Assembly: GCA_030649335.1 (NCBI GenBank)
Contig: JAUSLL010000057.1
Location: forward strand, 1-64,000
Length of the DNA stretch: 64,000 nucleotides
From: Parvibaculum sp.
GTDB lineage: Bacteria; Pseudomonadota; Alphaproteobacteria; Parvibaculales; Parvibaculaceae
Reading direction: 5' to 3'
The notes beneath the pieces are model-generated. The model was not told where the DNA came from. It searched no databases and saw only the letters and a program-made list of their open reading frames with translations. Position numbers and translations under genes: made by a program. Shown here in pieces: positions 1 to 64,000 of the stretch. Position 1 is the stretch's first letter. Every line of letters starts with the position of its first letter.

Positions 1-998
1 TCTTTCAGCGCGTGCTGGGCCTGCGCCACCGCCATGCCGTAGCCCGGCACGATGATGACGGAACCGGCGTTCTTCATGATGAAGGCCGCATCGTCCGCCG
101 AACCCTGTTTCACAGGGCGCGTCTCGACTTTGCCGTTGCCGACAGCGGCGTCAGCACCGAAGCCGCCGAGGATGACCGATATGAAGGACCGGTTCATGCC
201 TTTGCACATGATGTAGGAAAGGATCGCGCCGGACGAACCCACGAGCGCACCGGTGATGATGAGCGCGAGATTGCCGAGCGTGAAACCGATGCCTGCCGCA
301 GCCCAACCCGAATAGGAGTTCAGCATCGACACCACAACCGGCATATCCGCACCACCGATGGGGATGATGAGCAGGAAGCCGAAGACAAAGGCGATGAGCG
401 TGATGATAAGGAAGAGCTCAACCGTCTGGTTTGCCTGATCCATGCAGAGATAGACCACGCCGCCGACGATCGCGAGAAACAGACCGGCATTGATGACATG
501 GCGGCCCGGCAACATGATGGGTGCACCCGACATGTTTCCGTTCAGTTTAGCAAAAGCTATGATGGAGCCGGAGAAGGTGATGGCACCGATGGCCACACCC
601 AGCGACATTTCCACGAGGTTGCCCGCATGAATCGCACCGAACTCGCCGATGCCATAAGCGGCAGGCGAGAAGAAAGCCGCCCAGGCGACAAGCACGGCGG
701 CAAGGCCGACGAGCGAATGGAAGAAGGCCACAAGCTGCGGCATCGACGTCATGGCGATGCGGCGGGCGACCACGGCACCGATGCCGCCGCCGATCACAAC
801 ACCGATGACAACGAGTGCCCATGTGGTCTGATTTTGCGCCTGAAGCACGGCGAGCGTCGTCGCGATGGCGATGCCCATGCCGATCATGCCGAGGCGGTTA
901 CCGCCGCGTGAGCTTTCAGGTGACGAGAGGCCGCGCAGCGCCATGATGAACAGGACGCCCGAGACGAGATAAAGCAGGGCCGAGATATTGGCTGACAT
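1..998 (-). CDS. pntB: NAD(P) transhydrogenase subunit beta, C-terminus cut by window edge
   Basis: This is the inner-membrane proton-translocating nicotinamide nucleotide transhydrogenase subunit, which carries most membrane helices and the NADP(H) domain. About 332 codons are present. The start ATG at 998 follows a GAGGGG ribosome site nine bases upstream and opens MSANISALLYLVSG. The visible part has many hydrophobic helices and then reaches the linker and the start of the NADP domain (VIIVPGYGMAVAQAQHA), which is family-typical. The stop codon lies beyond position 1. It is the last gene of pntAA-pntAB-pntB, 14 bases after pntAB. The complex couples proton flow to NADPH production from NADH. 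Confidence 0.95.
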   Translation of the reverse strand, partial: MSANISALLYLVSGVLFIMALRGLSSPESSRGGNRLGMIGMGIAIATTLAVLQAQNQTTWALVVIGVVIGGGIGAVVARRIAMTSMPQLVAFFHSLVGLAAVLVAWAAFFSPAAYGIGEFGAIHAGNLVEMSLGVAIGAITFSGSIIAFAKLNGNMSGAPIMLPGRHVINAGLFLAIVGGVVYLCMDQANQTVELFLIITLIAFVFGFLLIIPIGGADMPVVVSMLNSYSGWAAAGIGFTLGNLALIITGALVGSSGAILSYIMCKGMNRSFISVILGGFGADAAVGNGKVETRPVKQGSADDAAFIMKNAGSVIIVPGYGMAVAQAQHALK

Positions 999-1012
999 GT
1001 CTGGTTGTCCCC

Positions 1013-1327
1013 TCAGCGTTCTTTTTTCTTATACATGGCAAGCATGCGTTGGGTGACGAGGAAGCCGCCGAAGATGTTGACCGAGGCGAGAATGACGGCG
1101 ATGAAGCCGAGCGCCTTGGACATCCAGCCCGCTTCACCTGCCGCTGTCAGATCGACGCCGACCGCGATGAGCGCGCCGACGATGATGACCGAGGAAATGG
1201 CATTGGTGACGGACATGAGCGGCGTATGCAGCGCGGACGTGACGCTCCAGACGACGTAATAGCCGACGAAAATGGCGAGCACGAAAATGGCCAGTCGGAA
1301 TACGGTGGGATCAATCGCTGTTTCCAT
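1013..1327 (-). CDS. pntAB: NAD(P) transhydrogenase subunit alpha, membrane part (PntAB/alpha-2)
   Basis: A 104-residue membrane protein starting [10 protein letters not shown]. It corresponds to the C-terminal membrane domain of E. coli PntA, which alphaproteobacteria often encode as a separate subunit. Three to four hydrophobic helices are visible, including the conserved stretch around [17 protein letters not shown] at the C-terminus. The ATG at 1327 has a GGAGG ribosome site just upstream. The frame stays open upstream to 1441, but that part overlaps pntAA and is not needed. One base separates it from the pntAA stop, so translation is probably coupled. Confidence 0.93.
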
Positions 1328-1328
1328 C

Positions 1329-2462
1329 TCAGTTTCCTCCTTCGCGGAATGCCGGATGAACGACCTGACCGTCTTTGGTGAGACAGGTTCCGGTGATGAT
1401 CTCATCTTCCCAATCGATCTTGAGAGACTTGGTCTCAGCATCGATGAGCGGCGTAATGAAATTCAGAAGATTTTTGGAGTAGAGCGCGGACGAGTCGACC
1501 GCGAGCTGCGCGGCCACATTGAGTTCACCGATGATGGTGACACCGTGCTTGACGACCGTCTTGCCGGGCTCGGTGAGCGGGCAATTGCCGCCGCGTTCAG
1601 CCGCCAGATCGACGATGATCGAGCCGGGCTTCATCGACTTCACATGGTCTTCGCTGACGAGCATCGGCGCGGGGCGACCCGGGATGAGCGCCGTCGTGAT
1701 GACGATATCCTGCTTCTTGATGTGTTCGGCAACGAGAGCGGCCTGCGCGGCTTTGTACTCGTCCGACATTTCCTTGGCGTAACCGCCGACGGCGTCGCCG
1801 GATTCATCCGATTCCACCATGACGAATGTGCCGCCGAGGCTTTCGACCTGTTCTTTGGTCGTCGCCCGCACGTCGGTCGCCGAAACGATGCAGCCCAGAC
1901 GCTTGGCCGTCGCGATGGCCTGAAGCCCCGCAACACCCACGCCCATGACGAAGGCACGCGCCGGAGCAATGGTGCCCGCCGCTGTCATCATCATCGGCGT
2001 CGCGCGCGTGAAGGCGGCAGCAGCGTTGATGACGGCTTTATAGCCAGCAAGATTCGACTGCGAGGACAACACGTCCATCGACTGCGCACGCGTGATGCGC
2101 GGCATGAATTCCATCGCAAAGGCGTTGACGCCGGCGGCCGCATATTTCTGCAAACGCGGCTTGTCGTCGTAAGGGTTCAGAATGGCCGCAAGCATTGCGC
2201 CCTTTTTGAAGTGGCTGAGCTCTTCATCCGAAGGCGCACGCACCTTGAAGACAATGTCGGCGTCTTTGAGCGCGTCAGCTTCGCTTGAAGCGATTTTGGC
2301 ACCGGCTTCCTGATAGAGCGCGTCCGAAATGCTCGCATGAGCACCCGCACCCGTCTCGACCGTGACCTCAAGGCCAAGTCCGACCAGCTTCTTCACCGTG
2401 TCCGGCGACGCGGCCACGCGCGTCTCGCCGTCCAGCCGTTCTTTTGGGATCGCAAGTTTCAT
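1329..2462 (-). CDS. pntAA: NAD(P) transhydrogenase subunit alpha, NAD-binding part (PntAA/alpha-1)
   Basis: A 377-residue soluble NAD(H)-binding subunit of the AlaDH/PNT family. It opens [20 protein letters not shown], the typical start of the family, and includes the Rossmann-fold glycine motif in [19 protein letters not shown]. The ATG at 2462 is preferred over an 11-codon upstream extension because it matches the family N-terminus. It is the first gene of the transhydrogenase operon. A palindrome resembling an Irr/ICE box lies about 70 bases upstream, so iron- or heme-linked control is possible but unproven. Confidence 0.95.
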
Positions 2463-2530
2463 GAAAAATGCCTTGATAGAGGGGGGCCCGTTCAATTGTC
2501 GAAAGGCCTGCCCCTTGCCCCGGGGCCTAT

Positions 2531-2547
2531 TTTAGAAGAATTCTAAT
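2531..2547. promoter_or_regulatory. ICE-like (Irr) palindrome upstream of pntAA
   Basis: The sequence reads TTTAGAA-GAA-TTCTAAT. The described Irr box (ICE) of Rhizobiales is TTTAGAA-N3-TTCTAAA, so only the last base differs. It lies 69 bases upstream of the pntAA start, in the 154-base gap after the small oxidase-subunit gene. The match is seen directly; binding by Irr is inferred. Confidence 0.5.
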
Positions 2548-2585
2548 TTAACGCGCGAGGGGGCTCAGTCAACCCGTCTTCACGC

Positions 2586-2602
2586 AAACGCCCTTGCGGG
2601 CG
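2586..2602 (-). terminator. Weak hairpin after the COX4-like gene
   Basis: On the minus strand CGCCC-GCAA-GGGCG is followed by only three T residues. It sits 15 bases past the stop of the small gene ending at 2617. It could separate that gene from pntAA, but the T-run is poor. Confidence 0.35.
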
Positions 2603-2616
2603 CCGCTGCTCTCAAT

Positions 2617-2766
2617 TCAGAGCAAAAACGCCGCCATGCCGACCAGAATGATGACGATGAGGACGCCGGCGACCTTGGTGCCCGTCAAAAACGCATCATA
2701 GGTGCCGATATGCTCTGCGGGGTCCATCTCTGCGCGCCAGCCCGAATTTGTCGTGTTGTCAGCCAT
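2617..2766 (-). CDS. Small aa3-type cytochrome c oxidase subunit IV-like protein (COX4_pro_2 type)
   Basis: A 49-residue single-helix membrane protein beginning MADNTTNSGWRAEMDPAEHI. A short polar head carries the HIGTYDAFLTGTK stretch, matching the H-x-x-T-Y-x-x-F pattern of bacterial aa3 oxidase subunit IV. One hydrophobic helix (VAGVLIVIILVGMAAFLL) then runs to the C-terminus. Genes of this family often sit next to pntAA in alphaproteobacteria. It is expected to be an accessory subunit of a heme-copper oxidase encoded elsewhere. It is easily missed because of its size. Confidence 0.8.
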   Translation of the reverse strand: MADNTTNSGWRAEMDPAEHIGTYDAFLTGTKVAGVLIVIILVGMAAFLL

Positions 2767-2862
2767 GTCTCTGCCTCAGTTGAATAGATCAAGGTCACGC
2801 CTCAAGCGGCGGTTCGTTTGCGCGGACTATAGCAAAGCGAGGGCTTACGGCAAGGTCGCCGG

Positions 2863-3852
2863 TCAGGAGCCGAAGGGCGAACCCTTGGGAAAATCAGTGC
2901 GCCGCGAGGGCTTGGAATGGTCCCAATCGGCCAACAATGCCCGCAGAGCCGAAACAAAGGCGAGCGGCTGATCGAGCATCACATGATGGCGGGCCTGCGG
3001 GATCTCGATGACGGGTGCCGTGCGGCCCAGAAGCCCAAACATATAGTCCCCGATTTCCGACGGCACGAGCACCGAAAACTCACCGCGCATGATGGCGATG
3101 CGGCAGCGCGTGGTGGCAAGTCGGGCGGCCATGTCGCCGATGTCGAAACGCTGCCAGATGGCCGGATCGAACTTCCACGTCCAGCCAAGCCCGCCCTCAG
3201 GATTGGCCACTTCCTTCAGTGAATGGCGGGCAATGTAATCAACAATATATTTGTTTTCATTGGGCTGGGGCGGCGCGAGACGGAAGCGACCCATCGCCTC
3301 TTCGACGGTCGGGTAAATACGATGCGGACGGAACTCGCGCGAGGGCGGACCACCGGGACGCTCAGGCGGATTGACCGGACTGTCGACAATCACCGTGCCT
3401 GCAAGGCGGTCGCCGTAGAGCGCACCCGTCAAGATCGTGATGAAGCCGCCGAAGGAATGACCGACGATGATGGGCGGCTCGTCGCCTTTGAAGAAGCCCG
3501 CGTCCTCGCAAACCGCGATCTGTTCTTTGGCGAACACCTCAATGTCATATTTGTCCCGCCAGTCGCTGTCGCCCATGCCCGATGTGTTAAGGGCCGCCAC
3601 CGAATATTCGCGCGCGAGGAACGGTGCAATGAACGACCACCAGCGCGCATGAGCGCCATTGCCATGCGCGAGCAGCAGACCCGGCTTTTCAGGATTGCCC
3701 CAGCGCAGATATTCAACGCGCGCACCTTCAACGACAACCGAACGCACTTCCGGTTCGACGGCGAGCGCGCGCGTGAACCAAGTCGGCGCCTCGGTGATGA
3801 GCGGACCTTGTTCGTCGCCCGGCGCGACCATTGGCAAATGATGTTCACTCAT
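2863..3852 (-). CDS. Alpha/beta-fold hydrolase
   Basis: A 329-residue alpha/beta hydrolase with no signal peptide. The oxyanion-region motif HGNG is at about residue 63 and the nucleophile elbow GHSFGG has its serine at residue 133. A likely catalytic histidine lies in ARHHVMLDQP near the C-terminus. The ATG at 3852 is preferred to an in-frame TTG at 3861 because it leaves a clean five-base gap from the thioesterase stop. The substrate is unknown; epoxide hydrolases, esterases and dehalogenases share the fold. It is clearly paralogous to the gene at 23047 and is probably cotranscribed with the thioesterase upstream. Confidence 0.85.
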   Translation of the reverse strand: MSEHHLPMVAPGDEQGPLITEAPTWFTRALAVEPEVRSVVVEGARVEYLRWGNPEKPGLLLAHGNGAHARWWSFIAPFLAREYSVAALNTSGMGDSDWRDKYDIEVFAKEQIAVCEDAGFFKGDEPPIIVGHSFGGFITILTGALYGDRLAGTVIVDSPVNPPERPGGPPSREFRPHRIYPTVEEAMGRFRLAPPQPNENKYIVDYIARHSLKEVANPEGGLGWTWKFDPAIWQRFDIGDMAARLATTRCRIAIMRGEFSVLVPSEIGDYMFGLLGRTAPVIEIPQARHHVMLDQPLAFVSALRALLADWDHSKPSRRTDFPKGSPFGS

Positions 3853-3857
3853 GCCCT

Positions 3858-4307
3858 TCAACCTTTCACAGGCGGACGGTCGCCGAGCGCTTTAAACACC
3901 GCGCTGCCGGTGAGGATGGTGCGCTCGCCACACCAGATGCGACCTTGCACGGTGTAGAAATCATCTTCGACACCGACGATCTCGCCGGTGCCTTCAACCC
4001 ACTCGCCGAGTTTCGCGCCCGACAAAAAATCTGTGAGGAGACGCACCGTCACCCAATATTTATGCGTTTGCATGGTGATGACATGACCGAAGGCGACGTC
4101 GGCAAATGCCATGAGCATGCCGCCGTGGCAATTGCCCATGCCATTGGTGTGATGCTCTTCAACCATGAACCCGCGCGAATAATCAGCACCGGAGCCGAGT
4201 TTTTCATAAAGCGGACCCATCTGACGACCAAAGCCGCGATGCCAGTTCATCTGTTCATAGCCCGCAGGCAATTTGAAGGTTGATTCTTCCAGCAGGTCAT
4301 CGGTCAT
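3858..4307 (-). CDS. PaaI-type hotdog acyl-CoA thioesterase
   Basis: A 149-residue single hotdog-fold protein. [16 protein letters not shown] matches the PaaI-family active-site region, where HGG leads into the central hotdog helix. Members hydrolyse acyl- or aryl-CoA to the free acid and CoA. The ATG at 4307 gives [13 protein letters not shown] nine bases further upstream is possible, and neither has a strong ribosome site. It precedes the alpha/beta hydrolase with a five-base gap, so the pair probably acts on related acyl substrates. Confidence 0.8.
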
Positions 4308-4347
4308 GGCGGGCACTCAATATTCAAAAAGGGAGGATTCAAGAAAC

Positions 4348-5709
4348 TCAGATCGGCAATGGGACGCGGGCCTTCTTTAGCGCGGCAGCTTGTCGTTTGC
4401 CAAGTTTACCAGTTTCAAAGCCCTCGATCGCTTCGTTGAAGAGCTTGTGGAAGTTCAACTCAGCACCGAGATGCAGGAAGACACCGCCAAGGCCGATAGC
4501 GGCGCGGTCCATGAATACAAATTCGCGCGGCGGCGTGACGGGCCCGAGCTTCTTCAGCGCCTGATGCACCTCAAAGGCTTCCTTGCGGCCATAGTCGGCT
4601 GGCGACACACCATCGGCAATCGAGCGAACACGATTGTCGAGCATGGGCGCATAGATGAAACCCGCCCAGACGTTGAGCACGTCGATCAGCTCGTTGCTGA
4701 GATTCGTAAAGCCCCAACTCTTGTAAGCCTCCGCCGTGCGGTCACGGTCATTGGTCTCAAGCCCGCGATAAAGCTCAACGACGCTTTCGACAAAGGCGGG
4801 CGGAAAGATACGGATGCAGCCGTAGTCGAGAAGATTGATACCGAGATCGGGGCGCACGGTGTAATTACCCAAATGCGGATCACCGTGAATGACGCCGTAT
4901 TGATTGAAAGGTCGCCACCACGCGATGAACATGGCCTCGGCAATCGCATTGCGTTCGGCAAGCGTATGCTCGCGGAAACTCAACAGCGGCGCGCCTTCAA
5001 GCCACGTCATGGTGAGAAGACGGTGCGTCGATAATTCTGAAACGACTTCCGGCACCGCAATGCGCGGCTCGTCAGCAAAGATCGCCGTATAGAGACGCAT
5101 ATGCGCGGCCTCGCGCTCATAGTCGAGTTCTTCAACCAAGCGTGCGCGGATCTCGGCATAAATCTCACGCGTATTAACCGTCTGGTCGAGGCGACGATGA
5201 ATGGAAAACACCAGTCCCAGCTGATTGAGATCAGCCTCAACGGCGGATTGCATATCGGGATACTGAAGCTTGGTGGCAAGCGAGCGACCGTCGAGGCCCG
5301 TGGCGCGATGCACCTGACCGAGCGAGGCGGCGGCAGAAGCCTCACGCTCAAATGTTTTAAACCGCGCTTCCCAGCCCGCGCCAAGCTCGGCGCGCATACG
5401 GCGCTTCACGAAAGGCCAACCCATGGGCGGAGCAGCCGATTGCAACTCGGACAGTTCGAGCGAAAATTCAGCGGGCACAACGTCCGGCACTGTCGCCAGC
5501 ATTTGCGCGACCTTCATGATCGGACCTTTGAGCCCGCCAAGCGCCTGCTTTAATTCGCGTGCCGTCTTGTCATTGTCGGGCGTGATGCCGAAAACGCGCT
5601 GGCCCGCGACTTTCGCCGCAATCCCGCCCATGCCGGCACCGACCTGTGCATAGCGTTTGATACGCCGTCCCAGGCGGTTGCCCTCCCTGTCCGGCAGGTC
5701 ATCGCTCAT
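4348..5709 (-). CDS. ABC1/AarF-family (UbiB-like) atypical protein kinase
   Basis: A 453-residue ABC1-family protein. The family KxGQ-type helix appears as KGPIMKVAQMLAT at residues 61-73, with alanine in place of the glycine. It is followed by AAASLGQVHRA, an ATKLQYP lysine strand, the catalytic loop HGDPHLGNY and a metal-binding LDYGCIR. Relatives in the UbiB/Coq8 group support ubiquinone biosynthesis or lipid homeostasis at the membrane. No clear transmembrane hairpin is visible at the C-terminus, so this may be the soluble subgroup rather than UbiB itself. Its ATG overlaps the pepF stop by four bases, indicating a coupled operon. Confidence 0.85.
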   Translation of the reverse strand: MSDDLPDREGNRLGRRIKRYAQVGAGMGGIAAKVAGQRVFGITPDNDKTARELKQALGGLKGPIMKVAQMLATVPDVVPAEFSLELSELQSAAPPMGWPFVKRRMRAELGAGWEARFKTFEREASAAASLGQVHRATGLDGRSLATKLQYPDMQSAVEADLNQLGLVFSIHRRLDQTVNTREIYAEIRARLVEELDYEREAAHMRLYTAIFADEPRIAVPEVVSELSTHRLLTMTWLEGAPLLSFREHTLAERNAIAEAMFIAWWRPFNQYGVIHGDPHLGNYTVRPDLGINLLDYGCIRIFPPAFVESVVELYRGLETNDRDRTAEAYKSWGFTNLSNELIDVLNVWAGFIYAPMLDNRVRSIADGVSPADYGRKEAFEVHQALKKLGPVTPPREFVFMDRAAIGLGGVFLHLGAELNFHKLFNEAIEGFETGKLGKRQAAALKKARVPLPI

Positions 5710-7547
5710 TCAGCGGCTTCCAATTCATCAATCAGCCCACGGATGACCGACAAGCCTTTATCCCAGAAGGCGGGGTCACTTGCGTCAAGCCCGAAGGGAG
5801 CGAGCAATTCCTTGTGGCGCAACGTGCCGCCCGCTTTCAGCATATCGAGATAACGCTCGGCAAAACCGTCAGACGCCTGAGCATAAACCGCATAAAGCGA
5901 GTTCACGAGACAATCACCAAAGGCATAGGCGTAAACGTAAAACGGCGCATGGATGAAATGCGAGATGTAGCACCAGTAGTTTTCATAGCCTGCGCCGAGA
6001 TGGATGGCAGGCCCGAGGCTTTCGGCCTGCACTTCCATCCAGATTTTACCGATCTGTTCGGCGGTCAGTTCGCCGTTGCGCCGCTCGGTGTGAATGCGGC
6101 GTTCAAACGTATAGAACGCGATCTGGCGAACCACCGTGTTGAGCATGTCCTCGACCTTGCCTGCGATCATCGCCTTGCGACGCTTGGGGTCGGTCGTGTC
6201 GGCCAGCAATTTGCGGAAGGTCAGCATTTCGCCGAAGACACTCGCGGTTTCGGCAAGCGTCAGCGGCGTGTCAGCCATGAGCGCGCCTTGCGCACCGGCC
6301 AGCACCTGATGAACACCGTGACCCAACTCATGCGCCAGCGTCATCACATCACGCGTCTTGCCCTGATAGTTCACCAGCACATAAGGATGCGCACTCGGCA
6401 CAGTCGGATGCGCGAAGGCACCGGTTGCCTTGCCCGGACGCAACGGCGCGTCGATCCAGCCCTTGTCAAAAAACTGCCCGGCAATGTCGGCCATTTGCGG
6501 TGTGAAGCCGCGATAGGCATCGAGCACCGTGTCGCGTGCCTGACCCCAGGGGATGAATGCATCATCGGCGTCAGGCAGCGGCGCGTTGCGGTCCCAATAC
6601 TCAAGCCGCTCAAGCCCCATCCATTTTGCCTTCATCGCATAATAGCGATGCGACAATTGCGGATATGACTGGCGCACCGCATCAACAAGGGCGGCAACCA
6701 CCGGCGCCTCCACGCAATTGGCTATGTGGCGGCTGTCGGCAATATCGGCAAATTTACGCCAGCGGTCTTCGATCTCTTTGTCTTTGGCCAGCGTGTTTGT
6801 GACGAGCGTCAACGTGCCGATATTGGCTTCAAAGGTTTTGGCAAGCGCGCGGGCCGCCTCTTCGCGCTTCTTGCCATCGCGGTCCGACAAACGGCTGAGG
6901 GCCGCCTCCAGCGGCTTTGCTTCGCCATCAATGTCGAAGGTGAGGCGCGACAGGGTTTCGTCGTAAAGCCGGTTCCATGCACCACGCCCTGACACGCTTT
7001 TCTCGTGCAGCAAAGTCTCAAGCTCATCGGAGAGCTGATAGGGCTGCATGGCGCGCAGATCGCGCAGCCAGGGCGCGTAATGCGCAAGCGCGGGCGACGT
7101 GAGCGCCGCCGCCATATCAGCGTCCGACAGACGATTGAGTTCCAGCGTGAAAAACAACAGATCCGTCGAGATCGCCGTCACGCGCTCCTGCATGTCGCCG
7201 TAGAATTTGGCTTTCACCGGATCGGTATTGTCGGTGGCGTATAAAAGCCCCGCATAGGAAATGACGCGGCCCAATTTGTCCTGCAGCGATTCGTAAGCCC
7301 GCATAGCCTCCGCGATGCGCTCACCGCCCTGCGGCGCACGAGCGAGCCCTTGAAGCTTGCCACGCCAATCGGCGGTGAAAGCCCGCGCAGACACGGCTGC
7401 CGCCTCCAGGTCAGCGGTCAGCGCCGGTGCGTCTGTGCCTGAATAGAGGTCTGACAGGTCCCAGACAGGCAACACATCGCGCGGGGCACGGGCGGCGGCA
7501 GCGGCAGCTTCGGCGGGCGAGCGGACGGGAATGGGCAGCTTGGACAT
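5706..7547 (-). CDS. pepF: M3-family oligoendopeptidase F
   Basis: A 613-residue cytoplasmic zinc metallopeptidase. The zinc motif AHELGHGVHQ (HExxH at residues 406-410) is preceded by a long helical region typical of thimet/oligoendopeptidase F. The expected second zinc-ligand region follows in LAETASVFGEML. Length and order fit PepF of about 600 residues, which degrades short peptides. The ATG at 7547 has GGAG nine bases upstream; the 14-codon upstream extension is unnecessary. The ABC1 kinase overlaps its stop codon. Confidence 0.9.
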   Translation of the reverse strand: MSKLPIPVRSPAEAAAAAARAPRDVLPVWDLSDLYSGTDAPALTADLEAAAVSARAFTADWRGKLQGLARAPQGGERIAEAMRAYESLQDKLGRVISYAGLLYATDNTDPVKAKFYGDMQERVTAISTDLLFFTLELNRLSDADMAAALTSPALAHYAPWLRDLRAMQPYQLSDELETLLHEKSVSGRGAWNRLYDETLSRLTFDIDGEAKPLEAALSRLSDRDGKKREEAARALAKTFEANIGTLTLVTNTLAKDKEIEDRWRKFADIADSRHIANCVEAPVVAALVDAVRQSYPQLSHRYYAMKAKWMGLERLEYWDRNAPLPDADDAFIPWGQARDTVLDAYRGFTPQMADIAGQFFDKGWIDAPLRPGKATGAFAHPTVPSAHPYVLVNYQGKTRDVMTLAHELGHGVHQVLAGAQGALMADTPLTLAETASVFGEMLTFRKLLADTTDPKRRKAMIAGKVEDMLNTVVRQIAFYTFERRIHTERRNGELTAEQIGKIWMEVQAESLGPAIHLGAGYENYWCYISHFIHAPFYVYAYAFGDCLVNSLYAVYAQASDGFAERYLDMLKAGGTLRHKELLAPFGLDASDPAFWDKGLSVIRGLIDELEAAE

Positions 7548-7683
7548 GAAGGCTCCGGAGGTGGGGGGACGCTGGGGATGGCCAATCATTTATATCGCGT
7601 CGCACACCGCGATGTTCAACATTCCGCCCCCTTGTGGAAACAGGTTCCGGTGTCGCAGAGGGAAAGAATCGGCCACACGGACA

Positions 7684-7714
7684 AAAAAAGGCCCCGGTCT
7701 TGCGACCGGGGCCT
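7684..7714 (-). terminator. Rho-independent terminator of the OmpA-like lipoprotein gene
   Basis: On the minus strand the perfect stem AGGCCCCGGTC-GCAA-GACCGGGGCCT is followed by seven T residues, 24 bases after the stop at 7739. Confidence 0.9.
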
Positions 7715-7738
7715 CTCTTATGTCTTGCGACGATTGCC

Positions 7739-8587
7739 TTACGGGCAGGTCGTCACGACCGCACGGCGGTTGAGCGGCTCACGTACGCCGTCGCCTGTGG
7801 CAACTGCGAGGTTCGTTTCGCCGTCAGAGGCGACCGAGCAGGTGCCTTTGCCGTTGGAAGACAGCGCACCGGCGACAGCCGAAGCACGGCGGTTACCAAG
7901 AGCGTTGTTGTAGGCGTTGCTGCCCGATGTGTCGGTGTGGCCGGTCACTGCGAAGGCGGACGCATCCATCTTCGAAATTTCCTGGATCACAGCCTGAGCT
8001 TCGGCAGTGAGGTTCGACTTGTTGAAGCCGAAGTAGATTGTCCAAGGGCCGCCAACGATGGCTGCGCCTTCGCAAGCCGTCAGGGCTTCATAGAACGCTG
8101 CTTTTTCAGCTGCTACACGTTCCGGCTGAACCGGACCGCCTTCGCCACCGAAAAAGGAGCCATTCACACCAAGATCGTTGTCACTGGCCTGTTCAACCCA
8201 ACCGTCATAGTAACGCTGAGCTTTGGCGCACTGGCACGCATTCGGGCCGGTACGACCGCCATTGTCGAGAGCTGCGAGCAGCTTCGCACGGGCGTCCTGC
8301 AATTCAGGCAGGTCCGACGCGAGCACGCCGCGTGTGGAAGGATCCCAAGGAAGGACTGTTTCGCCAGCGGCCGCTGCGCGACCCTTGGCAACGATTGCTG
8401 CTGTATCCACCCAGTTGCAATCAACATAGGCTTCAGAGGTGGCGCGCTCCTGATATTCGCGAGCGAGGCACGCATTGAAGGAGTCGCCGCTGATCGTCTC
8501 GTGAAGATACGATTCAGCAGTCCAGGTGCCGCAGCCTGCCAGCACAAGGAATGTTCCGAGTGCGATAAGGCGGGATATCATTTTCAT
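7739..8587 (-). CDS. OmpA-domain lipoprotein
   Basis: A 282-residue lipoprotein. The N-terminus MKMISRLIALGTFLVLAGC ends in an LAGC lipobox, so the mature protein should be lipidated at Cys19. A middle region of about 130 residues is unassigned. The C-terminal OmpA/MotB peptidoglycan-binding domain starts near residue 165, with YFGFNKSNLTAEA, VTGHTDTSGSNAYNNALG and NRRASAVAGAL. It presumably links an envelope membrane to peptidoglycan. It resembles Pal in layout but has a longer N-terminal region, and no tol genes are nearby. A GGAG ribosome site precedes the ATG, and a strong terminator follows. Confidence 0.85.
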   Translation of the reverse strand: MKMISRLIALGTFLVLAGCGTWTAESYLHETISGDSFNACLAREYQERATSEAYVDCNWVDTAAIVAKGRAAAAGETVLPWDPSTRGVLASDLPELQDARAKLLAALDNGGRTGPNACQCAKAQRYYDGWVEQASDNDLGVNGSFFGGEGGPVQPERVAAEKAAFYEALTACEGAAIVGGPWTIYFGFNKSNLTAEAQAVIQEISKMDASAFAVTGHTDTSGSNAYNNALGNRRASAVAGALSSNGKGTCSVASDGETNLAVATGDGVREPLNRRAVVTTCP

Positions 8588-8953
8588 CCCAATCTCCGTC
8601 GTTATTTATGCTGTGCCACCCACCAGTACGGCGAGCGGCCCGGAACTCTCCGGTAACTTGCATCAGACCAAGTTAATCGCACGGAATCCGAAGGTTCATC
8701 AACCCGAATTGCCCGATTCCCTTAAGTTCCGACCCCAAAGTTACTGGATGGCAACACCGTTCCGCTTACGTGACGATTCCGAAATTAACCATTTTATACG
8801 GGGGGTTGCCTACTTTATGGGTAAAATACTTCGATTGCTGAAAGTTGCCGTCGGTTAAGAACGCATTTACCAATTCGCCCCAATATGGGCCAGCATCCGT
8901 CACTGACCCCTCCCGGAAAGCGATATCCGGAAGCATAAACCGAGGCCACGCTA
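8588..8953. other. Divergent intergenic region, 366 bases
   Basis: It separates the OmpA-type lipoprotein (minus) from the sigma-54 response regulator (plus) and must hold both promoters. It is more AT-rich than its surroundings, especially 8770-8870. One full CtrA-like site (8855-8869) and one half-site, TTAACCAT at 8785, are visible. No coding frame with a credible start is seen. Confidence 0.5.
8855..8869. promoter_or_regulatory. Possible CtrA binding site
   Basis: TTAA-GAACGCA-TTTA matches the CtrA consensus TTAA-N7-TTAA at seven of eight bases, 85 bases upstream of the response regulator start. In Caulobacter the sigma-54 regulator TacA is under CtrA control, which makes the position interesting. 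Such short motifs also occur by chance in AT-rich gaps. Confidence 0.3.
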
Positions 8954-10504
8954 ATGACTCAGTCCATCCTGATCGTGGACGACGATCCCGCCCAGCGACG
9001 CATCCTCGAAGAGGTCGTCAACCGCGACGGTTACCGCGCTGTTCCGGTCGATGGCGGTGAAGCAGCCCTAGCTTATCTTGAAGGTCCCTCAGGCGCTGAG
9101 ATCTCGCTTGTTGTGCTTGATCTTGTCATGCCAGGTGTTGACGGCATGGAAGTGCTTAAGCGCGTCCATCCCGGCAAACCCAACCTGCCGATCATTGTAC
9201 TGACGGCTCATGGCGGTATCGAGACAGTCGTCAATGTTATGCGCGAAGGCGCGACAGATTTTGTCATCAAGCCGGTGAGCCCTGAGCGTCTGCATGTCTC
9301 CATGCGCAATGCGCTCAAAGTTAATGCGATGGCCGGTGAAATTTCCCGACTGCAAAAGAAACAATCAGGGCGCCTTACATTCGGCGACCTCATCGCCAAC
9401 AGCCACGGCATGGATCAGGTGATCCGTCTGGGCAAACGCGCCGCCCAGTCGAACATTCCGATTCTGATCGAAGGCGAAAGCGGCGTCGGCAAAGAACTCA
9501 TCGCCAGCGCCATTCAGGGCGAGAGCGAACGCGCCGGCAAACCTTTCATCACCGTCAACTGCGGTGCCATCCCGGAAAATCTGGTCGAAAGCATTTTGTT
9601 CGGCCATGAAAAGGGTGCCTTCACAGGCGCCAATGAAAAACACGCCGGCAAATTTCAGGAAGCCAGCGGCGGTACGCTTTTCCTCGACGAAATCGGCGAG
9701 TTGCCTCTCGACGTTCAGGTGAAACTGCTGCGCGCGCTGCAACAGGGCGAAGTGGACCCCGTGGGTTCCAAAAAGCCTGTCAAAGTCGATATCCGTCTCA
9801 TCTCGGCGACCAACCGCGATCTGTTGCAGATGGTGAAAGAAGGCCGCTTCCGCGAAGACCTTTACTATCGCCTCAATGTCTTCCCCATGCATGTGCCGCC
9901 GCTGCGCCAGCGCAAGGATGACATTCCCGATCTCGTCGCCCATTTCATCCGTCGCCTGTCGGCAGAAGAAGGCAAAGCTGTCGTCGGCATCTCTCGCGAC
10001 GCAATGGCGATGCTCATGGCCTTCGAATGGCCGGGCAATGTGCGTCAGGTCGAAAACACCGTCTTCCGCGCCATCGTGCTGAGCGACGGCGAGATGCTTG
10101 AAGTCTCCGACTTTCCGCAGGTTGCCAGCATGGTGGAAGGCTATGCCGCTGCCGCCGTGCCCTCCGGCATGCGCGAACACGCGCCCACACATGCGGCACC
10201 GAGCGAAGCCTATATTCAGGCCGCGCCGCAACCGAACCCCTATGCGGCAAGCCCCGCGCAGGCACCGGCCGACACACGCCACACGCTGGCCGATTTCGCG
10301 CGCTCGAATTTTTCTGACGGCATCGCCATCACCGATGACGCCGGCAATATGCGCAAGCTTGAAGACATCGAAGCGGAAATGATCCGCCTCGCCATCGACA
10401 AATATAAAGGCCATATGACGGAAGTTGCCCGCCGCCTCGGTATTGGCCGTTCGACACTTTATCGCAAGGTCCGCGATCTGGGCCTTGAAGTGCGTGAGAG
10501 CTGA
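8954..10504 (+). CDS. Sigma-54-dependent response regulator (TacA-like candidate)
   Basis: A 516-residue NtrC-family activator. The receiver domain (1-120) has phospho-acceptor Asp56 in LDLVMPG, the TAHGG switch and Lys106. The AAA+ domain carries Walker A GESGVGKE (174-181), the sigma-54 contact loop GAFTGA (221-226) and Walker B GTLFLDE. A linker rich in Ala and Pro is followed by a Fis-type helix-turn-helix at the end (MTEVARRLGIGRSTLYRKV). No partner histidine kinase is adjacent. The short distance to gapR recalls the Caulobacter tacA region, so TacA is the best guess. A terminator follows. Confidence 0.88.
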   Translation: MTQSILIVDDDPAQRRILEEVVNRDGYRAVPVDGGEAALAYLEGPSGAEISLVVLDLVMPGVDGMEVLKRVHPGKPNLPIIVLTAHGGIETVVNVMREGATDFVIKPVSPERLHVSMRNALKVNAMAGEISRLQKKQSGRLTFGDLIANSHGMDQVIRLGKRAAQSNIPILIEGESGVGKELIASAIQGESERAGKPFITVNCGAIPENLVESILFGHEKGAFTGANEKHAGKFQEASGGTLFLDEIGELPLDVQVKLLRALQQGEVDPVGSKKPVKVDIRLISATNRDLLQMVKEGRFREDLYYRLNVFPMHVPPLRQRKDDIPDLVAHFIRRLSAEEGKAVVGISRDAMAMLMAFEWPGNVRQVENTVFRAIVLSDGEMLEVSDFPQVASMVEGYAAAAVPSGMREHAPTHAAPSEAYIQAAPQPNPYAASPAQAPADTRHTLADFARSNFSDGIAITDDAGNMRKLEDIEAEMIRLAIDKYKGHMTEVARRLGIGRSTLYRKVRDLGLEVRES

Positions 10505-10543
10505 TCGGTCACATGTGACGATCTTTCCATTGTTGAGACATCA

Positions 10544-10578
10544 AACGGCGCAAGGCATCAGGTCTTGCGCCGTTTTTT
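10544..10578 (+). terminator. Rho-independent terminator after the sigma-54 regulator
   Basis: AACGGCGCAAG and CTTGCGCCGTT form an 11-base-pair stem with a nine-base loop, followed by a run of T residues, about 40 bases after the stop codon. Confidence 0.9.
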
Positions 10579-10672
10579 ATGTGACATAAGCCTGTGACAG
10601 TCCGGCGATTGATCGCTTTGCCTAAAGGGTGCTATCCCTCGCGCCCCGAAATGGCTGGATGATCCTGATCCC

Positions 10673-12334
10673 ATGAAAATGGCCCCCCTACCCTTTCTGC
10701 TTGGCGTGATGGCCGCGGCACTCATCAGTGTTTGCGTCTGGAAGTTTCTCGGAGCGCCGGTCGAACTCGTCGATGCGCCCGCAGGCAAAGTTCATTGTGT
10801 CAGCTACACACCCTATCGCGGCAGCGAAGCGCCGTTCATTCCAGGCTTCCGCGCCGATCCCGCCAATATTGATGCTGATTTCGCACAGCTCACAAAGATC
10901 ACCGATTGCGTGCGCATTTACAGCGTCGATCTCGGGCTTGATGCGGCCGTGCCGCTGGTCGCCAAACACAACATGCAAGTGCTGCTCGGTATCTGGATCG
11001 GTTTCAGCGAAGAATTCAACCAGCGCCAGATTGCCAAGGCGATCACCGTCGCTAACGCCAATCCCAAAGCCATCCGCGCGATCATCGTCGGCAACGAAGT
11101 CTTGTTGCGCGGCGAGCAATCTGCCGAAGACCTCACGCGCTATATCGGTCAGGTGAAGGAAGCGACGGGTCTTCCCGTCACCTATGCCGACGTCACGCAT
11201 TTCTGGCTGGAGGCGCCGCAGGCGCTCGCCGACGCTGTCGATTTCATCACCATCCACATCCTGCCCTATTGGGAAAATGATCCAACACCGGCTGAGGGCG
11301 GCGTCGCCTATCTTGATCAAGTGCGCAGGGAAGCGGCGGCACACTTCCCCGACAAACGCATCTTCATCGGCGAGACGGGTTTTCCCAGTGCCGGACGCCA
11401 GCGCGAAGGCGCTGTTCCGTCAATTGTTTCGCAGGCCCGCTACATCCGCGAATTCGCTGATTACGCAGAGACGCATGATCTCGATTACAATCTGATCGAG
11501 GCCTATGACCAGCCGTGGAAACGCGCGCAAGAAGGCACTGTCGGCGGCGCATGGGGTTTCTTCACCACCGAGCGCAAATCCAAATTTCACTGGACGGGAC
11601 CGGTGTCCGAGCATCCCAAATGGCGTACGGAAGCGGGCTACGCTTTTGTGTTCTCGCTCGCGATCCTGCTCATCATGGCTTTTCGCGGCGGCAAGCCTGA
11701 GGCGCTGGGCGGTCTCGGCATCGGCTTTGGCGCAGGCTTTGCGGGCTCGGCCCTTGTCCTGCAATACGAGCATTCACTGATGGCATGGCGCACCCCGCTT
11801 GAAGGCGTGGTCGAAATATTTGTCTTTGCGATGTCGCTGGCCGTGATCGTCTTTGTACTGCCGGAAATCACAAAAAAACGCGCTGGCATTGCGCCTTTGT
11901 CAATATTCAAGACGCTGAGCTGGATGCGCCGCCCGACACGCGCAGGCCTCGGCACAGCGCTTTATCTCGGCCTCACGCAACTGGCGGTCACTTTCTCGGC
12001 CCTCGTCGTGTCGCTGGGTCTGAGCTTTGACAACCGCTACCGCGATTTTCCGCTGGCGGCTTTCGCCATTCCGGCGGTGAGCTTTGCACTGCTGGCCTTC
12101 AACCGCGGTGACCAGAAGCGCGCTGGCACGAACCGGCGCGAGGAAGTCACATTCTCACTGCTGTTTATCCTGAGCGCCGGACTGATCGCCTATAACGAAG
12201 GCCCGCTGAACTCCGAGGCACTGACCTGGTGCCTGCTCAATCTGATTTTCGTATTGCCTTGGGCGGGTAGCTGCTGGGCGACGCTCAAAGGTCTGGTCGT
12301 CAAGCCCGCGGCAGTCGCAAGCACGTCAGCATAA
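10673..12334 (+). CDS. GH17-like beta-1,3-glucanase domain with multi-helix membrane C-terminus
   Basis: A 553-residue membrane protein. An N-terminal anchor is followed by a glycoside hydrolase family 17-like TIM barrel (about 40-330). Both catalytic glutamates are recognisable: the acid/base Glu142 in IVGNEVLL and the nucleophile Glu234 in FIGETGFPSAG. From about residue 325 some six to eight hydrophobic helices follow. Similar proteins in Hyphomicrobiales and other proteobacteria are linked to beta-glucan synthesis or remodelling in the periplasm. No glucan synthase lies nearby. The last 35 bases overlap the convergent gene ending at 12300. Confidence 0.8.
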   Translation: MKMAPLPFLLGVMAAALISVCVWKFLGAPVELVDAPAGKVHCVSYTPYRGSEAPFIPGFRADPANIDADFAQLTKITDCVRIYSVDLGLDAAVPLVAKHNMQVLLGIWIGFSEEFNQRQIAKAITVANANPKAIRAIIVGNEVLLRGEQSAEDLTRYIGQVKEATGLPVTYADVTHFWLEAPQALADAVDFITIHILPYWENDPTPAEGGVAYLDQVRREAAAHFPDKRIFIGETGFPSAGRQREGAVPSIVSQARYIREFADYAETHDLDYNLIEAYDQPWKRAQEGTVGGAWGFFTTERKSKFHWTGPVSEHPKWRTEAGYAFVFSLAILLIMAFRGGKPEALGGLGIGFGAGFAGSALVLQYEHSLMAWRTPLEGVVEIFVFAMSLAVIVFVLPEITKKRAGIAPLSIFKTLSWMRRPTRAGLGTALYLGLTQLAVTFSALVVSLGLSFDNRYRDFPLAAFAIPAVSFALLAFNRGDQKRAGTNRREEVTFSLLFILSAGLIAYNEGPLNSEALTWCLLNLIFVLPWAGSCWATLKGLVVKPAAVASTSA

Positions 12335-12722
12335 AGCCGATGGCGGCCATGTCGGCGTTGTAAAGAACGAGCCCCATCAGGCTCATCACAAAACCGACCC
12401 ACACCGCCGGACGCCAGCCAAAGGCAAGGCCGAGGGCGCCACCGGCGAGCCCTGCCCAACCCCAGACCTTCCAGATGTGCATCATCACAACGGCCTGACG
12501 CGCATCGCACCACGCAGGCGCGCCGTCGTCTGCACAGGCCATGCCCATGTCATGCGGTTCGATGAGGAAGTAGCGGAAGACACTGGCCAGCGCCAATGCG
12601 CCGACGCCCACGCCGATCCAAAGAAGAATGCGCGACAGCGGCCACTGCGGGGCCTCGCTCGCCGACGCCTGAACTTCGTCAGCCGATAAAGGACCGGAAG
12701 GGCTTATGGACAAGATGGGCAT
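12300..12722 (-). CDS. Small membrane protein of unknown function
   Basis: A 140-residue protein with a polar N-terminus of about 28 residues and three to four hydrophobic helices (SRILLWIGVGVGALALA, AGLAGGALGLAFGW, VWVGFVMSLMGLVLY). Two cysteines in the first extracytoplasmic loop (ACADDGAPAWCDA) could form a disulfide. No family is recognised. Its 3' end overlaps the convergent glucanase gene by 35 bases, and its promoter must lie between 12722 and the gapR stop at 12813. Confidence 0.7.
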   Translation of the reverse strand: MPILSISPSGPLSADEVQASASEAPQWPLSRILLWIGVGVGALALASVFRYFLIEPHDMGMACADDGAPAWCDARQAVVMMHIWKVWGWAGLAGGALGLAFGWRPAVWVGFVMSLMGLVLYNADMAAIGFMLTCLRLPRA

Positions 12723-12812
12723 TCCTCTGCTGGCACATACGAACGGCCCGCGCGAACCTGAATTCGGGCGGGCAATCGCATCGCTATAGCAGGTTGTGTG
12801 GAATTACAGAAG

Positions 12813-13079
12813 TTACTCGACCATGCCGAGAGCGTGCAGATAAAGCTCGAGGATCGCTTCGGCTTCCTGACGCTCGGCCTTGTCCTGCTTGCGGATGCGC
12901 ACGACCTGACGCAGCGTTTTGGTGTCAAAGCCGTTGCCCTTGGCTTCGGCATAGACTTCTTTGATGTCGGCGGCGGTCGCTGCTTTTTCTTCTTCGAGAC
13001 GTTCGATACGTTCGACGACCGAGCGGAGCTGGTCGTGCGCGACGCCGCCGGTGTTCACAGGGGTATTACCGTCCGCCAT
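12813..13079 (-). CDS. gapR: GapR-family nucleoid-associated protein (DUF2312)
   Basis: An 88-residue DUF2312 protein. The coiled-coil core [19 protein letters not shown] and the conserved [27 protein letters not shown] segments are diagnostic. In Caulobacter this family is GapR, a tetrameric clamp that binds overtwisted AT-rich DNA ahead of replication and transcription and assists topoisomerases. The ATG at 13079 starts at MADGNTP after a GGAG site; the upstream 15-codon extension is not family-typical. It is probably cotranscribed from the DUF1244 gene, 123 bases upstream. Confidence 0.9.
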
Positions 13080-13202
13080 GATGCGTCGCTCCATTTTTAC
13101 GCGTGATGTGTGGGTCGCCGACACTATCGGCGCGGGCTAAGCTCATCAATATCACCGACGCACAAACCTGTGGATATTACTGCCCTGCGGCGATTAAGCC
13201 CT

Positions 13203-13505
13203 TCAGGAATGGGCCTTTTTTTGTGCGGCTTCAAAGGCAGCAAGCTGGGCGGGAGTCGCCTCGGGCTGGTGTTTCGCCTTCCAATCGGCAAAAGGTTCGC
13301 CGTAAATCCGAGCCCGTGCCTCGTCCTTGCTCATTTCAACACCGGCGTCAGCGCCCGCGTCGCGGAGCCAATCTGCCAGACAATTACGGCAGAAGCCCGC
13401 AAGGATCATGAGGTCAATATTCTGCACATCGGTGCGGGCACCCAGATGCGCGACAAGCCTGCGAAAGGCGGCAGCTTCAAGTTCGGTCTGCGTGACTTTG
13501 TCCAT
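13203..13505 (-). CDS. DUF1244 family protein
   Basis: A 100-residue protein whose core LMILAGFCRNCLADWLRDAG matches the DUF1244 signature; structures exist for this alphaproteobacterial and gammaproteobacterial family, but its function is unknown. A CRNC cysteine pair may bind metal. The C-terminal part is Ala-, Lys- and Gln-rich. The ATG at 13505 gives MDKVTQTELE with an AGGGA site upstream. It follows the N-formylglutamate amidohydrolase gene by 11 bases and precedes gapR, so the three likely share a transcript. Confidence 0.85.
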   Translation of the reverse strand: MDKVTQTELEAAAFRRLVAHLGARTDVQNIDLMILAGFCRNCLADWLRDAGADAGVEMSKDEARARIYGEPFADWKAKHQPEATPAQLAAFEAAQKKAHS

Positions 13506-13516
13506 GATGGGTTCCC

Positions 13517-14317
13517 TCAACCTTTCGGATCGCTTTGCGAACCATAGAATTTGATATCACCCATATGGGGTGCGCTTGCCGCTTCACCAACCAGACGCGC
13601 GATGCGCGCCGCCCATTCAGCTTGCCCCGCCGCCTCGGCAATCAAATCTTGCCGGATTTCGATCAACACATGCGGCAAACCGTTTTGCGTACCGTGACGA
13701 TAGAGGCAATCGCCCTTGAGCGCGCCTGTGTAAGGTTCGTTGTCGCCGACCACGAGGTCGGTCTCGGCGCGCAATCCGTCAAGCAACACCGCAGGCAAGC
13801 GGTCGTCACGATCCCACAGGATGCCTGTGTGCCAAGGCCGCGCCACACCGCGCCAACTCGGCGTGAAACTATGGATCGAAAGAATGGCAGGCACTGCCCC
13901 CGCCGCACGGGCACGCTCAAGCGCCATCGCCACAGCCGCATGATAAGGCTCATGAAATGCCGCGAGGCGATGCATGAATTCAGCTTTGTCAGCGAAGGCA
14001 TCCACGTCGCGGTTCGCCGGAATAATCGCCCCGTCTGACAGTTTCATCACCAGCGTCGGATCATCGGCACCCCGGTTGAGATCGATCAGCAACCGCGAAT
14101 AACGCGCGAGCACAGCAGGGCAATGCAGCGCCTCCGCCAGCCGCCGCGACACTTCCGCCGCCCCGATGTCATAGGCGATGTGGCGGGAAAATTCAGAAGG
14201 GTCAAGGCCGAGCGTGCCGTAGCCTTCCGGCAGAGCGTTTGACGCATGGTCGCAGATAACAAGAAAGCCGGGATTGCTCCCGGCATCGAGATCCGAATTA
14301 ATCAATTCAAATGACAA
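13517..14317 (-). CDS. N-formylglutamate amidohydrolase family protein (first copy)
   Basis: A 266-residue member of the FGase family. It shows the zinc/active-site motif VICDHASNALP near the start, then RHIAYDIGA, RLLIDLNRG, LSIHSFTP and VLIEIRQDLI. The family hydrolyses N-formylglutamate or related N-acyl amino acids; exact substrates are often unknown. No ATG lies in frame near the correct N-terminus. A TTG at 14317 (MSFELINSD) gives the family-length product. The frame stays open far upstream antisense to the glycerate kinase gene, but that extension is not credible. A second, divergent family member is at 44376. Confidence 0.82.
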   Translation of the reverse strand: MSFELINSDLDAGSNPGFLVICDHASNALPEGYGTLGLDPSEFSRHIAYDIGAAEVSRRLAEALHCPAVLARYSRLLIDLNRGADDPTLVMKLSDGAIIPANRDVDAFADKAEFMHRLAAFHEPYHAAVAMALERARAAGAVPAILSIHSFTPSWRGVARPWHTGILWDRDDRLPAVLLDGLRAETDLVVGDNEPYTGALKGDCLYRHGTQNGLPHVLIEIRQDLIAEAAGQAEWAARIARLVGEAASAPHMGDIKFYGSQSDPKG

Positions 14318-14359
14318 GAGAGCCGCCTTCGCGTGACGTGCGTTGATCGGCGCATTATA

Positions 14360-14395
14360 CCAAAAGACATGCCAAAAGACATGCCAAGAGACATA
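14360..14395 (+). repeat. Three 12-bp tandem repeats at the start of the glycerate kinase gene
   Basis: CCAAAAGACATG occurs at 14360-14371 and 14372-14383, with a third degenerate copy CCAAGAGACATA at 14384-14395. In the glycerate kinase frame it reads PKDM-PKDM-PRDI, so two potential ATG starts lie inside it. It also sits in the divergent promoter region of the amidohydrolase gene. Confidence 0.85.
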
Positions 14396-15670
14396 AACGA
14401 GACGCAGCAAAAGAGCACGGACCTGTTGAAAGCCCTGTACGCGGAGGCCGTGCACGCAGCGCTGCCCGCCGCGATCCTCCCCGCCCATCTGCCGCCGCGA
14501 CCCAAGGGCCGCCTCGTCATCATCGCCATCGGCAAGGCCGCTGCCAGCATGGCCGCTGCCGCCGAAGCCCACTACGACCAAACAGGGCTTGAGGGAATTG
14601 CCCTGACGCGCCACGGCCATGCGCAACCAACGAAGCTGATCGAAGTCGTCGAAGCGGGCCATCCTGTGCCGGACGCCGCAGGCGTTGCGGCTTCTGCCCG
14701 CATCATGGACCTTGCCACGACGCTCGGCGCAGACGATCTCGCGCTCGTTCTGATCTCCGGCGGCGGCTCGGCGCTTGCCACCCTCCCTATTGACGGCGTG
14801 AGCCTTGCCGACAAGCAAGCACTGACCCGCGCATTGCTGGCGAGCGGCGCCCCGATCCAAGACATCAATACAGTCCGCAAACACCTCTCGCGCATCAAAG
14901 GTGGCAGGCTTGCCGCTGCCATCGCACCCGCCCGCCTCATCACACTCGCCATATCGGATGTCGCCGGTGACGACCCCGCGGTGATCGCCTCCGGCCCGAC
15001 GGTGCCCGACGCAACGACAAAGGCGGATGCACTTGCTCTGCTCAGCCGCTGGAAAGTGCCTGTCCCACAAGTACTGGCGGAGGCTATCGCGCGGGCACCC
15101 GAAAGCGCCAGGGCGGGCGAGGCTTGTTTCAACAGCGCCGACTACAAACTCATCGCCAGCGGCTCAGGCTCGCTCGACGCCGCCGCAAAACACGCCGCCG
15201 CCCACGGATACGAAGTGCTGAACCTCGGCGACCGCATCGAAGGCGAAGCCCGCGACGTGGCTAAAACACATGCGCAACTGGCGCTCGCTGCCAAGGCAAA
15301 AGGGCAAAGGCTCGCCATTCTTTCGGGTGGCGAAGTCGCCGTCACATTCGCCTCACCTCTCAACGGACGGGGTGGCCCCAATCAGGAATATGCGCTGGCA
15401 CTCGCCATCGCGCTCAATGGCGCGACCGGCATCGCGGCGCTGGCGGGCGACACAGACGGGATCGATGGCGGCAGCGGCGCGGCAGACGATCCGGCAGGCG
15501 CGATGATCTTCAGCGACACGCTGGCGCGCGCCGCAAGCCTCATACTCGATCCGCAAGTCGCGCTCGACCAACATGATTCCGGTAGGTTTTTCTCACGCCT
15601 CGGCGATTTACTAAAAACCGGCCCAAGCTTTACGAACGTAAACGACTTCCGTGTCATACTGGTTGGATAA
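14369..15670 (+). CDS. Glycerate 2-kinase (TtuD/MOFRL family)
   Basis: About 433 residues. It has the GckA/TtuD fold, with GRLVIIAIGKAAASM, the glycine-rich LVLISGGGSALATLP, and the C-terminal MOFRL region (NGRGGPNQEYALALAIALNG followed by AGDTDGIDGGSGAADDPAG). Members phosphorylate glycerate to 2-phosphoglycerate and are often labelled hydroxypyruvate reductase. The start is uncertain: ATG 14369 and ATG 14381 lie in a tandem repeat and GTG 14333 lies further upstream, none with a good ribosome site. Pyruvate kinase follows by 46 bases, so the product can flow through enolase to pyruvate. Confidence 0.85.
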   Translation: MPKDMPRDINETQQKSTDLLKALYAEAVHAALPAAILPAHLPPRPKGRLVIIAIGKAAASMAAAAEAHYDQTGLEGIALTRHGHAQPTKLIEVVEAGHPVPDAAGVAASARIMDLATTLGADDLALVLISGGGSALATLPIDGVSLADKQALTRALLASGAPIQDINTVRKHLSRIKGGRLAAAIAPARLITLAISDVAGDDPAVIASGPTVPDATTKADALALLSRWKVPVPQVLAEAIARAPESARAGEACFNSADYKLIASGSGSLDAAAKHAAAHGYEVLNLGDRIEGEARDVAKTHAQLALAAKAKGQRLAILSGGEVAVTFASPLNGRGGPNQEYALALAIALNGATGIAALAGDTDGIDGGSGAADDPAGAMIFSDTLARAASLILDPQVALDQHDSGRFFSRLGDLLKTGPSFTNVNDFRVILVG

Positions 15671-15716
15671 AGCCCTGTCATAGAGACGGGACCCCAAAAA
15701 TTCAGGAGCGCGCATT

Positions 15717-17153
15717 TTGATTCGCCGCCGCAACGTCAAGATCATCGCCACACTCGGACCCGCCTCCAGCTCGCCGGAAATGATCCGCGCCCTGTTCGAC
15801 GCCGGTGCGGACGTCTTCCGCCTCAACATGAGCCACCTCAACCACGAAAATCTGAAAATCGTCCACGGCATGGTCCGCGCGGTCGAAAAAGAAGTCGATC
15901 GCCCGATCTCCATTCTCGCCGACCTGCAGGGGCCGAAGCTCCGCGTCGGTGAAATGGAAGGCGGCAGCGCCGAGCTTGTGGACGGTCAGACATTCCGCCT
16001 CGATCTCGACAAGGCCAAGGGCACGGCGAAGCGCGCGCCGCTGCCCCACCCTGAAATTTTCGCCGCCGTGAAGACCGGCCATTCGCTGCTTCTCGACGAT
16101 GGCAAGATCCGCCTGCGCGTCACATCTTGCGGCGCAGACTTTGCCGAAACCATTGTCATCGTCGGCGGCACTTTGTCGAACCGCAAAGGCGTCAATGTGC
16201 CCGAAGCTGTGTTGCCGGTGGCCGCACTGACCGAAAAAGACCGTCGCGATTTTGATGCCGTGCTCAAACTCGGCGTTGACTGGGTCGCGCTCTCCTTCAT
16301 CCAGCGGCCCGAAGACATTGCCGAAGCCCGCAAGATCGCGCGCGGGCGTGCTGCCATTCTTGCCAAGATCGAAAAGCCACAAGCGCTGGTGCATCTCGAC
16401 GAGATCATCGAAATGGCCGACGCGCTGATGGTGGCGCGCGGCGACCTTGGCGTTGAACTGCCGTTGCAACAAGTGCCGGGCTGGCAGAAGCGCATCACAC
16501 GCGCCGCGCGCCGCGCGGGCAAGCCTGTTGTCGTCGCCACGCAGATGCTGGAATCCATGATCGCCGCACCTGTGCCGACGCGCGCCGAAGTGTCGGACGT
16601 CGCCACCGCCGTTTTTGAAGGCGCTGACGCCATCATGCTGTCGGCTGAATCCGCCGCCGGACAGTATCCGGTCGAAGCTGTGCGCATGATGAACAATGTC
16701 GCCATCGAAGTCGAAGGCGACCCGACTTATCCTGGCATCATCTATTCGCAAAACAATCAACCCGAAGCCACAGGCGCAGACGCGATCAGCGCCGCAGCCC
16801 ACATGGTCGCCGACACGCTGAAGGCCGCCGCCATCGTCTGCTGGACAAATTCCGGCTCAACGGGGCTTCGCGCCGCACGCGAACGGCCCATGCTGCCCAT
16901 CATCGTGCTGACACCCGTACCCGCCACCGCACGACGTCTGGCATTGGTCTGGGGCCTTCATTGTGTGCTGACAGCTGACGCCAAAGACCTCGACGACGTG
17001 GCCGAACGCGCCTGCGGCATCGCCTTCCGCGAGGGCTATGCCCAACCCGGACAGCGCATTGTCGTGACCGCCGGATTGCCGCTCGGCACACCCGGCGCGA
17101 CCAACCTGCTGCGCGTTGCCTTTGTCGGACACATGGGAAGCTCTGCCGATTAG
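15717..17153 (+). CDS. pyk: Pyruvate kinase
   Basis: A 478-residue glycolytic enzyme that converts phosphoenolpyruvate and ADP to pyruvate and ATP. Landmarks are KIIATLGPAS at the start, FRLNMSH, ADLQGPKLRVGEM, the active-site lysine region AILAKIEKPQAL, the MVARGDLGVE metal-binding loop and the MLSAESAAGQYP stretch. The start is a TTG at 15717 with AGGAG eight bases upstream; no ATG gives the conserved N-terminus RRRNVKIIATLGP. It follows glycerate kinase in the same direction, and its 3' end overlaps the convergent hydrolase by four bases. Confidence 0.95.
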   Translation: MIRRRNVKIIATLGPASSSPEMIRALFDAGADVFRLNMSHLNHENLKIVHGMVRAVEKEVDRPISILADLQGPKLRVGEMEGGSAELVDGQTFRLDLDKAKGTAKRAPLPHPEIFAAVKTGHSLLLDDGKIRLRVTSCGADFAETIVIVGGTLSNRKGVNVPEAVLPVAALTEKDRRDFDAVLKLGVDWVALSFIQRPEDIAEARKIARGRAAILAKIEKPQALVHLDEIIEMADALMVARGDLGVELPLQQVPGWQKRITRAARRAGKPVVVATQMLESMIAAPVPTRAEVSDVATAVFEGADAIMLSAESAAGQYPVEAVRMMNNVAIEVEGDPTYPGIIYSQNNQPEATGADAISAAAHMVADTLKAAAIVCWTNSGSTGLRAARERPMLPIIVLTPVPATARRLALVWGLHCVLTADAKDLDDVAERACGIAFREGYAQPGQRIVVTAGLPLGTPGATNLLRVAFVGHMGSSAD

Positions 17154-18145
17154 GCTTCGTCGAGCAACGTTGCCGGTTCCACAATATGTGTACCAGGCTG
17201 CACCGCCATGCCGAGTGCAAGGCGCGACAACGCATCGGCAATGAGATCGGGCCGCACGTAATGCGGCATGTGACCGATGCCGACGAGTTTGATCATCTCC
17301 GATCCCGCAATCTGTTCATGCAGCGCATAGGAATGGAGCTTCGCCCAAACTGTCTTGTCACGATTGCCGGTGATAATGATGGTCGGCGTCTTGATCTCGC
17401 TATAGCGCAGACTTTGCATTTTGAGATAGGAGCGCAGATTTGATGAATCAGCGCTATTGGCTTTGAAATTGGCCGGACGGAACAAAAGCGGCAGGCCGAT
17501 AAGACGCGCGTAATCCGCCGGTGCCGTATTTGGTGCAAAATTATTCCTGACGCCCGCGCCTGCGAGCAATTGGCCGCCCAGCGTCATCAATGTGCTGAGA
17601 AACACTTTTCCGATAATCGGCATACGAACAATCTTGTGATACCAGGCCGTCTTTCCCTCCCAGACATGGGTGGCTCCGGACAGAACCAGCAGACCGGACA
17701 AGGCATTGGGAAAAGCGAGCGCATATGCCGTCGCCACGGCCCCGCCCCATGAATGACCGAGAATGACAGGGCGCGTGATACCCAAAACCTGCATCGCCTC
17801 GTGCAAAAGCGCTGCCTGCGCCGCCGGATCGGTGATGTCGGAACGCTTCGGACGACCGCTCCAGCCGTGACCGGGACGGTCAAAGGCATAGACAGTGAAA
17901 CGTTCCGCCAATCGCGGCATCAGACTCTCGGCCATGTCGCCGAGATTGCCGCTGGCACCATGGATCAAAACAATCGGCGCGCCGACCGGATGGCGCGGCC
18001 CCATTTTGACGTAGTGAATATCGACACCGCCTGCACGCACAAATTCGCCGCGCGGCCTGTAACGATTTTCAATAAAGGTGAAAGATGTGGCCGAATAAAT
18101 CAGCAGCAGAAAAACCAGCACGCCGAGCACTACCAAAAACCACAT
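17150..18145 (-). CDS. Membrane-anchored alpha/beta hydrolase
   Basis: A 331-residue protein. One N-terminal helix (MWFLVVLGVLVFLLLIYS) anchors an alpha/beta hydrolase domain. The oxyanion region VLIHGASGN, the FDRPGHGWS strand and the nucleophile elbow LGHSWGGA are clear. An ITGNRDKTV acid region and the histidine in GIGHMPHYV complete a plausible triad. The domain presumably faces the periplasm. The substrate is unknown; haloalkane dehalogenase and epoxide hydrolase relatives share these motifs. It starts five bases downstream of the TPR gene stop, suggesting an operon. Confidence 0.83.
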   Translation of the reverse strand: MWFLVVLGVLVFLLLIYSATSFTFIENRYRPRGEFVRAGGVDIHYVKMGPRHPVGAPIVLIHGASGNLGDMAESLMPRLAERFTVYAFDRPGHGWSGRPKRSDITDPAAQAALLHEAMQVLGITRPVILGHSWGGAVATAYALAFPNALSGLLVLSGATHVWEGKTAWYHKIVRMPIIGKVFLSTLMTLGGQLLAGAGVRNNFAPNTAPADYARLIGLPLLFRPANFKANSADSSNLRSYLKMQSLRYSEIKTPTIIITGNRDKTVWAKLHSYALHEQIAGSEMIKLVGIGHMPHYVRPDLIADALSRLALGMAVQPGTHIVEPATLLDEA

Positions 18146-18150
18146 GATCG

Positions 18151-18780
18151 CTAAATACCCCTGCCTTCAACATCAATAGCGAGTGATTTTTCGGCTTGCG
18201 AAGCGCCGTCGAGCCAGGGATTTACCTCCAACGCCCGACGGAAAACTTCGAGCGCTCCTTTTTTGTCGCCAAGTTCCTCAAGCATCAGTGCAAGCCCGCC
18301 CATCGCCAAAAACTGACGCGGCTCGATGCGCAGCACATGTTCTAGATCGGCAAGCGCACGCGAGAAATTGTCCTGCACGTAATAGACAGTCGCGCGCTTA
18401 TGCCAGCCTTCGCTGTAAGCCGGGTCCAGCACCACCACTTCATTGAAATAATAAAAGGCGCGATCATAATTTTTTTCGCTGAAGGCATCGAGCCCGCGCT
18501 GCATCAAAATATCAATGCTGGGACTGCCGGACTGGAGCCAAAGCTGCTCAATGGCCGCTTCATATCTTTTGCCTTCTTCCACCGTGTCGGCTTTAGCCAA
18601 TTGGGAAAAAAGCTGATCAAGCATGGCCGCGCGCGGTGGCTTATCTTGCTCCGGCGTTTGCGGCGGCGGCGGCGCGATTTCGGCATGCACCAGCCCTGCC
18701 GCGCCAGAAGCAGCCAGCAGAAAAATCAAAGCAAGGGGGCGAACAACAGAGACCATGGCCCGAGCATAAGCGCGACGCAT
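18151..18780 (-). CDS. Exported TPR-repeat protein
   Basis: A 209-residue protein with an N-terminal signal peptide (MVSVVRPLALIFLLAASGAAGLVHA) and a short Pro-rich linker. About three tetratricopeptide repeats follow, for example NYDRAFYYFNEVVVLDPAYSEGWHKRATVYY and KGALEVFRRALEVNPW. It should be a periplasmic protein-interaction scaffold. The ATG at 18780 is given; an ATG eight codons downstream (18756) starts directly at the signal peptide and is equally possible. It lies upstream of, and probably with, the membrane-anchored hydrolase. Confidence 0.78.
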   Translation of the reverse strand: MRRAYARAMVSVVRPLALIFLLAASGAAGLVHAEIAPPPPQTPEQDKPPRAAMLDQLFSQLAKADTVEEGKRYEAAIEQLWLQSGSPSIDILMQRGLDAFSEKNYDRAFYYFNEVVVLDPAYSEGWHKRATVYYVQDNFSRALADLEHVLRIEPRQFLAMGGLALMLEELGDKKGALEVFRRALEVNPWLDGASQAEKSLAIDVEGRGI

Positions 18781-18813
18781 GAACTCAGCAATGAGGCCGA
18801 TAGGCGGCTTTCG

Positions 18814-19869
18814 TCAGGCGTTCATATCCTGACGCACGCAACCGTCGAAGTCGGTGATGAAATCCGCTCCGAAGGCAAGCGAGGGGGTTTGGAACCCGGG
18901 ACGGACATCGCCAGCAAGCGTCCGGCGCACGATTTCAAGGCTCGTCATGGCGGTGAGCGTATAGCCTTCGGGGCACACGAGCCGCGAGACAACGCGGTCG
19001 CCTGCCGCATTGATCGCCTCGCCGACAAGCACGCCCTGTCCGGCGCGGCGTTCGGCATCCGTCGGGCCTTCAGGCATTTTATCGACCTGTGCCTTCAACC
19101 GGCGCTGCATGAAACCGAGGCTGGCGATCCAGCGTTTGAAGCCGCCGAGACCGGCCATCTGCTCAAGCTCGGGGCTTGATTCAAAATAGACCGTGATGCG
19201 CGGGATGCCTGTCGAGTGAAAGGCGGTCGATACATCGCCCCAACCAAGCGCGATGGACGGGCGCGGGCCCTGACCATAATCAACCTCGGCGCGCGGCGGC
19301 ACTTTGAGTGACACAATCTGGCCATCGCGACGAACGCGTGTGCCTGCGCCGATGCTTTCGACGCCTGTCTTGGCCGTGCCGCGCGACATATGGCCGAGGC
19401 CTGATATCGACAAGGCAAGTTCAACGGCGTCCGGCATGCGCGTCTTCATATGAGCGGCAAGACAATCTGACGGCACAACGTCGAAACCGACACCGGGCAT
19501 GATCGTGATGCCTGCTTCTTTAGCGGCGGCATCACGCGCGGCGCAGGCTTCAAACACATCGATCTCGCCGGTGATGTCCAGATAGTGCGTGCCGGTGCGC
19601 AAGCACGCATCAACCATCGGCTTTGATGTTTGCGAAAAAGGACCTGCGATATGGAGCACGACATCGACGGCGGACAGAGCATCGTCGAGGGATTTGGTGT
19701 CCGACAAATCAAAAGCGCGATAGTCAAACCCGTGCTGACCGGCAATCGACTTCAACCGCGCTTCGTTGCGCGCCGCCAAAATCGGGTTCATGCCCAAAGC
19801 CTTAGCCGTGCGGGCGACGAGCTTGCCGGTGTAGCCGGTTGCGCCGTAGATCATGAATTTGTCGCTCAT
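18814..19869 (-). CDS. Saccharopine dehydrogenase-like / trans-acting enoyl reductase family protein
   Basis: A 351-residue protein with an N-terminal Rossmann fold. GATGYTGKLVARTAKALG is the nucleotide-binding motif, followed by AARNEARL, VVLHIAGPFSQTS and YLDITGEIDVFEA, all typical of the Sacchrp_dh_NADP family. The bacterial branch is usually annotated as NAD(P)-binding saccharopine dehydrogenase-like, and mycobacterial relatives act as trans enoyl reductases in lipid synthesis. The actual substrate cannot be assigned. The ATG at 19869 is the natural start. It stands alone between the TPR gene and the HAD phosphatase. Confidence 0.8.
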   Translation of the reverse strand: MSDKFMIYGATGYTGKLVARTAKALGMNPILAARNEARLKSIAGQHGFDYRAFDLSDTKSLDDALSAVDVVLHIAGPFSQTSKPMVDACLRTGTHYLDITGEIDVFEACAARDAAAKEAGITIMPGVGFDVVPSDCLAAHMKTRMPDAVELALSISGLGHMSRGTAKTGVESIGAGTRVRRDGQIVSLKVPPRAEVDYGQGPRPSIALGWGDVSTAFHSTGIPRITVYFESSPELEQMAGLGGFKRWIASLGFMQRRLKAQVDKMPEGPTDAERRAGQGVLVGEAINAAGDRVVSRLVCPEGYTLTAMTSLEIVRRTLAGDVRPGFQTPSLAFGADFITDFDGCVRQDMNA

Positions 19870-19938
19870 CGCTAGTCCTTGTATGTGAAACGCCCCGGCC
19901 GCTTTTTAAGTCTTGGCGGAGACTATAGCGGATTCGGC

Positions 19939-20544
19939 TCAGACAAGCAGACCGCGTGCGACGAGATCTTTGGCCAATGCGGCAGCGTCCGTAAAATGAT
20001 GTGTTTGAAAGCCCAAAGCGGCGGCAGCGGCAATATTGGCTTTGGAATCATCAATGAAATAAGCACGTTCCGGCGCAAAGCCTGCGCGCGCCATCAGGAT
20101 TTCATAGATACGCGGATCGGGCTTCAGCACACCTTCGGTACCTGAAATAACGGCGGTCTCGAAGCGTTGCAACTCGGGATAAGTGACTCGCAAATAATCG
20201 AAAACCGGCACCGGCATGTTGGAAAGCCCGTGGATCGTAAGACCTTTGTCGGCAAGCGCATGAAGAAGATCGGCGGTGCCCGCGATGCGTCCGGGAATCA
20301 TCTCGGCGTAGCGGGTGTGCCAAAAGTCGATGTGGACGGCGTGATCGGGGTGAAGAACCTTAAGCTTTGCGCCGTTTTCTTCAAAAGACACCCCGCGATC
20401 ATGCGCCAGATGCCAGTCATTGGTGCAAACTTCCGTCAGAAACCGCTCCATTTCGGCCTCGGAAGCGAAGACTTTGCGGTACAAATGGCGGGGGTCCCAG
20501 CCAACGAGGACATTGCCGACGTCGAAGACGATGGTGTCGATCAT
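19939..20544 (-). CDS. HAD-superfamily hydrolase (subfamily IA, YihX/haloacid dehalogenase-like)
   Basis: A 201-residue HAD phosphatase. Motif I is FDVGNVLVGWDP, with Val in place of the usual catalytic-plus-two Asp, a feature of the YihX-like branch. Motif II is around GLSNMP, motif III is a Lys in VLKPDPRIYE, and motif IV is YFIDDSKANIAAA. YihX-like enzymes act on glucose-1-phosphate or other small phosphates. The ATG at 20544 (MIDTIVFD) is chosen over a GTG two codons upstream. The rpmJ terminator lies just upstream. Confidence 0.83.
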   Translation of the reverse strand: MIDTIVFDVGNVLVGWDPRHLYRKVFASEAEMERFLTEVCTNDWHLAHDRGVSFEENGAKLKVLHPDHAVHIDFWHTRYAEMIPGRIAGTADLLHALADKGLTIHGLSNMPVPVFDYLRVTYPELQRFETAVISGTEGVLKPDPRIYEILMARAGFAPERAYFIDDSKANIAAAAALGFQTHHFTDAAALAKDLVARGLLV

Positions 20545-20572
20545 GACCACTAACCCATTGATCTAAAAAAAC

Positions 20573-20600
20573 AAAAAAGGCCACACCCGAAGGTGCGGCC
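20573..20600 (-). terminator. Rho-independent terminator of rpmJ
   Basis: On the minus strand GGCCGCACC-TTCG-GGTGTGGCC (one G-U pair) is followed by six T residues and further T-rich sequence, about 55 bases after the rpmJ stop. Confidence 0.9.
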
Positions 20601-20654
20601 TCTAATTTGTCAGCGCGGCCAAGTGAGACACACGCGAGCCAACATGCGAACGAC

Positions 20655-20780
20655 TTAACCCTGGCGGGCTTTGAAGCGCGGGTTGGTCTTGTTGATGATG
20701 TAAACACGGCCCTTGCGACGCACGAGACGGTTGTTGCGGTGACGACCACGCAGCGATTTCAACGAGTTACGGATTTTCAT
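20655..20780 (-). CDS. rpmJ: 50S ribosomal protein L36 (zinc-free type)
   Basis: A 41-residue basic protein, [18 protein letters not shown] leading to [17 protein letters not shown], which is unmistakably bacterial L36. It lacks the CxxC zinc ribbon cysteines, so it is the Cys-minus form that is usual in alphaproteobacteria. It is a small component of the large ribosomal subunit near the peptidyl transferase centre. An AAGG site precedes the ATG at 20780. It is monocistronic, with its own terminator. Confidence 0.95.
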
Positions 20781-21156
20781 AGCGAAACCTTCGGGGCCAA
20801 AAAATTCTAAATGGGAGTGCGCGATCGGCTGAAAAGCCCCGCCTCCGGCTGGTGCCGGAACCCCCTGAACAGGCGCGGAACCTAAGGTGCGAACCCTCGC
20901 CTGTCAACCCGCTAACACGCGACATTTCGAGCCTTTCCTGTCAGAAAACGAGGCTTTCCATGTCGAGGTCACGCTCAAGCGGTCGTGTTAAAATTATTCC
21001 ATAATAAAACCCGAAAATATCTCGCAAAATAAGGCTATCCGCAGCTTTTGAAGACCCGTGAATAGGCACCGGGACCGCCGCGTGATAATCACTGACAAAA
21101 GATGCGCGTCGAAAATTGAAAATCACATCCCGCTCTTGCGGAAGTGGGAAATCTGA
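20781..21156. other. Intergenic region, 376 bases
   Basis: It lies between rpmJ (minus) and the PQQ-dehydrogenase fusion (plus), so it must hold both promoters. The half near 20990-21120 is AT-rich. A 61-codon minus-strand frame (20941-21126) is open but shows no recognisable domain, ribosome site or coding bias. No other structured element is seen. Confidence 0.4.
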
Positions 21157-22863
21157 ATGCCCAGCACTGAGACATTTTCAAAGCTACTCAGAACCATAAA
21201 ATCAGCCATCGCGGCTTTCTTCGCCAGACTCGCTGGTCGGTGGCGCGCCTATATTCCCAAACAGATTAGCACCAGAATGTTCGCAGTCGGTCTGTTGCTC
21301 ACATTCGCCTATGGGTTTGCCGCTGATCGCCTGAAGATTTTTCCCTATTACGAACTCAGACCGGCGATCGCCTTCATCGAACGCGTGGCAGGCACGCAAG
21401 ACCAAACGGTCAAAATTACGACACGACAGGAATATCGCACCGTCACATCCATTTCGACCGCGCTGCTGCCGCTCAACATCGAGACATTCAATCTGCCGAC
21501 AGCTATATCCCTGGAGAAGACGGCAGGCGCAATCTGCCAGGCCGGAAACGCACTGATTGTACTGGACCGCGTTGGTCACCCGTTCCGGTTCAATCTTGAA
21601 GACCAATCGGTATCAGCACTGAGCTGGCCGCAATTGCCAAACAACTATGATGCTTTTCTCGATTCAGCCTTAGCCCCCCTAAAGTCAAATTTCCGCGTGC
21701 ACGATATGTTATGCGTGCAGCAAGGATCCCAATTTCGCGTTTATGTTGCGCACGAATTCTTCGACACACCGCTCGGACACACACGCCTCGTTATTTCGTT
21801 TCTTGATGTAGATAAAAATCTGCAGCCGGAGAGCAAAGGCTGGCAACGCCTCTTTGCGTCCAAGCCCCTGCCCGGCGAATATTACGGTGCAAATGGCGCT
21901 GGCGGCAGACTTGCGCTCGACGGCAAAGACGCAATCTATCTGACAATCGGCGACTACAATCTCGACAGCGTGAGTTATCCCAGTATTGAAGAGGCGCAAA
22001 ATGCCGAGAGTGACCTCGGCAAGGTTTTCAGGATCGACCTGAAATCCGGCGTAAAAACTCTGATCTCAACCGGCCACCGCAATATGCAAGGGCTGATCAT
22101 CGCCGAGAACGGCGACATCTACATCACGGAGCAAGGCCCCAAAGGTGGAGATGAGTTGAACAAGATCAAAAAAGGAAAAAACTACGGCTGGCCAGAGGTC
22201 ACCTATGGCACCGACTATGAGCAATACTCATGGCCGCTCAACAAAAACCAAGGTCGTCACGACAGATACGAAAAGCCGATATTTGCCTGGGTGCCATCCA
22301 TTGCCGCAAGCCAGATGATCGAGGTCGAAAAATTCAATGATCGCTGGAAAGGTGATTTGCTCGTCACCTCGCTGAAGGCAGGAACCATTTTCCGCCTCAG
22401 ACTCGAAGATGGCATCGTGCGCTACAGCGAACCGATCTGGTTTGGACCGCGTATAAGGGACATCATCGAACTCGGCGACACGAGAATTGCGCTTTGGACA
22501 GATCAAGACCAGATCATTCTGATTTCGGTCGATCAATCCAAATTGTCACAGGATAAGCGTGCGAGAGCCCCCGTAGTACCGCCCGATTCGGTCAATTGCA
22601 TGGCGTGCCATCACGTTGGCCCAACCAACGAAATAGACGTGGCCCCCAGTTTGTCGAGGGTTCTCAATCGCAAGGTCGCGTCCGACAATTTTGCGCATTA
22701 TTCGCCCGCTCTACAGAATCTGGGCGGTGTCTGGAGCGAAGACAGGCTCCGCGAGTTTTTGCTCAATCCGGATGAATATGCGCCGGGAACCAGCATGGTC
22801 ATTGGCGACATGTCCAAGTCTGAGGTGAAAAAAGCGATCGAGTACCTGAAAAATCTGGACTAG
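21157..22863 (+). CDS. Membrane-anchored PQQ-dependent sugar dehydrogenase-like beta-propeller fused to cytochrome c
   Basis: A 568-residue protein. One hydrophobic helix lies near residues 40-55. A beta-propeller of the glucose/sorbosone dehydrogenase type (about 90-460) shows GANGAGGRLALDGKD, LGKVFRIDLKSG, ITEQGPKGGDELNKI and NYGWPEVTYG. A C-terminal class I cytochrome c domain has heme motif CMACH at 481-485 and a likely Met ligand in PGTSMV at 547. It should oxidise a sugar or polyol in the periplasm and pass electrons to its own heme, then on to the respiratory chain. Whether PQQ is bound is inferred. No PQQ synthesis genes are in the window. Confidence 0.75.
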   Translation: MPSTETFSKLLRTIKSAIAAFFARLAGRWRAYIPKQISTRMFAVGLLLTFAYGFAADRLKIFPYYELRPAIAFIERVAGTQDQTVKITTRQEYRTVTSISTALLPLNIETFNLPTAISLEKTAGAICQAGNALIVLDRVGHPFRFNLEDQSVSALSWPQLPNNYDAFLDSALAPLKSNFRVHDMLCVQQGSQFRVYVAHEFFDTPLGHTRLVISFLDVDKNLQPESKGWQRLFASKPLPGEYYGANGAGGRLALDGKDAIYLTIGDYNLDSVSYPSIEEAQNAESDLGKVFRIDLKSGVKTLISTGHRNMQGLIIAENGDIYITEQGPKGGDELNKIKKGKNYGWPEVTYGTDYEQYSWPLNKNQGRHDRYEKPIFAWVPSIAASQMIEVEKFNDRWKGDLLVTSLKAGTIFRLRLEDGIVRYSEPIWFGPRIRDIIELGDTRIALWTDQDQIILISVDQSKLSQDKRARAPVVPPDSVNCMACHHVGPTNEIDVAPSLSRVLNRKVASDNFAHYSPALQNLGGVWSEDRLREFLLNPDEYAPGTSMVIGDMSKSEVKKAIEYLKNLD

Positions 22864-23046
22864 TCCCTGTGCGCACCTGCCACGGCCCTGATCGCGGGCA
22901 GTGGTTTTGCCTCTTACTTGTTCGGTATATAAGGCCAAGCAACGACGTACCGTCTATTGCGGACAGCGGGAAGGCAACCCGATTTGCAAGGCCTTTGCAG
23001 AACGCGGCAGGTGCTCACGCTGTTTGGTTCTAAAGTGAGATGTATA

Positions 23047-24066
23047 ATGGCATATGACCAAACCCAGAAATCCGAAGCCGAAACGCCCAAGGATTATCTG
23101 AAGGAACCCGCCTCGCGTGTGATCCCCGCCGAGGACGTCACGACCCATCGCCCGCAATGGTTCCGCGATGCGCTGGCCGCCCCGTTCGAGAGCCGTCATG
23201 TGATGGTCGATGGCGCCAACATTCATTATCTGCGCTGGGGCAATGATGACCCGAAACGTCCGGGCCTCTTGTTTGTGCACGGCAACGGCGCACATGCCTA
23301 TTGGTTCTCCTTCATCGCCCCGCTGCTGACGCAACATTACAACGTCGCCTCGATGGATCTCGGCGGCATGGGCGACAGCGACTGGCGCGAGACATACACA
23401 CGCGACAGCTTCGCCCATGAGATCGGCGCTGTCGCCTTCGACGCGAACCTCGGACCCAAGCCCGTCATCGTCGGCCATTCTTTCGGCGGCTTCGTGACGC
23501 TGATGGCCGGCAAACATTACAGCGACAAATTCGGCGGGTTGATCTTTGCCGACTTCACCGTGCGTGGCCCCGAAACCCATCGCGAATGGTTTCTCGACGG
23601 ACCTTTGCGCCGCCCGACCCGCATCTATCCTGATTTTGAAACCGCAAAGGCGCGCTTCCGCCTCGCGCCGCTGCAACCTTGCGCCAATGGTTTCATCGTC
23701 GATTACATCGGCGGCTTGAGCCTGCGCGAAGTCAAAATCGGTGCCAACGAAGGCCGCCGCGCTTCAACAGAAGCGGGCTGGACGTGGAAGTTTGATGCGG
23801 AAATTTTCAACGGGTTGGAAATGGTCAACGACCACGCGGAGATTTACAAAAACCTCAAATGCCCCAAGGCGACGATGTTCGGACTTGAGAGCAAGGACTT
23901 CGATCCCTCGTCGATCAATTTCTTGCGCGAGATCGCGCCCGAAAGCCCCGTCTTCACCGTGCCCGGCGCGCAGCATCACATCATGCTCGACCAACCGCAT
24001 GCCTTCGCCACCGCTGTTGCCGGCATCATGGCGCAATGGGAAGCGGGCGGCTCATTGGCAGGCTGA
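23047..24066 (+). CDS. Alpha/beta-fold hydrolase, paralogue of the 2863-3852 gene
   Basis: A 339-residue hydrolase. It shares HGNGAHA, GMGDSDWR, the GHSFGG elbow (nucleophile Ser145), RFRLAPLQP, IVDYI, GWTWKFD and HHIMLDQP with the gene ending at 2863, so the two are recent or strongly constrained paralogues. The ATG at 23047 (MAYDQTQKSE) gives the right N-terminus; the frame runs 30 codons further upstream without support. The substrate is unknown. A small membrane protein gene follows after eight bases, suggesting cotranscription. Confidence 0.85.
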   Translation: MAYDQTQKSEAETPKDYLKEPASRVIPAEDVTTHRPQWFRDALAAPFESRHVMVDGANIHYLRWGNDDPKRPGLLFVHGNGAHAYWFSFIAPLLTQHYNVASMDLGGMGDSDWRETYTRDSFAHEIGAVAFDANLGPKPVIVGHSFGGFVTLMAGKHYSDKFGGLIFADFTVRGPETHREWFLDGPLRRPTRIYPDFETAKARFRLAPLQPCANGFIVDYIGGLSLREVKIGANEGRRASTEAGWTWKFDAEIFNGLEMVNDHAEIYKNLKCPKATMFGLESKDFDPSSINFLREIAPESPVFTVPGAQHHIMLDQPHAFATAVAGIMAQWEAGGSLAG

Positions 24067-24073
24067 CGCGCGC

Positions 24074-24277
24074 ATGGGAGAAGTGCTGACCATCACGCCG
24101 ACACTTGCCATCATCGCCGCCATGCTCGCGGCCATAGGCGGACTCGTCTGGCTGGAAAAGCGTCCGCATGAATTCGGCAAGATGCGCTGGCCGACGACGC
24201 CGCTGATTTTTCTGTCGATCTTCGTGATTGTCATTATGGCCGCGCATTTGCTGACGCTGCTCGGGATGCATAAATAG
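24074..24277 (+). CDS. Small two-helix membrane protein
   Basis: A 67-residue protein, MGEVLTITPTLAIIAAMLAA to the end LLTLLGMHK. Two hydrophobic helices are separated by a basic loop (LEKRPHEFGKMRWP). It starts eight bases after the hydrolase stop and in the same direction, so it is probably translated from the same message. It resembles short conserved alphaproteobacterial inner-membrane proteins of unknown function; no family is recognised with certainty. Confidence 0.65.
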   Translation: MGEVLTITPTLAIIAAMLAAIGGLVWLEKRPHEFGKMRWPTTPLIFLSIFVIVIMAAHLLTLLGMHK

Positions 24278-24310
24278 GCGGATGCGTTGAGCGGCGGCGA
24301 CCCTTCCTTT

Positions 24311-24332
24311 CACCTCCCCTTCGTGGGGAGGT
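24311..24332. repeat. Small palindrome between convergent genes
   Basis: CACCTCCCC and GGGGAGGTG form a nine-base-pair hairpin with a four-base loop, midway between the convergent genes ending at 24277 and 24354. There is no T-run. It resembles the short CTCCCC/GGGGAG intergenic palindromes common in Hyphomicrobiales and may act as a transcript end. Confidence 0.55.
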
Positions 24333-24353
24333 GGGGCTAAGCGTGGAAGTCAC

Positions 24354-25754
24354 CTACTTCAGCCCGATGCCGTCTTCTTCATCTTCGTAATCATCCGCTG
24401 TCTGATTGAGGTCCTTCATCGCCGGATGGAAGACCGCAAAGAGCAGGATGACGACCGCCAGCAATGCGCCCACGACGAAGGGGGCCTGATGCATTTCATC
24501 GTAGATATTGTAACCGACGAACGAATTGAGAAAGATGAAGGGCGTGAGGATCATGCCGGTGGCTGACGTGCCGGAAATGAAACCGGCCATGGCGCCCTGA
24601 TCGTTTCGCGACACAGACAGCGAGGCACCGGCACCCAGACCCGGACGCAGCAGACCGAAGCCGAAGCCTGCGAGCGTCAGCGCCGTGACGAGCACGCCAT
24701 ATGACCCGCCGATAATGAGCAGCACATAAGACGCGATGGTGATGATGGCACCCCAGCGCAGCAGGAACTGCACCGACAGATTGAACCGCTGGATGAGCCC
24801 GATCTGCGCAAAAAGCGCGGCCATGGCCATGGCCATCAAGCCGACACTGACCATTTGCGTCGCGTCATCGAGATCAAGATCCAATGTGTCGATGAAGTAG
24901 AAGGCACAGAGCTGCATGATGATCGTCTGCGCGAAACTGATGATCACCGAAATGGTGACCCAGGGCAGCGCGAGGCGGTCGTTCCATTTGAGCGAAGCGC
25001 GGCGCTTTTCCTGCTTGGCGGACACGCGCTGCGACGGACGCGTGCGTTCCGGCAGATAGATCCAGATGAGGATCGCGCTGATGAAACCGACAGCGGCCAC
25101 CGCAAAGAAAGGCGCGACGATGTGGATTTGTGCAAAGCCTGCCGCGACGCCCGGTCCGATGGCCGTGCCGATGCCGAAGGCGGCACCGAGCGAGGCGACA
25201 CCGGCCGCACGCTCGCCGCGCGAGGTGCGGTCAGCCACATAGGCCTGTGCGGCTGAACCATTGCCCGAACCGAAGCCACCAAAAATGGCGCGTGACACCA
25301 TGAGCAACGGAAAAACCACCGCCATGGACAGCCAGCCCCACAGCGCGACGAGCACGAGGCAGGCAAAGATGGTTGTGGAAATAGCAAAGGCACCGAGACC
25401 CAAAAGCATGATCGGCTTGCGGCCCACAATGTCGGAGCGGCGTCCCCAGAAGGGTGAAGTGACGATCCACAGAAACGCCGAAAGCGAATAGATCATCGTC
25501 GTTTCGAACTCGGACATGCCGAGGCGGCGCGCGATGGGCGGCAACACGGCATAGACCAGCGTCTGACCCATGCCGCCCGCGAGCTGACAAAGAAACAGGA
25601 TCTTGAAGGCGCGACTGCGTTCCGCCGCCGTCGTCATTGTCTCGCTGAGCGGCGCGGATTCCTGATCGAGATCAAATTCGGAATCGCCGGACAACAAGCT
25701 GATGCCGGGCGTTGCAAGGACGTGGTCTTTATTTTCTTCGGGGGAATCTGACAT
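24354..25754 (-). CDS. Major facilitator superfamily transporter
   Basis: A 466-residue inner-membrane carrier with a 50-residue acidic cytoplasmic N-terminus, about 12 hydrophobic helices and a second acidic tail (DDYEDEEDGIGLK). The MFS A-motif between helices 2 and 3 reads SPFWGRRSDIVGRKPIML, close to the G-x-x-x-D-R/K-x-G-R-K-x family pattern. It is a drug/proton antiporter-like member by appearance, but the substrate is unknown. It is convergent with the hydrolase pair and divergent from the acyl-CoA dehydrogenase. Confidence 0.85.
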   Translation of the reverse strand: MSDSPEENKDHVLATPGISLLSGDSEFDLDQESAPLSETMTTAAERSRAFKILFLCQLAGGMGQTLVYAVLPPIARRLGMSEFETTMIYSLSAFLWIVTSPFWGRRSDIVGRKPIMLLGLGAFAISTTIFACLVLVALWGWLSMAVVFPLLMVSRAIFGGFGSGNGSAAQAYVADRTSRGERAAGVASLGAAFGIGTAIGPGVAAGFAQIHIVAPFFAVAAVGFISAILIWIYLPERTRPSQRVSAKQEKRRASLKWNDRLALPWVTISVIISFAQTIIMQLCAFYFIDTLDLDLDDATQMVSVGLMAMAMAALFAQIGLIQRFNLSVQFLLRWGAIITIASYVLLIIGGSYGVLVTALTLAGFGFGLLRPGLGAGASLSVSRNDQGAMAGFISGTSATGMILTPFIFLNSFVGYNIYDEMHQAPFVVGALLAVVILLFAVFHPAMKDLNQTADDYEDEEDGIGLK

Positions 25755-25941
25755 GAGGGGCCTTTTCCGGCCTTATTGGGTGGATTCGAGCCCAAGGTGT
25801 ACGGGAAAGCCGCGCGCGCGCCAATGGGAACAATGGGCGACGCTGCGTTTTCAGACGTCAAAAGCAGTCTTTTTGACTTATGCCGCCCCCCGCCTAGTCT
25901 TGCCCCAAAGAAATTGAACCAAAGACTGCCGGGAGAACTTC

Positions 25942-27177
25942 ATGGACCTGTCACTGAGTGCCGCCGACACGAAATTCCGCGACGAGGTGCGCCGCTTTCT
26001 CGACGAGAAACTCACAGCCGACCTGCGCGCCACGAGCGAATTGATGACCAGCGTTTACGCCGACTACGACACGACCATGAAATGGCATAAGGCGCTCTAT
26101 GAAAAAGGCTGGGTCGCCCCTGCCTGGCCGAAGGAATATGGCGGCTGCGACTGGAGTGTGGCGCAGCATTATATTTTCTCCAGCGAACTTTCATCCGCCG
26201 GTGCGCCGTCGCTCTCGCCCATGGGACTTGGCATGTGCGGGCCGGTGCTGATCGGCTACGGGACGCCGGAGCAGAAGGCGCATTATCTGCCGCGCATGCT
26301 CGACGGCTCGGATTTCTGGTGTCAGGGCTATTCCGAACCCGGCTCGGGGTCGGACCTCGCCTCGTTGCAGATGAGCGCCGTGGATATGGGCGACCATTTT
26401 CTCTGCAACGGACAGAAAATCTGGACGACACATGCCAATTACGCCAACTGGATTTTCAATCTGGTGCGGACCTCGAAGGAAGACATTCCCCAGCGCGGCA
26501 TCACATTCCTGCTGATCGACATGAACACACCCGGTGTGAAGGTCGAACCGCTGATCATGCTGTCGGGCGAACACATTCAGAACCAGATTTTCTTCACCGA
26601 TGTGAAAGTGCCCAAAGCCAATGTGGTGGGCAAGGTCGGCGAAGGCTGGACGGTGGCGAAATATCTCATGCAATTCGAGCGCGGCGGCCATGCCTATGCG
26701 CCCGGCCTGACGACACGGCTCAACCGCATCCGCAAAATCGCAAGCACGGAAATGCTGGGCGACGGCGGGCGGCTGATTGATGATGCGGAATTTGCGGCGA
26801 AGATTGCCGAAGCCAATGTGCAAATCTCGGCGCTGGAATTTACCGAGCATCGCATCATGTCGGCGCTGAGCCACGGGGACGCACCGGGCGCAGAAAGCTC
26901 CTTGCTCAAAACACGCGGCACGGAAATATCGCAGCGACTGACGGAACTCGGCATCGAAGCCGTCGGCGCTTATGCCGCGCCGTTTCAACCGCATGCGACA
27001 CGGCCCGGCGGACCGGTGCCGAATGTGCCCAAGCCCACGGGCAATGAAACGCCGGTGGGACCGAAACATGCGCTGCCGGTGCTGGCGAAATATCTCAACG
27101 ACCGCGCGGGCTCGATATATGCGGGCACGAATGAAGTGCAGCGGAACATCATGGCGAAGGCTGTGCTGGGGCTTTAG
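25942..27177 (+). CDS. Acyl-CoA dehydrogenase family protein
   Basis: A 411-residue FAD-dependent acyl-CoA dehydrogenase. The N-terminal helical domain opens MDLSLSAADTKFRDEVRRFL. The middle domain contains QGYSEPGSGSDLASL and GQKIWTTHANYANW. The C-terminal helix bundle ends GSIYAGTNEVQRNIMAKAVLGL, with the family GTNE signature. The Pro-rich insert before that (about 355-385) is typical of the larger PimC-like branch that works on branched or aromatic acyl-CoAs, sometimes as heteromers. GGGAG precedes the ATG. No partner subunit is adjacent. Confidence 0.88.
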   Translation: MDLSLSAADTKFRDEVRRFLDEKLTADLRATSELMTSVYADYDTTMKWHKALYEKGWVAPAWPKEYGGCDWSVAQHYIFSSELSSAGAPSLSPMGLGMCGPVLIGYGTPEQKAHYLPRMLDGSDFWCQGYSEPGSGSDLASLQMSAVDMGDHFLCNGQKIWTTHANYANWIFNLVRTSKEDIPQRGITFLLIDMNTPGVKVEPLIMLSGEHIQNQIFFTDVKVPKANVVGKVGEGWTVAKYLMQFERGGHAYAPGLTTRLNRIRKIASTEMLGDGGRLIDDAEFAAKIAEANVQISALEFTEHRIMSALSHGDAPGAESSLLKTRGTEISQRLTELGIEAVGAYAAPFQPHATRPGGPVPNVPKPTGNETPVGPKHALPVLAKYLNDRAGSIYAGTNEVQRNIMAKAVLGL

Positions 27178-27201
27178 AGGAATTTAAAGAAGGATCGTCA
27201 T

Positions 27202-27327
27202 GGCCTTATTAGCCCTCTACCTCTGGGAGAGGGTTGGGTGAGGGTCTTTCTTCCGGCGGCCCCACTAATGCAAACAACAAAGTCCCTCACCCTCCGCTCA
27301 CTCCCAACGGGAGAGGGCATAAGGGCC
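27202..27327. repeat. Imperfect long inverted repeat element
   Basis: A left arm (27202-27246, containing GGGAGAGGGTTGGGTGAGGG) and a right arm (27282-27327, containing CCCTCACCCTCC and GGGAGAGGGC) are imperfect reverse complements around a 35-base centre. Each arm also has internal GAGAGGG/CCCTCT complementarity. This is the style of the dispersed CCCTCTCCC/GGGAGAGGG intergenic elements of alphaproteobacteria. It sits between the acyl-CoA dehydrogenase and nitroreductase genes. Confidence 0.7.
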
Positions 27328-27390
27328 TTTGCACACCACACCACGCCCTGCTACCAATCGCGCATTGAAATTTCCCGACCGGAGTTCCCG

Positions 27391-28059
27391 ATGCAGTTCG
27401 ACCAGCTTCTCCATGCCCGCAAATCCGTGCGCGTGTTCAAACCCGATCCCGTACCGCTCGCGCTCGTGGAAGAATTGCTGACACTCGCCAGCCGTGCGCC
27501 GTCCGGCACCAATATTCAGCCGTGGAAAGTGCATGTGGTGGCAGGCGAAGTCCGCGCGCGGCTGGAAGCCGAAGTGCTGGCCCATCGCGAGACGAACCCT
27601 GCCGACGCGGCGGCGGAGTTTCCGCGCATGTCGAAGCGCAAGGAGCCTTACACAACGCGGATGCGGACGCTGGGCAAGGAAATGTATTCGCTGCTGGAAA
27701 TTCCCAAAGGCGATCAGGCCGCGAACTGGGCGCAATGGGGCCGCAACTATAAATTCTTCGATGCGCCGGTCGGGCTGATCTTCACCATCGACAAAGACCT
27801 CGACGCGATGAGCTTTCTCGATATCGGCATGTTCATGCAGACCTTCATGCTGGCCGCCAAGACACGCGGGCTGGACACATGCGCCCAAGGCGCGTGGAAT
27901 AATTTCTGGTCGGTGACGCGGCGCGTGCTCGATGTGTCGGAGGATGAATATATCATCGTCGGCATGTCACTCGGCTATGCGGACGAGACAGCGGCGGTGA
28001 ATACACTGGTCGCCGAACGTGAACCTGTGTCGAGCTTTGCAACGTTTCACGGGTTTTAA
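27391..28059 (+). CDS. Nitroreductase family protein
   Basis: A 222-residue FMN-dependent nitroreductase-fold protein. It opens MQFDQLLHARKSVRVFKPDP, the canonical R-R/K-S-x-R-x-F phosphate-binding start, followed by LASRAPSGTNIQPWKVHVV. The C-terminal half has GLDTCAQGAWNNF and YIIVGMSLGYADETAAVNTL, as in the NfnB/PnbA-like branch. It probably reduces quinones, nitro or unsaturated compounds with NAD(P)H. GGAG seven bases before the ATG at 27391 decides the start. A repeat element separates it from the acyl-CoA dehydrogenase. Confidence 0.87.
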   Translation: MQFDQLLHARKSVRVFKPDPVPLALVEELLTLASRAPSGTNIQPWKVHVVAGEVRARLEAEVLAHRETNPADAAAEFPRMSKRKEPYTTRMRTLGKEMYSLLEIPKGDQAANWAQWGRNYKFFDAPVGLIFTIDKDLDAMSFLDIGMFMQTFMLAAKTRGLDTCAQGAWNNFWSVTRRVLDVSEDEYIIVGMSLGYADETAAVNTLVAEREPVSSFATFHGF

Positions 28060-28062
28060 AAT

Positions 28063-28383
28063 TTAAGGGTGTGGCGCGAAGGGGCTTTTGGGTCCCGGTG
28101 GCTTGAAGCCCTGAAGCACCGTCTCATTGAGCTGTGATTCCATGGACGGCGCTGTGGCACCCGGCACTTCCACACCCATGACAAAGACCGCAGGACCAGA
28201 AGGCCCGACAAACAGCGGCACGGGGTCGGCCATGCCGCCTGCGATACCGGCTGTTGTCACAGTGCCGCCGACATCAATGAGTGTTGACCCTGCCGCAGCG
28301 GCGGCCTCATCGGCGCGTACGGCAAACGGTGCCAGTGACGCGAGCGCGAGAACAACAGTGAAAATGCGGGTTTTGCGGGTCAT
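28063..28383 (-). CDS. Small secreted protein of unknown function
   Basis: A 106-residue protein with a clear signal peptide (MTRKTRIFTVVLALASLAPFAVRADE). The mature part is rich in Gly, Ala, Pro and Val, with no cysteine and no recognised domain, and ends in a Pro/Lys-rich tail. The ATG at 28383 is chosen over the adjacent upstream GTG. It ends three bases from the convergent nitroreductase stop. It is a real gene by its signal peptide, but its role cannot be stated. Confidence 0.6.
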   Translation of the reverse strand: MTRKTRIFTVVLALASLAPFAVRADEAAAAAGSTLIDVGGTVTTAGIAGGMADPVPLFVGPSGPAVFVMGVEVPGATAPSMESQLNETVLQGFKPPGPKSPFAPHP

Positions 28384-28513
28384 CACAGAAATATAGACCT
28401 CGCGCGAGACCGTTCAAGACACAGGCCCCGCATGTTCAGCCCTGTGCCTTGCCAAATGATCGCGCGGGCTTACTCTGCTGCCAAACAAATCAAGCAACGA
28501 CGAGGGACATAAC

Positions 28514-28927
28514 ATGGCTGAATATCCACGCCCCCTCCCCGTGCCGACACCCGAGACACAAGTGTTTTGGGATGGTTGCGCCAGCGGAGAACTGCGCCTG
28601 CAGAAATGCGATGCCTGCGCGCATACCTATTTTCCGCCGCGCGCATTTTGCCCCGCCTGTTCGGGCCGCAAGGTGACGACGTTCAAAGCGTCCGGCAAGG
28701 CGACGCTTTATTCCTATGTCATCAACCACCGCCCGCGCCCTGACTTCGGCACCGAGCCGCATTCCATCGCCGTGGTGACGCTGGCTGAAGGCCCGCGCAT
28801 GATGACCAATATCATCGACTGCCCGCAGACGCCCGAGGCGCTGCAACTCGACATGGCGCTGGAAGTGACTTTCGAGAAAGCCAGCGAGACGATCAGCCTG
28901 CCCAAATTCCGTCCGGCCAAAGGATAA
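28514..28927 (+). CDS. DUF35 zinc-ribbon/OB-fold protein (thiolase partner)
   Basis: A 137-residue protein. An N-terminal rubredoxin-like zinc ribbon (CDACAHTYFPPRAFCPAC) is followed by an OB-fold (KATLYSYVINHRP to LAEGPRMMTNIID). DUF35 proteins accompany SCP-x/ChsH-type thiolases and hydratases and bind the CoA part of the substrate. The adjacent thiolase starts only four bases after its stop, which strongly supports a complex between the two. Confidence 0.87.
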   Translation: MAEYPRPLPVPTPETQVFWDGCASGELRLQKCDACAHTYFPPRAFCPACSGRKVTTFKASGKATLYSYVINHRPRPDFGTEPHSIAVVTLAEGPRMMTNIIDCPQTPEALQLDMALEVTFEKASETISLPKFRPAKG

Positions 28928-28931
28928 TCCC

Positions 28932-30074
28932 ATGAAACAGAAATCAGTGGCCGTTGTCGGTGCAGCCGAGACAACAAACATGGGCAAGATCCCGGATCAA
29001 TCCGTGATCGGACTACATGCGGACGCGGCGCTGAACGCCATGCGCGACGCGGGCCTGACGGCGAAAGACATTGACGGCGTGGCGACTGCGGGCGAAAGCC
29101 CTGTGGAGCTGGCTCATTATCTCGGCATCACACCGACATGGGCCGATGGCACCAGCGTCGGCGGGTGCTCCTTCATGCTGCATGTCCGCCATGCGGCAGC
29201 CGCCATCAACGAGGGCCTGTGCAACACGGTGCTGATCACCCACGCCGAAAGCGGACGCTCGCGCGTCGGCGCCCGCAAATTCGGGCGTGATCCGGCAAGC
29301 CAGATGGGCCAGTTTGAAGTGCCCTTCGGTGTCACTTCGCCGCCCACCATGTTCACCATCCCCGTGCTGCGCTACATGAAGGAAATGGGCGTGACGGAGG
29401 AAGACCTTGCGATGGTCGCAGTCATCCAGCGCGAATGGGCGGCAAAGAACCCGCGTGCCTCGTTCAAAGACCCGATCACGGTGGACGATGTGCTGAACTC
29501 GTCGATGATCGCCTGGCCCTTCCGCAAACTCATGTGCTGCCTCGTCACCGACGGCGGCGGCGCGCTGATCCTGACGAGCGCCGAACGCGCGAAAGACTTT
29601 CCGCAGAAGCCAGTTTACATCCTCGGCACAGGCGAAAGCGTTGAGACGCCGATGGTGAGCCAGATGGAAGATTTCACAACATCGAAAGCCTTCCGCGTGT
29701 CCGGCAAGAAAGCCTTTGAAGAAGCGGGCATCAAACACGATGACGTTGACCATCTGATGATCTATGACGCCTTCGCGCATCTGCCGCTGTTCGGGCTCGA
29801 AGATCTGGGCTTTGTGAAACGCGGCGAGGCGGCTGCCTTCATCCGCGAACGCAATACGGCCATCGGCGGCAAGTTGCCCCTGAACACCAATGGCGGCGGG
29901 CTGTCCTATATGCATTCGGGCATGTATGGCATGTATGCGCTGCAGGAAAGCATCCGCCAGATGCGCGGCATTGCACCGGCACAGGTGCCCGGCGCGAAAA
30001 TCTCCATCGCGCATGGTGTCGGCGGCATGTTCGCGGCATCCGGCACGATTATCTTTTCGAACGAGAAGCCGTAA
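28932..30074 (+). CDS. SCP-x-type thiolase family protein
   Basis: A 380-residue thiolase-fold protein of the sterol-carrier-protein-x/acetyl-CoA acetyltransferase branch. The likely nucleophile is Cys79 in SVGGCSFML. The C-terminal half has NTNGGGLSYMHSGMYGMYAL and the SIAHGVGGMFAASGTI loop. Such enzymes perform thiolytic or retro-aldol-like side-chain cleavage together with a DUF35 partner, which lies directly upstream. Together with the nearby acyl-CoA dehydrogenase and nitroreductase it suggests degradation of a branched or cyclic acid. Confidence 0.87.
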   Translation: MKQKSVAVVGAAETTNMGKIPDQSVIGLHADAALNAMRDAGLTAKDIDGVATAGESPVELAHYLGITPTWADGTSVGGCSFMLHVRHAAAAINEGLCNTVLITHAESGRSRVGARKFGRDPASQMGQFEVPFGVTSPPTMFTIPVLRYMKEMGVTEEDLAMVAVIQREWAAKNPRASFKDPITVDDVLNSSMIAWPFRKLMCCLVTDGGGALILTSAERAKDFPQKPVYILGTGESVETPMVSQMEDFTTSKAFRVSGKKAFEEAGIKHDDVDHLMIYDAFAHLPLFGLEDLGFVKRGEAAAFIRERNTAIGGKLPLNTNGGGLSYMHSGMYGMYALQESIRQMRGIAPAQVPGAKISIAHGVGGMFAASGTIIFSNEKP

Positions 30075-30094
30075 CCAAAAAGAAGAGGCCGAAA

Positions 30095-30781
30095 ATGAAC
30101 CTTGCCAAGCCCCGCATCGACATCGGCCTCTTCACCAACAATCACGAACCGATGCTCGCCTTCTATCAAAACGAGGTGGGCCTTCCCTTCGATCACGCGC
30201 TGCCGCTCGGCAAGGGGCAGATGCAGCATCGCCATGATCTTGCGGGATCGGTGCTGAAGATCAACGCAAGCCGCACACCCTTCGAGGAGACGCCCGCCAC
30301 CGGCTACCGCGAAATCCTGATCGCGCGTGACGGGCTGCTCGGGCCGAAGTCGATGCAGGACCCAGACGGCAATAAAGTGACACTGGTGCCGCGCGGATTG
30401 TTCGGCATTGAGCAGATCGGCATCCGGCTGAAAGTGCGCGACGTCAATGCGCACCGGCGTTTCTATGCGCTGAGCCTCGGCCTGCCCGATGTACCCGAGG
30501 AAGGCGGCGACAGTTTTTATTGCGGTGAGAGCGTCATCATGGTCGAGCATGGCGGCGATGCGCCCGACGATGCATCGCTGAACGGCACAGGTCTGCGCTA
30601 CATCACGGTGCAGGTGTTTGATTCAGATATGGAATACGAGGGCATTTTGAAGCGCGGGGGCGGCGAAGGCTATCCGCCGCGCACATTGGGCGAGGTTGCC
30701 CGCTTCGGCTTTGTCCGCGACCCGGACGGCAACTGGATTGAAATATCGCAGCGGTTCTCGCTGGTCGGCAAACCGAAATAG
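30095..30781 (+). CDS. VOC (glyoxalase/extradiol dioxygenase fold) protein
   Basis: A 228-residue protein with two vicinal-oxygen-chelate modules: residues 1-110 (IDIGLFTNNHEPMLAFYQNEVGLPF to MQDPDGNKVTLV) and 111-228 (IGIRLKVRDVNAHRRFYALSLGLP to VRDPDGNWIEISQ). The D-P-D-G-N loop occurs in both halves. VOC members include isomerases, lyases and dioxygenases; no specific one is indicated. It follows the thiolase gene by 20 bases and is probably in its operon. Confidence 0.8.
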   Translation: MNLAKPRIDIGLFTNNHEPMLAFYQNEVGLPFDHALPLGKGQMQHRHDLAGSVLKINASRTPFEETPATGYREILIARDGLLGPKSMQDPDGNKVTLVPRGLFGIEQIGIRLKVRDVNAHRRFYALSLGLPDVPEEGGDSFYCGESVIMVEHGGDAPDDASLNGTGLRYITVQVFDSDMEYEGILKRGGGEGYPPRTLGEVARFGFVRDPDGNWIEISQRFSLVGKPK

Positions 30782-30808
30782 GTTCACCGACCAGCGATCA
30801 CAACACTG

Positions 30809-32206
30809 TCAGCGCGTCGTGATACGACGGCGCAATTCGTCCGGTACAAACATTGAGTCTCTCAACTCATCGGCATTGAAGTTGATACCAACTTCCTCGT
30901 TCTTGAGGTTCTGCACGACATAGCGGCCTTCCACGAGATCATAGACCACGTCGGACGCGTTGAAGCAGGTCGGTACGTCATAATAAGTGATGATCTGGGC
31001 TTCCTGCACACGCCACAAGCCGCCGCGCGCATCATAAAGCTCACCACCCACCATATTGCCGCCATCCTCATCGAAATAGGCAACACGACGGCTGTAGACA
31101 TGACGTTCGGTCGGCTTCAGCACAGCTTCAACCGACCAGACGCGGTGTTTTTCATAGCGCACCAGATCCTGATTGATATGGCCGGGCTGGATGATGTCTT
31201 TATATTTGAGCGTGGGCGACGAAAGCTTGTAGGAATTATACGCGACAAGACGTTCTTCCTTGCCGAGCACGGTCCAGTTGTAATGATCCAGAGGTCCGCT
31301 GAAGACGTCGAAACTATCGGCGGTGGACATGGCGTCTGAATAAATCTGCGGATTGTCGTAATTGACCGCGCTGGTGCGCTGCACGCGTGGCGCAGAAGTC
31401 GCATTGCCGGTCGTGTATTGCCACGAACGCCGCTCACCTAGTTTCGGATCAACGGTTTCGTGCACCAACAACAACTGGCCAGCACGACGCGCAGGCGCGA
31501 GCGTTTCCTGAATGTAGCGCACCGACACATTCTCGAGCGCCTTGAACGACCTGTTGTCGGGTGAGGCATAATCGAAAATGGCCTCGTCCTTGACGATGAC
31601 CGGCGTGAACGAGCCCGTGCGCGTCGGGGCGGCAGACGCAAAGGTGCGCGCCATCTTGTAACCGCGATAACGCAGATTATGGTTCCAGGCGATTTCATAG
31701 GCGTCAAACGGCAGCGGATAGGGAATACCCATCAGGATGCCGGAAAGACTGTCGCCACCACCGCCGAGCGCAGCGGTCTTGGCGTTTTCCTTAGTCGCAT
31801 CGTAAACAGCCTGCGGCAAGGCGCAGGTGCGGCGCGACTGATAGACATTGAGCTTATAATCGGGATAGGCCGCCATCATGGCTTTCTGGCCCGGTGTCAG
31901 CAGGTCGCCATGTTGGGCAGCATTGCCTTTGTTCACGGTGTAAAGCACAGGATCGGAGGCGAAGGGGTCCGGATAATAGCCGTCGCCCTTGAAGCCGATA
32001 CCGTCCGGTGCCGACGTCAAACCGCCGGTCCATGCCGGAATTGAGCCGTCGGCGTTACCCGCCTTTTCCGCGCCCATTGGCGTTAAATCCTGCCCCAAAC
32101 GCGCAATTTGCGCCTCCGGCACCCCCGCCCATGCCGCCGTCAGGCCAGCAATGGACGCAAACACTCCCCCTGCCGCAACCGCGACAATCAACCTCGAAAC
32201 ACGCAC
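30809..32206 (-). CDS. DUF1329 periplasmic/outer-membrane-associated protein
   Basis: A 465-residue exported protein. GTG at 32206 has GGAG six bases upstream and begins a signal peptide (VSRLIVAVAAGGVFASIAGLTAAWA). The mature protein has DUF1329 landmarks: IPAWTGGL near the start, YPDYKLNVYQSRRTCALP, and DVPTCFNASDVVYDLVEGRYVVQ near the end. DUF1329 resembles LolB/LolA-like lipid-binding folds and is frequently found with RND exporters and outer-membrane barrels. It is divergent from the COG1033 RND gene, sharing a 147-base promoter region. Confidence 0.85.
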   Translation of the reverse strand: MRVSRLIVAVAAGGVFASIAGLTAAWAGVPEAQIARLGQDLTPMGAEKAGNADGSIPAWTGGLTSAPDGIGFKGDGYYPDPFASDPVLYTVNKGNAAQHGDLLTPGQKAMMAAYPDYKLNVYQSRRTCALPQAVYDATKENAKTAALGGGGDSLSGILMGIPYPLPFDAYEIAWNHNLRYRGYKMARTFASAAPTRTGSFTPVIVKDEAIFDYASPDNRSFKALENVSVRYIQETLAPARRAGQLLLVHETVDPKLGERRSWQYTTGNATSAPRVQRTSAVNYDNPQIYSDAMSTADSFDVFSGPLDHYNWTVLGKEERLVAYNSYKLSSPTLKYKDIIQPGHINQDLVRYEKHRVWSVEAVLKPTERHVYSRRVAYFDEDGGNMVGGELYDARGGLWRVQEAQIITYYDVPTCFNASDVVYDLVEGRYVVQNLKNEEVGINFNADELRDSMFVPDELRRRITTR

Positions 32207-32353
32207 CCGAGCTCCCCCCAAACAAAATTGATTAACTCCCTTTACTAAGTCTGGCCCATCCTTCCGCAAAGGGCTAGCCTTTGTGAAAATAAAACAGGGG
32301 TCTGGAAAACGTAACGTTTGCAGACCGGGGGACCTGATCCGGGGGGATGTTGC

Positions 32354-34693
32354 GTGCGGGCCGTTGAATTTATTGTCTTCAAGGCAAGACTGCTGATCCT
32401 TGTCTTGCTGGCCGCCTTTACGGCGGTGATGGGCTATTACGCCCTCCAGCTCAAGATGGAAGCCGGCTTTTTAAAGCAGGTGCCCACCAACCATGAATAT
32501 GTCCAGACCTTCCTGAAATATCAGGACGAGGTGCCCGGCGCGAACCTGATCCTGGTCGCGGTGAAAGCCCGCGACGGCACGATCTGGAACCCCGCCTTCC
32601 TCAAGCGTCTGAGCGAAGTGGCCGAAGAAGTGACATTTCTTCCCGGCGTGCGCCGCACGACTGTGCACTCGCTCTGGTCCACCACCACACGCGTGACGGA
32701 AAACACCGAGGAAGGCATCAACTCCTATCCCGTGGTGCCGCGCAATGTGACGGCCAATTCGCTGACGCAGGAAGACGCGGACGTGATCCGCGACCGTGCG
32801 CTCAACGGCGGCCACAAGGGCTATCTTATTTCCAACGACCAGACGGCGGCACTGATCATCGCCGAGTTGCAGGAAATCGACCCTGTGTCGCGCGAAAAGC
32901 TCGATTATCTCGATCTTGCCGCGCGGCTGGAAAAACAGGTCCGCGAAAAATTTGAAGACGACAAGACGCAAATCGAAATCGTCGGCTTTGCAAAATTCAT
33001 CGGCGATATTGCTGACGGCGCAAGCTCGGTCTTTATTTTCTTCGTGCTGGCCTTCGTGCTGACGACCCTTGCGGTCTATGTCTTTGTCCGCTCGGTGCAG
33101 TTGACGTTCCTTGCTGTCTTCTGCTCGCTCGTTTCCGTCGTCTGGCAATTCGGCCTGCTACATCTGATGGACCGCAGCCTTGATCCGCTGGCTGTCCTCG
33201 TGCCTTTCCTCGTCTATGCCATAGGCGTGAGCCACGGTGTGCAGCAGATCAACATGATCGCCACAGGCGTGAGCGGCGGACAGACACATTATGAAGCGGC
33301 ACGCTCGACCTTCAGCCGCTTGCTGTTGCCGGGTTCGCTCGCGCTCATCACCGATCTTGTGGGCTTTGCGACGCTCTATCTCATTCCGATTGAAGTCATT
33401 CAGGACCTCGCCATCATGGCGTCGCTCGGCGTGGCACTGAAGATTGTCACCAATCTCATCATGCTGCCGCTGATCGCCTCTTATCTGCGTTTCGATCCGG
33501 GCTTTTCTGCACGCTATCTCAACTGGAAGCGGACACCGGAAAGCGTCATGCGTTTTGTCGGCCGCGTCGCGCGGCCGCGCAATGCGAGCATCGTGCTCAT
33601 CATATTCGTCTGCCTGCTGGGCCTTGCCGCACAGGAAACCCGCCAGCGCCATATCGGTGATCTGACACCTGGCTTTTCCGAACTCTGGCCGGATGCACGC
33701 TACAACACCGACATTGCCGACATTGTGGAACGCTTCTCCATCTCGGCCGACGCGCTGATCGTCGTCGTTGAAACACCGCCGGACGCCTGCATCGATTATA
33801 AAACGATGCTGCTTGTTGATCGCTTCTCCTGGGCAATGCGCAATGTGGACGGCGTGAACTCGGTGCGCTCGCTGCCCAAATCAGTGCGCGACACCGCCGC
33901 CATTTGGCGCGAGGGCAATCTCAAATGGGTGGGCCTGCCGCATTCGCAGACCGAACTCATCCAGATGACCTCGCCTTTCGATCCAAGCTCGGGCCTGCTG
34001 AACGAGACCTGTACGGTGCTCCCTGTTGTCATCTATATGAACGACCACAAGGCCGCTTCCATTGAGACAGTGATTGCGGCGGTGAAAGAATTTGCCGCCA
34101 CCGATCCGCAGGCGGTTGCCCGCGACGATGTCAATTTCCGTCTCGCCATGGGCGGTATCGGCATTATGGCCGCGACCAATGATGTGATCGAAGCCAATGA
34201 ACTACCGATGTTGTTCTGGGTTTATTTCGCGATCATCGTGCTGGTCTGGCTCGCCTATCGTGACTGGCGCGCCATCGTCTGCTGCTGCATGCCGCTGCTG
34301 CTGGCGACCTTCCTCGGCTATTGGTTCATGACCGCGCTCGAAATCGGCCTCAAGGTCTCCACCCTGCCCGTGCTGGTGCTCGCCACCGGCATCGGCGTCG
34401 ATTATGCCTTCTATATCTACAGCCGCTTGCAGGTGCTTCTGGATGAAGGCATGGCGATGGCGGATGCCTATGTGCTGGCCTTGCAGCAAATCGGTGTGGC
34501 GGTTGTCTTCACCGGTCTCACCCTGTCGGTCGGCGTCTCGTCCTGGGCCTTCTCCGGCCTCAAGCTGCAGGCAGATATGGGGCTGCTGCTGTCTTTCATG
34601 TTCCTCGTCAACATGATCGCGGCCATTGTCTTCCTGCCCGCCTTTGCGGTCATTCTTGATCGAATATTTCCGCGTAAGGCTTCCATCGGCTAG
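32354..34693 (+). CDS. COG1033-type RND/MMPL lipid or hydrophobe exporter
   Basis: A 779-residue RND-superfamily protein with two repeats of one helix plus a periplasmic loop plus five helices. Features include AVEFIVFKARLLILVLLAAF at the start, VPFLVYAIGVSHGVQQINM in repeat one and TGIGVDYAFYIYSRLQ in repeat two, where the acidic residue likely carries the proton relay. This short RND type (sterol-sensing-domain-like, as in HpnN/MmpL) moves lipids or hydrophobic compounds. GTG at 32354 after GGGGGGA is chosen; the upstream TTG is weaker. It is divergent from DUF1329. Confidence 0.87.
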   Translation: MRAVEFIVFKARLLILVLLAAFTAVMGYYALQLKMEAGFLKQVPTNHEYVQTFLKYQDEVPGANLILVAVKARDGTIWNPAFLKRLSEVAEEVTFLPGVRRTTVHSLWSTTTRVTENTEEGINSYPVVPRNVTANSLTQEDADVIRDRALNGGHKGYLISNDQTAALIIAELQEIDPVSREKLDYLDLAARLEKQVREKFEDDKTQIEIVGFAKFIGDIADGASSVFIFFVLAFVLTTLAVYVFVRSVQLTFLAVFCSLVSVVWQFGLLHLMDRSLDPLAVLVPFLVYAIGVSHGVQQINMIATGVSGGQTHYEAARSTFSRLLLPGSLALITDLVGFATLYLIPIEVIQDLAIMASLGVALKIVTNLIMLPLIASYLRFDPGFSARYLNWKRTPESVMRFVGRVARPRNASIVLIIFVCLLGLAAQETRQRHIGDLTPGFSELWPDARYNTDIADIVERFSISADALIVVVETPPDACIDYKTMLLVDRFSWAMRNVDGVNSVRSLPKSVRDTAAIWREGNLKWVGLPHSQTELIQMTSPFDPSSGLLNETCTVLPVVIYMNDHKAASIETVIAAVKEFAATDPQAVARDDVNFRLAMGGIGIMAATNDVIEANELPMLFWVYFAIIVLVWLAYRDWRAIVCCCMPLLLATFLGYWFMTALEIGLKVSTLPVLVLATGIGVDYAFYIYSRLQVLLDEGMAMADAYVLALQQIGVAVVFTGLTLSVGVSSWAFSGLKLQADMGLLLSFMFLVNMIAAIVFLPAFAVILDRIFPRKASIG

Positions 34694-34752
34694 ACTGAGT
34701 TCCCATATGGCATTCAGAAAAAACTGAATCCAACGCCCTAGGGGGACACGTC

Positions 34753-35361
34753 ATGCTCAAGGTCTATCACGCACCCAACACACGCTCGCTCCGTGTTCTC
34801 TGGCTGCTGGAGGAACTGGGCGCGTCTTATGAACGCGCAACGGTAGAATTCACGCCTGCCTATCTGCAATCGCCGGAACATCTGGCGCTGCATCCGCTGG
34901 GCAAACTGCCGGCGGTGGATGATGACGGGCTGATCCTGAACGAGTCCGGCGCCATTGTTCAATATATCCTCGCCAAACACGCAGGCAGCCATTTGGAGCC
35001 GAAGCTCGGCACGCCCGTCTATGGCAAATACCTGCAATGGCTGCATTTTGCCGAAGCGACAGTTATGCCGCCCGTATCGCAGGTCGTGCAGCACTCGTTC
35101 CTCAAGCCCAAGGAAGAACGCATTCCGGCTGTGGTGGACGACGCCAAGGCAACGCTCGCAAAACTGTTTGCCCTGATGGAGCGCGAATTGAAGGGCAAGA
35201 CCTTCATCTGCGGTGATGACTTCACCGCCGCCGACATCATGCTGGGTTACGATCTCAACCTGTGCAAACTGATCCAGATTTCCTTTGCGGATTATCCCAA
35301 CGTCACGGCTTACTTCGACTGCCTGACAGAACGCCCCGCCTTTAAAAAAGCCGTGGGCTGA
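34753..35361 (+). CDS. Glutathione S-transferase
   Basis: A 202-residue GST. The thioredoxin-like N-domain includes YHAPNTRSLRVLWLLEELG, KLPAVDDDG and the glutathione-binding NESGAIVQYI. The helical C-domain has FICGDDFTAADIMLGYDL, the conserved N-capping box of GSTs. Tyr5 or Ser12 is the probable catalytic residue. It may conjugate or isomerise a hydrophobic substrate. The TauD-family dioxygenase starts eight bases after its stop, so they are likely cotranscribed. Confidence 0.88.
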   Translation: MLKVYHAPNTRSLRVLWLLEELGASYERATVEFTPAYLQSPEHLALHPLGKLPAVDDDGLILNESGAIVQYILAKHAGSHLEPKLGTPVYGKYLQWLHFAEATVMPPVSQVVQHSFLKPKEERIPAVVDDAKATLAKLFALMERELKGKTFICGDDFTAADIMLGYDLNLCKLIQISFADYPNVTAYFDCLTERPAFKKAVG

Positions 35362-35369
35362 GAAACACC

Positions 35370-36209
35370 ATGACCGCCATTGCCATTCATCCGATTTCAG
35401 GTGCGCTGGGCGCGGAAATTTCCGGCGTTGATCTGTCGCGCGAATTGAGCAACGGCGAATTTGACGCCGTGCATCAGGCCTTTCTCGATCATCAGGTGAT
35501 TTTCTTTCGTGATCAGCACCTGAGCCACGATCAGCACAAGGCTTTTGCACGGCGCTTCGGCACACTCAACATCCATCCTTACGTGAAGGGCATGGACGCG
35601 CATCCCGAGATCATGCAGATCATCAAGGAGCCCGATGACCGTGTGAATTTCGGCGGCGGCTGGCATTCCGATATGTCGTTTCTCGAAGAACCGGCATTGG
35701 GCTCATTGCTCTATGCCAAGCAGGTGCCGCCCTATGGCGGGGATACGCTGTGGGCCAACCAATACCTCGCCTATGAGACGCTGTCGGACGGCATGAAGGA
35801 AATGCTCGGACGCCTCAAAGCCGTGCACACAGCCAAGGGCGAGTATAGCGAGCGCGGCCATTCCGCCCAGAAGCGCGGTGCGATGGACGTGAAAACAGCG
35901 GGCGATGATGTGCCCTCATACGAACAACCCGTCGTGCGCACGCATCCCGAAACAGGGCGCAAGGCGCTTTATGTAAACCCCGCTTTCACGGAAAAATTCG
36001 TCGGCATGACGCGGCGCGAAAGCCTGCCGCTGCTCAATTATCTCTTCGATCATTGCACGCAGGAAGGCTTTACCTGCCGCTTCCGCTGGTCAGTGAACAC
36101 GCTCGCTTTTTGGGATAATCGCTGCACGCAGCATTTTGCGCTCAATGATTATCACGGCCACCGCCGCCATATGGAACGCGTAACTGTGAACGGCGATAAG
36201 CCTTTCTGA
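35370..36209 (+). CDS. TauD/TfdA-family Fe(II)/2-oxoglutarate dioxygenase
   Basis: A 279-residue non-heme iron dioxygenase. The facial triad is His99 and Asp101 in GGGWHSDMSF, plus His255 in CTQHFALNDY; Arg266 in GHRRHMERV should bind 2-oxoglutarate. Members hydroxylate taurine, alkyl sulfates, phenoxyacetates and related compounds using oxygen and 2-oxoglutarate. Substrate residues cannot be assigned by eye. It follows the GST gene and precedes the LolA-like/barrel pair by 91 bases. Confidence 0.88.
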   Translation: MTAIAIHPISGALGAEISGVDLSRELSNGEFDAVHQAFLDHQVIFFRDQHLSHDQHKAFARRFGTLNIHPYVKGMDAHPEIMQIIKEPDDRVNFGGGWHSDMSFLEEPALGSLLYAKQVPPYGGDTLWANQYLAYETLSDGMKEMLGRLKAVHTAKGEYSERGHSAQKRGAMDVKTAGDDVPSYEQPVVRTHPETGRKALYVNPAFTEKFVGMTRRESLPLLNYLFDHCTQEGFTCRFRWSVNTLAFWDNRCTQHFALNDYHGHRRHMERVTVNGDKPF

Positions 36210-36300
36210 CGGGTTTTAGAGATAAACCGCATAATCTTTCCTTTAAATCCGGCCCCGGCCCGTGCATCATCGCGCCCGTAAACTTTGGGAGTGGCGTGTG

Positions 36301-37137
36301 ATGATCCGTGTACAGGTTTGTGGTGTTTTGTTATCGGCTGCCTTGGCCCTGACTGTGGGCCTGCCCGCGCCTCAGGCGCATGCCGAAGCCGCAGGACTGC
36401 CGGCCACGTCCGCGCCTGCCGACCGCGGGACCGCCATCGCCATCGAAAACGACAAACGCGACAAAGGCTGGGGCGATGCCCGCGCCGACATGAAGATGGT
36501 GCTGACCAACGCGTCCGGCGAAACAAGCGAGCGCAGCTTGCGCTTTATGATGCTGGAAAACCCCGAAGCAAATGACGGCAACTGGAGCCTGATGACCTTC
36601 GACCGTCCGCGCGACATTGAAGGCACGGCGCTGCTGACCTATGCCCACCACAACGAAGCCGACGACCAGTGGCTCTATCTGCCTGCGGTGAAACGCGTGA
36701 AGCGCATTTCATCGTCAAACAAAGCGGGGGCTTTCGTCGGCAGCGAATTCGCCTTCGAAGATTTCTCAACGCAGCAGATGAGCAAGTTCGAATATATGTG
36801 GCTCCGCGACGAACCATGCGGCACGCTGCAATGCCATGTGGTGGAGCGCAAACCGCTCTACGAAGCATCGGGCTATACGCGCGAACTCGCATGGATCGAC
36901 ACCACCGATTATCAGTTTCGCAAAATCGATTATTACGACCGCAAGGACGCGCTGCTGAAAACGCTGACGCTCGACAATTATACTTTGTACGAAAATAAAT
37001 TCTGGCGGCCGCTTGAGCTGACCATGACGAACCATGAGAGCGGCAAGGCGACGAAATTGATCTGGACGGCCTATGCCTTCCGCACCGGCCTCACGAAAGA
37101 TGATTTCTCCACCGCGAGCCTGGAGCGTGCGCGTTGA
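36301..37137 (+). CDS. LolA-like outer-membrane lipoprotein-sorting-type periplasmic protein
   Basis: A 278-residue exported protein. A signal peptide (MIRVQVCGVLLSAALALTVG to AHA) precedes a LolA-like half-barrel domain of the kind found next to COG1033 RND exporters (PF17131-like). Typical stretches are NWSLMTFDRPRDIEGTALLTY, DDQWLYLPAVKRVKRISSSNKAGAFVGSEFAFED and REDxxxxCHVVERKP-like sequence around residues 175-195. The ATG at 36301 has GGGAG ten bases upstream. It is translationally coupled to the barrel gene. It presumably shuttles a hydrophobic ligand across the periplasm. Confidence 0.82.
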   Translation: MIRVQVCGVLLSAALALTVGLPAPQAHAEAAGLPATSAPADRGTAIAIENDKRDKGWGDARADMKMVLTNASGETSERSLRFMMLENPEANDGNWSLMTFDRPRDIEGTALLTYAHHNEADDQWLYLPAVKRVKRISSSNKAGAFVGSEFAFEDFSTQQMSKFEYMWLRDEPCGTLQCHVVERKPLYEASGYTRELAWIDTTDYQFRKIDYYDRKDALLKTLTLDNYTLYENKFWRPLELTMTNHESGKATKLIWTAYAFRTGLTKDDFSTASLERAR

Positions 37138-38345
37138 GCCATAAGCCCATATGGGCGCTGGCCGCGATCTTCATGGCGGCACCGGCTTATGCCCCCGCCT
37201 ATGCAGATGATCTGGGTTTGCGCGGCACGATCACGCCGGAAATCCGGCTCTTTCCGCAAGATCCAAGCGGCGCGAAACAAACAAACAGCGATCTGTCTGT
37301 TTCCGCCGAAGTGACTGCCAAATATTTTTTCGGTGCGGGCGGCAATCAATCCATCATCGTGACGCCTTTCGGTCGGCTCGATCAACGCGACCACAACCGC
37401 ACGCATTGGGACCTGCGCGAGGCGCGCTACGGGATCGTGGCGGGCGCTTGGGAATTGCGCGTCGGCTTCGACAAAGTCTTCTGGGGCGTGACCGAAGCGG
37501 TCCACCTTGTCGATGTCATCAATCAGGCCGACCTCCTCGAAGACCCGATCAAACAGGAGGTGCGCCTCGGCCAGCCGATGGTGCGGCTGCGCACGACGCA
37601 AAGTTTCGGCACGTTTGATTTTTTCCTGCTGCCCTATTTCCGCGAGCGCACTTACCCCAGCATTGACGGGCGACCCGCGACCGATATTCCTGTGGCGGGC
37701 GACCTCGCCACATATGAGAGCAGCCGCAAAGCGCGCCATGTGGATGCCGCCGTGCGCTACTCAAACAATTTCGGCGACATTGATCTGGGGCTTTCCTATT
37801 TTCAGGGCACGGGGCGCGACCCGATCCTCGCCCCCGCGCTCGACGCAAGCGGCTCGCTGGTGCTGGCGCCCTTCTATGCGCAGATCAAACAAAGTTCGTT
37901 CGATGTGCAGGCCACCAAAGGCGCATGGCTCTTCAAGGCGGAAGGCTATTGGCGCGACGAACTGGACCAGCAATATGAAGCGGCGACCGGCGGCATTGAA
38001 TATACGTTTTACGGGATCGCGGGCACGGAAAGCGACTTAGGCGTCGTCGCCGAATATGCGCTCGACAGCCGCGGCATGGTTGCCCGCGCGCCTTATCAGA
38101 ACGACGGCTTTCTCGCCTTGCGCTGGACCGCCAATGACGCGGCCTCGACAAGCCTGCTCGCAGGCATGGTGGTGGACGCCAGCACCGGCGCCCGCGGCTT
38201 CCGCTTCAAGGGTGAACGGCGGCTCGACGAGGATTATCACCTCTCGGTCGAAGCCTATGCCTTCGGCGATGTGCCGCAGAGTGACCCCGTCTACAGCGTT
38301 GCAGACGATGACTATTTGCAGATCCGTCTCGCGCGCTACTTCTGA
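37134..38345 (+). CDS. Outer-membrane beta-barrel protein
   Basis: A 403-residue exported protein. A signal peptide ending AYAPAYADD is followed by alternating amphipathic strands, and the last residue is phenylalanine (IRLARYF), the usual BAM recognition signature. The start is a TTG overlapping the previous stop as TTGA, with GGAG eight bases upstream, so expression is tied to the LolA-like protein. A family name is uncertain; DUF1302-like barrels occupy the same place in related loci. It may receive the hydrophobic cargo handled by the RND exporter and LolA-like protein. Confidence 0.75.
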   Translation: MSHKPIWALAAIFMAAPAYAPAYADDLGLRGTITPEIRLFPQDPSGAKQTNSDLSVSAEVTAKYFFGAGGNQSIIVTPFGRLDQRDHNRTHWDLREARYGIVAGAWELRVGFDKVFWGVTEAVHLVDVINQADLLEDPIKQEVRLGQPMVRLRTTQSFGTFDFFLLPYFRERTYPSIDGRPATDIPVAGDLATYESSRKARHVDAAVRYSNNFGDIDLGLSYFQGTGRDPILAPALDASGSLVLAPFYAQIKQSSFDVQATKGAWLFKAEGYWRDELDQQYEAATGGIEYTFYGIAGTESDLGVVAEYALDSRGMVARAPYQNDGFLALRWTANDAASTSLLAGMVVDASTGARGFRFKGERRLDEDYHLSVEAYAFGDVPQSDPVYSVADDDYLQIRLARYF

Positions 38346-38348
38346 GAC

Positions 38349-41300
38349 TTAATGCGCGGTGGCTGTCGCTGCGGCCGCTTCCGCGCGCCGCTGCTGCCAG
38401 AGCTTCACCAATAGATAGACCGTCGGCACGACAAAGAGCGTGAGCAATGTGCCGAAGCTCATGCCGCCGACAATGACCCAGCCAATGGCCTTGCGGCTTT
38501 CGGCACCCGCCCCTGAACTCAGAGCAAGAGGTGCTGCACCCAGCACCATCGCACCTGTCGTCATCAGGATCGGACGCAGGCGCAGACCGGCGGCTTCAAT
38601 GACCGCTTCCAGAACACTGCGGCCCTGATCGCGCAACTGATTGGAAAACTCCACTATCAAAATGCCGTGCTTCGTGATGAGGCCGACAAGCGTGATGAGA
38701 CCGACCTGACTATAGATGTTCATCGTCGTATTGGTGATGACCATCATGGCAAGTGCACCGGCAATCGACAGCGGCACACTGATCATGATGATGAACGGGT
38801 CGAGGAAACTTTCAAACTGAGCCGCCAGCACCAGATAAATGAAGACCAGCGCCAGAACAAAGGTGGCCGCCAAAGTACCCGATGATTTGACGAATTCGCG
38901 CATGCCGCCATCCACATCGGTTCTAACTGTGACGGGCAAAATTTCCTTTGCCGTCTTCTCCATGAATTTCAACGCCTCACCCATCGAATACCCCGTCGCG
39001 AGATTGGAGGTGATGGTGGCCGAGCGGAACTGGTTGAAGTGATTAAGCGAATCCGGTGCGACGGTTTCCTTCACCGTCACAAGGTTCGACAATTGCACCA
39101 TCTTGCCCGAAGCCGAACGCACATAGATGTCAGAAATGTCGTTCGGTGTGCGCCGGTCATCGTCGCCCACCTGAATGATCGCGTCGAACTGTTTGCCCTT
39201 TTGCTCAAACCGCGTCGCCTTGCGCCCGCCAAGGAAAGTCTCGAGCGTGCGGCCAACGGTGGCCACATCAATACCCGCGTCGATCACCTTGTCGCGGTTG
39301 ACCTGAATGTCGATCTGCGGCTTGTCGAGATGAAGGTCGGTGTCGGGAAAGACAAAGCCCTGATTTTTTCGCACCTTGTCCATCATGCGCTCGACGTAAT
39401 GCTCAAGATCATCGTAAGTGCCGGACGTCTGGATGACGAACTGGACAGGCTGCGAGCGCGAGCTTTGACCAAGCGATGGCGGATTGATCGCAAAAGCGAG
39501 AATGCCGGGAATATCTTTCAACTCACCGTTCACGCCCTCAACGATCTCTTTTTGCGTGCGTCCCCGATCACCCCAAGGCTGGAGAAGCGAGAAGGAAATG
39601 AGATTGGTGATCTGCGGGAAGCCGGAGACAACGAGATAACCTTGCACTTCCGGCACCTTGGAAATCACGCCCTCGACCTCACGCGCATAACGCTGCGTGA
39701 ACTGCAGCGTCGCCCCTTCTGGCGCACGACCGGCGATCATCAGGAAACCACGATCTTCAAGCGGCGCAAGCTCCTGATTGAGCACAAAGAACAGGCCGAC
39801 GCAGGACAGCGCCACACAACCCGCCGCGATGAGCACGGCACGCGATTTCTGCAACACATCGCTCAGCGTGCGCTTGTAAGCAGCATCCAACTGATCAAGC
39901 TTCTCACCGAGCACACGCTCGAACGTGCCGGACGACGCCTTGTGTCGCAACAGGCGCGAGCAAAGCATGGGCGTGAGCGTCAGCGCCATGAAGCCTGACA
40001 CGAGCACGGCGGAGGCGAGCGTCAACGCAAATTCGAGAAAGAGTTTGCCTGTGCGGCCCGTAGCAAAAGCCACCGGCGCGTAAACCGCCACCAGCGTCAG
40101 CGTCATGGAAATCACGGCAAAGGTAATTTCCTTGGACCCTTTGATCGCACCTTCGATGGGCGTCATGCCGTTTTCGATATGACGGTAAATATTTTCAAGC
40201 ACAACAATGGCGTCATCCACCACCATGCCGATGGCAAGCACCATCGACAACAAGGTCAACGTGTTGATGCTGAAGCCAAACGCAAACATAAGACCGAAAG
40301 TGCCGATGAGCGACACAGGGATCGTGACCACCGGAATAAACGAGGCACGCAAGGTCCTCAAAAAGAAGAAAATGACGAGCACGACGAGCACAGTGGCCTC
40401 GGCGATTGTCTCGTAAACCGACTTGATGGATTCCTCGATGAAGACCGAACTGTCAAAGCCCACGTAAGAACTCATGCCGGCGGGCAGATTGGGCGCCATC
40501 TCGTCGAGCGTGGCGCGCACGGCCTTGGAAACTTCAAGCGGATTGGCGGTCGCCTGTTTGACGATACCGATAGAGATAGAAGGCACACCATTATAGGTCG
40601 CACCGCGACGCACATCAGCCGCCGCTATCTCGATCTTGGCGACATCGCGCAAACGCACCTGATAATCGCCCGACTGTTTGACGACAATTTGGCCGAACTC
40701 TTCGGGCGTGGAGAGCGCCGTCTTGGCCAGCACTGTGAATTCACGATCCTTGCTTTCAATACGGCCTGAGGGAATTTCGGCGTTCTGCTGACGTACCGCG
40801 TTTTCAATGTCTTGCGCGGTCAGCTCGTATGCGGCAAGCCTTGCGCGGTCGAGCCAGATTCGCATCGAATAAAGACGCTCGCCAAAAATGAGAACCTGCG
40901 CGACACCCGGCTGGTTCTGCATCTGGTTTTTGACAACGCGGTCGAGGTAGTCGGTGATGTCGAGTTCGGACATGCGGTCCGACATAAAGGCGATGAACAT
41001 GATCGGCTGAGCATCAGCCTCGACCTTAGCGATGATCGGCTCGTCAATCTCGTCCGGCAACAAGCCGCGCACGCGACCAACACGGTCACGGATGTCACTG
41101 GCGGCGACATTGGGATCTGTTTCGAGCGTGAAGCGCGCAGTGACCTGCGACTGTTCAGGACGACTGGCCGACGACAGCACTTCGATGCCTTCAATGCCGG
41201 CAATGGATTCTTCAAGCGGCTGCGTGACTTCGCGCTCGATAACGGAAGCACTGGCACCGCGATAATTCGTGGTGATGGTAACGACCGGCTCATCAATGGT

Positions 41301-41414
41301 GGGATATTCGCGCACCGTCAGACGTTCATAGGAAACCGCACCGACAAGAACGAGGATGAGCGCGACGACTGTGGCAAAGACAGGACGACGAATGAAGAGT
41401 TCTGAAATATGCAT
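38349..41414 (-). CDS. RND multidrug-efflux permease (AcrB/MdtBC family)
   Basis: A 1021-residue inner-membrane proton/drug antiporter. It starts MHISELFIRRPVFATVVALI and has the paired acidic residues in helix 4 (GMVVDDAIVVLENIYRHIE, near residue 405), two large periplasmic loops and 12 helices. The second half carries VYLVLAAQFES-like and LITKHGILIVEFSNQLRDQG motifs. Length and order match AcrB/MexB-type permeases. No outer-membrane TolC gene is adjacent. It lies 11 bases downstream of its adaptor gene in the same operon. Confidence 0.93.
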   Translation of the reverse strand: MHISELFIRRPVFATVVALILVLVGAVSYERLTVREYPTIDEPVVTITTNYRGASASVIEREVTQPLEESIAGIEGIEVLSSASRPEQSQVTARFTLETDPNVAASDIRDRVGRVRGLLPDEIDEPIIAKVEADAQPIMFIAFMSDRMSELDITDYLDRVVKNQMQNQPGVAQVLIFGERLYSMRIWLDRARLAAYELTAQDIENAVRQQNAEIPSGRIESKDREFTVLAKTALSTPEEFGQIVVKQSGDYQVRLRDVAKIEIAAADVRRGATYNGVPSISIGIVKQATANPLEVSKAVRATLDEMAPNLPAGMSSYVGFDSSVFIEESIKSVYETIAEATVLVVLVIFFFLRTLRASFIPVVTIPVSLIGTFGLMFAFGFSINTLTLLSMVLAIGMVVDDAIVVLENIYRHIENGMTPIEGAIKGSKEITFAVISMTLTLVAVYAPVAFATGRTGKLFLEFALTLASAVLVSGFMALTLTPMLCSRLLRHKASSGTFERVLGEKLDQLDAAYKRTLSDVLQKSRAVLIAAGCVALSCVGLFFVLNQELAPLEDRGFLMIAGRAPEGATLQFTQRYAREVEGVISKVPEVQGYLVVSGFPQITNLISFSLLQPWGDRGRTQKEIVEGVNGELKDIPGILAFAINPPSLGQSSRSQPVQFVIQTSGTYDDLEHYVERMMDKVRKNQGFVFPDTDLHLDKPQIDIQVNRDKVIDAGIDVATVGRTLETFLGGRKATRFEQKGKQFDAIIQVGDDDRRTPNDISDIYVRSASGKMVQLSNLVTVKETVAPDSLNHFNQFRSATITSNLATGYSMGEALKFMEKTAKEILPVTVRTDVDGGMREFVKSSGTLAATFVLALVFIYLVLAAQFESFLDPFIIMISVPLSIAGALAMMVITNTTMNIYSQVGLITLVGLITKHGILIVEFSNQLRDQGRSVLEAVIEAAGLRLRPILMTTGAMVLGAAPLALSSGAGAESRKAIGWVIVGGMSFGTLLTLFVVPTVYLLVKLWQQRRAEAAAATATAH

Positions 41415-41425
41415 GAATACCGCCC

Positions 41426-42550
41426 TCAGCCTTTATGTGCTGAAGCAGCATCGTCGCTTGCAGGAACATCAGTGGCGGCTGGTTTTTCTTCACGCAGGAA
41501 CACCTGATCGTCGGGACGGACTTTGAGCTGCCCCGCCGTCACAATCCGCTCACCCGCGTTGACACCCGAGCGCACTTCAATCTCGCCAGCCAGACGCTCG
41601 CCGATCTCGATGGGACGCAATTCTGCGTGAAGCCCCGCCTCGCCTTTATCGACAACCACAAAGACCGCCTTCTCGCCGGTCTTTTGCGGCACAAGCGCGC
41701 TTTCAGGCAGAACCACCGAATGGCGCGTGGCCGTGACGATGTTTACGCGACCGAAAATGCCCGGACGCAGCTTGCCGCTTTCATTGGTCAGCGCGGCACG
41801 CACGCTGATGGCGCGGCCCGAAACGTCGATGACGGGATCAATGGCGGTGATGGCCCCCTGGAATGTTTCACCGGGCAGCGCGTCAAACGTCACACTGACG
41901 ATCTGGTCTTTGGAAATTTCAGTGAGATAGGTTTCCGACACACGGAAGTCGATACGCAGGTGGTCCACATCAGCAAGCGTCGCAATGGGATCGCCAGCCT
42001 TGAGATATTGGCCAAGGCTCACCTGACGCAGGCCGATGAGGCCGGCAAAAGGCGCAACAATATTGGCCTTGTCGAAATCAGCATTGGCGGCGGCGAGATC
42101 GGCCTCGGCGGAACGAAGGTCGTTGAGCGCTTCGTCAAGAGCGCGCTCGGTGCCGGAACCCTGTTTGCGCAACCGCTGGGCGCGGTCAAAATTGGCGCGC
42201 GTCAAGGTTACACGTGCTTGAGCCTGCATCTGATGAGCTTTGAGAGAACCTGAATCGATTGACACAATCATGTCGCCCTGTGCGAGGCGCTGGCCATCGA
42301 CAAAATCAATGCTGGTGACAATGCCATTAATCTCGGAACTGACAACAATTGACTGGTCGCCATCCAGCGTGCCGAGCGCAGAAATTTCAACCTGCACGTC
42401 GCGTTTTGCAGCCAGAACGGATTCGATTACCGGCGGCGGCGGCGGGCCCATGTCGTGGCCGCCAACAAGGCGCCATACGACGAGCCCGAGAAATGCCACG
42501 CCAGCCACCGCACCCACACCAATCGCGGTGTTCTTGTTCAATTTCGCCAT
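41426..42550 (-). CDS. RND periplasmic adaptor (membrane-fusion protein)
   Basis: A 374-residue MFP. One N-terminal signal/anchor helix (GVGAVAGVAFLGLVVWRLVGG) precedes a Pro-rich linker. The lipoyl half-motifs are GIVTSIDFVDGQRLAQGDMIVSID and FAGLIGLRQVSLGQYLKAGDP, flanking an alpha-helical hairpin. Beta-barrel and membrane-proximal domains follow. It bridges the RND permease to an outer-membrane channel. It is the first gene of the operon; its promoter lies within the 283-base gap that it shares with the divergent PAP2 gene. Confidence 0.92.
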   Translation of the reverse strand: MAKLNKNTAIGVGAVAGVAFLGLVVWRLVGGHDMGPPPPPVIESVLAAKRDVQVEISALGTLDGDQSIVVSSEINGIVTSIDFVDGQRLAQGDMIVSIDSGSLKAHQMQAQARVTLTRANFDRAQRLRKQGSGTERALDEALNDLRSAEADLAAANADFDKANIVAPFAGLIGLRQVSLGQYLKAGDPIATLADVDHLRIDFRVSETYLTEISKDQIVSVTFDALPGETFQGAITAIDPVIDVSGRAISVRAALTNESGKLRPGIFGRVNIVTATRHSVVLPESALVPQKTGEKAVFVVVDKGEAGLHAELRPIEIGERLAGEIEVRSGVNAGERIVTAGQLKVRPDDQVFLREEKPAATDVPASDDAASAHKG

Positions 42551-42833
42551 TCAATCCCGTGACAACAGCTTTCGCCGCGCCAATCCCTTTAACGCTACGT
42601 CATTATTCATCTGTGTTCGGCAAGTGCAGCGCGAATTTGCCCGACTTCCGCCCTGTCCCCAATGAAATAAGTGAGTTTCGCTTACAGTAAAATGGCAATT
42701 TGAATGCAATCCGGAATAGAGGTGCCATAAAGCGACGCAAGGGCACGCTGCGGCCTTCGCGTTCACTTTGGCCTCACGACTTCCATGCTAGACAAAATCG
42801 ATCCGCCCGAAAGTCAGCCTGAAAGAGTACCGC

Positions 42834-43442
42834 GTGTCCGCACAAACCCTTCTCCATATCCTGACCAATTTTGGTGATCAGGGCCTGATCCTGCCATTTG
42901 TCCTGTCGGTCGGCGCGATGCTCTGGTTCAGTCAGGCCCGGCGCGAGGCAATCATCTGGATTTTTGCGACCGGGGCGGCACTGGCCACAATGCTGCTGCT
43001 GAAACTCATGTTCCTGCCCTGCGGACATCTGCTGCCACAATGGCACCTGCGCAGCCCGAGCGGCCATGCGGCTTCGGCCTTTATCGCTTATGGCGGTTTT
43101 GCCGTGCTGGAAGCAAAATTGCGGACAGCACGATGGCAGCGCGTGGCCATTCTCGGCGCGGGTTTCCTCTTTGCCTGCATGATCGCCGGATCGCGGCTTG
43201 CACTGCATGTTCACTCCCTGCCGGAAGTCCTGCTCGGCAGCCTCGTCGGGCTGGGAACACCCCTAATTCTATTGTGGAAAATCCGCCCGCAATTCCGCCG
43301 CACGCTGGCGCGACCCTTGCTGCTCGCGCCACTGGTGCCGCTTGCTCTGCTGATCGCGCTGCGCGGCGAGACATTGCATGTCGAAGGACATATCGCGGCC
43401 ATTGCCGTGCGCTTGGCAGCAGCGCTCGGCATCTGCGCCTGA
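42834..43442 (+). CDS. PAP2-superfamily membrane phosphatase
   Basis: A 202-residue membrane protein with about six helices. PAP2 motif 2 is RSPSGHAASAF and motif 3 is AGSRLALHVHSLPEVLLG, where His replaces part of the usual SRxxxxxHxxxD pattern and Glu takes the Asp place. The Lys-rich motif 1 is weak (LLKLMFLPCGH). It could dephosphorylate a lipid phosphate such as undecaprenyl pyrophosphate or phosphatidate. The start is GTG at 42834 with GAAAGAG upstream. It is divergent from the efflux operon. Confidence 0.75.
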   Translation: MSAQTLLHILTNFGDQGLILPFVLSVGAMLWFSQARREAIIWIFATGAALATMLLLKLMFLPCGHLLPQWHLRSPSGHAASAFIAYGGFAVLEAKLRTARWQRVAILGAGFLFACMIAGSRLALHVHSLPEVLLGSLVGLGTPLILLWKIRPQFRRTLARPLLLAPLVPLALLIALRGETLHVEGHIAAIAVRLAAALGICA

Positions 43443-43494
43443 GATCGGGATTTAGAAAAATCGCGCTTTACGAAAAGGCGGGGAAGTCCGGCAA

Positions 43495-43569
43495 TGGTGG
43501 GCGTGGCCGGGATTGAACCGACGACCCCCTCGATGTCAACGAGGTGCTCTCCCGCTGAGCTACACGCCC
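43495..43569 (-). tRNA. tRNA-Val (GAC anticodon)
   Basis: On the minus strand GGGCGTG opens the acceptor stem and pairs with CACGCCC; discriminator A and an encoded CCA follow (43497-43495). The D arm AGCTCAGCGGGAGAGC, the anticodon arm CCTCG-TTGACAT-CGAGG and a T arm with GGTTCAATCC are all canonical. The anticodon GAC reads valine codons GUC/GUU. It lies next to cpdR, a combination seen in other Hyphomicrobiales. Confidence 0.97.
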
Positions 43570-43707
43570 ATTGCCATGCGGTGGCCGGAAACGCGTCTCC
43601 GGCTTGAGACGGACCGTATAACGGGGATGCGGGGTAAAGACAAGGCAGAAGAACAGTGGCTGACCGGCTCATTTGCGAGCGGGCGGATCAGCAGCACCAG
43701 GGCTGCG

Positions 43708-44067
43708 TCAGGCAGCCATCAGACGTTCGACTTCGGCCACCAAATCACGCAGATGGAAGGGCTTGGAAAGCACCTTGGCATCCTTGGGGGTTTCGGTTTC
43801 CGGGTTGAGCGCCACAGCGGCAAAACCGGTGATGAACATAATCTTGAGGGTCGGGTCGAGTTCGGCAGCACGACGCGCCAGTTCAATCCCGTCCATTTCC
43901 GGCATGACAATATCGGTCAGCAGAATGTCGAAAATATCGTCTTTGAGTTTGCTGTGGGCATCATGGCCGTTGCCGAAGGATTCGACATCATGACCGGCAT
44001 TCTGGAGCGCTTTGGCCAGAAAGCGGCGCATGGAATCATCGTCTTCGGCTAGTAAAATGCGCGCCAT
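43708..44067 (-). CDS. cpdR: Single-domain response regulator CpdR
   Basis: A 119-residue stand-alone receiver, MARILLAEDDDSMRRFLAKAL. Phospho-acceptor Asp52 lies in LLTDIVMPEMDGIELARRA. FITGFAAVAL and VLSKPFHLRDLVAEVERLMAA follow, nearly the CpdR consensus known from Caulobacter and Sinorhizobium. Unphosphorylated CpdR delivers ClpXP to substrates such as CtrA during the cell cycle; the CckA-ChpT relay phosphorylates it. The ATG at 44067 is the family start. A 308-base gap separates it from the divergent amidohydrolase gene. Confidence 0.93.
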   Translation of the reverse strand: MARILLAEDDDSMRRFLAKALQNAGHDVESFGNGHDAHSKLKDDIFDILLTDIVMPEMDGIELARRAAELDPTLKIMFITGFAAVALNPETETPKDAKVLSKPFHLRDLVAEVERLMAA

Positions 44068-44308
44068 AGGCTCCGCCCGTCTCTGAAAGTCCACCTTATC
44101 CCTGCTCGCAGCGAGCGCCCCGGGATACCCGCTGCCAATCTAGTTTTAATTGGTAAAGGGGCTGTGAACGCGGGTTGTGTCTGCCCGACTATGACACTGT
44201 GGCGCGCGCGCACCAAGGAGACCGGTTTTCCTGTTTCATCCAAAACACCCCCTGTCGCACCCTGCCCTATGCCATGCTACGCTTTCGCAAAGGTCGGTCG
44301 TCAAACGG

Positions 44309-44342
44309 CCTGATCTTGTCGTCGCCCTGATCTTGTCGTCGC
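44309..44342 (+). repeat. Perfect 17-bp tandem duplication in the cpdR/amidohydrolase gap
   Basis: CCTGATCTTGTCGTCGC occurs twice without a spacer. It lies 34 bases before the ATG of the amidohydrolase gene, within the divergent 308-base gap (44068-44375). The rest of that gap shows no convincing promoter or RNA structure by eye. Confidence 0.85.
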
Positions 44343-44375
44343 ATATTGCGGCATTCGCGCGGAATCCCAGCCCCC

Positions 44376-45323
44376 ATGGACCTTCTTTCACGCCCCGGAT
44401 CCAAGACTGCGAGTGATCAGATGCCCGCCGACGAGGCCGCCCTCTATGCGCGCCCCGTCTCGGTACAACGGCCTTTGCGCGCCAAACTGCCTTTTGTCTT
44501 TTCATCGCCCCACAGCGGCCGCACCTATCCCTCCTCTTTCGTCAAAGGCTCCAACCTCGACCCCGTGACGCTGCGCCGGTCGGAAGACTGCTTTGTGGAA
44601 GAGATTTTCGCGGGCGTCGTGGCGCTGGGCGCACCGCTCATTCACGCGCATTTCCCCCGCGCCTATCTGGACGCCAACCGCGAGCCCTATGAGCTTGATC
44701 CGGCCATGTTCGCCGATCCGCTGCCGCCGCATGTCAACACACGCTCGCTGCGCGTGGCCGGCGGGCTTGGCACCATCGCGCGCGTTGTCGCCGACGCCAC
44801 CGAAATTTACCGCGAGCCGCTGGCCTATGCCGAAGCAGAACGCCGGATACGCCTGCTCTATATGCCTTTTCACGATGCTTTGCGCAGCCTCCTTGAAGAT
44901 GCGCACAAGCAATTTGGCGGCGCACTGCTGATCGATTGCCACTCCATGCCCTCGGTCGGCGGACCCGGCGATGATGACATCGGCGCGGACCGTCCCGACA
45001 TCGTGCTGGGCGATCGCTATGGCACCGCCTGCGCGAGCGAGATCACCGAGGAAGCCGAACGCATTCTGAAACGTCTGGGCTACAGCACCACGCGCAACAA
45101 CCCCTACGCGGGCGGTTTCAACACCGAGCATTACGGACGACCGAACCGCGGGTTGCACGCGCTGCAAATCGAGATCAACCGCGGGCTCTATATGGACGAG
45201 GTTCGCCTACAGCGGGGACCGGGCCTGAAACGGCTGCGCGCCGACATGACGAGCTTTGCCGCCGAGATGGGCAAACTCGACATTGTGAGCCTGACAGGCG
45301 CGACACGCGGTGCGGCCTTCTGA
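44376..45323 (+). CDS. N-formylglutamate amidohydrolase family protein (second copy)
   Basis: A 315-residue member of the FGase family, longer than the copy at 13517. Landmarks are FVFSSPHSGRTYPSSF, SEDCFVEEIF, FPRAYLDANREPYELDP, LLIDCHSMPS and GFNTEHYGRPNRGLHALQIEINRGLYMDE. The family cleaves N-formylglutamate to formate and glutamate at the end of one histidine degradation route, but no hut genes are nearby. The ATG at 44376 (MDLLSRPG) is preferred to a TTG ten codons upstream. It is divergent from cpdR, an arrangement common in this group. Confidence 0.87.
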   Translation: MDLLSRPGSKTASDQMPADEAALYARPVSVQRPLRAKLPFVFSSPHSGRTYPSSFVKGSNLDPVTLRRSEDCFVEEIFAGVVALGAPLIHAHFPRAYLDANREPYELDPAMFADPLPPHVNTRSLRVAGGLGTIARVVADATEIYREPLAYAEAERRIRLLYMPFHDALRSLLEDAHKQFGGALLIDCHSMPSVGGPGDDDIGADRPDIVLGDRYGTACASEITEEAERILKRLGYSTTRNNPYAGGFNTEHYGRPNRGLHALQIEINRGLYMDEVRLQRGPGLKRLRADMTSFAAEMGKLDIVSLTGATRGAAF

Positions 45324-45420
45324 AGCCCGAAGCCAACAAATCAGCCGTTTAAGTGCCTTTTAGGCAAAAAGAGGGGCTCATCTTCTTAGGCGAAAGCGGG
45401 GGCCTTTTTGCCTTTCAGGC

Positions 45421-45516
45421 AAAAAAAGGGGCCCCGGAAAAACCGGGGCCCAAGTTTAGGGAGGAAACGCCCAAGAAGGGCTGCTGCATCAGGAGTAAAC
45501 TCAACTAATGCCGCAA
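45421..45516 (-). ncRNA. mmgR: MmgR/alpha-r8-like small regulatory RNA
   Basis: A transcript of about 95 nt is predicted from about 45516 down to the terminator. Stem 1 pairs GCATTAG with CTGATGC around GAG-TTTA-CTC. Stem 2 is GCCC-TTCTT-GGGC. Then GTTT-CCTCCCT-AAAC exposes an anti-Shine-Dalgarno loop, and GGGCCCCGG-TTTTT-CCGGGGCCC with seven T residues ends it (45421-45451). The TTTCCTCCCT core is the ultraconserved element of Sinorhizobium MmgR (alpha-r8), which limits polyhydroxybutyrate and phasins. A consensus promoter lies upstream (CTTGTT-N17-TATATT). The remaining gap, 45551-45789, shows nothing further. Confidence 0.78.
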
Positions 45517-45550
45517 TGCAAAATATACATTGCAGCGCACAAAAAACAAG
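45510..45550 (-). promoter_or_regulatory. Promoter of the MmgR-like RNA with palindromic AniA/PhaR-like operator
   Basis: On the minus strand the -35 CTTGTT (45550-45545) and -10 TATATT (45527-45522) are 17 bases apart. A palindrome GCTGCAATG-N9-CATTGCGGC (45536-45510; eight of nine pairs) is centred on the -10. TGC-rich palindromes of this kind bind PhaR/AniA-type repressors, and AniA is a reported negative regulator of Sinorhizobium mmgR. Occupancy here would block RNA polymerase. Confidence 0.6.
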
Positions 45551-45789
45551 AGAAATTCAAAAGTATTTTTTGCCTAAATAACAGGCAGAATTCATCTAAA
45601 CGCCCAAAATATAACGGGTATCAGCCATCGGCAAAACCGAGTGCGCCGCAGCGAAAACGGCGCCCATATCCGGAATGCCCGCCAGCGCACTGCCCAAACC
45701 CTCAGCAAACCTTCCTTAAGACCCTATGAGCCAGAATGGGCCGGACCGTCCGCAAGGACAGATCTCGGTATTTTCGGGTTTGAGTATTT

Positions 45790-46785
45790 ATGGGGCTTCC
45801 AGCGACACGCGCGACAAACAACAGGGCCGGAGCCGGAAAGCTCCTGACGCTGGTGGCAAGCCTGTGCCTGATCGCACCTGCGGTCTTCGCTTCAACCACG
45901 GACAGCAAGACAAGCACGCCTGAAGTGCCCGCCGCCAAAGTCGCCATGGCCGAGACACCGCTGTCGGTCTGGTCTTTCTGCGAACGCGCAACAGTGGCCA
46001 CAGAAATGGCGCAGCGCCTGCCGCGCGCAATTCTCTTTTCCGTCGCCATGGTGGAATCCGGACGTTACAACAAGGCAACAAAGAAAACGCGGCCCTGGCC
46101 CTGGACGATCAATGCCGAAGGCCAATCCTTTTATTTCAAAACAAAACGCGAAGCCGTTGCCGCTGCACGCCAATTGATGAAAGACGGTGTGCGCAGCTTT
46201 GACGTTGGCTGCATGCAGATCAACATGCGCTATCACCCCAATGCCTTCACCGATCTTGAAGCCGCGTTTGATCCGATCATCAATGTCGCTTACAGCGCCG
46301 AATTTTTGAAACGCTTGCACAGCAAGTCAAATTCCTGGCCCGAAGCAATCGCCGCTTATCACTCGCAAACGAAAACACGCAGCCAGCCCTATTTCGCCCG
46401 CGTCATCGACGTGTGGACCGATCAGCATGAGCGTATTTCCGAACTCGCCCATGTGCTGCGCGAACAAGCCAAGGCGCAGGTCGCACTGCAATTACGCCAC
46501 ACACAGGAAGATCCGATTTACATCGCGCCTGTTGAGGCAGCGCCCGCCGTTGTGACGCCCGTCGTCGCCATGGTGCGTCCCGCCCCGAAGGTGCTCGGCA
46601 CAGATTATGTAAGCCAGGTGCGTGAAGCATCCGGCGGCAACGTCGGATTGCGCTTGTCGATTGCCGATGGTGAATTCTCGACCGGCAATAATATGAGCGC
46701 ACAGATCGCACCGCACGTGATCCCTTCGAGACCCGCCGTGCGCGGCACCGCGACACTGGTCGCAGACGCTTCCCCCACACTCTGA
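45790..46785 (+). CDS. SLT-domain lytic transglycosylase
   Basis: A 331-residue exported murein hydrolase. A signal segment (LLTLVASLCLIAPAVFAS) precedes the SLT domain (about 55-210). The catalytic Glu89 is in AMVESGRYN, followed by the substrate-groove motifs VGCMQINMRYHP and AIAAYHSQTKTRSQPYF. The C-terminal 100 residues are Pro/Ala/Val-rich and low in structure. It cleaves glycan strands of peptidoglycan with 1,6-anhydro product formation. It lies directly upstream of the Pho-box promoter but is not obviously part of that unit. Confidence 0.87.
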   Translation: MGLPATRATNNRAGAGKLLTLVASLCLIAPAVFASTTDSKTSTPEVPAAKVAMAETPLSVWSFCERATVATEMAQRLPRAILFSVAMVESGRYNKATKKTRPWPWTINAEGQSFYFKTKREAVAAARQLMKDGVRSFDVGCMQINMRYHPNAFTDLEAAFDPIINVAYSAEFLKRLHSKSNSWPEAIAAYHSQTKTRSQPYFARVIDVWTDQHERISELAHVLREQAKAQVALQLRHTQEDPIYIAPVEAAPAVVTPVVAMVRPAPKVLGTDYVSQVREASGGNVGLRLSIADGEFSTGNNMSAQIAPHVIPSRPAVRGTATLVADASPTL

Positions 46786-46798
46786 TCCTTCCCGATAC

Positions 46799-46854
46799 GT
46801 GTCATCAAAGCGTCATGCAACTGTCATGACAGCTTGATCAACCGGTCCCTATAT
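46799..46854 (+). promoter_or_regulatory. Pho box (three half-sites) and promoter of plcP-agt
   Basis: GTGTCAT (46799), GCGTCAT (46810) and CTGTCAT (46821) repeat at exactly 11 bases, the spacing of PhoB boxes (CTGTCAT plus four bases). The third overlaps a -35-like ATGACA (46826-46831). A perfect CTATAT -10 follows after 17 bases (46849-46854). This is a textbook layout for PhoB activation under phosphate limitation, 91 bases before plcP. Confidence 0.85.
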
Positions 46855-46944
46855 GGCGACAGGAAGATCAGGTGCACCTTTTTCCGGTGACATCGAAAGA
46901 AGGGTGATGAAGGCCTGATCCGTAGACGCCAGATTCGTAATTGA

Positions 46945-47973
46945 ATGAACGTTGAGGATATGACCGCAGTCGACAATTCGCAGAGTTACTTCGATCCCTC
47001 CCTGTTGCCGGTTTTAACAGACGACAACCTGCCCCCTCTGATGCCGCAAGATACACGCGTGCCCGGCAAGCGCGACAAGGGACGGTTTCTCACCCGCCGC
47101 CCGAACCTCGACCAGCGCCTCACCGGCCCGCGCTCTAAACACCGCACACAGCACCGCACGCTTTTCCTCTCCGACATCCATCTCGGCACACCGGGCTGCA
47201 AAGCCGAACTGCTGCTCGACTTCCTGCGCAACAATGATGCTGAAACTATCTATCTCGTCGGCGACATCATCGACGGCTGGCGGTTGAAACGCTCGTGGTA
47301 CTGGTCCGCCGCCCACAATGCGGTGGTGCAGGAACTGCTGCGCAAGGCGCGCAAAGGCGCCACCGTCATCTATGTCCCCGGCAATCACGACGAAGCCTTG
47401 CGCGACTACACCGGCCTCAACTTCGGCGGTGTCGATGTGATCAACGAGACGATCCACGAAACAGCCGACGGGCGGCGCTTCCTCGTCATTCACGGTGACC
47501 AGTTCGATGGTGTCGTCAAATATGCCAAATGGCTCGCCCATCTCGGCGACCGCGCCTATGAGCTGGCGCTTCTGATGAACAACTGGCTGCACGATATCCG
47601 CCGCGCCTTCGGCCTGAGCTACTGGTCGCTGTCATCATGGCTCAAGCACAAAGTCAAAAACGCGGTCGAGTTCATATCAAGCTATGAAGTCGCGCTCGCC
47701 CGTGAAGCCCGCGAGCGCGGCGTTGACGGCGTTATCTGCGGGCACATCCACCACGCCGAAATGCGTGAGATCGACGGTGTGCTCTACTGCAACGACGGCG
47801 ACTGGGTGGAAAGCTGCACGGCACTCGCCGAAGACAAATCCGGCCGGCTCACCATCATCGAATGGCGACACTTCTCGTGGGAGCAGGCCGGTTATATCGC
47901 GCCCGCCGAAATGGAAGCCGATGACGCCCCCGATCTAGTACCCGCTTACATGAATGCGCTGAGCGCGGCATGA
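46945..47973 (+). CDS. plcP: PlcP-type phospholipase C (LpxH-like metallophosphoesterase)
   Basis: A 342-residue calcineurin-like phosphoesterase. The metal motifs are SDIHLG (Asp77, His79), GDIIDGW (Asp107), GNHDE (Asn147, His148), HGDQFD and CGHIHHAEM. It is often annotated UDP-2,3-diacylglucosamine hydrolase. In Sinorhizobium and marine heterotrophs this branch with a downstream glycosyltransferase is PlcP, which degrades phospholipids to diacylglycerol during phosphate starvation. The Pho box upstream and four-base overlap with the glycosyltransferase support PlcP over LpxH. The start could instead be ATG 46960; neither has a clear ribosome site. Confidence 0.85.
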   Translation: MNVEDMTAVDNSQSYFDPSLLPVLTDDNLPPLMPQDTRVPGKRDKGRFLTRRPNLDQRLTGPRSKHRTQHRTLFLSDIHLGTPGCKAELLLDFLRNNDAETIYLVGDIIDGWRLKRSWYWSAAHNAVVQELLRKARKGATVIYVPGNHDEALRDYTGLNFGGVDVINETIHETADGRRFLVIHGDQFDGVVKYAKWLAHLGDRAYELALLMNNWLHDIRRAFGLSYWSLSSWLKHKVKNAVEFISSYEVALAREARERGVDGVICGHIHHAEMREIDGVLYCNDGDWVESCTALAEDKSGRLTIIEWRHFSWEQAGYIAPAEMEADDAPDLVPAYMNALSAA

Positions 47974-49142
47974 AGTTTCGCCGCAGAGCCAGCGCTGATA
48001 CGGCCATCGGCAGCTCGGAACAAAGATTGCGCATTGTCATTGTGTCGGACGCCGCCGAACCGCAGGTGAACGGCGTCGTGCGCACACTGGGTGAACTCAA
48101 ATCGCAATTGATGAGCCTCGGGCATGAGGTGGTGTCGGTGACGCCTGATCTTTTCGTCACCGTGCCGATGCCCACCTACAAAGAAATCCGCCTCGCGCTT
48201 TTCCCCGGCCGCCGCATGGCACGCATCATCAAAGCGACGGACCCGCATGCGATCCACATTGCCACCGAAGGGCCGCTGGGCCTCGCCGCGCGGCGCTATT
48301 GCCTGCGCCACAAAGTTCCCTTCTCGACATCGTTCCATACGCGCTTTGGCGAGTATCTTTATGCGCGCACCGGCTTTCCGCTCAAATGGTCCTATGCCTT
48401 CCTGCGCTGGTTCCACAACCGCGCTTCGACCATCATGGTCGCCACCGCCTCATTGCAGCGCGAGTTGCGCGAGCGCGGGTTCGGCAATCCCTCGATCTGG
48501 TCGCGCGGTGTGGACACGGAATTATTCCGCCCCCGCCCCGACCTGCAAGGCCCGCATCCGCTGGGACTTGCACGTCCCGTCTATCTCTATGTCGGACGTG
48601 TCGCTGTTGAAAAAAACATCGAAGCCTTTCTCGATGCGGATTTGCCGGGCAGCAAGATCGTCGTGGGCGAAGGCCCGCGCCTTGACCATCTCCGCAACAC
48701 CTATCCCGACACGCTTTTTACCGGCGCATTATTCGGCGAGGCACTGGCCGAAGCCTATGCCGCTGCCGACTGCTTCGTCTTTCCAAGCCGCACCGACACA
48801 TTCGGCCTTGTGCTCATCGAAGCACTGGCCACGGGCACGCCTGTCGCCGCCTATCCGGTGCAGGGACCTCTTGATGTCATCGGCGACCATCCGGCAGGAG
48901 CACTCGACGAAGACATCGAAGTCGCAGCCCGCCGCGCACTGACCATTCCCCGCGAGACGGCCCGCGCCTTTGCCCTGACCTTTTCCTGGGAAGCCTGCAC
49001 CAGGCAGTTCATTGCCAATCTGGCGCTGGAGGACCGGCCGGAGGCAGCAACGCCGACGACAGTCGTAAGCGGCCCCGCGCGAGCGCTGAGCGACGATGTG
49101 ACGCTGCCCCGACGCGCGTTAAGACAAAATCTGCCCGCTTGA
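47970..49142 (+). CDS. agt: GT4-family glycosyltransferase for phosphorus-free glycolipids (Agt-like)
   Basis: A 390-residue GT-B fold glycosyltransferase. The N-domain contains VIVSDAAEPQVNGVVRTLGEL, TPDLFVTVPMPTYKEIRL and HIATEGPLGLAARRYC. The nucleotide-sugar domain has LYVGRVAVEKNIEAFL, FPSRTDTFGLVLIEALATG and the E-x7-E pattern of family GT4. Agrobacterium Agt uses diacylglycerol and UDP-sugars to make mono- and glucuronosyl-diacylglycerol. Coupling to plcP by ATGA overlap means the diacylglycerol it releases is likely the acceptor. The last 40 residues are low complexity. Confidence 0.83.
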   Translation: MKFRRRASADTAIGSSEQRLRIVIVSDAAEPQVNGVVRTLGELKSQLMSLGHEVVSVTPDLFVTVPMPTYKEIRLALFPGRRMARIIKATDPHAIHIATEGPLGLAARRYCLRHKVPFSTSFHTRFGEYLYARTGFPLKWSYAFLRWFHNRASTIMVATASLQRELRERGFGNPSIWSRGVDTELFRPRPDLQGPHPLGLARPVYLYVGRVAVEKNIEAFLDADLPGSKIVVGEGPRLDHLRNTYPDTLFTGALFGEALAEAYAAADCFVFPSRTDTFGLVLIEALATGTPVAAYPVQGPLDVIGDHPAGALDEDIEVAARRALTIPRETARAFALTFSWEACTRQFIANLALEDRPEAATPTTVVSGPARALSDDVTLPRRALRQNLPA

Positions 49143-49337
49143 GGCCGATCCCTGTGGCCAAAACGTCAACATTAACCCTTTGCGGGGCTTCATAAGGCCA
49201 TTTGACGGGTCTACAGGCTCCATCAGACGAAGGCAGCGCTTGTAGCAAACCCTTTTCCCGATATATAAGGCGCGCAGATTGGCCGCTTTTGCGCGTGATT
49301 TCCCGTGCTGCAGGCCCACATGACCCCGGCGGAAAAT

Positions 49338-51191
49338 ATGGCACTTCGTAATATCGCGATCATCGCTCACGTTGACCATGGGAAAACGACCCTGGTTGAC
49401 CAACTCCTGAAGCAGTCAGGCACGTTCCGAGAGAACCAGCAGGTTCAGGAACGCGTCATGGACTCCAATGATCTGGAGCGAGAACGCGGCATCACCATTC
49501 TTGCCAAGCCGACAAGCGTTGACTGGGTGGACGGCGACGGCGTGCACACACGCATCAACATCATCGACACACCCGGCCATGCCGACTTCGGCGGCGAAGT
49601 CGAACGCATCCTCTCGATGGTCGATGGCGTCGTGCTGCTGGTTGACGCCGCTGAAGGCCCGATGCCCCAGACGAAATTCGTGACGTCGAAAGCTCTCGCC
49701 CTTGGCCTGCGCCCCATCGTGCTCATCAACAAGGTTGACCGTCCAGACGGTCGCCCCGACGAAGTGCATATCGAAGTCTTCGATCTCTTCGCAGCCCTGG
49801 GCGCGACAGACGAACAGCTCGATTTCCCGGTTATCTACGCCGCCGCCCGTCAGGGTTGGGCATGCGAAGACCTGAACGCACCCGACGCCAAAGACAACGG
49901 CTTGAAGGTTCTGTTCAACAAGGTCGTCTCATACTTTGAAGAACCCACAGCCTTGAACGACGGCTCGCAGGACGAACCTTTCGCCATGCTCGTCACGACC
50001 ATCGAAAACGACCCTTATCTCGGCCGTATTCTGACCGGCAAGATCGAAAAGGGCATCGCGCGCGCCAATACCTCTGTGCAGGTTCTGCGCAAGGGTGACG
50101 GCGTGGTCGAAAAAGGCCGCATGAGCAAAGTGCTGGCCTATCGCGGCATCCAGCGCGTCCCCGTTGACGAAGCCCTGGCAGGCGACATCGTTGCCATCGC
50201 CGGTCTGACGCTCGGCACCGTTGCCGACACGATCTGCGACGCCTCGGTCACTGAACCATTGAAGGCCCTGCCGATCGATCCGCCGACACTCTCGATCACC
50301 GTTTCGATCAATGACAGCCCGCTGGCCGGCCGCGAAGGCTCCAAAGTTCAGTCGCGCGTCATCCGTGACCGCCTGATGCGCGAAGCTGAAAGCAATGTCG
50401 CCATCCGCGTGTCGGACAGCGAACAGGGCGACGCCTTCGACGTGGCCGGTCGTGGCGAATTGCAGCTCGGCGTGCTTATCGAAACCATGCGCCGCGACGG
50501 CTTTGAACTCGGCATCTCGCGCCCGCGCGTGCTCTTCACCGAAGACGAAAACGGCAAACGCCTTGAGCCCATTGAAGAAGCCACCATCGACGTGGACGAT
50601 GAATACTCCGGCGTCGTTATCGAAAAGATGGCCGCCCGCAAAGGCGAAATGGTCGATATGCGCCCGACAGGTGCCGGCAAGACGCGCATCATCTTCCATT
50701 GCCCGTCACGCGGCCTGATCGGCTATCACGGCGAATTCCTGACCGACACGCGCGGCACAGGCGTCATGAACCGTATCTTCAAGGCTTACGAACCCTTCCG
50801 TGGCGAAATCGAAGGTCGCCGCAATGGCGTGCTGATTTCGACAGCCGACGGCGACGCGGTGCCCTACGGTCTGTGGTACATCGAAGAACGCGGCACGCTG
50901 TTCATCAACCCCGGCGAAAAAGTCTACAAGGGCATGATCATCGGCGAAAATGCCCGCCCTGATGACCTTGAAGTGAACCCGCTGCGCGCCAAGCAGCTGA
51001 CGAACATTCGTACCACGTCGAAAGACGAAGCCGTGCGCCTGACGCCGCCGCGCCCGCTGACGCTGGAACAGGCCATTGCCTACATCGGACCCGATGAACT
51101 CGTCGAAGTGACGCCCAAGTCGATCCGCCTGCGCAAGCGGTATCTCGATCCGAACGATCGTAAGAAATACGCCCGCGCACTCGCCGGCTAA
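49338..51191 (+). CDS. typA: Ribosome-associated GTPase TypA/BipA
   Basis: A 617-residue translational GTPase that helps 50S assembly and stress adaptation. [24 protein letters not shown] contains G1; [19 protein letters not shown] and [10 protein letters not shown] are G2-G4. EF-G-like domains II, III and V follow, then the BipA-specific C-terminal domain ending [19 protein letters not shown]. The ATG at 49338 is the family start; the frame extends 11 codons upstream. A TATATAAG-like -10 lies near 49260, and a perfect-stem terminator follows the gene. Confidence 0.95.
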
Positions 51192-51213
51192 CACTTACGA
51201 AACCGACTTTTGG

Positions 51214-51243
51214 AAATGGCCGCGTCTGACGCGGCCATTTCTC
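51214..51243 (+). terminator. Terminator after typA
   Basis: AAATGGCCGCGT-CTG-ACGCGGCCATTT is a 12-base-pair perfect stem, beginning 22 bases after the typA stop. The stem's own T residues and CTCGTTT follow. Confidence 0.8.
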
Positions 51244-51309
51244 GTTTCAGATGGTTGTGTCGTTCATCGCCCGATGCCACTCTCAATAAAAGCATTGAGG
51301 GAGAACAAC

Positions 51310-52314
51310 ATGCCGTGGGATGAAAAGTGGCTCGGTCTGGTGACCGAGGAAATCATCGAGCCTGATCTGCCGATCATTGATCCGCACCACCATCTATGGG
51401 ACTTCCCCGGCTCGCGCTACATGCTCGACGAACTCGACGCTGACACAGACAGCGGCCACAACATCCGCGCCACCGTCTTTGTTGAATGCACCTCCATGTA
51501 CCGCGCTGACGGGCCGGAACATCTGAAACCCGTGGGCGAAACCGAATTTGTGAACGGTATCGCCGCGCAATCGGCAAGCGGCCTTTATGGCGAGATGCGG
51601 GCCTGCAAGGGCATCGTCGGTTTTGCCGACCTCGCACTTGGTGCCGCCGTGGAAGAAGTGCTGGAAGCCCATATCATCGCCGCACCCGACCGCTTTCGCG
51701 GTATCCGCCACGCCAATGCCTTTGACGATAGCGACGACATCCGCCCGAGCCACACCAACCCGCCCAAGGGCCTTTTCGGCCACGCCAACTTCCGTGAGGG
51801 ATTTGCCAAGCTCGCCAATTACGGCCTGAGCTTCGATGTCTGGACCTTTCATCACCAGATCCACGAGACGACAGCACTGGCACGTGCCTTTCCGGAAACA
51901 ACATTCATCCTCGACCATTTCGGCGGCCCGCTGGGCGTCGGCCCGCATGAGGGCAAACGCGCTGAAATTTTTGCACAATGGATGAAGGACATTGTCGATC
52001 TGTCGGAATGCGAAAATGTGGTCGCGAAAATCGGCGGCGTCAACATGGCCGTCAACGGCTTTGACTGGCACAAGCGCGCGCTTCCGCCGACATCGGATGA
52101 GCTGGTGGCCGCGACGGGCGACTATTACCTGCACACGATTGACGCCTTCGGACCGGACCGCTGCATGTTTGAAAGCAACTTCCCCGTGGACAAGCAATCC
52201 TGCTCCTATGCTGTCCTGTGGAACGCTTTCAAGAAGATCGCGCACGGCTTCAACGCCGAGGAAAAAGCCGCCATGTTCCACGATGTCGCCCAACGGGTTT
52301 ACCGGCTGGACTAG
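51310..52314 (+). CDS. Amidohydrolase-2 family metal-dependent hydrolase
   Basis: A 334-residue TIM-barrel amidohydrolase. The metal-binding start DPHHHLWDFPGSRYMLDEL is at residues 24-42, with TVFVECTSMYRADGP, GIRHANAFDD, TFILDHFGGPLGVGP and the C-terminal MFESNFPVDK loop. Relatives hydrolyse lactones such as pyrone dicarboxylate or sugar lactones, or decarboxylate aromatic acids. The exact substrate is unknown. The ATG at 51310 follows AGGGAG; the 12-codon extension upstream is not conserved in appearance. hisN follows by 48 bases. Confidence 0.85.
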   Translation: MPWDEKWLGLVTEEIIEPDLPIIDPHHHLWDFPGSRYMLDELDADTDSGHNIRATVFVECTSMYRADGPEHLKPVGETEFVNGIAAQSASGLYGEMRACKGIVGFADLALGAAVEEVLEAHIIAAPDRFRGIRHANAFDDSDDIRPSHTNPPKGLFGHANFREGFAKLANYGLSFDVWTFHHQIHETTALARAFPETTFILDHFGGPLGVGPHEGKRAEIFAQWMKDIVDLSECENVVAKIGGVNMAVNGFDWHKRALPPTSDELVAATGDYYLHTIDAFGPDRCMFESNFPVDKQSCSYAVLWNAFKKIAHGFNAEEKAAMFHDVAQRVYRLD

Positions 52315-52362
52315 GGCGCGCGCCACAGCCATGATGCGCGCCTTCACACAAGCGAGAGTGCC

Positions 52363-53166
52363 ATGCTGAGCCCTGCCGAAATCGACGACCTGACCGCCTT
52401 TGCCCACAGACTGGCGGACGCTGCAGCAGAGGTGACGCTGCCGCATTTCCGCTCGGGCATTGCGGTCGATAATAAACGCGGCGATTTCAAATTCGACCCG
52501 GTGACAGCGGCGGACCGCGACGCAGAAGCCGCCATCCGCGCGCTCATCAACGCGGAATATCCAAGTCACGGCATCTATGGCGAGGAACATGGCCGCGAAA
52601 AGGGCTCAAGCGAGAACTATTGGGTGATCGACCCTATCGACGGCACGCGCTCGTTCATTGCCGGCGTGCCGCTCTGGGGCACGCTGATTGCGCTCAACGA
52701 TGGCACAAAGCCCGTTGTCGGCATGATGGACCAGCCCTATATCGGCGAACGCTTCATCGGTCGTCCGGGCGGCTCGGAGCTCGTGACCCGCTTTGGCCGC
52801 AGCACGCTCAAAACAAGCGCCTGCACGACGCTTGAGGATGCCATTCTCGGCAATACCGATCCGGCTATGTTCCGCATCGACGCAGAGAAAGCGGCTTTCC
52901 GCGAAGTCAGCCAGAAAATCAAACTCCGTCGCTTCGGCGGTGATTGCTATTTCTATGCGCTGCTGGCGGCGGGCACGATTGATCTCGTGATCGAATCCTC
53001 GCTCCAGCCCTATGACATTCAGGCCATGATCCCGATCATTGAAAACGCGGGCGGCGTGGTCACGAGCTGGACAGGGGCCGACCCGCAGATGGGCGGCAAT
53101 GTCGTGGCCGCCGCGACACCGGAGCTGCACGCCGCTGCACTCGCCATTTTGAAACCTGCCACCTAG
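52363..53166 (+). CDS. hisN: Histidinol-phosphatase, inositol-monophosphatase family
   Basis: A 267-residue IMPase-fold phosphatase. Metal and phosphate motifs are IYGEEHG and WVIDPIDGTRSFI. The second motif is GGDCYFYALLAAGTIDLVIE with QPYDIQAMIPIIENAGG, which is the HisN pattern, not WDxAAG of inositol monophosphatase or CysQ. It would dephosphorylate histidinol phosphate in histidine synthesis. The other his genes are not here. Its stop overlaps the convergent hydrolase by four bases. Confidence 0.85.
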   Translation: MLSPAEIDDLTAFAHRLADAAAEVTLPHFRSGIAVDNKRGDFKFDPVTAADRDAEAAIRALINAEYPSHGIYGEEHGREKGSSENYWVIDPIDGTRSFIAGVPLWGTLIALNDGTKPVVGMMDQPYIGERFIGRPGGSELVTRFGRSTLKTSACTTLEDAILGNTDPAMFRIDAEKAAFREVSQKIKLRRFGGDCYFYALLAAGTIDLVIESSLQPYDIQAMIPIIENAGGVVTSWTGADPQMGGNVVAAATPELHAAALAILKPAT

Positions 53167-54143
53167 CGCGGGTTCGGGCGCAAATGGCGGTCGATGAACT
53201 TGTCGAACGCGGCCCAGAATTTTATCCGCACCTCGTCGGTTTCGATCAGCACTTCGTGGTTCGAGCCTTCAATCAGCGACAACTCGCCTTGTTCAACATT
53301 GGCGGCGGCGGCGACCAGCGCGTCACGGTCGATCAGTCGGTCAGCACCGGCCACCACAATCAGCACCGGTGTTTTTATGGCGGTCAGATAGTCCGTCTGC
53401 ATCACTTTTCGGATAGAGCGGAAACTTGCGGCAAGCCAGCCATATGTCGCGCTGCCAAGGCCGATTTTAGGTTCGGCGGCGATCTGCAACTGGTGCAGCG
53501 CATAGCGCGCGCGGTCATGCGTCAGAATATTGTGTTCGAAGGGCACGACATCATTGGCGGCGGACGAGCCACCCGGCACATAGCGACCGGCAAAGCCCGA
53601 GCGATTGCCGGCAGCGGCGACAAGCCCCAGCATACCGGACACAAAAGGACTGCCGAGACGCAGGCCCAGCATCGGCGCGCTGAGCGCCACGGCGGCAAAC
53701 ATATCAGGATGGTCGTGCATCGCGCGCATCAGCACATTGCCGCCCATCGAATGGGCAAGGCCGATCCACGGACGCGGCATGGTGGGTGCGACATCGCGCA
53801 TGAAGGTCGCAAAATCCTGATCAAATTCGGCGTAGTCCACGACATGGCCTTTGCGCGGATCGGCCAACGCTCTGTCGGACAGGCCCTGCCCGCGCCAATC
53901 AACCGTGGCCACAGCAAAACCGCGCTCTAAAAGTTCACCCGCAACTTCAAAATATTTTTCGGCAAACTCCGTGCGCCCGCCGAACATGAACACCGTACCG
54001 CGCACCGAACCGGCATCACGGGGCCATGTCATAGCGCGGAGCCTTGTGCCGTCTTCAGTGTGCAACCAAAACGCCTGTCCGCCCGCCGGCATGGGGACCG
54101 AGGCGACATCTACCCAAGGTGCTGGCTCGAAATCCGCGATCAA
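53163..54143 (-). CDS. Alpha/beta hydrolase, monoacylglycerol lipase/lysophospholipase-like
   Basis: A 326-residue hydrolase of the serine aminopeptidase S33/lysophospholipase type. MFGGRTEFAEKYFEVAGELLERGFAVATVDWRGQGLSDR contains the oxyanion strand. The elbow is GLAHSMGGNVLM, and the acid and histidine regions are VAGADRLIDRD and GSNHEVLIET. A TTG at 54143 overlaps the SCP2 stop as TTGA, so the pair is coupled; the open frame upstream to 54305 lies antisense to nothing useful and inside the SCP2 gene. It likely acts on lysophospholipids or monoacylglycerols. Confidence 0.83.
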   Translation of the reverse strand: MIADFEPAPWVDVASVPMPAGGQAFWLHTEDGTRLRAMTWPRDAGSVRGTVFMFGGRTEFAEKYFEVAGELLERGFAVATVDWRGQGLSDRALADPRKGHVVDYAEFDQDFATFMRDVAPTMPRPWIGLAHSMGGNVLMRAMHDHPDMFAAVALSAPMLGLRLGSPFVSGMLGLVAAAGNRSGFAGRYVPGGSSAANDVVPFEHNILTHDRARYALHQLQIAAEPKIGLGSATYGWLAASFRSIRKVMQTDYLTAIKTPVLIVVAGADRLIDRDALVAAAANVEQGELSLIEGSNHEVLIETDEVRIKFWAAFDKFIDRHLRPNPR

Positions 54144-54487
54144 CGGCCACCCGCATTGCCGGAGGCGCGCAAGAGCGGGCTGAGACGCACAGCAATAGCA
54201 ACATCGCCGGAAATGCGCATGTGCCCCTGCCGGAAGGCGAGACCCTGATCCATTTCCCCGTTCAGAAGTTTGAGATGCAGCACGGGATCGATCTCCACCG
54301 TGCAATCAGCCGCCTCGTCGCGGTTGTGAACGACATGGGGCAACTTACGCCCGTCGATGAAGACGACGCCTGTGGCGGGATAGACAAATTTGAGCCGCGC
54401 GCCCAAGGCTCGATCCGCGGGCAGGCTTGTTGTGAGAAATGCCGTGATGCCTGTGAGGGCCGACTGTGCTTCCCGCGTGTTGGTCAT
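54140..54487 (-). CDS. SCP-2 sterol-transfer family protein
   Basis: A protein of about 115 residues. ARLKFVYPATGVVFIDGRKLPHVV, ADCTVEIDPVLHLKLLNGEMDQGLAFRQGHMRISGDVAIAVRL matches the SCP2 domain, where the G-E-M-D-P/Q-x-x-A-F/L-x-x-G-x-x-x-x-x-G-D pattern is diagnostic. The domain forms a hydrophobic tunnel for lipids or acyl-CoA. The start could be ATG 54487 or ATG 54493; GGGAG spacing favours the former. It is coupled to the downstream lipase-like hydrolase, which suggests lipid handing-over. Confidence 0.8.
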   Translation of the reverse strand: MTNTREAQSALTGITAFLTTSLPADRALGARLKFVYPATGVVFIDGRKLPHVVHNRDEAADCTVEIDPVLHLKLLNGEMDQGLAFRQGHMRISGDVAIAVRLSPLLRASGNAGGR

Positions 54488-54632
54488 GTCCATGAACTCC
54501 CTGCCCCATTTCACCACCTTGCGCGCGGCCACTCAATGCTTTTGCCTGATGTTACCTTTTTTGGCGACAGAGCGAATATCCTCTAGGCTTCCAGGACAAC
54601 AGAGGCACGAAACGGGATCAGGACGGGCGGAG

Positions 54633-56189
54633 ATGAGCTGGAGCAAGGAAGCCGACGAAATCAAACGCCGCCACACGCTGGCGCTGCAGCAGGGCGGTGC
54701 GGATTCGGTTCGCCGCCAGCACGAAAAAGGCCGCCTCACCATCCGCGAACGCATCGACCGACTGAGCGACGAAGGCAGCTTCCGCGAACTCGGACAAGGG
54801 GCCGGCGTTCCGCATTTTGACGACGATGGCAATCTCGTCGATTTCGAACCCGGCAACTATGTGCTGGGCTTTGCCACGCTCGGCGGTCGCCGCATTGCAG
54901 TGGGCGGCGAGGATTTCACGCTCAAGGGTGGCTCGCCCAACCCCGCCGGATTGCGCAAAAGCGTCTATGCCGAGGATCTCGCGCTCCAATATAAAGTGCC
55001 GCTGGTGCGGCTCCACGAAGGCGGGGGCGGTAGCGTGGCGGGCGCGAGCGGCAAGAAAGCGGCGCGTCCATTGGGCGACCCAGTCTTCTCGACACCGCGG
55101 TTTCTCTCCGTCGCACAAATTCTAGGCGAGGTGCCAGTGGCAACAGGTGCCATGGGGCCTGTTGCAGGCTTACCTGCCGCGCGGCTTGTGGCCTCGCATT
55201 TCTCCGTCATGGTCGATACCGCGCAAGTGCTGATTGCCGGGCCCAAAGTGGTGGAACGCGCGCTCGGCGAACAACTGACGAAAGAAGAACTCGGCGGCGC
55301 CGACGTCCACGCCAAAAGCGGCGTCATCGACAATGTGGCGACAAGCGAAGACGACGCGCTGGCGCAGATCGCGCGTTTTCTCTCCTACGTTCCCGACAAT
55401 GTGTGGCAATTGCCACGGGACGCGGAAGCGACCGACGACCGCAACCGCAAGGATGAAGCGCTGCTCTCGATCGTGCCCAAAGACCGGCGCAAACCGTTTC
55501 AGATGCGCAAGATCATCAAAGCGGTGATGGACGAAGGCACGTTCTTCGAGATGACCAAGAAATTCGGCCCCTCACTCATCACGGGACTGGCACGCCTCAA
55601 CGGCAGGAGCGTCGGAGTCATCGCCAATGACTGCATGTTTTACGCAGGTGCGATGACGGCAGACGCGGCGCAAAAGCTTCGCCGCTTTGTCGATTTCTGC
55701 AACACGTTCCACCTGCCCGTGATCTCGCTCGTTGACGAGCCGGGCTTTATGATCGGTTCGGCGTCGGAAAAATCCGCAACCATCCGGCATGGCACAGCCG
55801 CCATCGCCGCCGTCATGCAGAGCCGCGTGCCCTGGGCCTCCGTCATCGTCCACAAAGTTTTTGGCGTGGCGGGCGCAGCGCATTTCGGCCCCGGCGGATT
55901 CGTGCTGTCATGGCCGAGTGCTGCAACAGGTGCATTGCCCGTCGAAGGCGGCGTCGCCATCGCCTTTGCCCGCGAAATCGCCGCCAGCCCCGACCCGGAC
56001 GCCTTGCGCAAAGAGCTTGAAGAAAAACTCGCAAGCGGCCAGTCGCCTTTTCCACGCGCGGAAGGCTTTTCCGTGCATGAACTCATCGACCCGCGCGAGA
56101 CGCGACCGCGGCTCTGCGATTGGCTCGACTGGATCGAACCGCGCCGCGGCATCACCCTCGGCCCTTACACCACAACCATGCGGCCCTGA
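54633..56189 (+). CDS. Acyl-CoA carboxylase carboxyltransferase (beta) subunit
   Basis: A 518-residue biotin-dependent carboxyltransferase of the PccB/MccB type. The N-domain includes GRLTIRERIDRLSDEGSFRELG, GNYVLGFATLGGRRIAVGGEDFT and the glycine-rich LHEGGGGSVAGASGKKAARPLG. The C-domain has GVIANDCMFYAGAMTADAAQKLRRFVDFC, PVISLVDEPGFMIG and AGAAHFGPGGFVLSWPSAATGALPVEGG. It transfers carboxyl from biotin to an acyl-CoA. No biotin carboxylase subunit is in the window. It is followed after three bases by the Rieske protein gene. Confidence 0.87.
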   Translation: MSWSKEADEIKRRHTLALQQGGADSVRRQHEKGRLTIRERIDRLSDEGSFRELGQGAGVPHFDDDGNLVDFEPGNYVLGFATLGGRRIAVGGEDFTLKGGSPNPAGLRKSVYAEDLALQYKVPLVRLHEGGGGSVAGASGKKAARPLGDPVFSTPRFLSVAQILGEVPVATGAMGPVAGLPAARLVASHFSVMVDTAQVLIAGPKVVERALGEQLTKEELGGADVHAKSGVIDNVATSEDDALAQIARFLSYVPDNVWQLPRDAEATDDRNRKDEALLSIVPKDRRKPFQMRKIIKAVMDEGTFFEMTKKFGPSLITGLARLNGRSVGVIANDCMFYAGAMTADAAQKLRRFVDFCNTFHLPVISLVDEPGFMIGSASEKSATIRHGTAAIAAVMQSRVPWASVIVHKVFGVAGAAHFGPGGFVLSWPSAATGALPVEGGVAIAFAREIAASPDPDALRKELEEKLASGQSPFPRAEGFSVHELIDPRETRPRLCDWLDWIEPRRGITLGPYTTTMRP

Positions 56190-56192
56190 CCC

Positions 56193-57029
56193 ATGCCCCT
56201 GCGCCAGACAAATGCCTTGAGCGAAAACCCCAACGGCTTGCCAATGCGCGTTGCAGGGCGATACACACGCGTGATCGGGGCGAGCATCGCCCGCGCCTGG
56301 GAAAATGTGCGCGACTGGGAACATCTGCCCTGGCTCCACGCCGATAGTTTCTCCGACTGCCGACTGGACGAAGAAGGCGATTGGGGTTGGCGGGCCGTGA
56401 CGAAAGGTGCGGGCACTGCCGCTGCACAGGAAACCGTGATTGAGCTGGCGATTGACGCTGCCGCCTCGCGCTATGTGTCACGCACGCTCGAAGGCAGCTT
56501 GCCGGGCGTTGAAATCTGGACGCGGCTGACGAAGCTCGACACACATGAGACACGCGTGGAGGTGGAATTCCATCTGCCGCATCTGACCGAGGCGCAAGCC
56601 GACAAGGCCGGTGCCGGTCTCGTGCGGCTTTACACCAAACTCTGGGACGAGGACGAGGCGATGATGATCGCGCGTCAGAAGGCGCTGGATGCGCGCGCAA
56701 CATCGAGAAACCCCGCACCCGTGGCGCTCGGAACCGCCCGCGACCTCAGCGCTTCGCTGCCGCGCTTGGTCGAAAGCGATGCAGGACCGATCCGCCTGAT
56801 CAAACTGGGTGACGAGATGCGCGCCTACCCTGCCCGTTGCCCGCATCTGAAAGGCCCGCTGCAATTTGCCGAGCCCGATGCGGCAGGTTGCGTCACCTGC
56901 CCGTGGCACGGCTATCGCTTCGACGTGACGAGCGGTCTGTCGGCTGACGGGAGGGGACTATCGCTGGGCGTGATGCCGAAAATCAGCATCGACGAACAGC
57001 AAGAGGCATGGCTCGTCTGGCCGCAATAA
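56193..57029 (+). CDS. START/SRPBCC-like domain fused to C-terminal Rieske [2Fe-2S] domain
   Basis: A 278-residue protein. Residues 20-160 resemble a START/SRPBCC lipid-binding domain (ASIARAWENVRDWEHLPWLHADSF). The C-terminal Rieske centre is CPHLKGPL with CPWHGYRFD, 17 residues between the two CxH/CxxH halves. In ring-hydroxylating oxygenases the Rieske domain is N-terminal and a catalytic iron site follows; here the order is reversed and no facial triad is seen. It might be an electron-transfer or sensing protein that binds a hydrophobic ligand. It is probably cotranscribed with the carboxyltransferase. Confidence 0.75.
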   Translation: MPLRQTNALSENPNGLPMRVAGRYTRVIGASIARAWENVRDWEHLPWLHADSFSDCRLDEEGDWGWRAVTKGAGTAAAQETVIELAIDAAASRYVSRTLEGSLPGVEIWTRLTKLDTHETRVEVEFHLPHLTEAQADKAGAGLVRLYTKLWDEDEAMMIARQKALDARATSRNPAPVALGTARDLSASLPRLVESDAGPIRLIKLGDEMRAYPARCPHLKGPLQFAEPDAAGCVTCPWHGYRFDVTSGLSADGRGLSLGVMPKISIDEQQEAWLVWPQ

Positions 57030-57056
57030 AAAGGCCCCGCCGGAGCGGGGCCTTTT
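57029..57056. terminator. Bidirectional terminator between convergent genes
   Basis: AAAAGGCCCCGC-CGGA-GCGGGGCCTTTT directly follows the stop of the Rieske gene and lies 19 bases past the stop of the convergent gene at 57075. A-run and T-run flank the stem, so it can work for both strands. Confidence 0.88.
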
Positions 57057-57074
57057 CCATTTAGATGTCTCGCA

Positions 57075-57866
57075 TTAGCGAGTCTGAGCATTCAGGATCG
57101 CGCCCGTGAAGGCATTGATGAGCAGCGTCACGGCACGGCCACGATCATCACGGGCATCGGCCTGATAATAGTCATCGTAAGCAACGACATTGTCGAAGCG
57201 CGAAAACTTCTTCTGTTCAAGTGCCGGACGGAACGAGTCGAAGTCACGATACTCGGCGCGGGCATAGGACGGGCCATTGTAGGAGTTCGTAGCTTTCTGT
57301 GAGAGCACACGACCGTTCATAGCATGCACTCGCAGCATCACCGGCTGGCCGCGACGGTTGAGGCCACGCACCTGATAGACGCCGCGCTGATCCTTGAGGC
57401 TCACGAGATCAAAGTTCTGGAAGCCTTTGTCACGCAGGCCCGCAAGCAGCTGATTAATAGGCATGCCTTTGGGGTCATACTTAGGACGGTACTTCGATGT
57501 CTTCACATTGCTGATTGTGCCGTCATAGGCATCCGCCCGTGCCTCAACGATGAAGCCGCGCGCTGTCACGCCTTCAAAATTGTAGAACTTGCCGTTCTTA
57601 GCGAGATTGATGTCGGTGACCGTGGCACCGGTGCGGTTTTCAAGCTGACGCACAACCTGACCGAGCGGCATGATGTGGCCGCGTTGCACGCGGTACTGGC
57701 TGTAGTCGTTGCCCTGACGGACCTGTGTCTTGGTGACTGTAACCGACAGCGACGCACCGGGCTTGTTGGGCTGGCCCTGGTGGCCATAGGGCTGGGCTTG
57801 AACGGCGAGCGGTGTGAAAGCGACGAGCGCGGTGCCGAGACCGGCAATGGCGAGAAACGACTTCAT
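57075..57866 (-). CDS. Secreted PepSY-like repeat protein
   Basis: A 263-residue protein with a signal peptide (MKSFLAIAGLGTALVAFTPLAVQAQ). The mature part has two or three PepSY-like modules, each with a helix followed by a strand pair such as YEVRADAYDG-like (VEARADAYDGTISNVKTS), VMLRVHAMNGRVLSQ and VTLLINAFTGAILNAQTR. PepSY-type domains inhibit proteases or bind envelope ligands. It is Tyr/Arg/Gln-rich. Its C-terminus matches the adjacent gene at 58054, so the two arose by duplication. Confidence 0.75.
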   Translation of the reverse strand: MKSFLAIAGLGTALVAFTPLAVQAQPYGHQGQPNKPGASLSVTVTKTQVRQGNDYSQYRVQRGHIMPLGQVVRQLENRTGATVTDINLAKNGKFYNFEGVTARGFIVEARADAYDGTISNVKTSKYRPKYDPKGMPINQLLAGLRDKGFQNFDLVSLKDQRGVYQVRGLNRRGQPVMLRVHAMNGRVLSQKATNSYNGPSYARAEYRDFDSFRPALEQKKFSRFDNVVAYDDYYQADARDDRGRAVTLLINAFTGAILNAQTR

Positions 57867-58003
57867 GTGAGTCTCCTGAAAAAATGTGGACCGGAGATCG
57901 ATCCTTGATGCTGATATTGATGCCCGCCGCCTGAACTCACACTGGACGTACTATTCATAATTCGTTCATAGCGACATTTTTTGAAAAAACTTAATCGGGG
58001 TAT

Positions 58004-58028
58004 TAAAAGACCCCGCCGAAGCGGGGTC
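58004..58028 (-). terminator. Terminator of the His/Arg-rich secreted protein gene
   Basis: On the minus strand GACCCCGC-TTCG-GCGGGGTC is followed by TTTTAAT, 25 bases after the stop at 58054. Confidence 0.85.
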
Positions 58029-58053
58029 CTAAATTTCTTGTCATTGGGTCGGC

Positions 58054-58440
58054 TTAACGACCGATCGAGAGAATAACGCCGGTATAGGCGTTGATGTTCA
58101 GATAAACGAGGCGACCACGATGGTCATGGGCGCGCACGCGATAATAGTCATCGTAATAAACCGGGCGGCCAAAGCCGTAATAACGCTGGCGTTCAAGGCC
58201 CGGACGCCAATGACTGAACTCGTGACGCCTCATATGGCGATAGGCACGACGGTCCTGACGATCATGTCGATTGGCATGGCGGTCAGCATGGCGATCATTG
58301 TGGCGATAGACGTCACGTTCATAGTGTCCACCGCGCGGGCCGGTGCGTTCAACGTGACGATAGCTGTCGGCCTGTGCCGCAATCGGTGTGGCAATGGCCA
58401 GTGCGGCGGCGATGCCTGCCAGAGCAAGAAAATTCTTCAT
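58054..58440 (-). CDS. Secreted His/Arg-rich protein with PepSY-like C-terminus
   Basis: A 128-residue protein. The signal peptide is MKNFLALAGIAAALAIATPIAAQA. A central region of about 45 residues is dominated by His, Arg and Asp in a DRHxDRHxNRHD pattern. The C-terminal YYDDYYRVRAHDHRGRLVYLNINAYTGVILSIGR closely resembles the end of the neighbouring 57075 protein. The start ATG 58440 follows GGAGG. The His-rich stretch suggests metal or polyanion binding in the periplasm; that is inference. Confidence 0.75.
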   Translation of the reverse strand: MKNFLALAGIAAALAIATPIAAQADSYRHVERTGPRGGHYERDVYRHNDRHADRHANRHDRQDRRAYRHMRRHEFSHWRPGLERQRYYGFGRPVYYDDYYRVRAHDHRGRLVYLNINAYTGVILSIGR

Positions 58441-58574
58441 GTTAGCCTCCATCGGAATTGTTGAGGACGCACCCCAGACACACAACAATGGGCACTTGGT
58501 CCTGAACCGTGGATGGCACCGGTGTTCATCTGGCGTTCAGAAAGAGGTCATTTTGTGGCCACTCCCGCAACGAC

Positions 58575-59450
58575 CTAGCCGCCGAGAAAAAGCCTGCCGA
58601 CCTGCGGATTTTCGAGCAAATCCTTGCCGCGCGCGGCAAGCGCCACGCGGCCTGCGACCATTACATAACCAATATCGGCAAATTCGAGCCCGCGTTTGGC
58701 ATTCTGTTCGACCATAACGATGGTCTTGCCGTGCGAGTCGCGCAGGTCAGCGAGAATCTCAAACACCATGTCGATCATGCGCGGCTCAAGCCCGATGGAC
58801 GGTTCGTCCACTAGAAGCACATCGGGGTCCATGATCAGCGCGCGGCTGATTTCGAGCAAGCGCCGCTCGCCGCCCGACAAAACGCCTGCCCGTTCGCGGC
58901 GGCGTTTGGCAAGACGATCATATTGCGCCAGCACTTTTTCGGTGGCTGCCCGCGTCGCGCGACGGTCGTTGAGCAGATAGCCACCCATCAACAAATTTTC
59001 CTCAACCGTCATGTCAGGGAAAATGGAATTGTCCTGAAGAATGTAAGCAATCTTCGCGTGGCGCAGCTTATCGCTGGGGCTGAGGCCCGTCACATCGCGC
59101 GCGCCCGCAACCACCTTGCCGCTCGTGATGTTGGTGAACCCGAAAATCGAATGGAGCACAGTCGATTTACCCGCGCCATTGGGACCGACAATGCAAAGGC
59201 TTTGACCTGCCCCCACGGCAAGATCGACACCATGGAGAATTTCCATCGCGCCATAGCCCGCGTGCAGGCCCTGAAGGTCAAGAAGCGGTGCCCCGCCCGC
59301 CAGCGCGACAATCTCGTCGCGCGACACCTGTACCCCGAGCGCCTCGGCTTCGCGCGCCACATCACCCACCGACATCGCGGGCGCGATGCCGCCTTCGCCA
59401 TATCCGGCGGCGCGGGAGGGTGCGTCGGGCTTCTTGTCTTCACCCATCAT
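58575..59450 (-). CDS. livF: Branched-chain amino acid/amide ABC transporter ATP-binding protein LivF
   Basis: A 291-residue ABC ATPase. Walker A is VGPNGAGKST, the signature is VLSGGERRLLEISRAL, Walker B is VLLVDEPSIGLEP, and the His switch region follows as VMVEQN. The Q-loop reads AYILQDNSIFPDMTVEENLLMGG. About 50 residues precede the usual LivF start; two successive ATG codons at 59450 overlap the livG stop, so the extension is probably real. It energises the LivHM permease. It is the last gene of the operon. Confidence 0.87.
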   Translation of the reverse strand: MMGEDKKPDAPSRAAGYGEGGIAPAMSVGDVAREAEALGVQVSRDEIVALAGGAPLLDLQGLHAGYGAMEILHGVDLAVGAGQSLCIVGPNGAGKSTVLHSIFGFTNITSGKVVAGARDVTGLSPSDKLRHAKIAYILQDNSIFPDMTVEENLLMGGYLLNDRRATRAATEKVLAQYDRLAKRRRERAGVLSGGERRLLEISRALIMDPDVLLVDEPSIGLEPRMIDMVFEILADLRDSHGKTIVMVEQNAKRGLEFADIGYVMVAGRVALAARGKDLLENPQVGRLFLGG

Positions 59451-60190
59451 TGCGCTCCCAGATAAGCATCGAGAACACGCGGATCATTGCGCACCTCGTC
59501 GGGCGTGCCCGATGCCAGCACGCGGCCATGCGCAAGACAGGTGATGTGCTCAGCCAAATTCATGATGACGCGCATATTATGCTCGATCACAAGCAGCGTC
59601 ACGCCGAGTTCCTTATTGGCGCGTTGCAGCCGGTCGATGAGCCCGTTGATGAGCGTGGGGTTGATACCCGCCGTCGGCTCGTCAAGCAGCAGCAGTTTTG
59701 GTTCGCTCATCAACGCCATGGCAAATTCGAGAAGCTTCTGCTGACCGAAGCTCAGGCGACCGCCATATTCAAACCGCTTCTCGTGAAGCCCGACAAAACT
59801 CAACAGGTCTTCCGCCCGTGTCTGTGCGCCGCGCGCCTTCAGCCGCAACAACGACATGACATTGCCCTGCGACGCACGCGACGAGATTTGCATATTCTCC
59901 ATGCAGGTCATCTCGCCATAGATGCGCGTTTGCTGATAGGTCCGCGCGAGGCCCTGCCGCACAATCGGTCCGACGCGAAGATGCGAGATCGACGCGCCGT
60001 TAAAAATAACGTCGCCGCCGTCCACGGGATAAGCACCCGTGATCGCACCGAATAAAGTCGTCTTGCCCGAACCATTAGGTCCGATGAGACCGGCGATTTC
60101 GCCTTCGCGCACCTGCAGCGACACAGCATCATTGGCGACAACGCCGCCATAGCGTTTGGTCACGTCGCGCACATCGAGTAACAGCGTCAT
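59447..60190 (-). CDS. livG: Branched-chain amino acid/amide ABC transporter ATP-binding protein LivG
   Basis: A 247-residue ABC ATPase. Walker A is IGPNGSGKTTLFGAITG, the LivG-type VRQGLARTYQQTRIYGEMT Q-loop is present, the signature is RLSFGQQKLLEFAMAL, and Walker B is LLLLDEPTAGINP, followed by LVIEHNMRVIMNLAEHITCLAHG. The ATG at 60190 has GGAGGTG upstream and overlaps livM by four bases. It forms the ATPase pair with LivF. Confidence 0.9.
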   Translation of the reverse strand: MTLLLDVRDVTKRYGGVVANDAVSLQVREGEIAGLIGPNGSGKTTLFGAITGAYPVDGGDVIFNGASISHLRVGPIVRQGLARTYQQTRIYGEMTCMENMQISSRASQGNVMSLLRLKARGAQTRAEDLLSFVGLHEKRFEYGGRLSFGQQKLLEFAMALMSEPKLLLLDEPTAGINPTLINGLIDRLQRANKELGVTLLVIEHNMRVIMNLAEHITCLAHGRVLASGTPDEVRNDPRVLDAYLGAQ

Positions 60191-61167
60191 GCCGCACCTC
60201 CCGCCCGCGCACGACGACGGTCGGCGAGCCAACCCATGATGCCTTGCGGAAAAAAGAGGACGATAAGGACGATGAGCACCCCGAGTGCCACACGCTGCCA
60301 GCCAAGGAGATAAGTCCAGAAGAGTTCTTTGGTGATGTGAAAGACAATCGCGCCGATGACCGGGCCCCAGAGCGTGCCCTTGCCACCGAGGATTGCCATC
60401 AGCACCATCCAGACGCCAAAGGTCGCGCCCGAAAAAGCCACGTCACGCGGGTCAATGAAGCCGAGCATATTGCCCGCGACACCACCGGCAAGGCCGAGGA
60501 ACACAGCCGAAATCGCCCAAGCGACGGTTTTGATAGCGGTGGTGTGCAGACCCATAGCCTCGGCCTTGTCCTCATCATCGCGGATCGCATTCATGGCGAG
60601 GCCAAAGCGCGTGCCATAGAGCCAGCGCAATGTGAGGAAGCAGACCGCTGCAATGGCCAGCATCACGAAGTAGAAAAACAATTCGCGCGACCCAAGCTCG
60701 CCGGGAAAAAGCGGCAGCGACATGCCGGACCCCGCGCCGATGTAATCCCAACCCGCCGCAAGCTCACCCGCCGCAATGCCGAGACCAAGTGTGGCAATCG
60801 CAAAATAATGACCACGAATGCCAAGCAGCGCCGCGCCAAATACAAGAGCTGCAACAAGCGCCAACAAAGCGGAAAGCAAAAGACCGAGCGTCAGCGCATC
60901 AAAATACGGCAAGCCGCTGTCGCGTTGCATGACGGCGGTGGCATAGCAGCCGATGCCGAAGAAGATGACATTGCCGAAAGAATTGTAGCCAAGCTGGCCG
61001 CCCAGCACGTCCCATGTCTGGGCGAAGACAACCATGAGCCAGAGAAACGCAAGCTGCGTGACAAGCCCCGGCATGATGAAAGGGGCGGCAAGCGAGACAA
61101 GCCCGAGGACGACGAGAACCAGCCACTCGGGCGTCTTGCGTAAACGGTCGAGAACGGGATCAATCAT
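60187..61167 (-). CDS. livM: Branched-chain amino acid/amide ABC transporter permease LivM
   Basis: A 326-residue inner-membrane permease with about nine or ten helices. WDVLGGQLGYNSFGNVIFFGIGCYATA and RTRFGLAMNAIRDDEDKAEAMG (the EAA-like coupling helix of LivM, here beginning GTRFG) are family markers, with GGKGTLWGPVIGAIVF near the end. It pairs with LivH. It overlaps livH and livG by four bases each, showing tight translational coupling. Confidence 0.9.
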   Translation of the reverse strand: MIDPVLDRLRKTPEWLVLVVLGLVSLAAPFIMPGLVTQLAFLWLMVVFAQTWDVLGGQLGYNSFGNVIFFGIGCYATAVMQRDSGLPYFDALTLGLLLSALLALVAALVFGAALLGIRGHYFAIATLGLGIAAGELAAGWDYIGAGSGMSLPLFPGELGSRELFFYFVMLAIAAVCFLTLRWLYGTRFGLAMNAIRDDEDKAEAMGLHTTAIKTVAWAISAVFLGLAGGVAGNMLGFIDPRDVAFSGATFGVWMVLMAILGGKGTLWGPVIGAIVFHITKELFWTYLLGWQRVALGVLIVLIVLFFPQGIMGWLADRRRARAGGAA

Positions 61168-62066
61168 GACAGATATGTCCTGCGCCGCGCCGCGCGCCAG
61201 TTGCGCCAGACAAGGATCAGCACCATCAGCGTGAAGACAAAGGCGATCTGGTATTCCGCGCCGAGTACAAAGCCCGCGACATTTTCAAGGGCACCCAGCG
61301 ACAGGCCTGCGACCACGACACCACCGACATTGCCGAGGCCCGCGACCACCACGATCATAAATGAGCGCACCGTATAAGGCAGGCCGATATAGGGATGGAT
61401 GGTCCATGCCATGACGGCAAGGCTGCCCGCCGCGCCACACAGTGCGCCGTTGAGACCATAGGTCATGGCATAAACGCGGTCGGTGTTGATGCCGAGAATA
61501 TGCGCCGCACGCGGGTTTTGTGCCGTGGCGCGGATCGCCTGCCCCAGACGTGCATGACGCAGGAATAGCCACAGCACACCGCCCGACACCATCGCCAGCA
61601 CAAAGGCGATGACCTTGATCCAGGCAACCGTCACCGCCCCGTCGAGCATATAGAACGAGCCGAGGCCCGTATCAAAGCTGCGTACATCGGAGCCGAAAAT
61701 GGTGTTGGTCAACTGTTGAATGACAATCGACAGGCCGAAGGTCGCAAGGATCGAAATGAAGAGGTCCTTGTCCACCACACGAAAAATGACCGTGTAGTAA
61801 AGCCCCCAGCCGATGGCGAACATCGCAAGTGCCGAGACCGGGAGCGCGGCGTAAGCGGGCACACCATGCGACAGCGCCGCATAGGCGATGTAGCCGCCGA
61901 GCACGACCAATTCGCCCTGCACGATATTGACGATGTTGAGCACGCCCCAGACGAGCGACATGCCGTAAGCCGCGAGCGCGAAAATCGCACCGGCGAGCAA
62001 TCCGTTCAACACAACGTCGAGAGCGAAATTGGGATTTTGAACCAGAAGAAGAAAATTATCGACCAC
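61164..62066 (-). CDS. livH: Branched-chain amino acid/amide ABC transporter permease LivH
   Basis: A 300-residue permease with eight or so helices. GLLAGAIFALAAYGMSLVWGVLNIVNIVQGELVVLGGY is the classic LivH N-terminus, and LGQAIRATAQNPRAAHILGINTDRVYAMTYGLNGALCG is the coupling loop. The start is GTG at 62066 (MVDNFLLLVQ), 27 bases after the stop of the binding-protein gene. It forms the membrane channel with LivM. Confidence 0.9.
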   Translation of the reverse strand: MVDNFLLLVQNPNFALDVVLNGLLAGAIFALAAYGMSLVWGVLNIVNIVQGELVVLGGYIAYAALSHGVPAYAALPVSALAMFAIGWGLYYTVIFRVVDKDLFISILATFGLSIVIQQLTNTIFGSDVRSFDTGLGSFYMLDGAVTVAWIKVIAFVLAMVSGGVLWLFLRHARLGQAIRATAQNPRAAHILGINTDRVYAMTYGLNGALCGAAGSLAVMAWTIHPYIGLPYTVRSFMIVVVAGLGNVGGVVVAGLSLGALENVAGFVLGAEYQIAFVFTLMVLILVWRNWRAARRRTYLS

Positions 62067-62093
62067 GCCGTGCCTTACCTTTTGTCCCCGAAC

Positions 62094-63302
62094 TCATCTT
62101 TTATCCCAAGTGGGGATCGGCGCGCGCAATTTCGCTTCGGCCCATTTTTCGGGGTACACGACCACATATTTACCGTCTTGCACCTGAAAGAGAATGGTCG
62201 GCTTGCCTGCGTTCTTGCCGGTCTCGTCGATGCGCACGGGGCCATAAAAACTTTGTATGTCTGTGGTCGCCAACGCATCACGCACCGCCTTGGGGTCGAG
62301 CGTGCCCGCACGGGTAAAGGCGTCGGCAAAGACCTGCACGGCAGCGCTTGATTCCGCCGCCTGATAAGGCGCGGTCTCATTGTAGGTTTTTTCGTAAAGC
62401 GCCGCATAGTCGCTGGCAGAACCGAAGAGATCATCCGAATATGAAAGCGACGGCGCCCATTGCGCGGCACACAGAACATATTCAGCACTCTTGCCGAGCG
62501 TTTCGGCAATGCGCGCACTGTCGCAATGGGTCATGGCAACCATGGGCACATTGACACGCTGGTCGGCCATTTGCCGCACGGCGGTGGCGGCACCCTTTTC
62601 ATGACCCGACACAATGAGGAGATCGGGTTTCAGCAATTTCACTTTGGTGAGCGTCGCCGACATATCATTGAGGTCCGGCGGCAATTTGTCGTCGATGACA
62701 ATCTTCATGCCGAAGCGCTTGGCATCCGCCGTCACACCAGCGCGCACATCCTGCGAGAAGGGATCGTTCTCAAACGCCATTGCGACTTTGAGCTTGGACG
62801 GATCGGCTGAACGGGCGGCGGCGACTTCAACTGCACCTTTAAGATATTGATCCGTCGTCGTCAGCACAGCGAAGAGATATTTATATCCCTTTTGAAAAAG
62901 CGACACGGCTGCGCCGTTGGCCTCGACCATCGGTACGCCATATTTTTCGGTGACGGGGGCCATGGCTTCGGTGAGGCCCGAGGAATAAGGCCCGAGCAGG
63001 AATTTGACGCCGTCCTGCTGGATCAGACGTTCGGCAAGCTGGGCACCGCGCGCGGGCGTTGATTCATCATCGTAATAGACGACTTCAAGCTTGTAGGTCT
63101 TGTCGCCGACCTTAACGCCGCCGCGCTCATTGATGCGCGCGACCGCGAGGTCATAACCGTTGCGGGTGTAAACGCCGTTCGAGGAATATTTGCCGCTGAG
63201 CGAAACAGCCGCGCCCAAACGAATGCTCACGGCCTCGTCGGCAGAGGCGGAAACCGCCCAGCCCACACACACCGCGAAGGCCAGAAGCCCCAATTTTTTC
63301 AT
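62094..63302 (-). CDS. ABC transporter periplasmic ligand-binding protein (LivK/Peripla_BP_6 type)
   Basis: A 402-residue periplasmic binding protein. The signal peptide MKKLGLLAFAVCVGWAVSASA is followed by IRLGAAVSLSGKYSSNGVYTRNGYDLAVARIN and VVYYDDESTPARGAQLAERLI, with LGPYSSGLTEAMAPV as the ligand-binding edge. GGGGAA eight bases before the ATG at 63302 sets the start. It is the first gene of the livHMGF operon. The family binds branched-chain amino acids but also amides, urea and aromatic acids, so the ligand is open. Confidence 0.87.
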   Translation of the reverse strand: MKKLGLLAFAVCVGWAVSASADEAVSIRLGAAVSLSGKYSSNGVYTRNGYDLAVARINERGGVKVGDKTYKLEVVYYDDESTPARGAQLAERLIQQDGVKFLLGPYSSGLTEAMAPVTEKYGVPMVEANGAAVSLFQKGYKYLFAVLTTTDQYLKGAVEVAAARSADPSKLKVAMAFENDPFSQDVRAGVTADAKRFGMKIVIDDKLPPDLNDMSATLTKVKLLKPDLLIVSGHEKGAATAVRQMADQRVNVPMVAMTHCDSARIAETLGKSAEYVLCAAQWAPSLSYSDDLFGSASDYAALYEKTYNETAPYQAAESSAAVQVFADAFTRAGTLDPKAVRDALATTDIQSFYGPVRIDETGKNAGKPTILFQVQDGKYVVVYPEKWAEAKLRAPIPTWDKR

Positions 63303-63425
63303 AACCACGTTCCCCGTATGCGACATCAAAACCCGCTCCCACCGGTCTTGACGCCCGCCGCGCCGCTTCCCATCTCTCCTTCACGGACGCCGCACCAGGC
63401 GGGTCCGTTCAAGGCACAAAGCATC

Positions 63426-63521
63426 TGCCGGCCAAATGGCGGCAATCCAGCTTTGGTCCTTGTTTATACCATTGCTTTGGCTTCCCAAGGTCCGAAATGG
63501 CCGGGGAACATAAAAAAGGAT
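63426..63521 (+). promoter_or_regulatory. ROSE-like RNA thermometer in the Hsp20 leader
   Basis: Two hairpins precede the Hsp20 gene. The first is TGCCGGCC-AAAT-GGCGGCA (63426-63444). In the second, ATTGCTTT (63471-63478) pairs with AAAAGGAT (63514-63521), which contains the ribosome site, leaving one bulged G as in the ROSE UUGCU/AGGA pairing. Internal stems TTCCC/GGGAA and GGTC/GGCC close the loop. ROSE elements control small heat-shock genes in Hyphomicrobiales. The transcription start is not known. Confidence 0.55.
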
Positions 63522-63530
63522 GACAAGACC

Positions 63531-63995
63531 ATGCGTGCATTCGATTTTGCTCCGCTTTACCGTTCCACCGTCGGCTTCGATCAGCTGCAGTCGCTCCTCG
63601 ACAGCGTGTCGCGCGAACCCGACGCCCCCGCCTATCCCCCCTATAACATCGAACGCCTCAGCGAAAACGACTACCGCATCTCGATGGCGGTAGCAGGCTT
63701 TGCCGAAAGCGAACTCGGTATCGAGGTGAAGCAGAACCTGCTCACTATTTCGGGTCAACGCGCGGAAGCTCCCACCGGCACCTATCTCCATCAGGGCATC
63801 GCCGGTCGCAGCTTTGAACGCCGCTTCCAGCTTGCCGATCATGTTGAAGTGAAAGCCGCTGCGCTCGAAAACGGGCTTCTGCATGTCGATCTGGTGCGCC
63901 AGATCCCCGAACAGCTGAAACCCCGCCAGATCGCCATTACCAAAGGCGCGCCTGCCGCGCCTGCGATTAAAGGCCATCTCACCGCAGCCGAATAA
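63531..63995 (+). CDS. Small heat-shock protein, Hsp20/IbpA family
   Basis: A 154-residue alpha-crystallin-domain chaperone. MRAFDFAPLYRSTVGFDQL is the typical alphaproteobacterial Hsp20 N-terminus, followed by YPPYNIERLSENDYRISMAVAGF. The crystallin core includes LTISGQRAE, GIAGRSFERRFQLADHVEVKAAALENGLLHVDL. It holds unfolded proteins under heat stress. The ATG at 63531 has AAGGA ten bases upstream, within a ROSE-like hairpin. The gene is divergent from the liv operon. Confidence 0.92.
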   Translation: MRAFDFAPLYRSTVGFDQLQSLLDSVSREPDAPAYPPYNIERLSENDYRISMAVAGFAESELGIEVKQNLLTISGQRAEAPTGTYLHQGIAGRSFERRFQLADHVEVKAAALENGLLHVDLVRQIPEQLKPRQIAITKGAPAAPAIKGHLTAAE

Positions 63996-64000
63996 ACGCG

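Follow-up and report, generated by a model that had tools for sequence, protein, structure and literature searches.

Beyond the Lpt, Lol and Mla pathways, the passage of hydrophobic compounds such as alkanes, surfactants, haem-like molecules and lipids across the Gram-negative envelope is largely an open problem. Among the described systems that resemble the locus studied here, AmeABCD of Castellaniella defragrans consists of DUF1302, DUF1329, YCF48 and RND proteins, and its deletion is reported to lower monoterpene tolerance and to increase Nile Red accumulation (PMC6394551). In P. putida the genes for a DUF1302 and a DUF1329 protein (PP_0765/PP_0766), along with those for an RND and a periplasmic protein that correlate with them (PP_2018/PP_2019), are described as needed on Tween 20 (PMC10866462), and an MMPL-LolA protein and an adjacent porin of T. 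oleivorans (TOL_3187/TOL_3188) are reported to rise on C28 alkane (PMC6304351). TetR-RND-LolA_like-barrel operons are found in Pseudomonadota, and operons whose annotations follow a like order occur in Bacteroidota, with a hypothetical protein as putative counterpart of the barrel and with ABC transporter genes also listed. In a search chiefly of open-access text, no paper was recognised that names or characterises the RND-LolA_like-barrel operon as a system; it appeared in expression lists and annotations only.

The locus analysed here lies in a stretch of 64,000 nucleotides of Parvibaculum sp. DNA, the whole of which is called the window, and has the following features:

25942..30781, plus strand: catabolic-looking genes upstream (acyl-CoA dehydrogenase, nitroreductase, ChsH2-type OB-fold protein, thiolase, VOC)
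30809..32269, minus strand: DUF1329 protein, putative periplasmic carrier of module 1 (PF07044, E=2.1e-129; N-terminal hydrophobic segment)
32270..32317, no strand: intergenic 48 bases between the divergent starts of DUF1329 and RND (from coordinates)
32318..34693, plus strand: RND/MMPL (HAE3-like) inner-membrane transporter of module 1, called RND3 (PF03176, E=5.5e-18)
34753..35361, plus strand: glutathione S-transferase-like protein (GST), old neighbour (PF02798, E=4.2e-19)
35370..36209, plus strand: TauD/TfdA-type Fe(II)/2-oxoglutarate dioxygenase, old neighbour (PF02668, E=7e-72)
36262..37137, plus strand: LolA_like protein, putative periplasmic carrier of module 2 (PF17131, E=1.5e-55)
37134..38345, plus strand: outer-membrane barrel of module 2 (family profile A2; predicted barrel)
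38349..42550, minus strand: convergent AcrB-type RND and membrane-fusion protein (PF00873, E=5.1e-298; HlyD_D23)

A sequence-only reading had taken the six genes from DUF1329 to the barrel as one possible trafficking pathway, and all six were found in place with correct identities, judging from Pfam and NCBIfam profiles and coordinates. As that reading held, the parts of the locus cover the inner membrane, the periplasm and the outer membrane, the DUF1329 and RND genes are divergent, the LolA_like stop and the barrel start overlap by TTGA, and the C-terminal residue of the barrel is Phe. The listed start codons of the divergent pair are 48 bases apart, a stretch that probably contains the promoters. 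Both periplasmic proteins, DUF1329 and LolA_like, belong to the LolA-fold superfamily according to profile and model matches, and the suggested link to hydrophobic compounds may hold by analogy with published systems of like make-up, which are described as tied to such compounds. The listed starts of DUF1329 (TTG), RND (TTG) and LolA (GTG) probably lie 5' of the true starts, without consequence here; the true start of LolA_like is probably the ATG near 36304.

The idea of one joint pathway did not survive. Of 25 Parvibaculum genomes compared, 24 carry LolA, and the six genes occur together in seven of these, strictly adjacent in four and interrupted between TauD and LolA by a radical-SAM gene in three; much of the set is also clustered in sister genera. 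The expected co-occurrence is thus partly borne out, but the six do not form a single assorting unit: DUF1329 with RND and LolA with the barrel assort separately, and GST and TauD are variably present, the former missing from the locus in G003, G005, G015 and G020 and the latter in G018 and G021. Because genes are present and absent in blocks across genomes, the six-gene pathway was rejected as a unit, and the locus comprises two similarly built modules and two enzymes rather than a new six-gene pathway. The novelty attributed to the arrangement has to be narrowed as well, since LolA_like plus barrel is not new in itself, being the tail of the Pseudomonadota-wide TetR-RND-LolA-barrel operon; the conservation of the neighbourhood stands. 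The proposed resemblance to Lol and Mla found no backing, in that nothing was found to connect the locus with Mla or with the ABC transporter of the Lol system, and the window proteins scanned, those of the locus among them, include no MCE-domain protein or ABC transporter.

GST and TauD, 8 bases apart in the window, are conserved neighbours for which a metabolic role is more likely than a part in a pump. GST adjoins TauD also in the sister genus g19, and within the genus as well as in sister genera LolA-barrel or TetR-RND-LolA-barrel lies downstream of TauD. From synteny, both flanks, the AcrB-type RND/fusion pair and the catabolic-looking set, are likewise conserved neighbours and were assigned to neither module.

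Module 1 is present or absent as a unit. DUF1329 and RND3 were jointly present (9) or jointly absent (7) in all 16 Parvibaculum genomes searched for both, where absence of DUF1329 in the seven RND3-less genomes was scored at E<=1e-150 and a 131-residue fragment 62% identical to RND3 in G021, whose host locus has no RND3, was scored as absent. RND3 has orthologues with 74-86% identity in 11 other Parvibaculum genomes and contains 12 hydrophobic segments (Kyte-Doolittle script); DUF1329 also matches PF17131 weakly (E=2.7e-4). As an adjacent, co-inherited pair of DUF1329 and an MMPL/HAE3-like RND among catabolic genes, the module resembles the AmeB/AmeD part of AmeABCD as described, whereas it has neither a DUF1302 barrel nor YCF48, its genes are divergent, and RND3 matches the HAE3 model TIGR00921 only in part, with 150 of the 351.9 bits required. 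Export of hydrophobes by this module is a prediction. No PF06980 (DUF1302) match lies on the window's contig C51, five being found on other contigs of the genome, and no YCF48-type protein occurs among the locus proteins scanned, a YCF48-like gene lying on C99. The DUF1302 protein of contig C56 was considered as a trans partner of the window DUF1329 and dropped, since its distribution does not follow RND3: matches of only 36-47% occur in the RND3-bearing genomes G001, G009, G011, G012, G017 and G022, and matches of 55-76% in 14 other relatives, many without RND3. The P. putida system, as described, shares the DUF1329-RND link and offers a precedent for barrel plus carrier and pump at separate loci; it differs in having a DUF1302 barrel instead of the window family, and its function is tied to growth on Tween 20.

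For module 2, the window holds LolA_like followed by a barrel of the KVFWG...LGQPM type, as in the TetR-RND-LolA_like-barrel operon of Pseudomonadota, but without RND and TetR. LolA_like has the LolA fold: its AlphaFold model, of medium confidence (pLDDT about 60), matches the structures 3bk5 (E=2.9e-24, TM 0.72/0.82) and 9tp6 (LolA3), for the latter of which a groove is described (PMC13103446). Further likenesses are to the Bacteroidota operons, drawn from annotation and across phyla, which list an RND where the window pair has none beside it, and to TOL_3187 of Thalassolituus, where MMPL and LolA-like parts reside in one protein, by description only (PMC6304351). The barrel gave no convincing Pfam or NCBIfam match and belongs to a widespread family without a Pfam name, its profile A2 being found in 49 of 289 genomes of the class; a 40-member alignment shows the strongly conserved stretch KVFWGVTE...LVD.INQ.D...LGQPM. 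AlphaFold predicts it, with mediocre confidence (mean pLDDT 60), to be a many-stranded barrel, and the Foldseek matches to porins and AlgE say, at that confidence, only that it is a barrel. The barrel may be a remote relative of DUF1302. The shared pattern R-G-(K/Q)V-WG-(S/T)-(I/V)N-D is suggestive; formal comparisons are weak: the window barrel does not match PF06980, profile-profile comparisons were not significant, and 3 of 40 relatives match PF06980 (best E=6.7e-6), the best of them, L144, from a locus without LolA, scoring 25.8 bits against a cut-off of 23.2.

Outside Parvibaculum an RND is the rule beside this pair. RND, LolA and barrel occur together at 31 of 40 informative alphaproteobacterial loci (two more, cut by contig ends, were excluded), the remaining nine being incomplete or rearranged, and at all 20 loci fetched in a phylum sample, each of which matched the barrel profile; 19 of these 20 came from the 33 strongest LolA matches, and the rule may not hold for LolA relatives below 250 bits, of which one was looked at. 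TetR is not universal in the operon elsewhere. Within Parvibaculum, the RND adjoins LolA in 8 of 24 genomes, although the gene is incomplete in G004 and truncated by a contig end in G023. The other 16 have a LolA locus that was found to lack it, among them G013, a single contig of 3,914,745 bases, which we take to be P. lavamentivorans DS-1. A search of these 16 genomes for an RND orthologue elsewhere found none, the best match being a genus-wide paralogue of 35-39% identity, with no match in G020 (57% complete); by contrast, among 10 genomes that have one of the nine incomplete or rearranged loci, or are related to those that do, 7 retain a 43-54% relative of the RND, which none of the 16 Parvibaculum genomes does. 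The window genome itself, a MAG of 92.8% completeness, has as its best match a 39% paralogue on C78, and nothing in the window matched the TetR of G014 at 1e-4. The RND, and the TetR, belonging to LolA-barrel are therefore absent at the window locus, which corrects the earlier view: the RND neighbouring DUF1329 is not the regular partner of the LolA-barrel pair.

Despite the missing RND, LolA and the barrel are kept under strong purifying selection, with dN/dS of 0.042-0.163 in 12 comparisons without RND and 0.020-0.122 in 8 comparisons with it. In the sister genus g18, a single stretch contains DUF1329/RND, TauD, radical SAM, TetR, RND, LolA and barrel, which marks the neighbourhood as an old one, of which the window holds a reduced version. 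G019 has the flank that leads up to TetR and RND in its sister G014 but neither gene after it, which is a second loss (tree support 1.00). The number of RND losses is uncertain because the RND-less clade connects with the rest of the family at a node whose support is 0.33. In addition, the LolA-barrel genes and the host locus give conflicting trees: the complete operon of G001, G012, G017 and G022 groups with the sister genus, and plain loss may therefore be compounded by horizontal replacement or old paralogy. Insertion of LolA-barrel next to RND3 was dropped, as both modules share one neighbourhood in sister genera, and loss of TetR-RND followed by rearrangement or transfer is more likely.

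We consider it fairly probable that the locus is a reduced old Parvibaculaceae neighbourhood in which two trans-envelope hydrophobe carriers stand beside a catabolic set and module 2 has no pump of its own; the g18 arrangement, the DUF1329/RND3 pairing and the RND distribution all count in favour of this two-module explanation. As to cargo, direction and partner, we infer that RND3 would act as a proton-driven pump that extracts a hydrophobe from the inner membrane and passes it on to the LolA-fold DUF1329 protein, with an outer-membrane partner presumably encoded outside this locus. Module 2 would be what remains, in periplasm and outer membrane, of a TetR-RND-LolA-barrel system that in this lineage has no TetR or RND of its own; the groove of LolA_like may hold a hydrophobic cargo that passes to or from the barrel. 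The pair most likely continues to move such cargo between periplasm and surface, and it may now use another RND in trans, RNDX being closest in sequence, or a pump-free route.

A swap of RNDs, with the orphan pair served in trans by RNDX (G000 contig 78), appears somewhat unlikely. In its favour, RNDX is the sole match above 30% identity in the 16 genomes and is present in 15 of them (not in the 57%-complete G020), three 20-kb stretches around it (L068, L075, L076) contain no LolA or barrel, and its gene adjoins phosphatidylserine decarboxylase and CDP-alcohol phosphatidyltransferase, neighbours that would suggest a lipid as cargo. A PilZ-like neighbour of RNDX recurs close to RND-LolA-barrel in L124 and L125 and close to an RNDX-like RND and barrel in L128, but this link consists of three loci, two of them from one genus. 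Moreover, RNDX is just as common in genomes that have the usual RND, hence no association, and shows no shift towards the lost RND (35-39% identity without the usual RND against 36-39% with it).

It is unlikely, too, that LolA and the barrel pass hydrophobes passively between periplasm and surface, for instance in uptake of growth substrates. The pair is retained without its RND even where RND3 is absent, a system of like make-up is described as alkane-induced, which by analogy may hint at such uptake, and in another family L139 and L142 have LolA-barrel with no RND within the fetched stretch; however, these two genomes keep RND relatives elsewhere, and RND association is the rule elsewhere.

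A mixed inner-to-outer system of the kind that the sequence-only reading had in mind, in which RND3-DUF1329, having no barrel of its own, feeds LolA and the barrel, is quite unlikely. The halves are complementary in the window, given the lack of a DUF1302 match on its contig, DUF1329 and LolA_like are kin by profile cross-matches, and the possible DUF1302 ancestry of the barrel would fit. The LolA gene is present in 12 of 12 Parvibaculum genomes with RND3, but this is uninformative, since 24 of 25 genomes have LolA, and g18 holds RND3-DUF1329 beside a complete RND-LolA-barrel. RND3-DUF1329 was rejected as a replacement pump because RND3 is as frequent without the usual RND (8/16) as with it (4/8; Fisher p=1, only a guide as the genomes are related), so that eight genomes lack both and still retain LolA-barrel.

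That LolA_like is a special Lol branch sorting lipoproteins to the outer membrane, with the barrel as client or receptor, is very improbable: the LolA fold, the annotation name of the family and the hydrophobic groove reported in the crystal structure of the related P. gingivalis LolA3 would fit, but that protein is reported to bind P. gingivalis LolB only weakly (PMC13103446), deletion of LolA3 in F. johnsoniae is described as leaving gliding and amylase secretion unaffected, and the usual gene partner of LolA_like is an RND rather than LolCDE/LolB.

Returning to the two-module explanation, a broader proposal is possible, if tentative. LolA_like-barrel may be an outer half that is interchangeable among RND hydrophobe carriers and that in Parvibaculum was cut loose from its own pump, is fully selected, and would serve RNDX (with its membrane-lipid link) or an RND3 hybrid in trans, or act as a pump-free gate; RND-LolA-barrel and RND-DUF1329-DUF1302 may both derive from one ancestral three-part design of MMPL pump, LolA-fold carrier and DUF1302-like barrel. 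We know of no earlier natural example of such an uncoupling of LolA-barrel from its pump. The conserved RND-LolA-barrel operon is a candidate hydrophobe machine in the class and phylum sample, and Parvibaculum, an environmental genus whose type strain is in culture, supplies natural cases with carrier and barrel and without pump, in which the role of LolA and barrel without RND is testable. The locus is thus a natural test of whether such hydrophobe machines can swap their pumps or dispense with them.

All six genes of the locus lie at 30809-38345, and their families are those given by the sequence-only reading: DUF1329 with a divergent HAE3-like RND (RND3), GST, TauD, a LolA-like protein (PF17131) and a barrel, the barrel start and the LolA stop sharing a TTGA overlap. 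The expectation that these families are neighbors in related genomes held in part, as they occur together in 7 of 24 Parvibaculum genomes (G000, G006, G007, G009, G011, G013 and G024); a radical-SAM gene separates TauD from LolA in three of the seven (G007, G013, G024). The window genome, G000, is a metagenome-assembled genome of 3.54 Mb and 92.8% completeness; its genus, Parvibaculum, falls within the Parvibaculaceae (Alphaproteobacteria). The window LolA protein is matched in 24 of the 25 Parvibaculum genomes (G000-G024), with the sole exception of G002, and the barrel follows directly in 23 of these 24, the contig of G012 stopping at that point. RND3 orthologues (at least 74%) were identified in 12 of 25 genomes. 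A DUF1329 search of 16 Parvibaculum genomes recovered the gene from all nine that carry RND3 and, at E<=1e-150, from none of the seven that lack it. Likewise, at host loci (the neighborhoods corresponding to that of the window) of further genomes, both genes are there in G017, G022 and G024 and both are missing in G016, G018, G020 and G021. As DUF1329 and RND3 are present or absent jointly, they constitute one unit and LolA-barrel another; GST and TauD are each absent at some loci. The earlier interpretation is supported in part, for the components but not for a new six-gene pathway. A short 67-aa frame matching the end of DUF1329 was also noted in the window genome (C42:3291-3476).

The LolA model matches 3bk5 (TM 0.72/0.82), LolA3 of P. 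gingivalis (9tp6) and a DUF1329-family protein (4z48), all three being recovered by the LolA profile at the sequence level too; a sequence search with the window DUF1329 protein yielded no solved relative. The LolA-like protein matches the DUF1329 Pfam model (E=6.6e-9), and the DUF1329 protein matches the LolA_like Pfam model at E=2.7e-4, under the model cut-off. The barrel gave no convincing match in Pfam and NCBIfam scans and no DUF1302 match, and profile-profile comparisons of barrel and DUF1302 were not significant; 3 of 40 barrel relatives match DUF1302, the best with E=6.7e-6, above the gathering cut-off. Given the carrier cross-matches and these three DUF1302 matches, both modules may derive from one three-part design, which for the barrel is unproven. 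Barrel relatives, found in 49 of 289 genomes sampled from the class, have in common a strongly conserved stretch, KVFWGVTEx-HLVDIINQTD-VE...KLGQPM, which is possibly an inward loop or plug. In the window barrel (37134-38345) the KVFWGVTE...INQTD...LGQPM stretch lies in a low-confidence region of the model (residues 114-146).

Elsewhere, LolA-barrel is usually accompanied by another RND of ~780 aa (RND-L), distinct from RND3. It precedes LolA in eight Parvibaculum genomes (the copy is incomplete in G004 and truncated at a contig edge in G023), and six of the eight also have a TetR-type regulator. Searching the class located the barrel at 53 places, and wide flanks were read for 40 outside Parvibaculum, for G027 and G031 and for two in Parvibaculum, leaving out nine; setting aside L112 and L117, with contig ends beside the barrel, reduced 42 non-Parvibaculum places to the 40 counted. 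RND-L, LolA and barrel are together in 31 of the 40, including three loci within the window's own family and two with a different gene order (L136, L137). The nine exceptions comprise L126 without LolA, five barrels without LolA or RND-L (L127, L128, L133, L140, L144), LolA-barrel alone in L139 and L142, and L145, where RND-L is nearby on the opposite strand. In a phylum sample, LolA relatives were found in 68 of 299 genomes. Twenty regions were retrieved, of which 19 belong to the 33 matches scoring above 250 bits and two come from the window's class; all 20 contain RND, LolA and barrel. In the one from a weaker match (L172) the genes are ordered differently and the barrel scores weakly, while L161 retains only the RND end at a contig edge. 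RND-L is absent at the LolA locus in 16 of 24 Parvibaculum genomes, including that of the window, and none was found elsewhere in these genomes. Four of the 16 (G009, G011, G020, G021) are less than 90% complete, and one, G013, is a single contig.

Sister genera of the same family likely display the ancestral layout. In g18 (G150, G041), one stretch with a few small ORFs interspersed holds acyl-CoA dehydrogenase, nitroreductase, OB-fold protein, thiolase, divergent DUF1329/RND3, TauD, radical SAM, TetR, RND-L, LolA and barrel; the order in g19 (G232) is GST, TauD, TetR, RND-L, LolA and barrel, with RND3-DUF1329 not in the stretch read. G007, G013 and G024 kept the radical-SAM gene without TetR and RND-L, and G019 shares with the closely related G014 the flank upstream of these two genes but lacks the genes themselves. 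In the LolA-barrel tree, 15 RND-L-less pairs form one clade and G019 groups with G014 (support 1.00 each), which implies at least two losses of RND-L, if loss is the process; the node uniting the RND-less clade with the rest of the family has a support of 0.33. The host-locus tree conflicts with the LolA-barrel tree for G001, G012, G017 and G022, for which horizontal replacement of the orphan pair (LolA-barrel without RND-L) is possible. In the three with fully read host loci (G001, G017, G022), the host locus lacks LolA-barrel and a complete operon elsewhere groups with g18. The conflict would follow if horizontal re-acquisition had been accompanied by loss of the orphan pair, or if old paralogues were involved. 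No Parvibaculum genome has more than one LolA match, so none holds the orphan pair plus a complete operon. Across L042-L044, L055 and L071-L074, from G001, G012, G017 and G022, the LolA-barrel-RND operon clusters with the sister genus and the host locus does not.

Two other RNDs were considered as replacements. The closest remaining relative of RND-L is a genus-wide paralogue, RNDX (35-39%), the closest match in the 16 genomes except G020 (57% complete), which has none. In the window genome it is located as follows:

L068:6849-9203 (contig C78), RNDX, adjoining phosphatidylserine decarboxylase, CDP-alcohol phosphatidyltransferase and a PilZ-like gene

Homologues of this PilZ-like neighbor occur in L124 and L125, close to RND-L-LolA-barrel, and in L128, close to barrel and an RNDX-like RND; these gene neighbors make RNDX a lead, not a proven partner of LolA-barrel. 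RND3 is not an obligatory partner, as it is equally frequent without (8/16) and with (4/8) RND-L and is patchy in the RND-L-less clade where LolA-barrel is constant, and a hybrid of RND3 with LolA-barrel is conceivable in some genomes.

Pairwise dN/dS values (Nei-Gojobori) for LolA and barrel were 0.042-0.163 in six RND-L-less genome pairs (12 comparisons); four pairs that have RND-L gave 0.020-0.122 (8 comparisons), and G019-G014 gave 0.116 and 0.071. Three of the comparisons are less reliable, with dS above 1. Judged by these ratios, LolA-barrel is still under selection despite the pump loss, and the orphan pair is functional.

The locus is flanked by the following genes:

25942-30781, acyl-CoA dehydrogenase, nitroreductase, ChsH2-type OB-fold protein, thiolase and VOC, conserved beside the transport genes
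38349-42550, minus strand, AcrB-type RND and membrane-fusion protein, convergent to the barrel

The AcrB-type pair is kept beside the barrel in 13 of 16 Parvibaculum loci without RND-L, and the first group looks like a set for degrading a CoA-activated hydrophobic compound. An RPE65-type oxygenase lies within the same neighborhood in sister genera (L149:6684-8000, L151:8977-10269); a search of the window gave no match.

Published work on comparable systems describes decreased monoterpene tolerance and increased Nile Red accumulation upon AmeABCD deletion (PMC6394551), a requirement for DUF1302 and DUF1329 genes in growth of P. putida on Tween 20, with a periplasmic protein and an efflux transporter correlated (PMC10866462), strong expression of a DUF1329-YCF48-MMPL cluster in a benzene-degrading culture (PMC13101534), strong upregulation of an MMPL+LolA-like protein and adjoining porin in Thalassolituus on C28 alkane (PMC6304351), and, in P. 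gingivalis and P. intermedia, iron- or haemin-responsive operons whose annotations are TetR, MMPL, lipoprotein-sorting and hypothetical protein (PMC10434189, PMC10470040). A hydrophobic cargo would be common to these systems; export is the better supported direction for Ame, and the orphan pair may work in uptake. The interest of the locus lies in LolA-barrel having been naturally uncoupled from its pump rather than in a new six-gene pathway.
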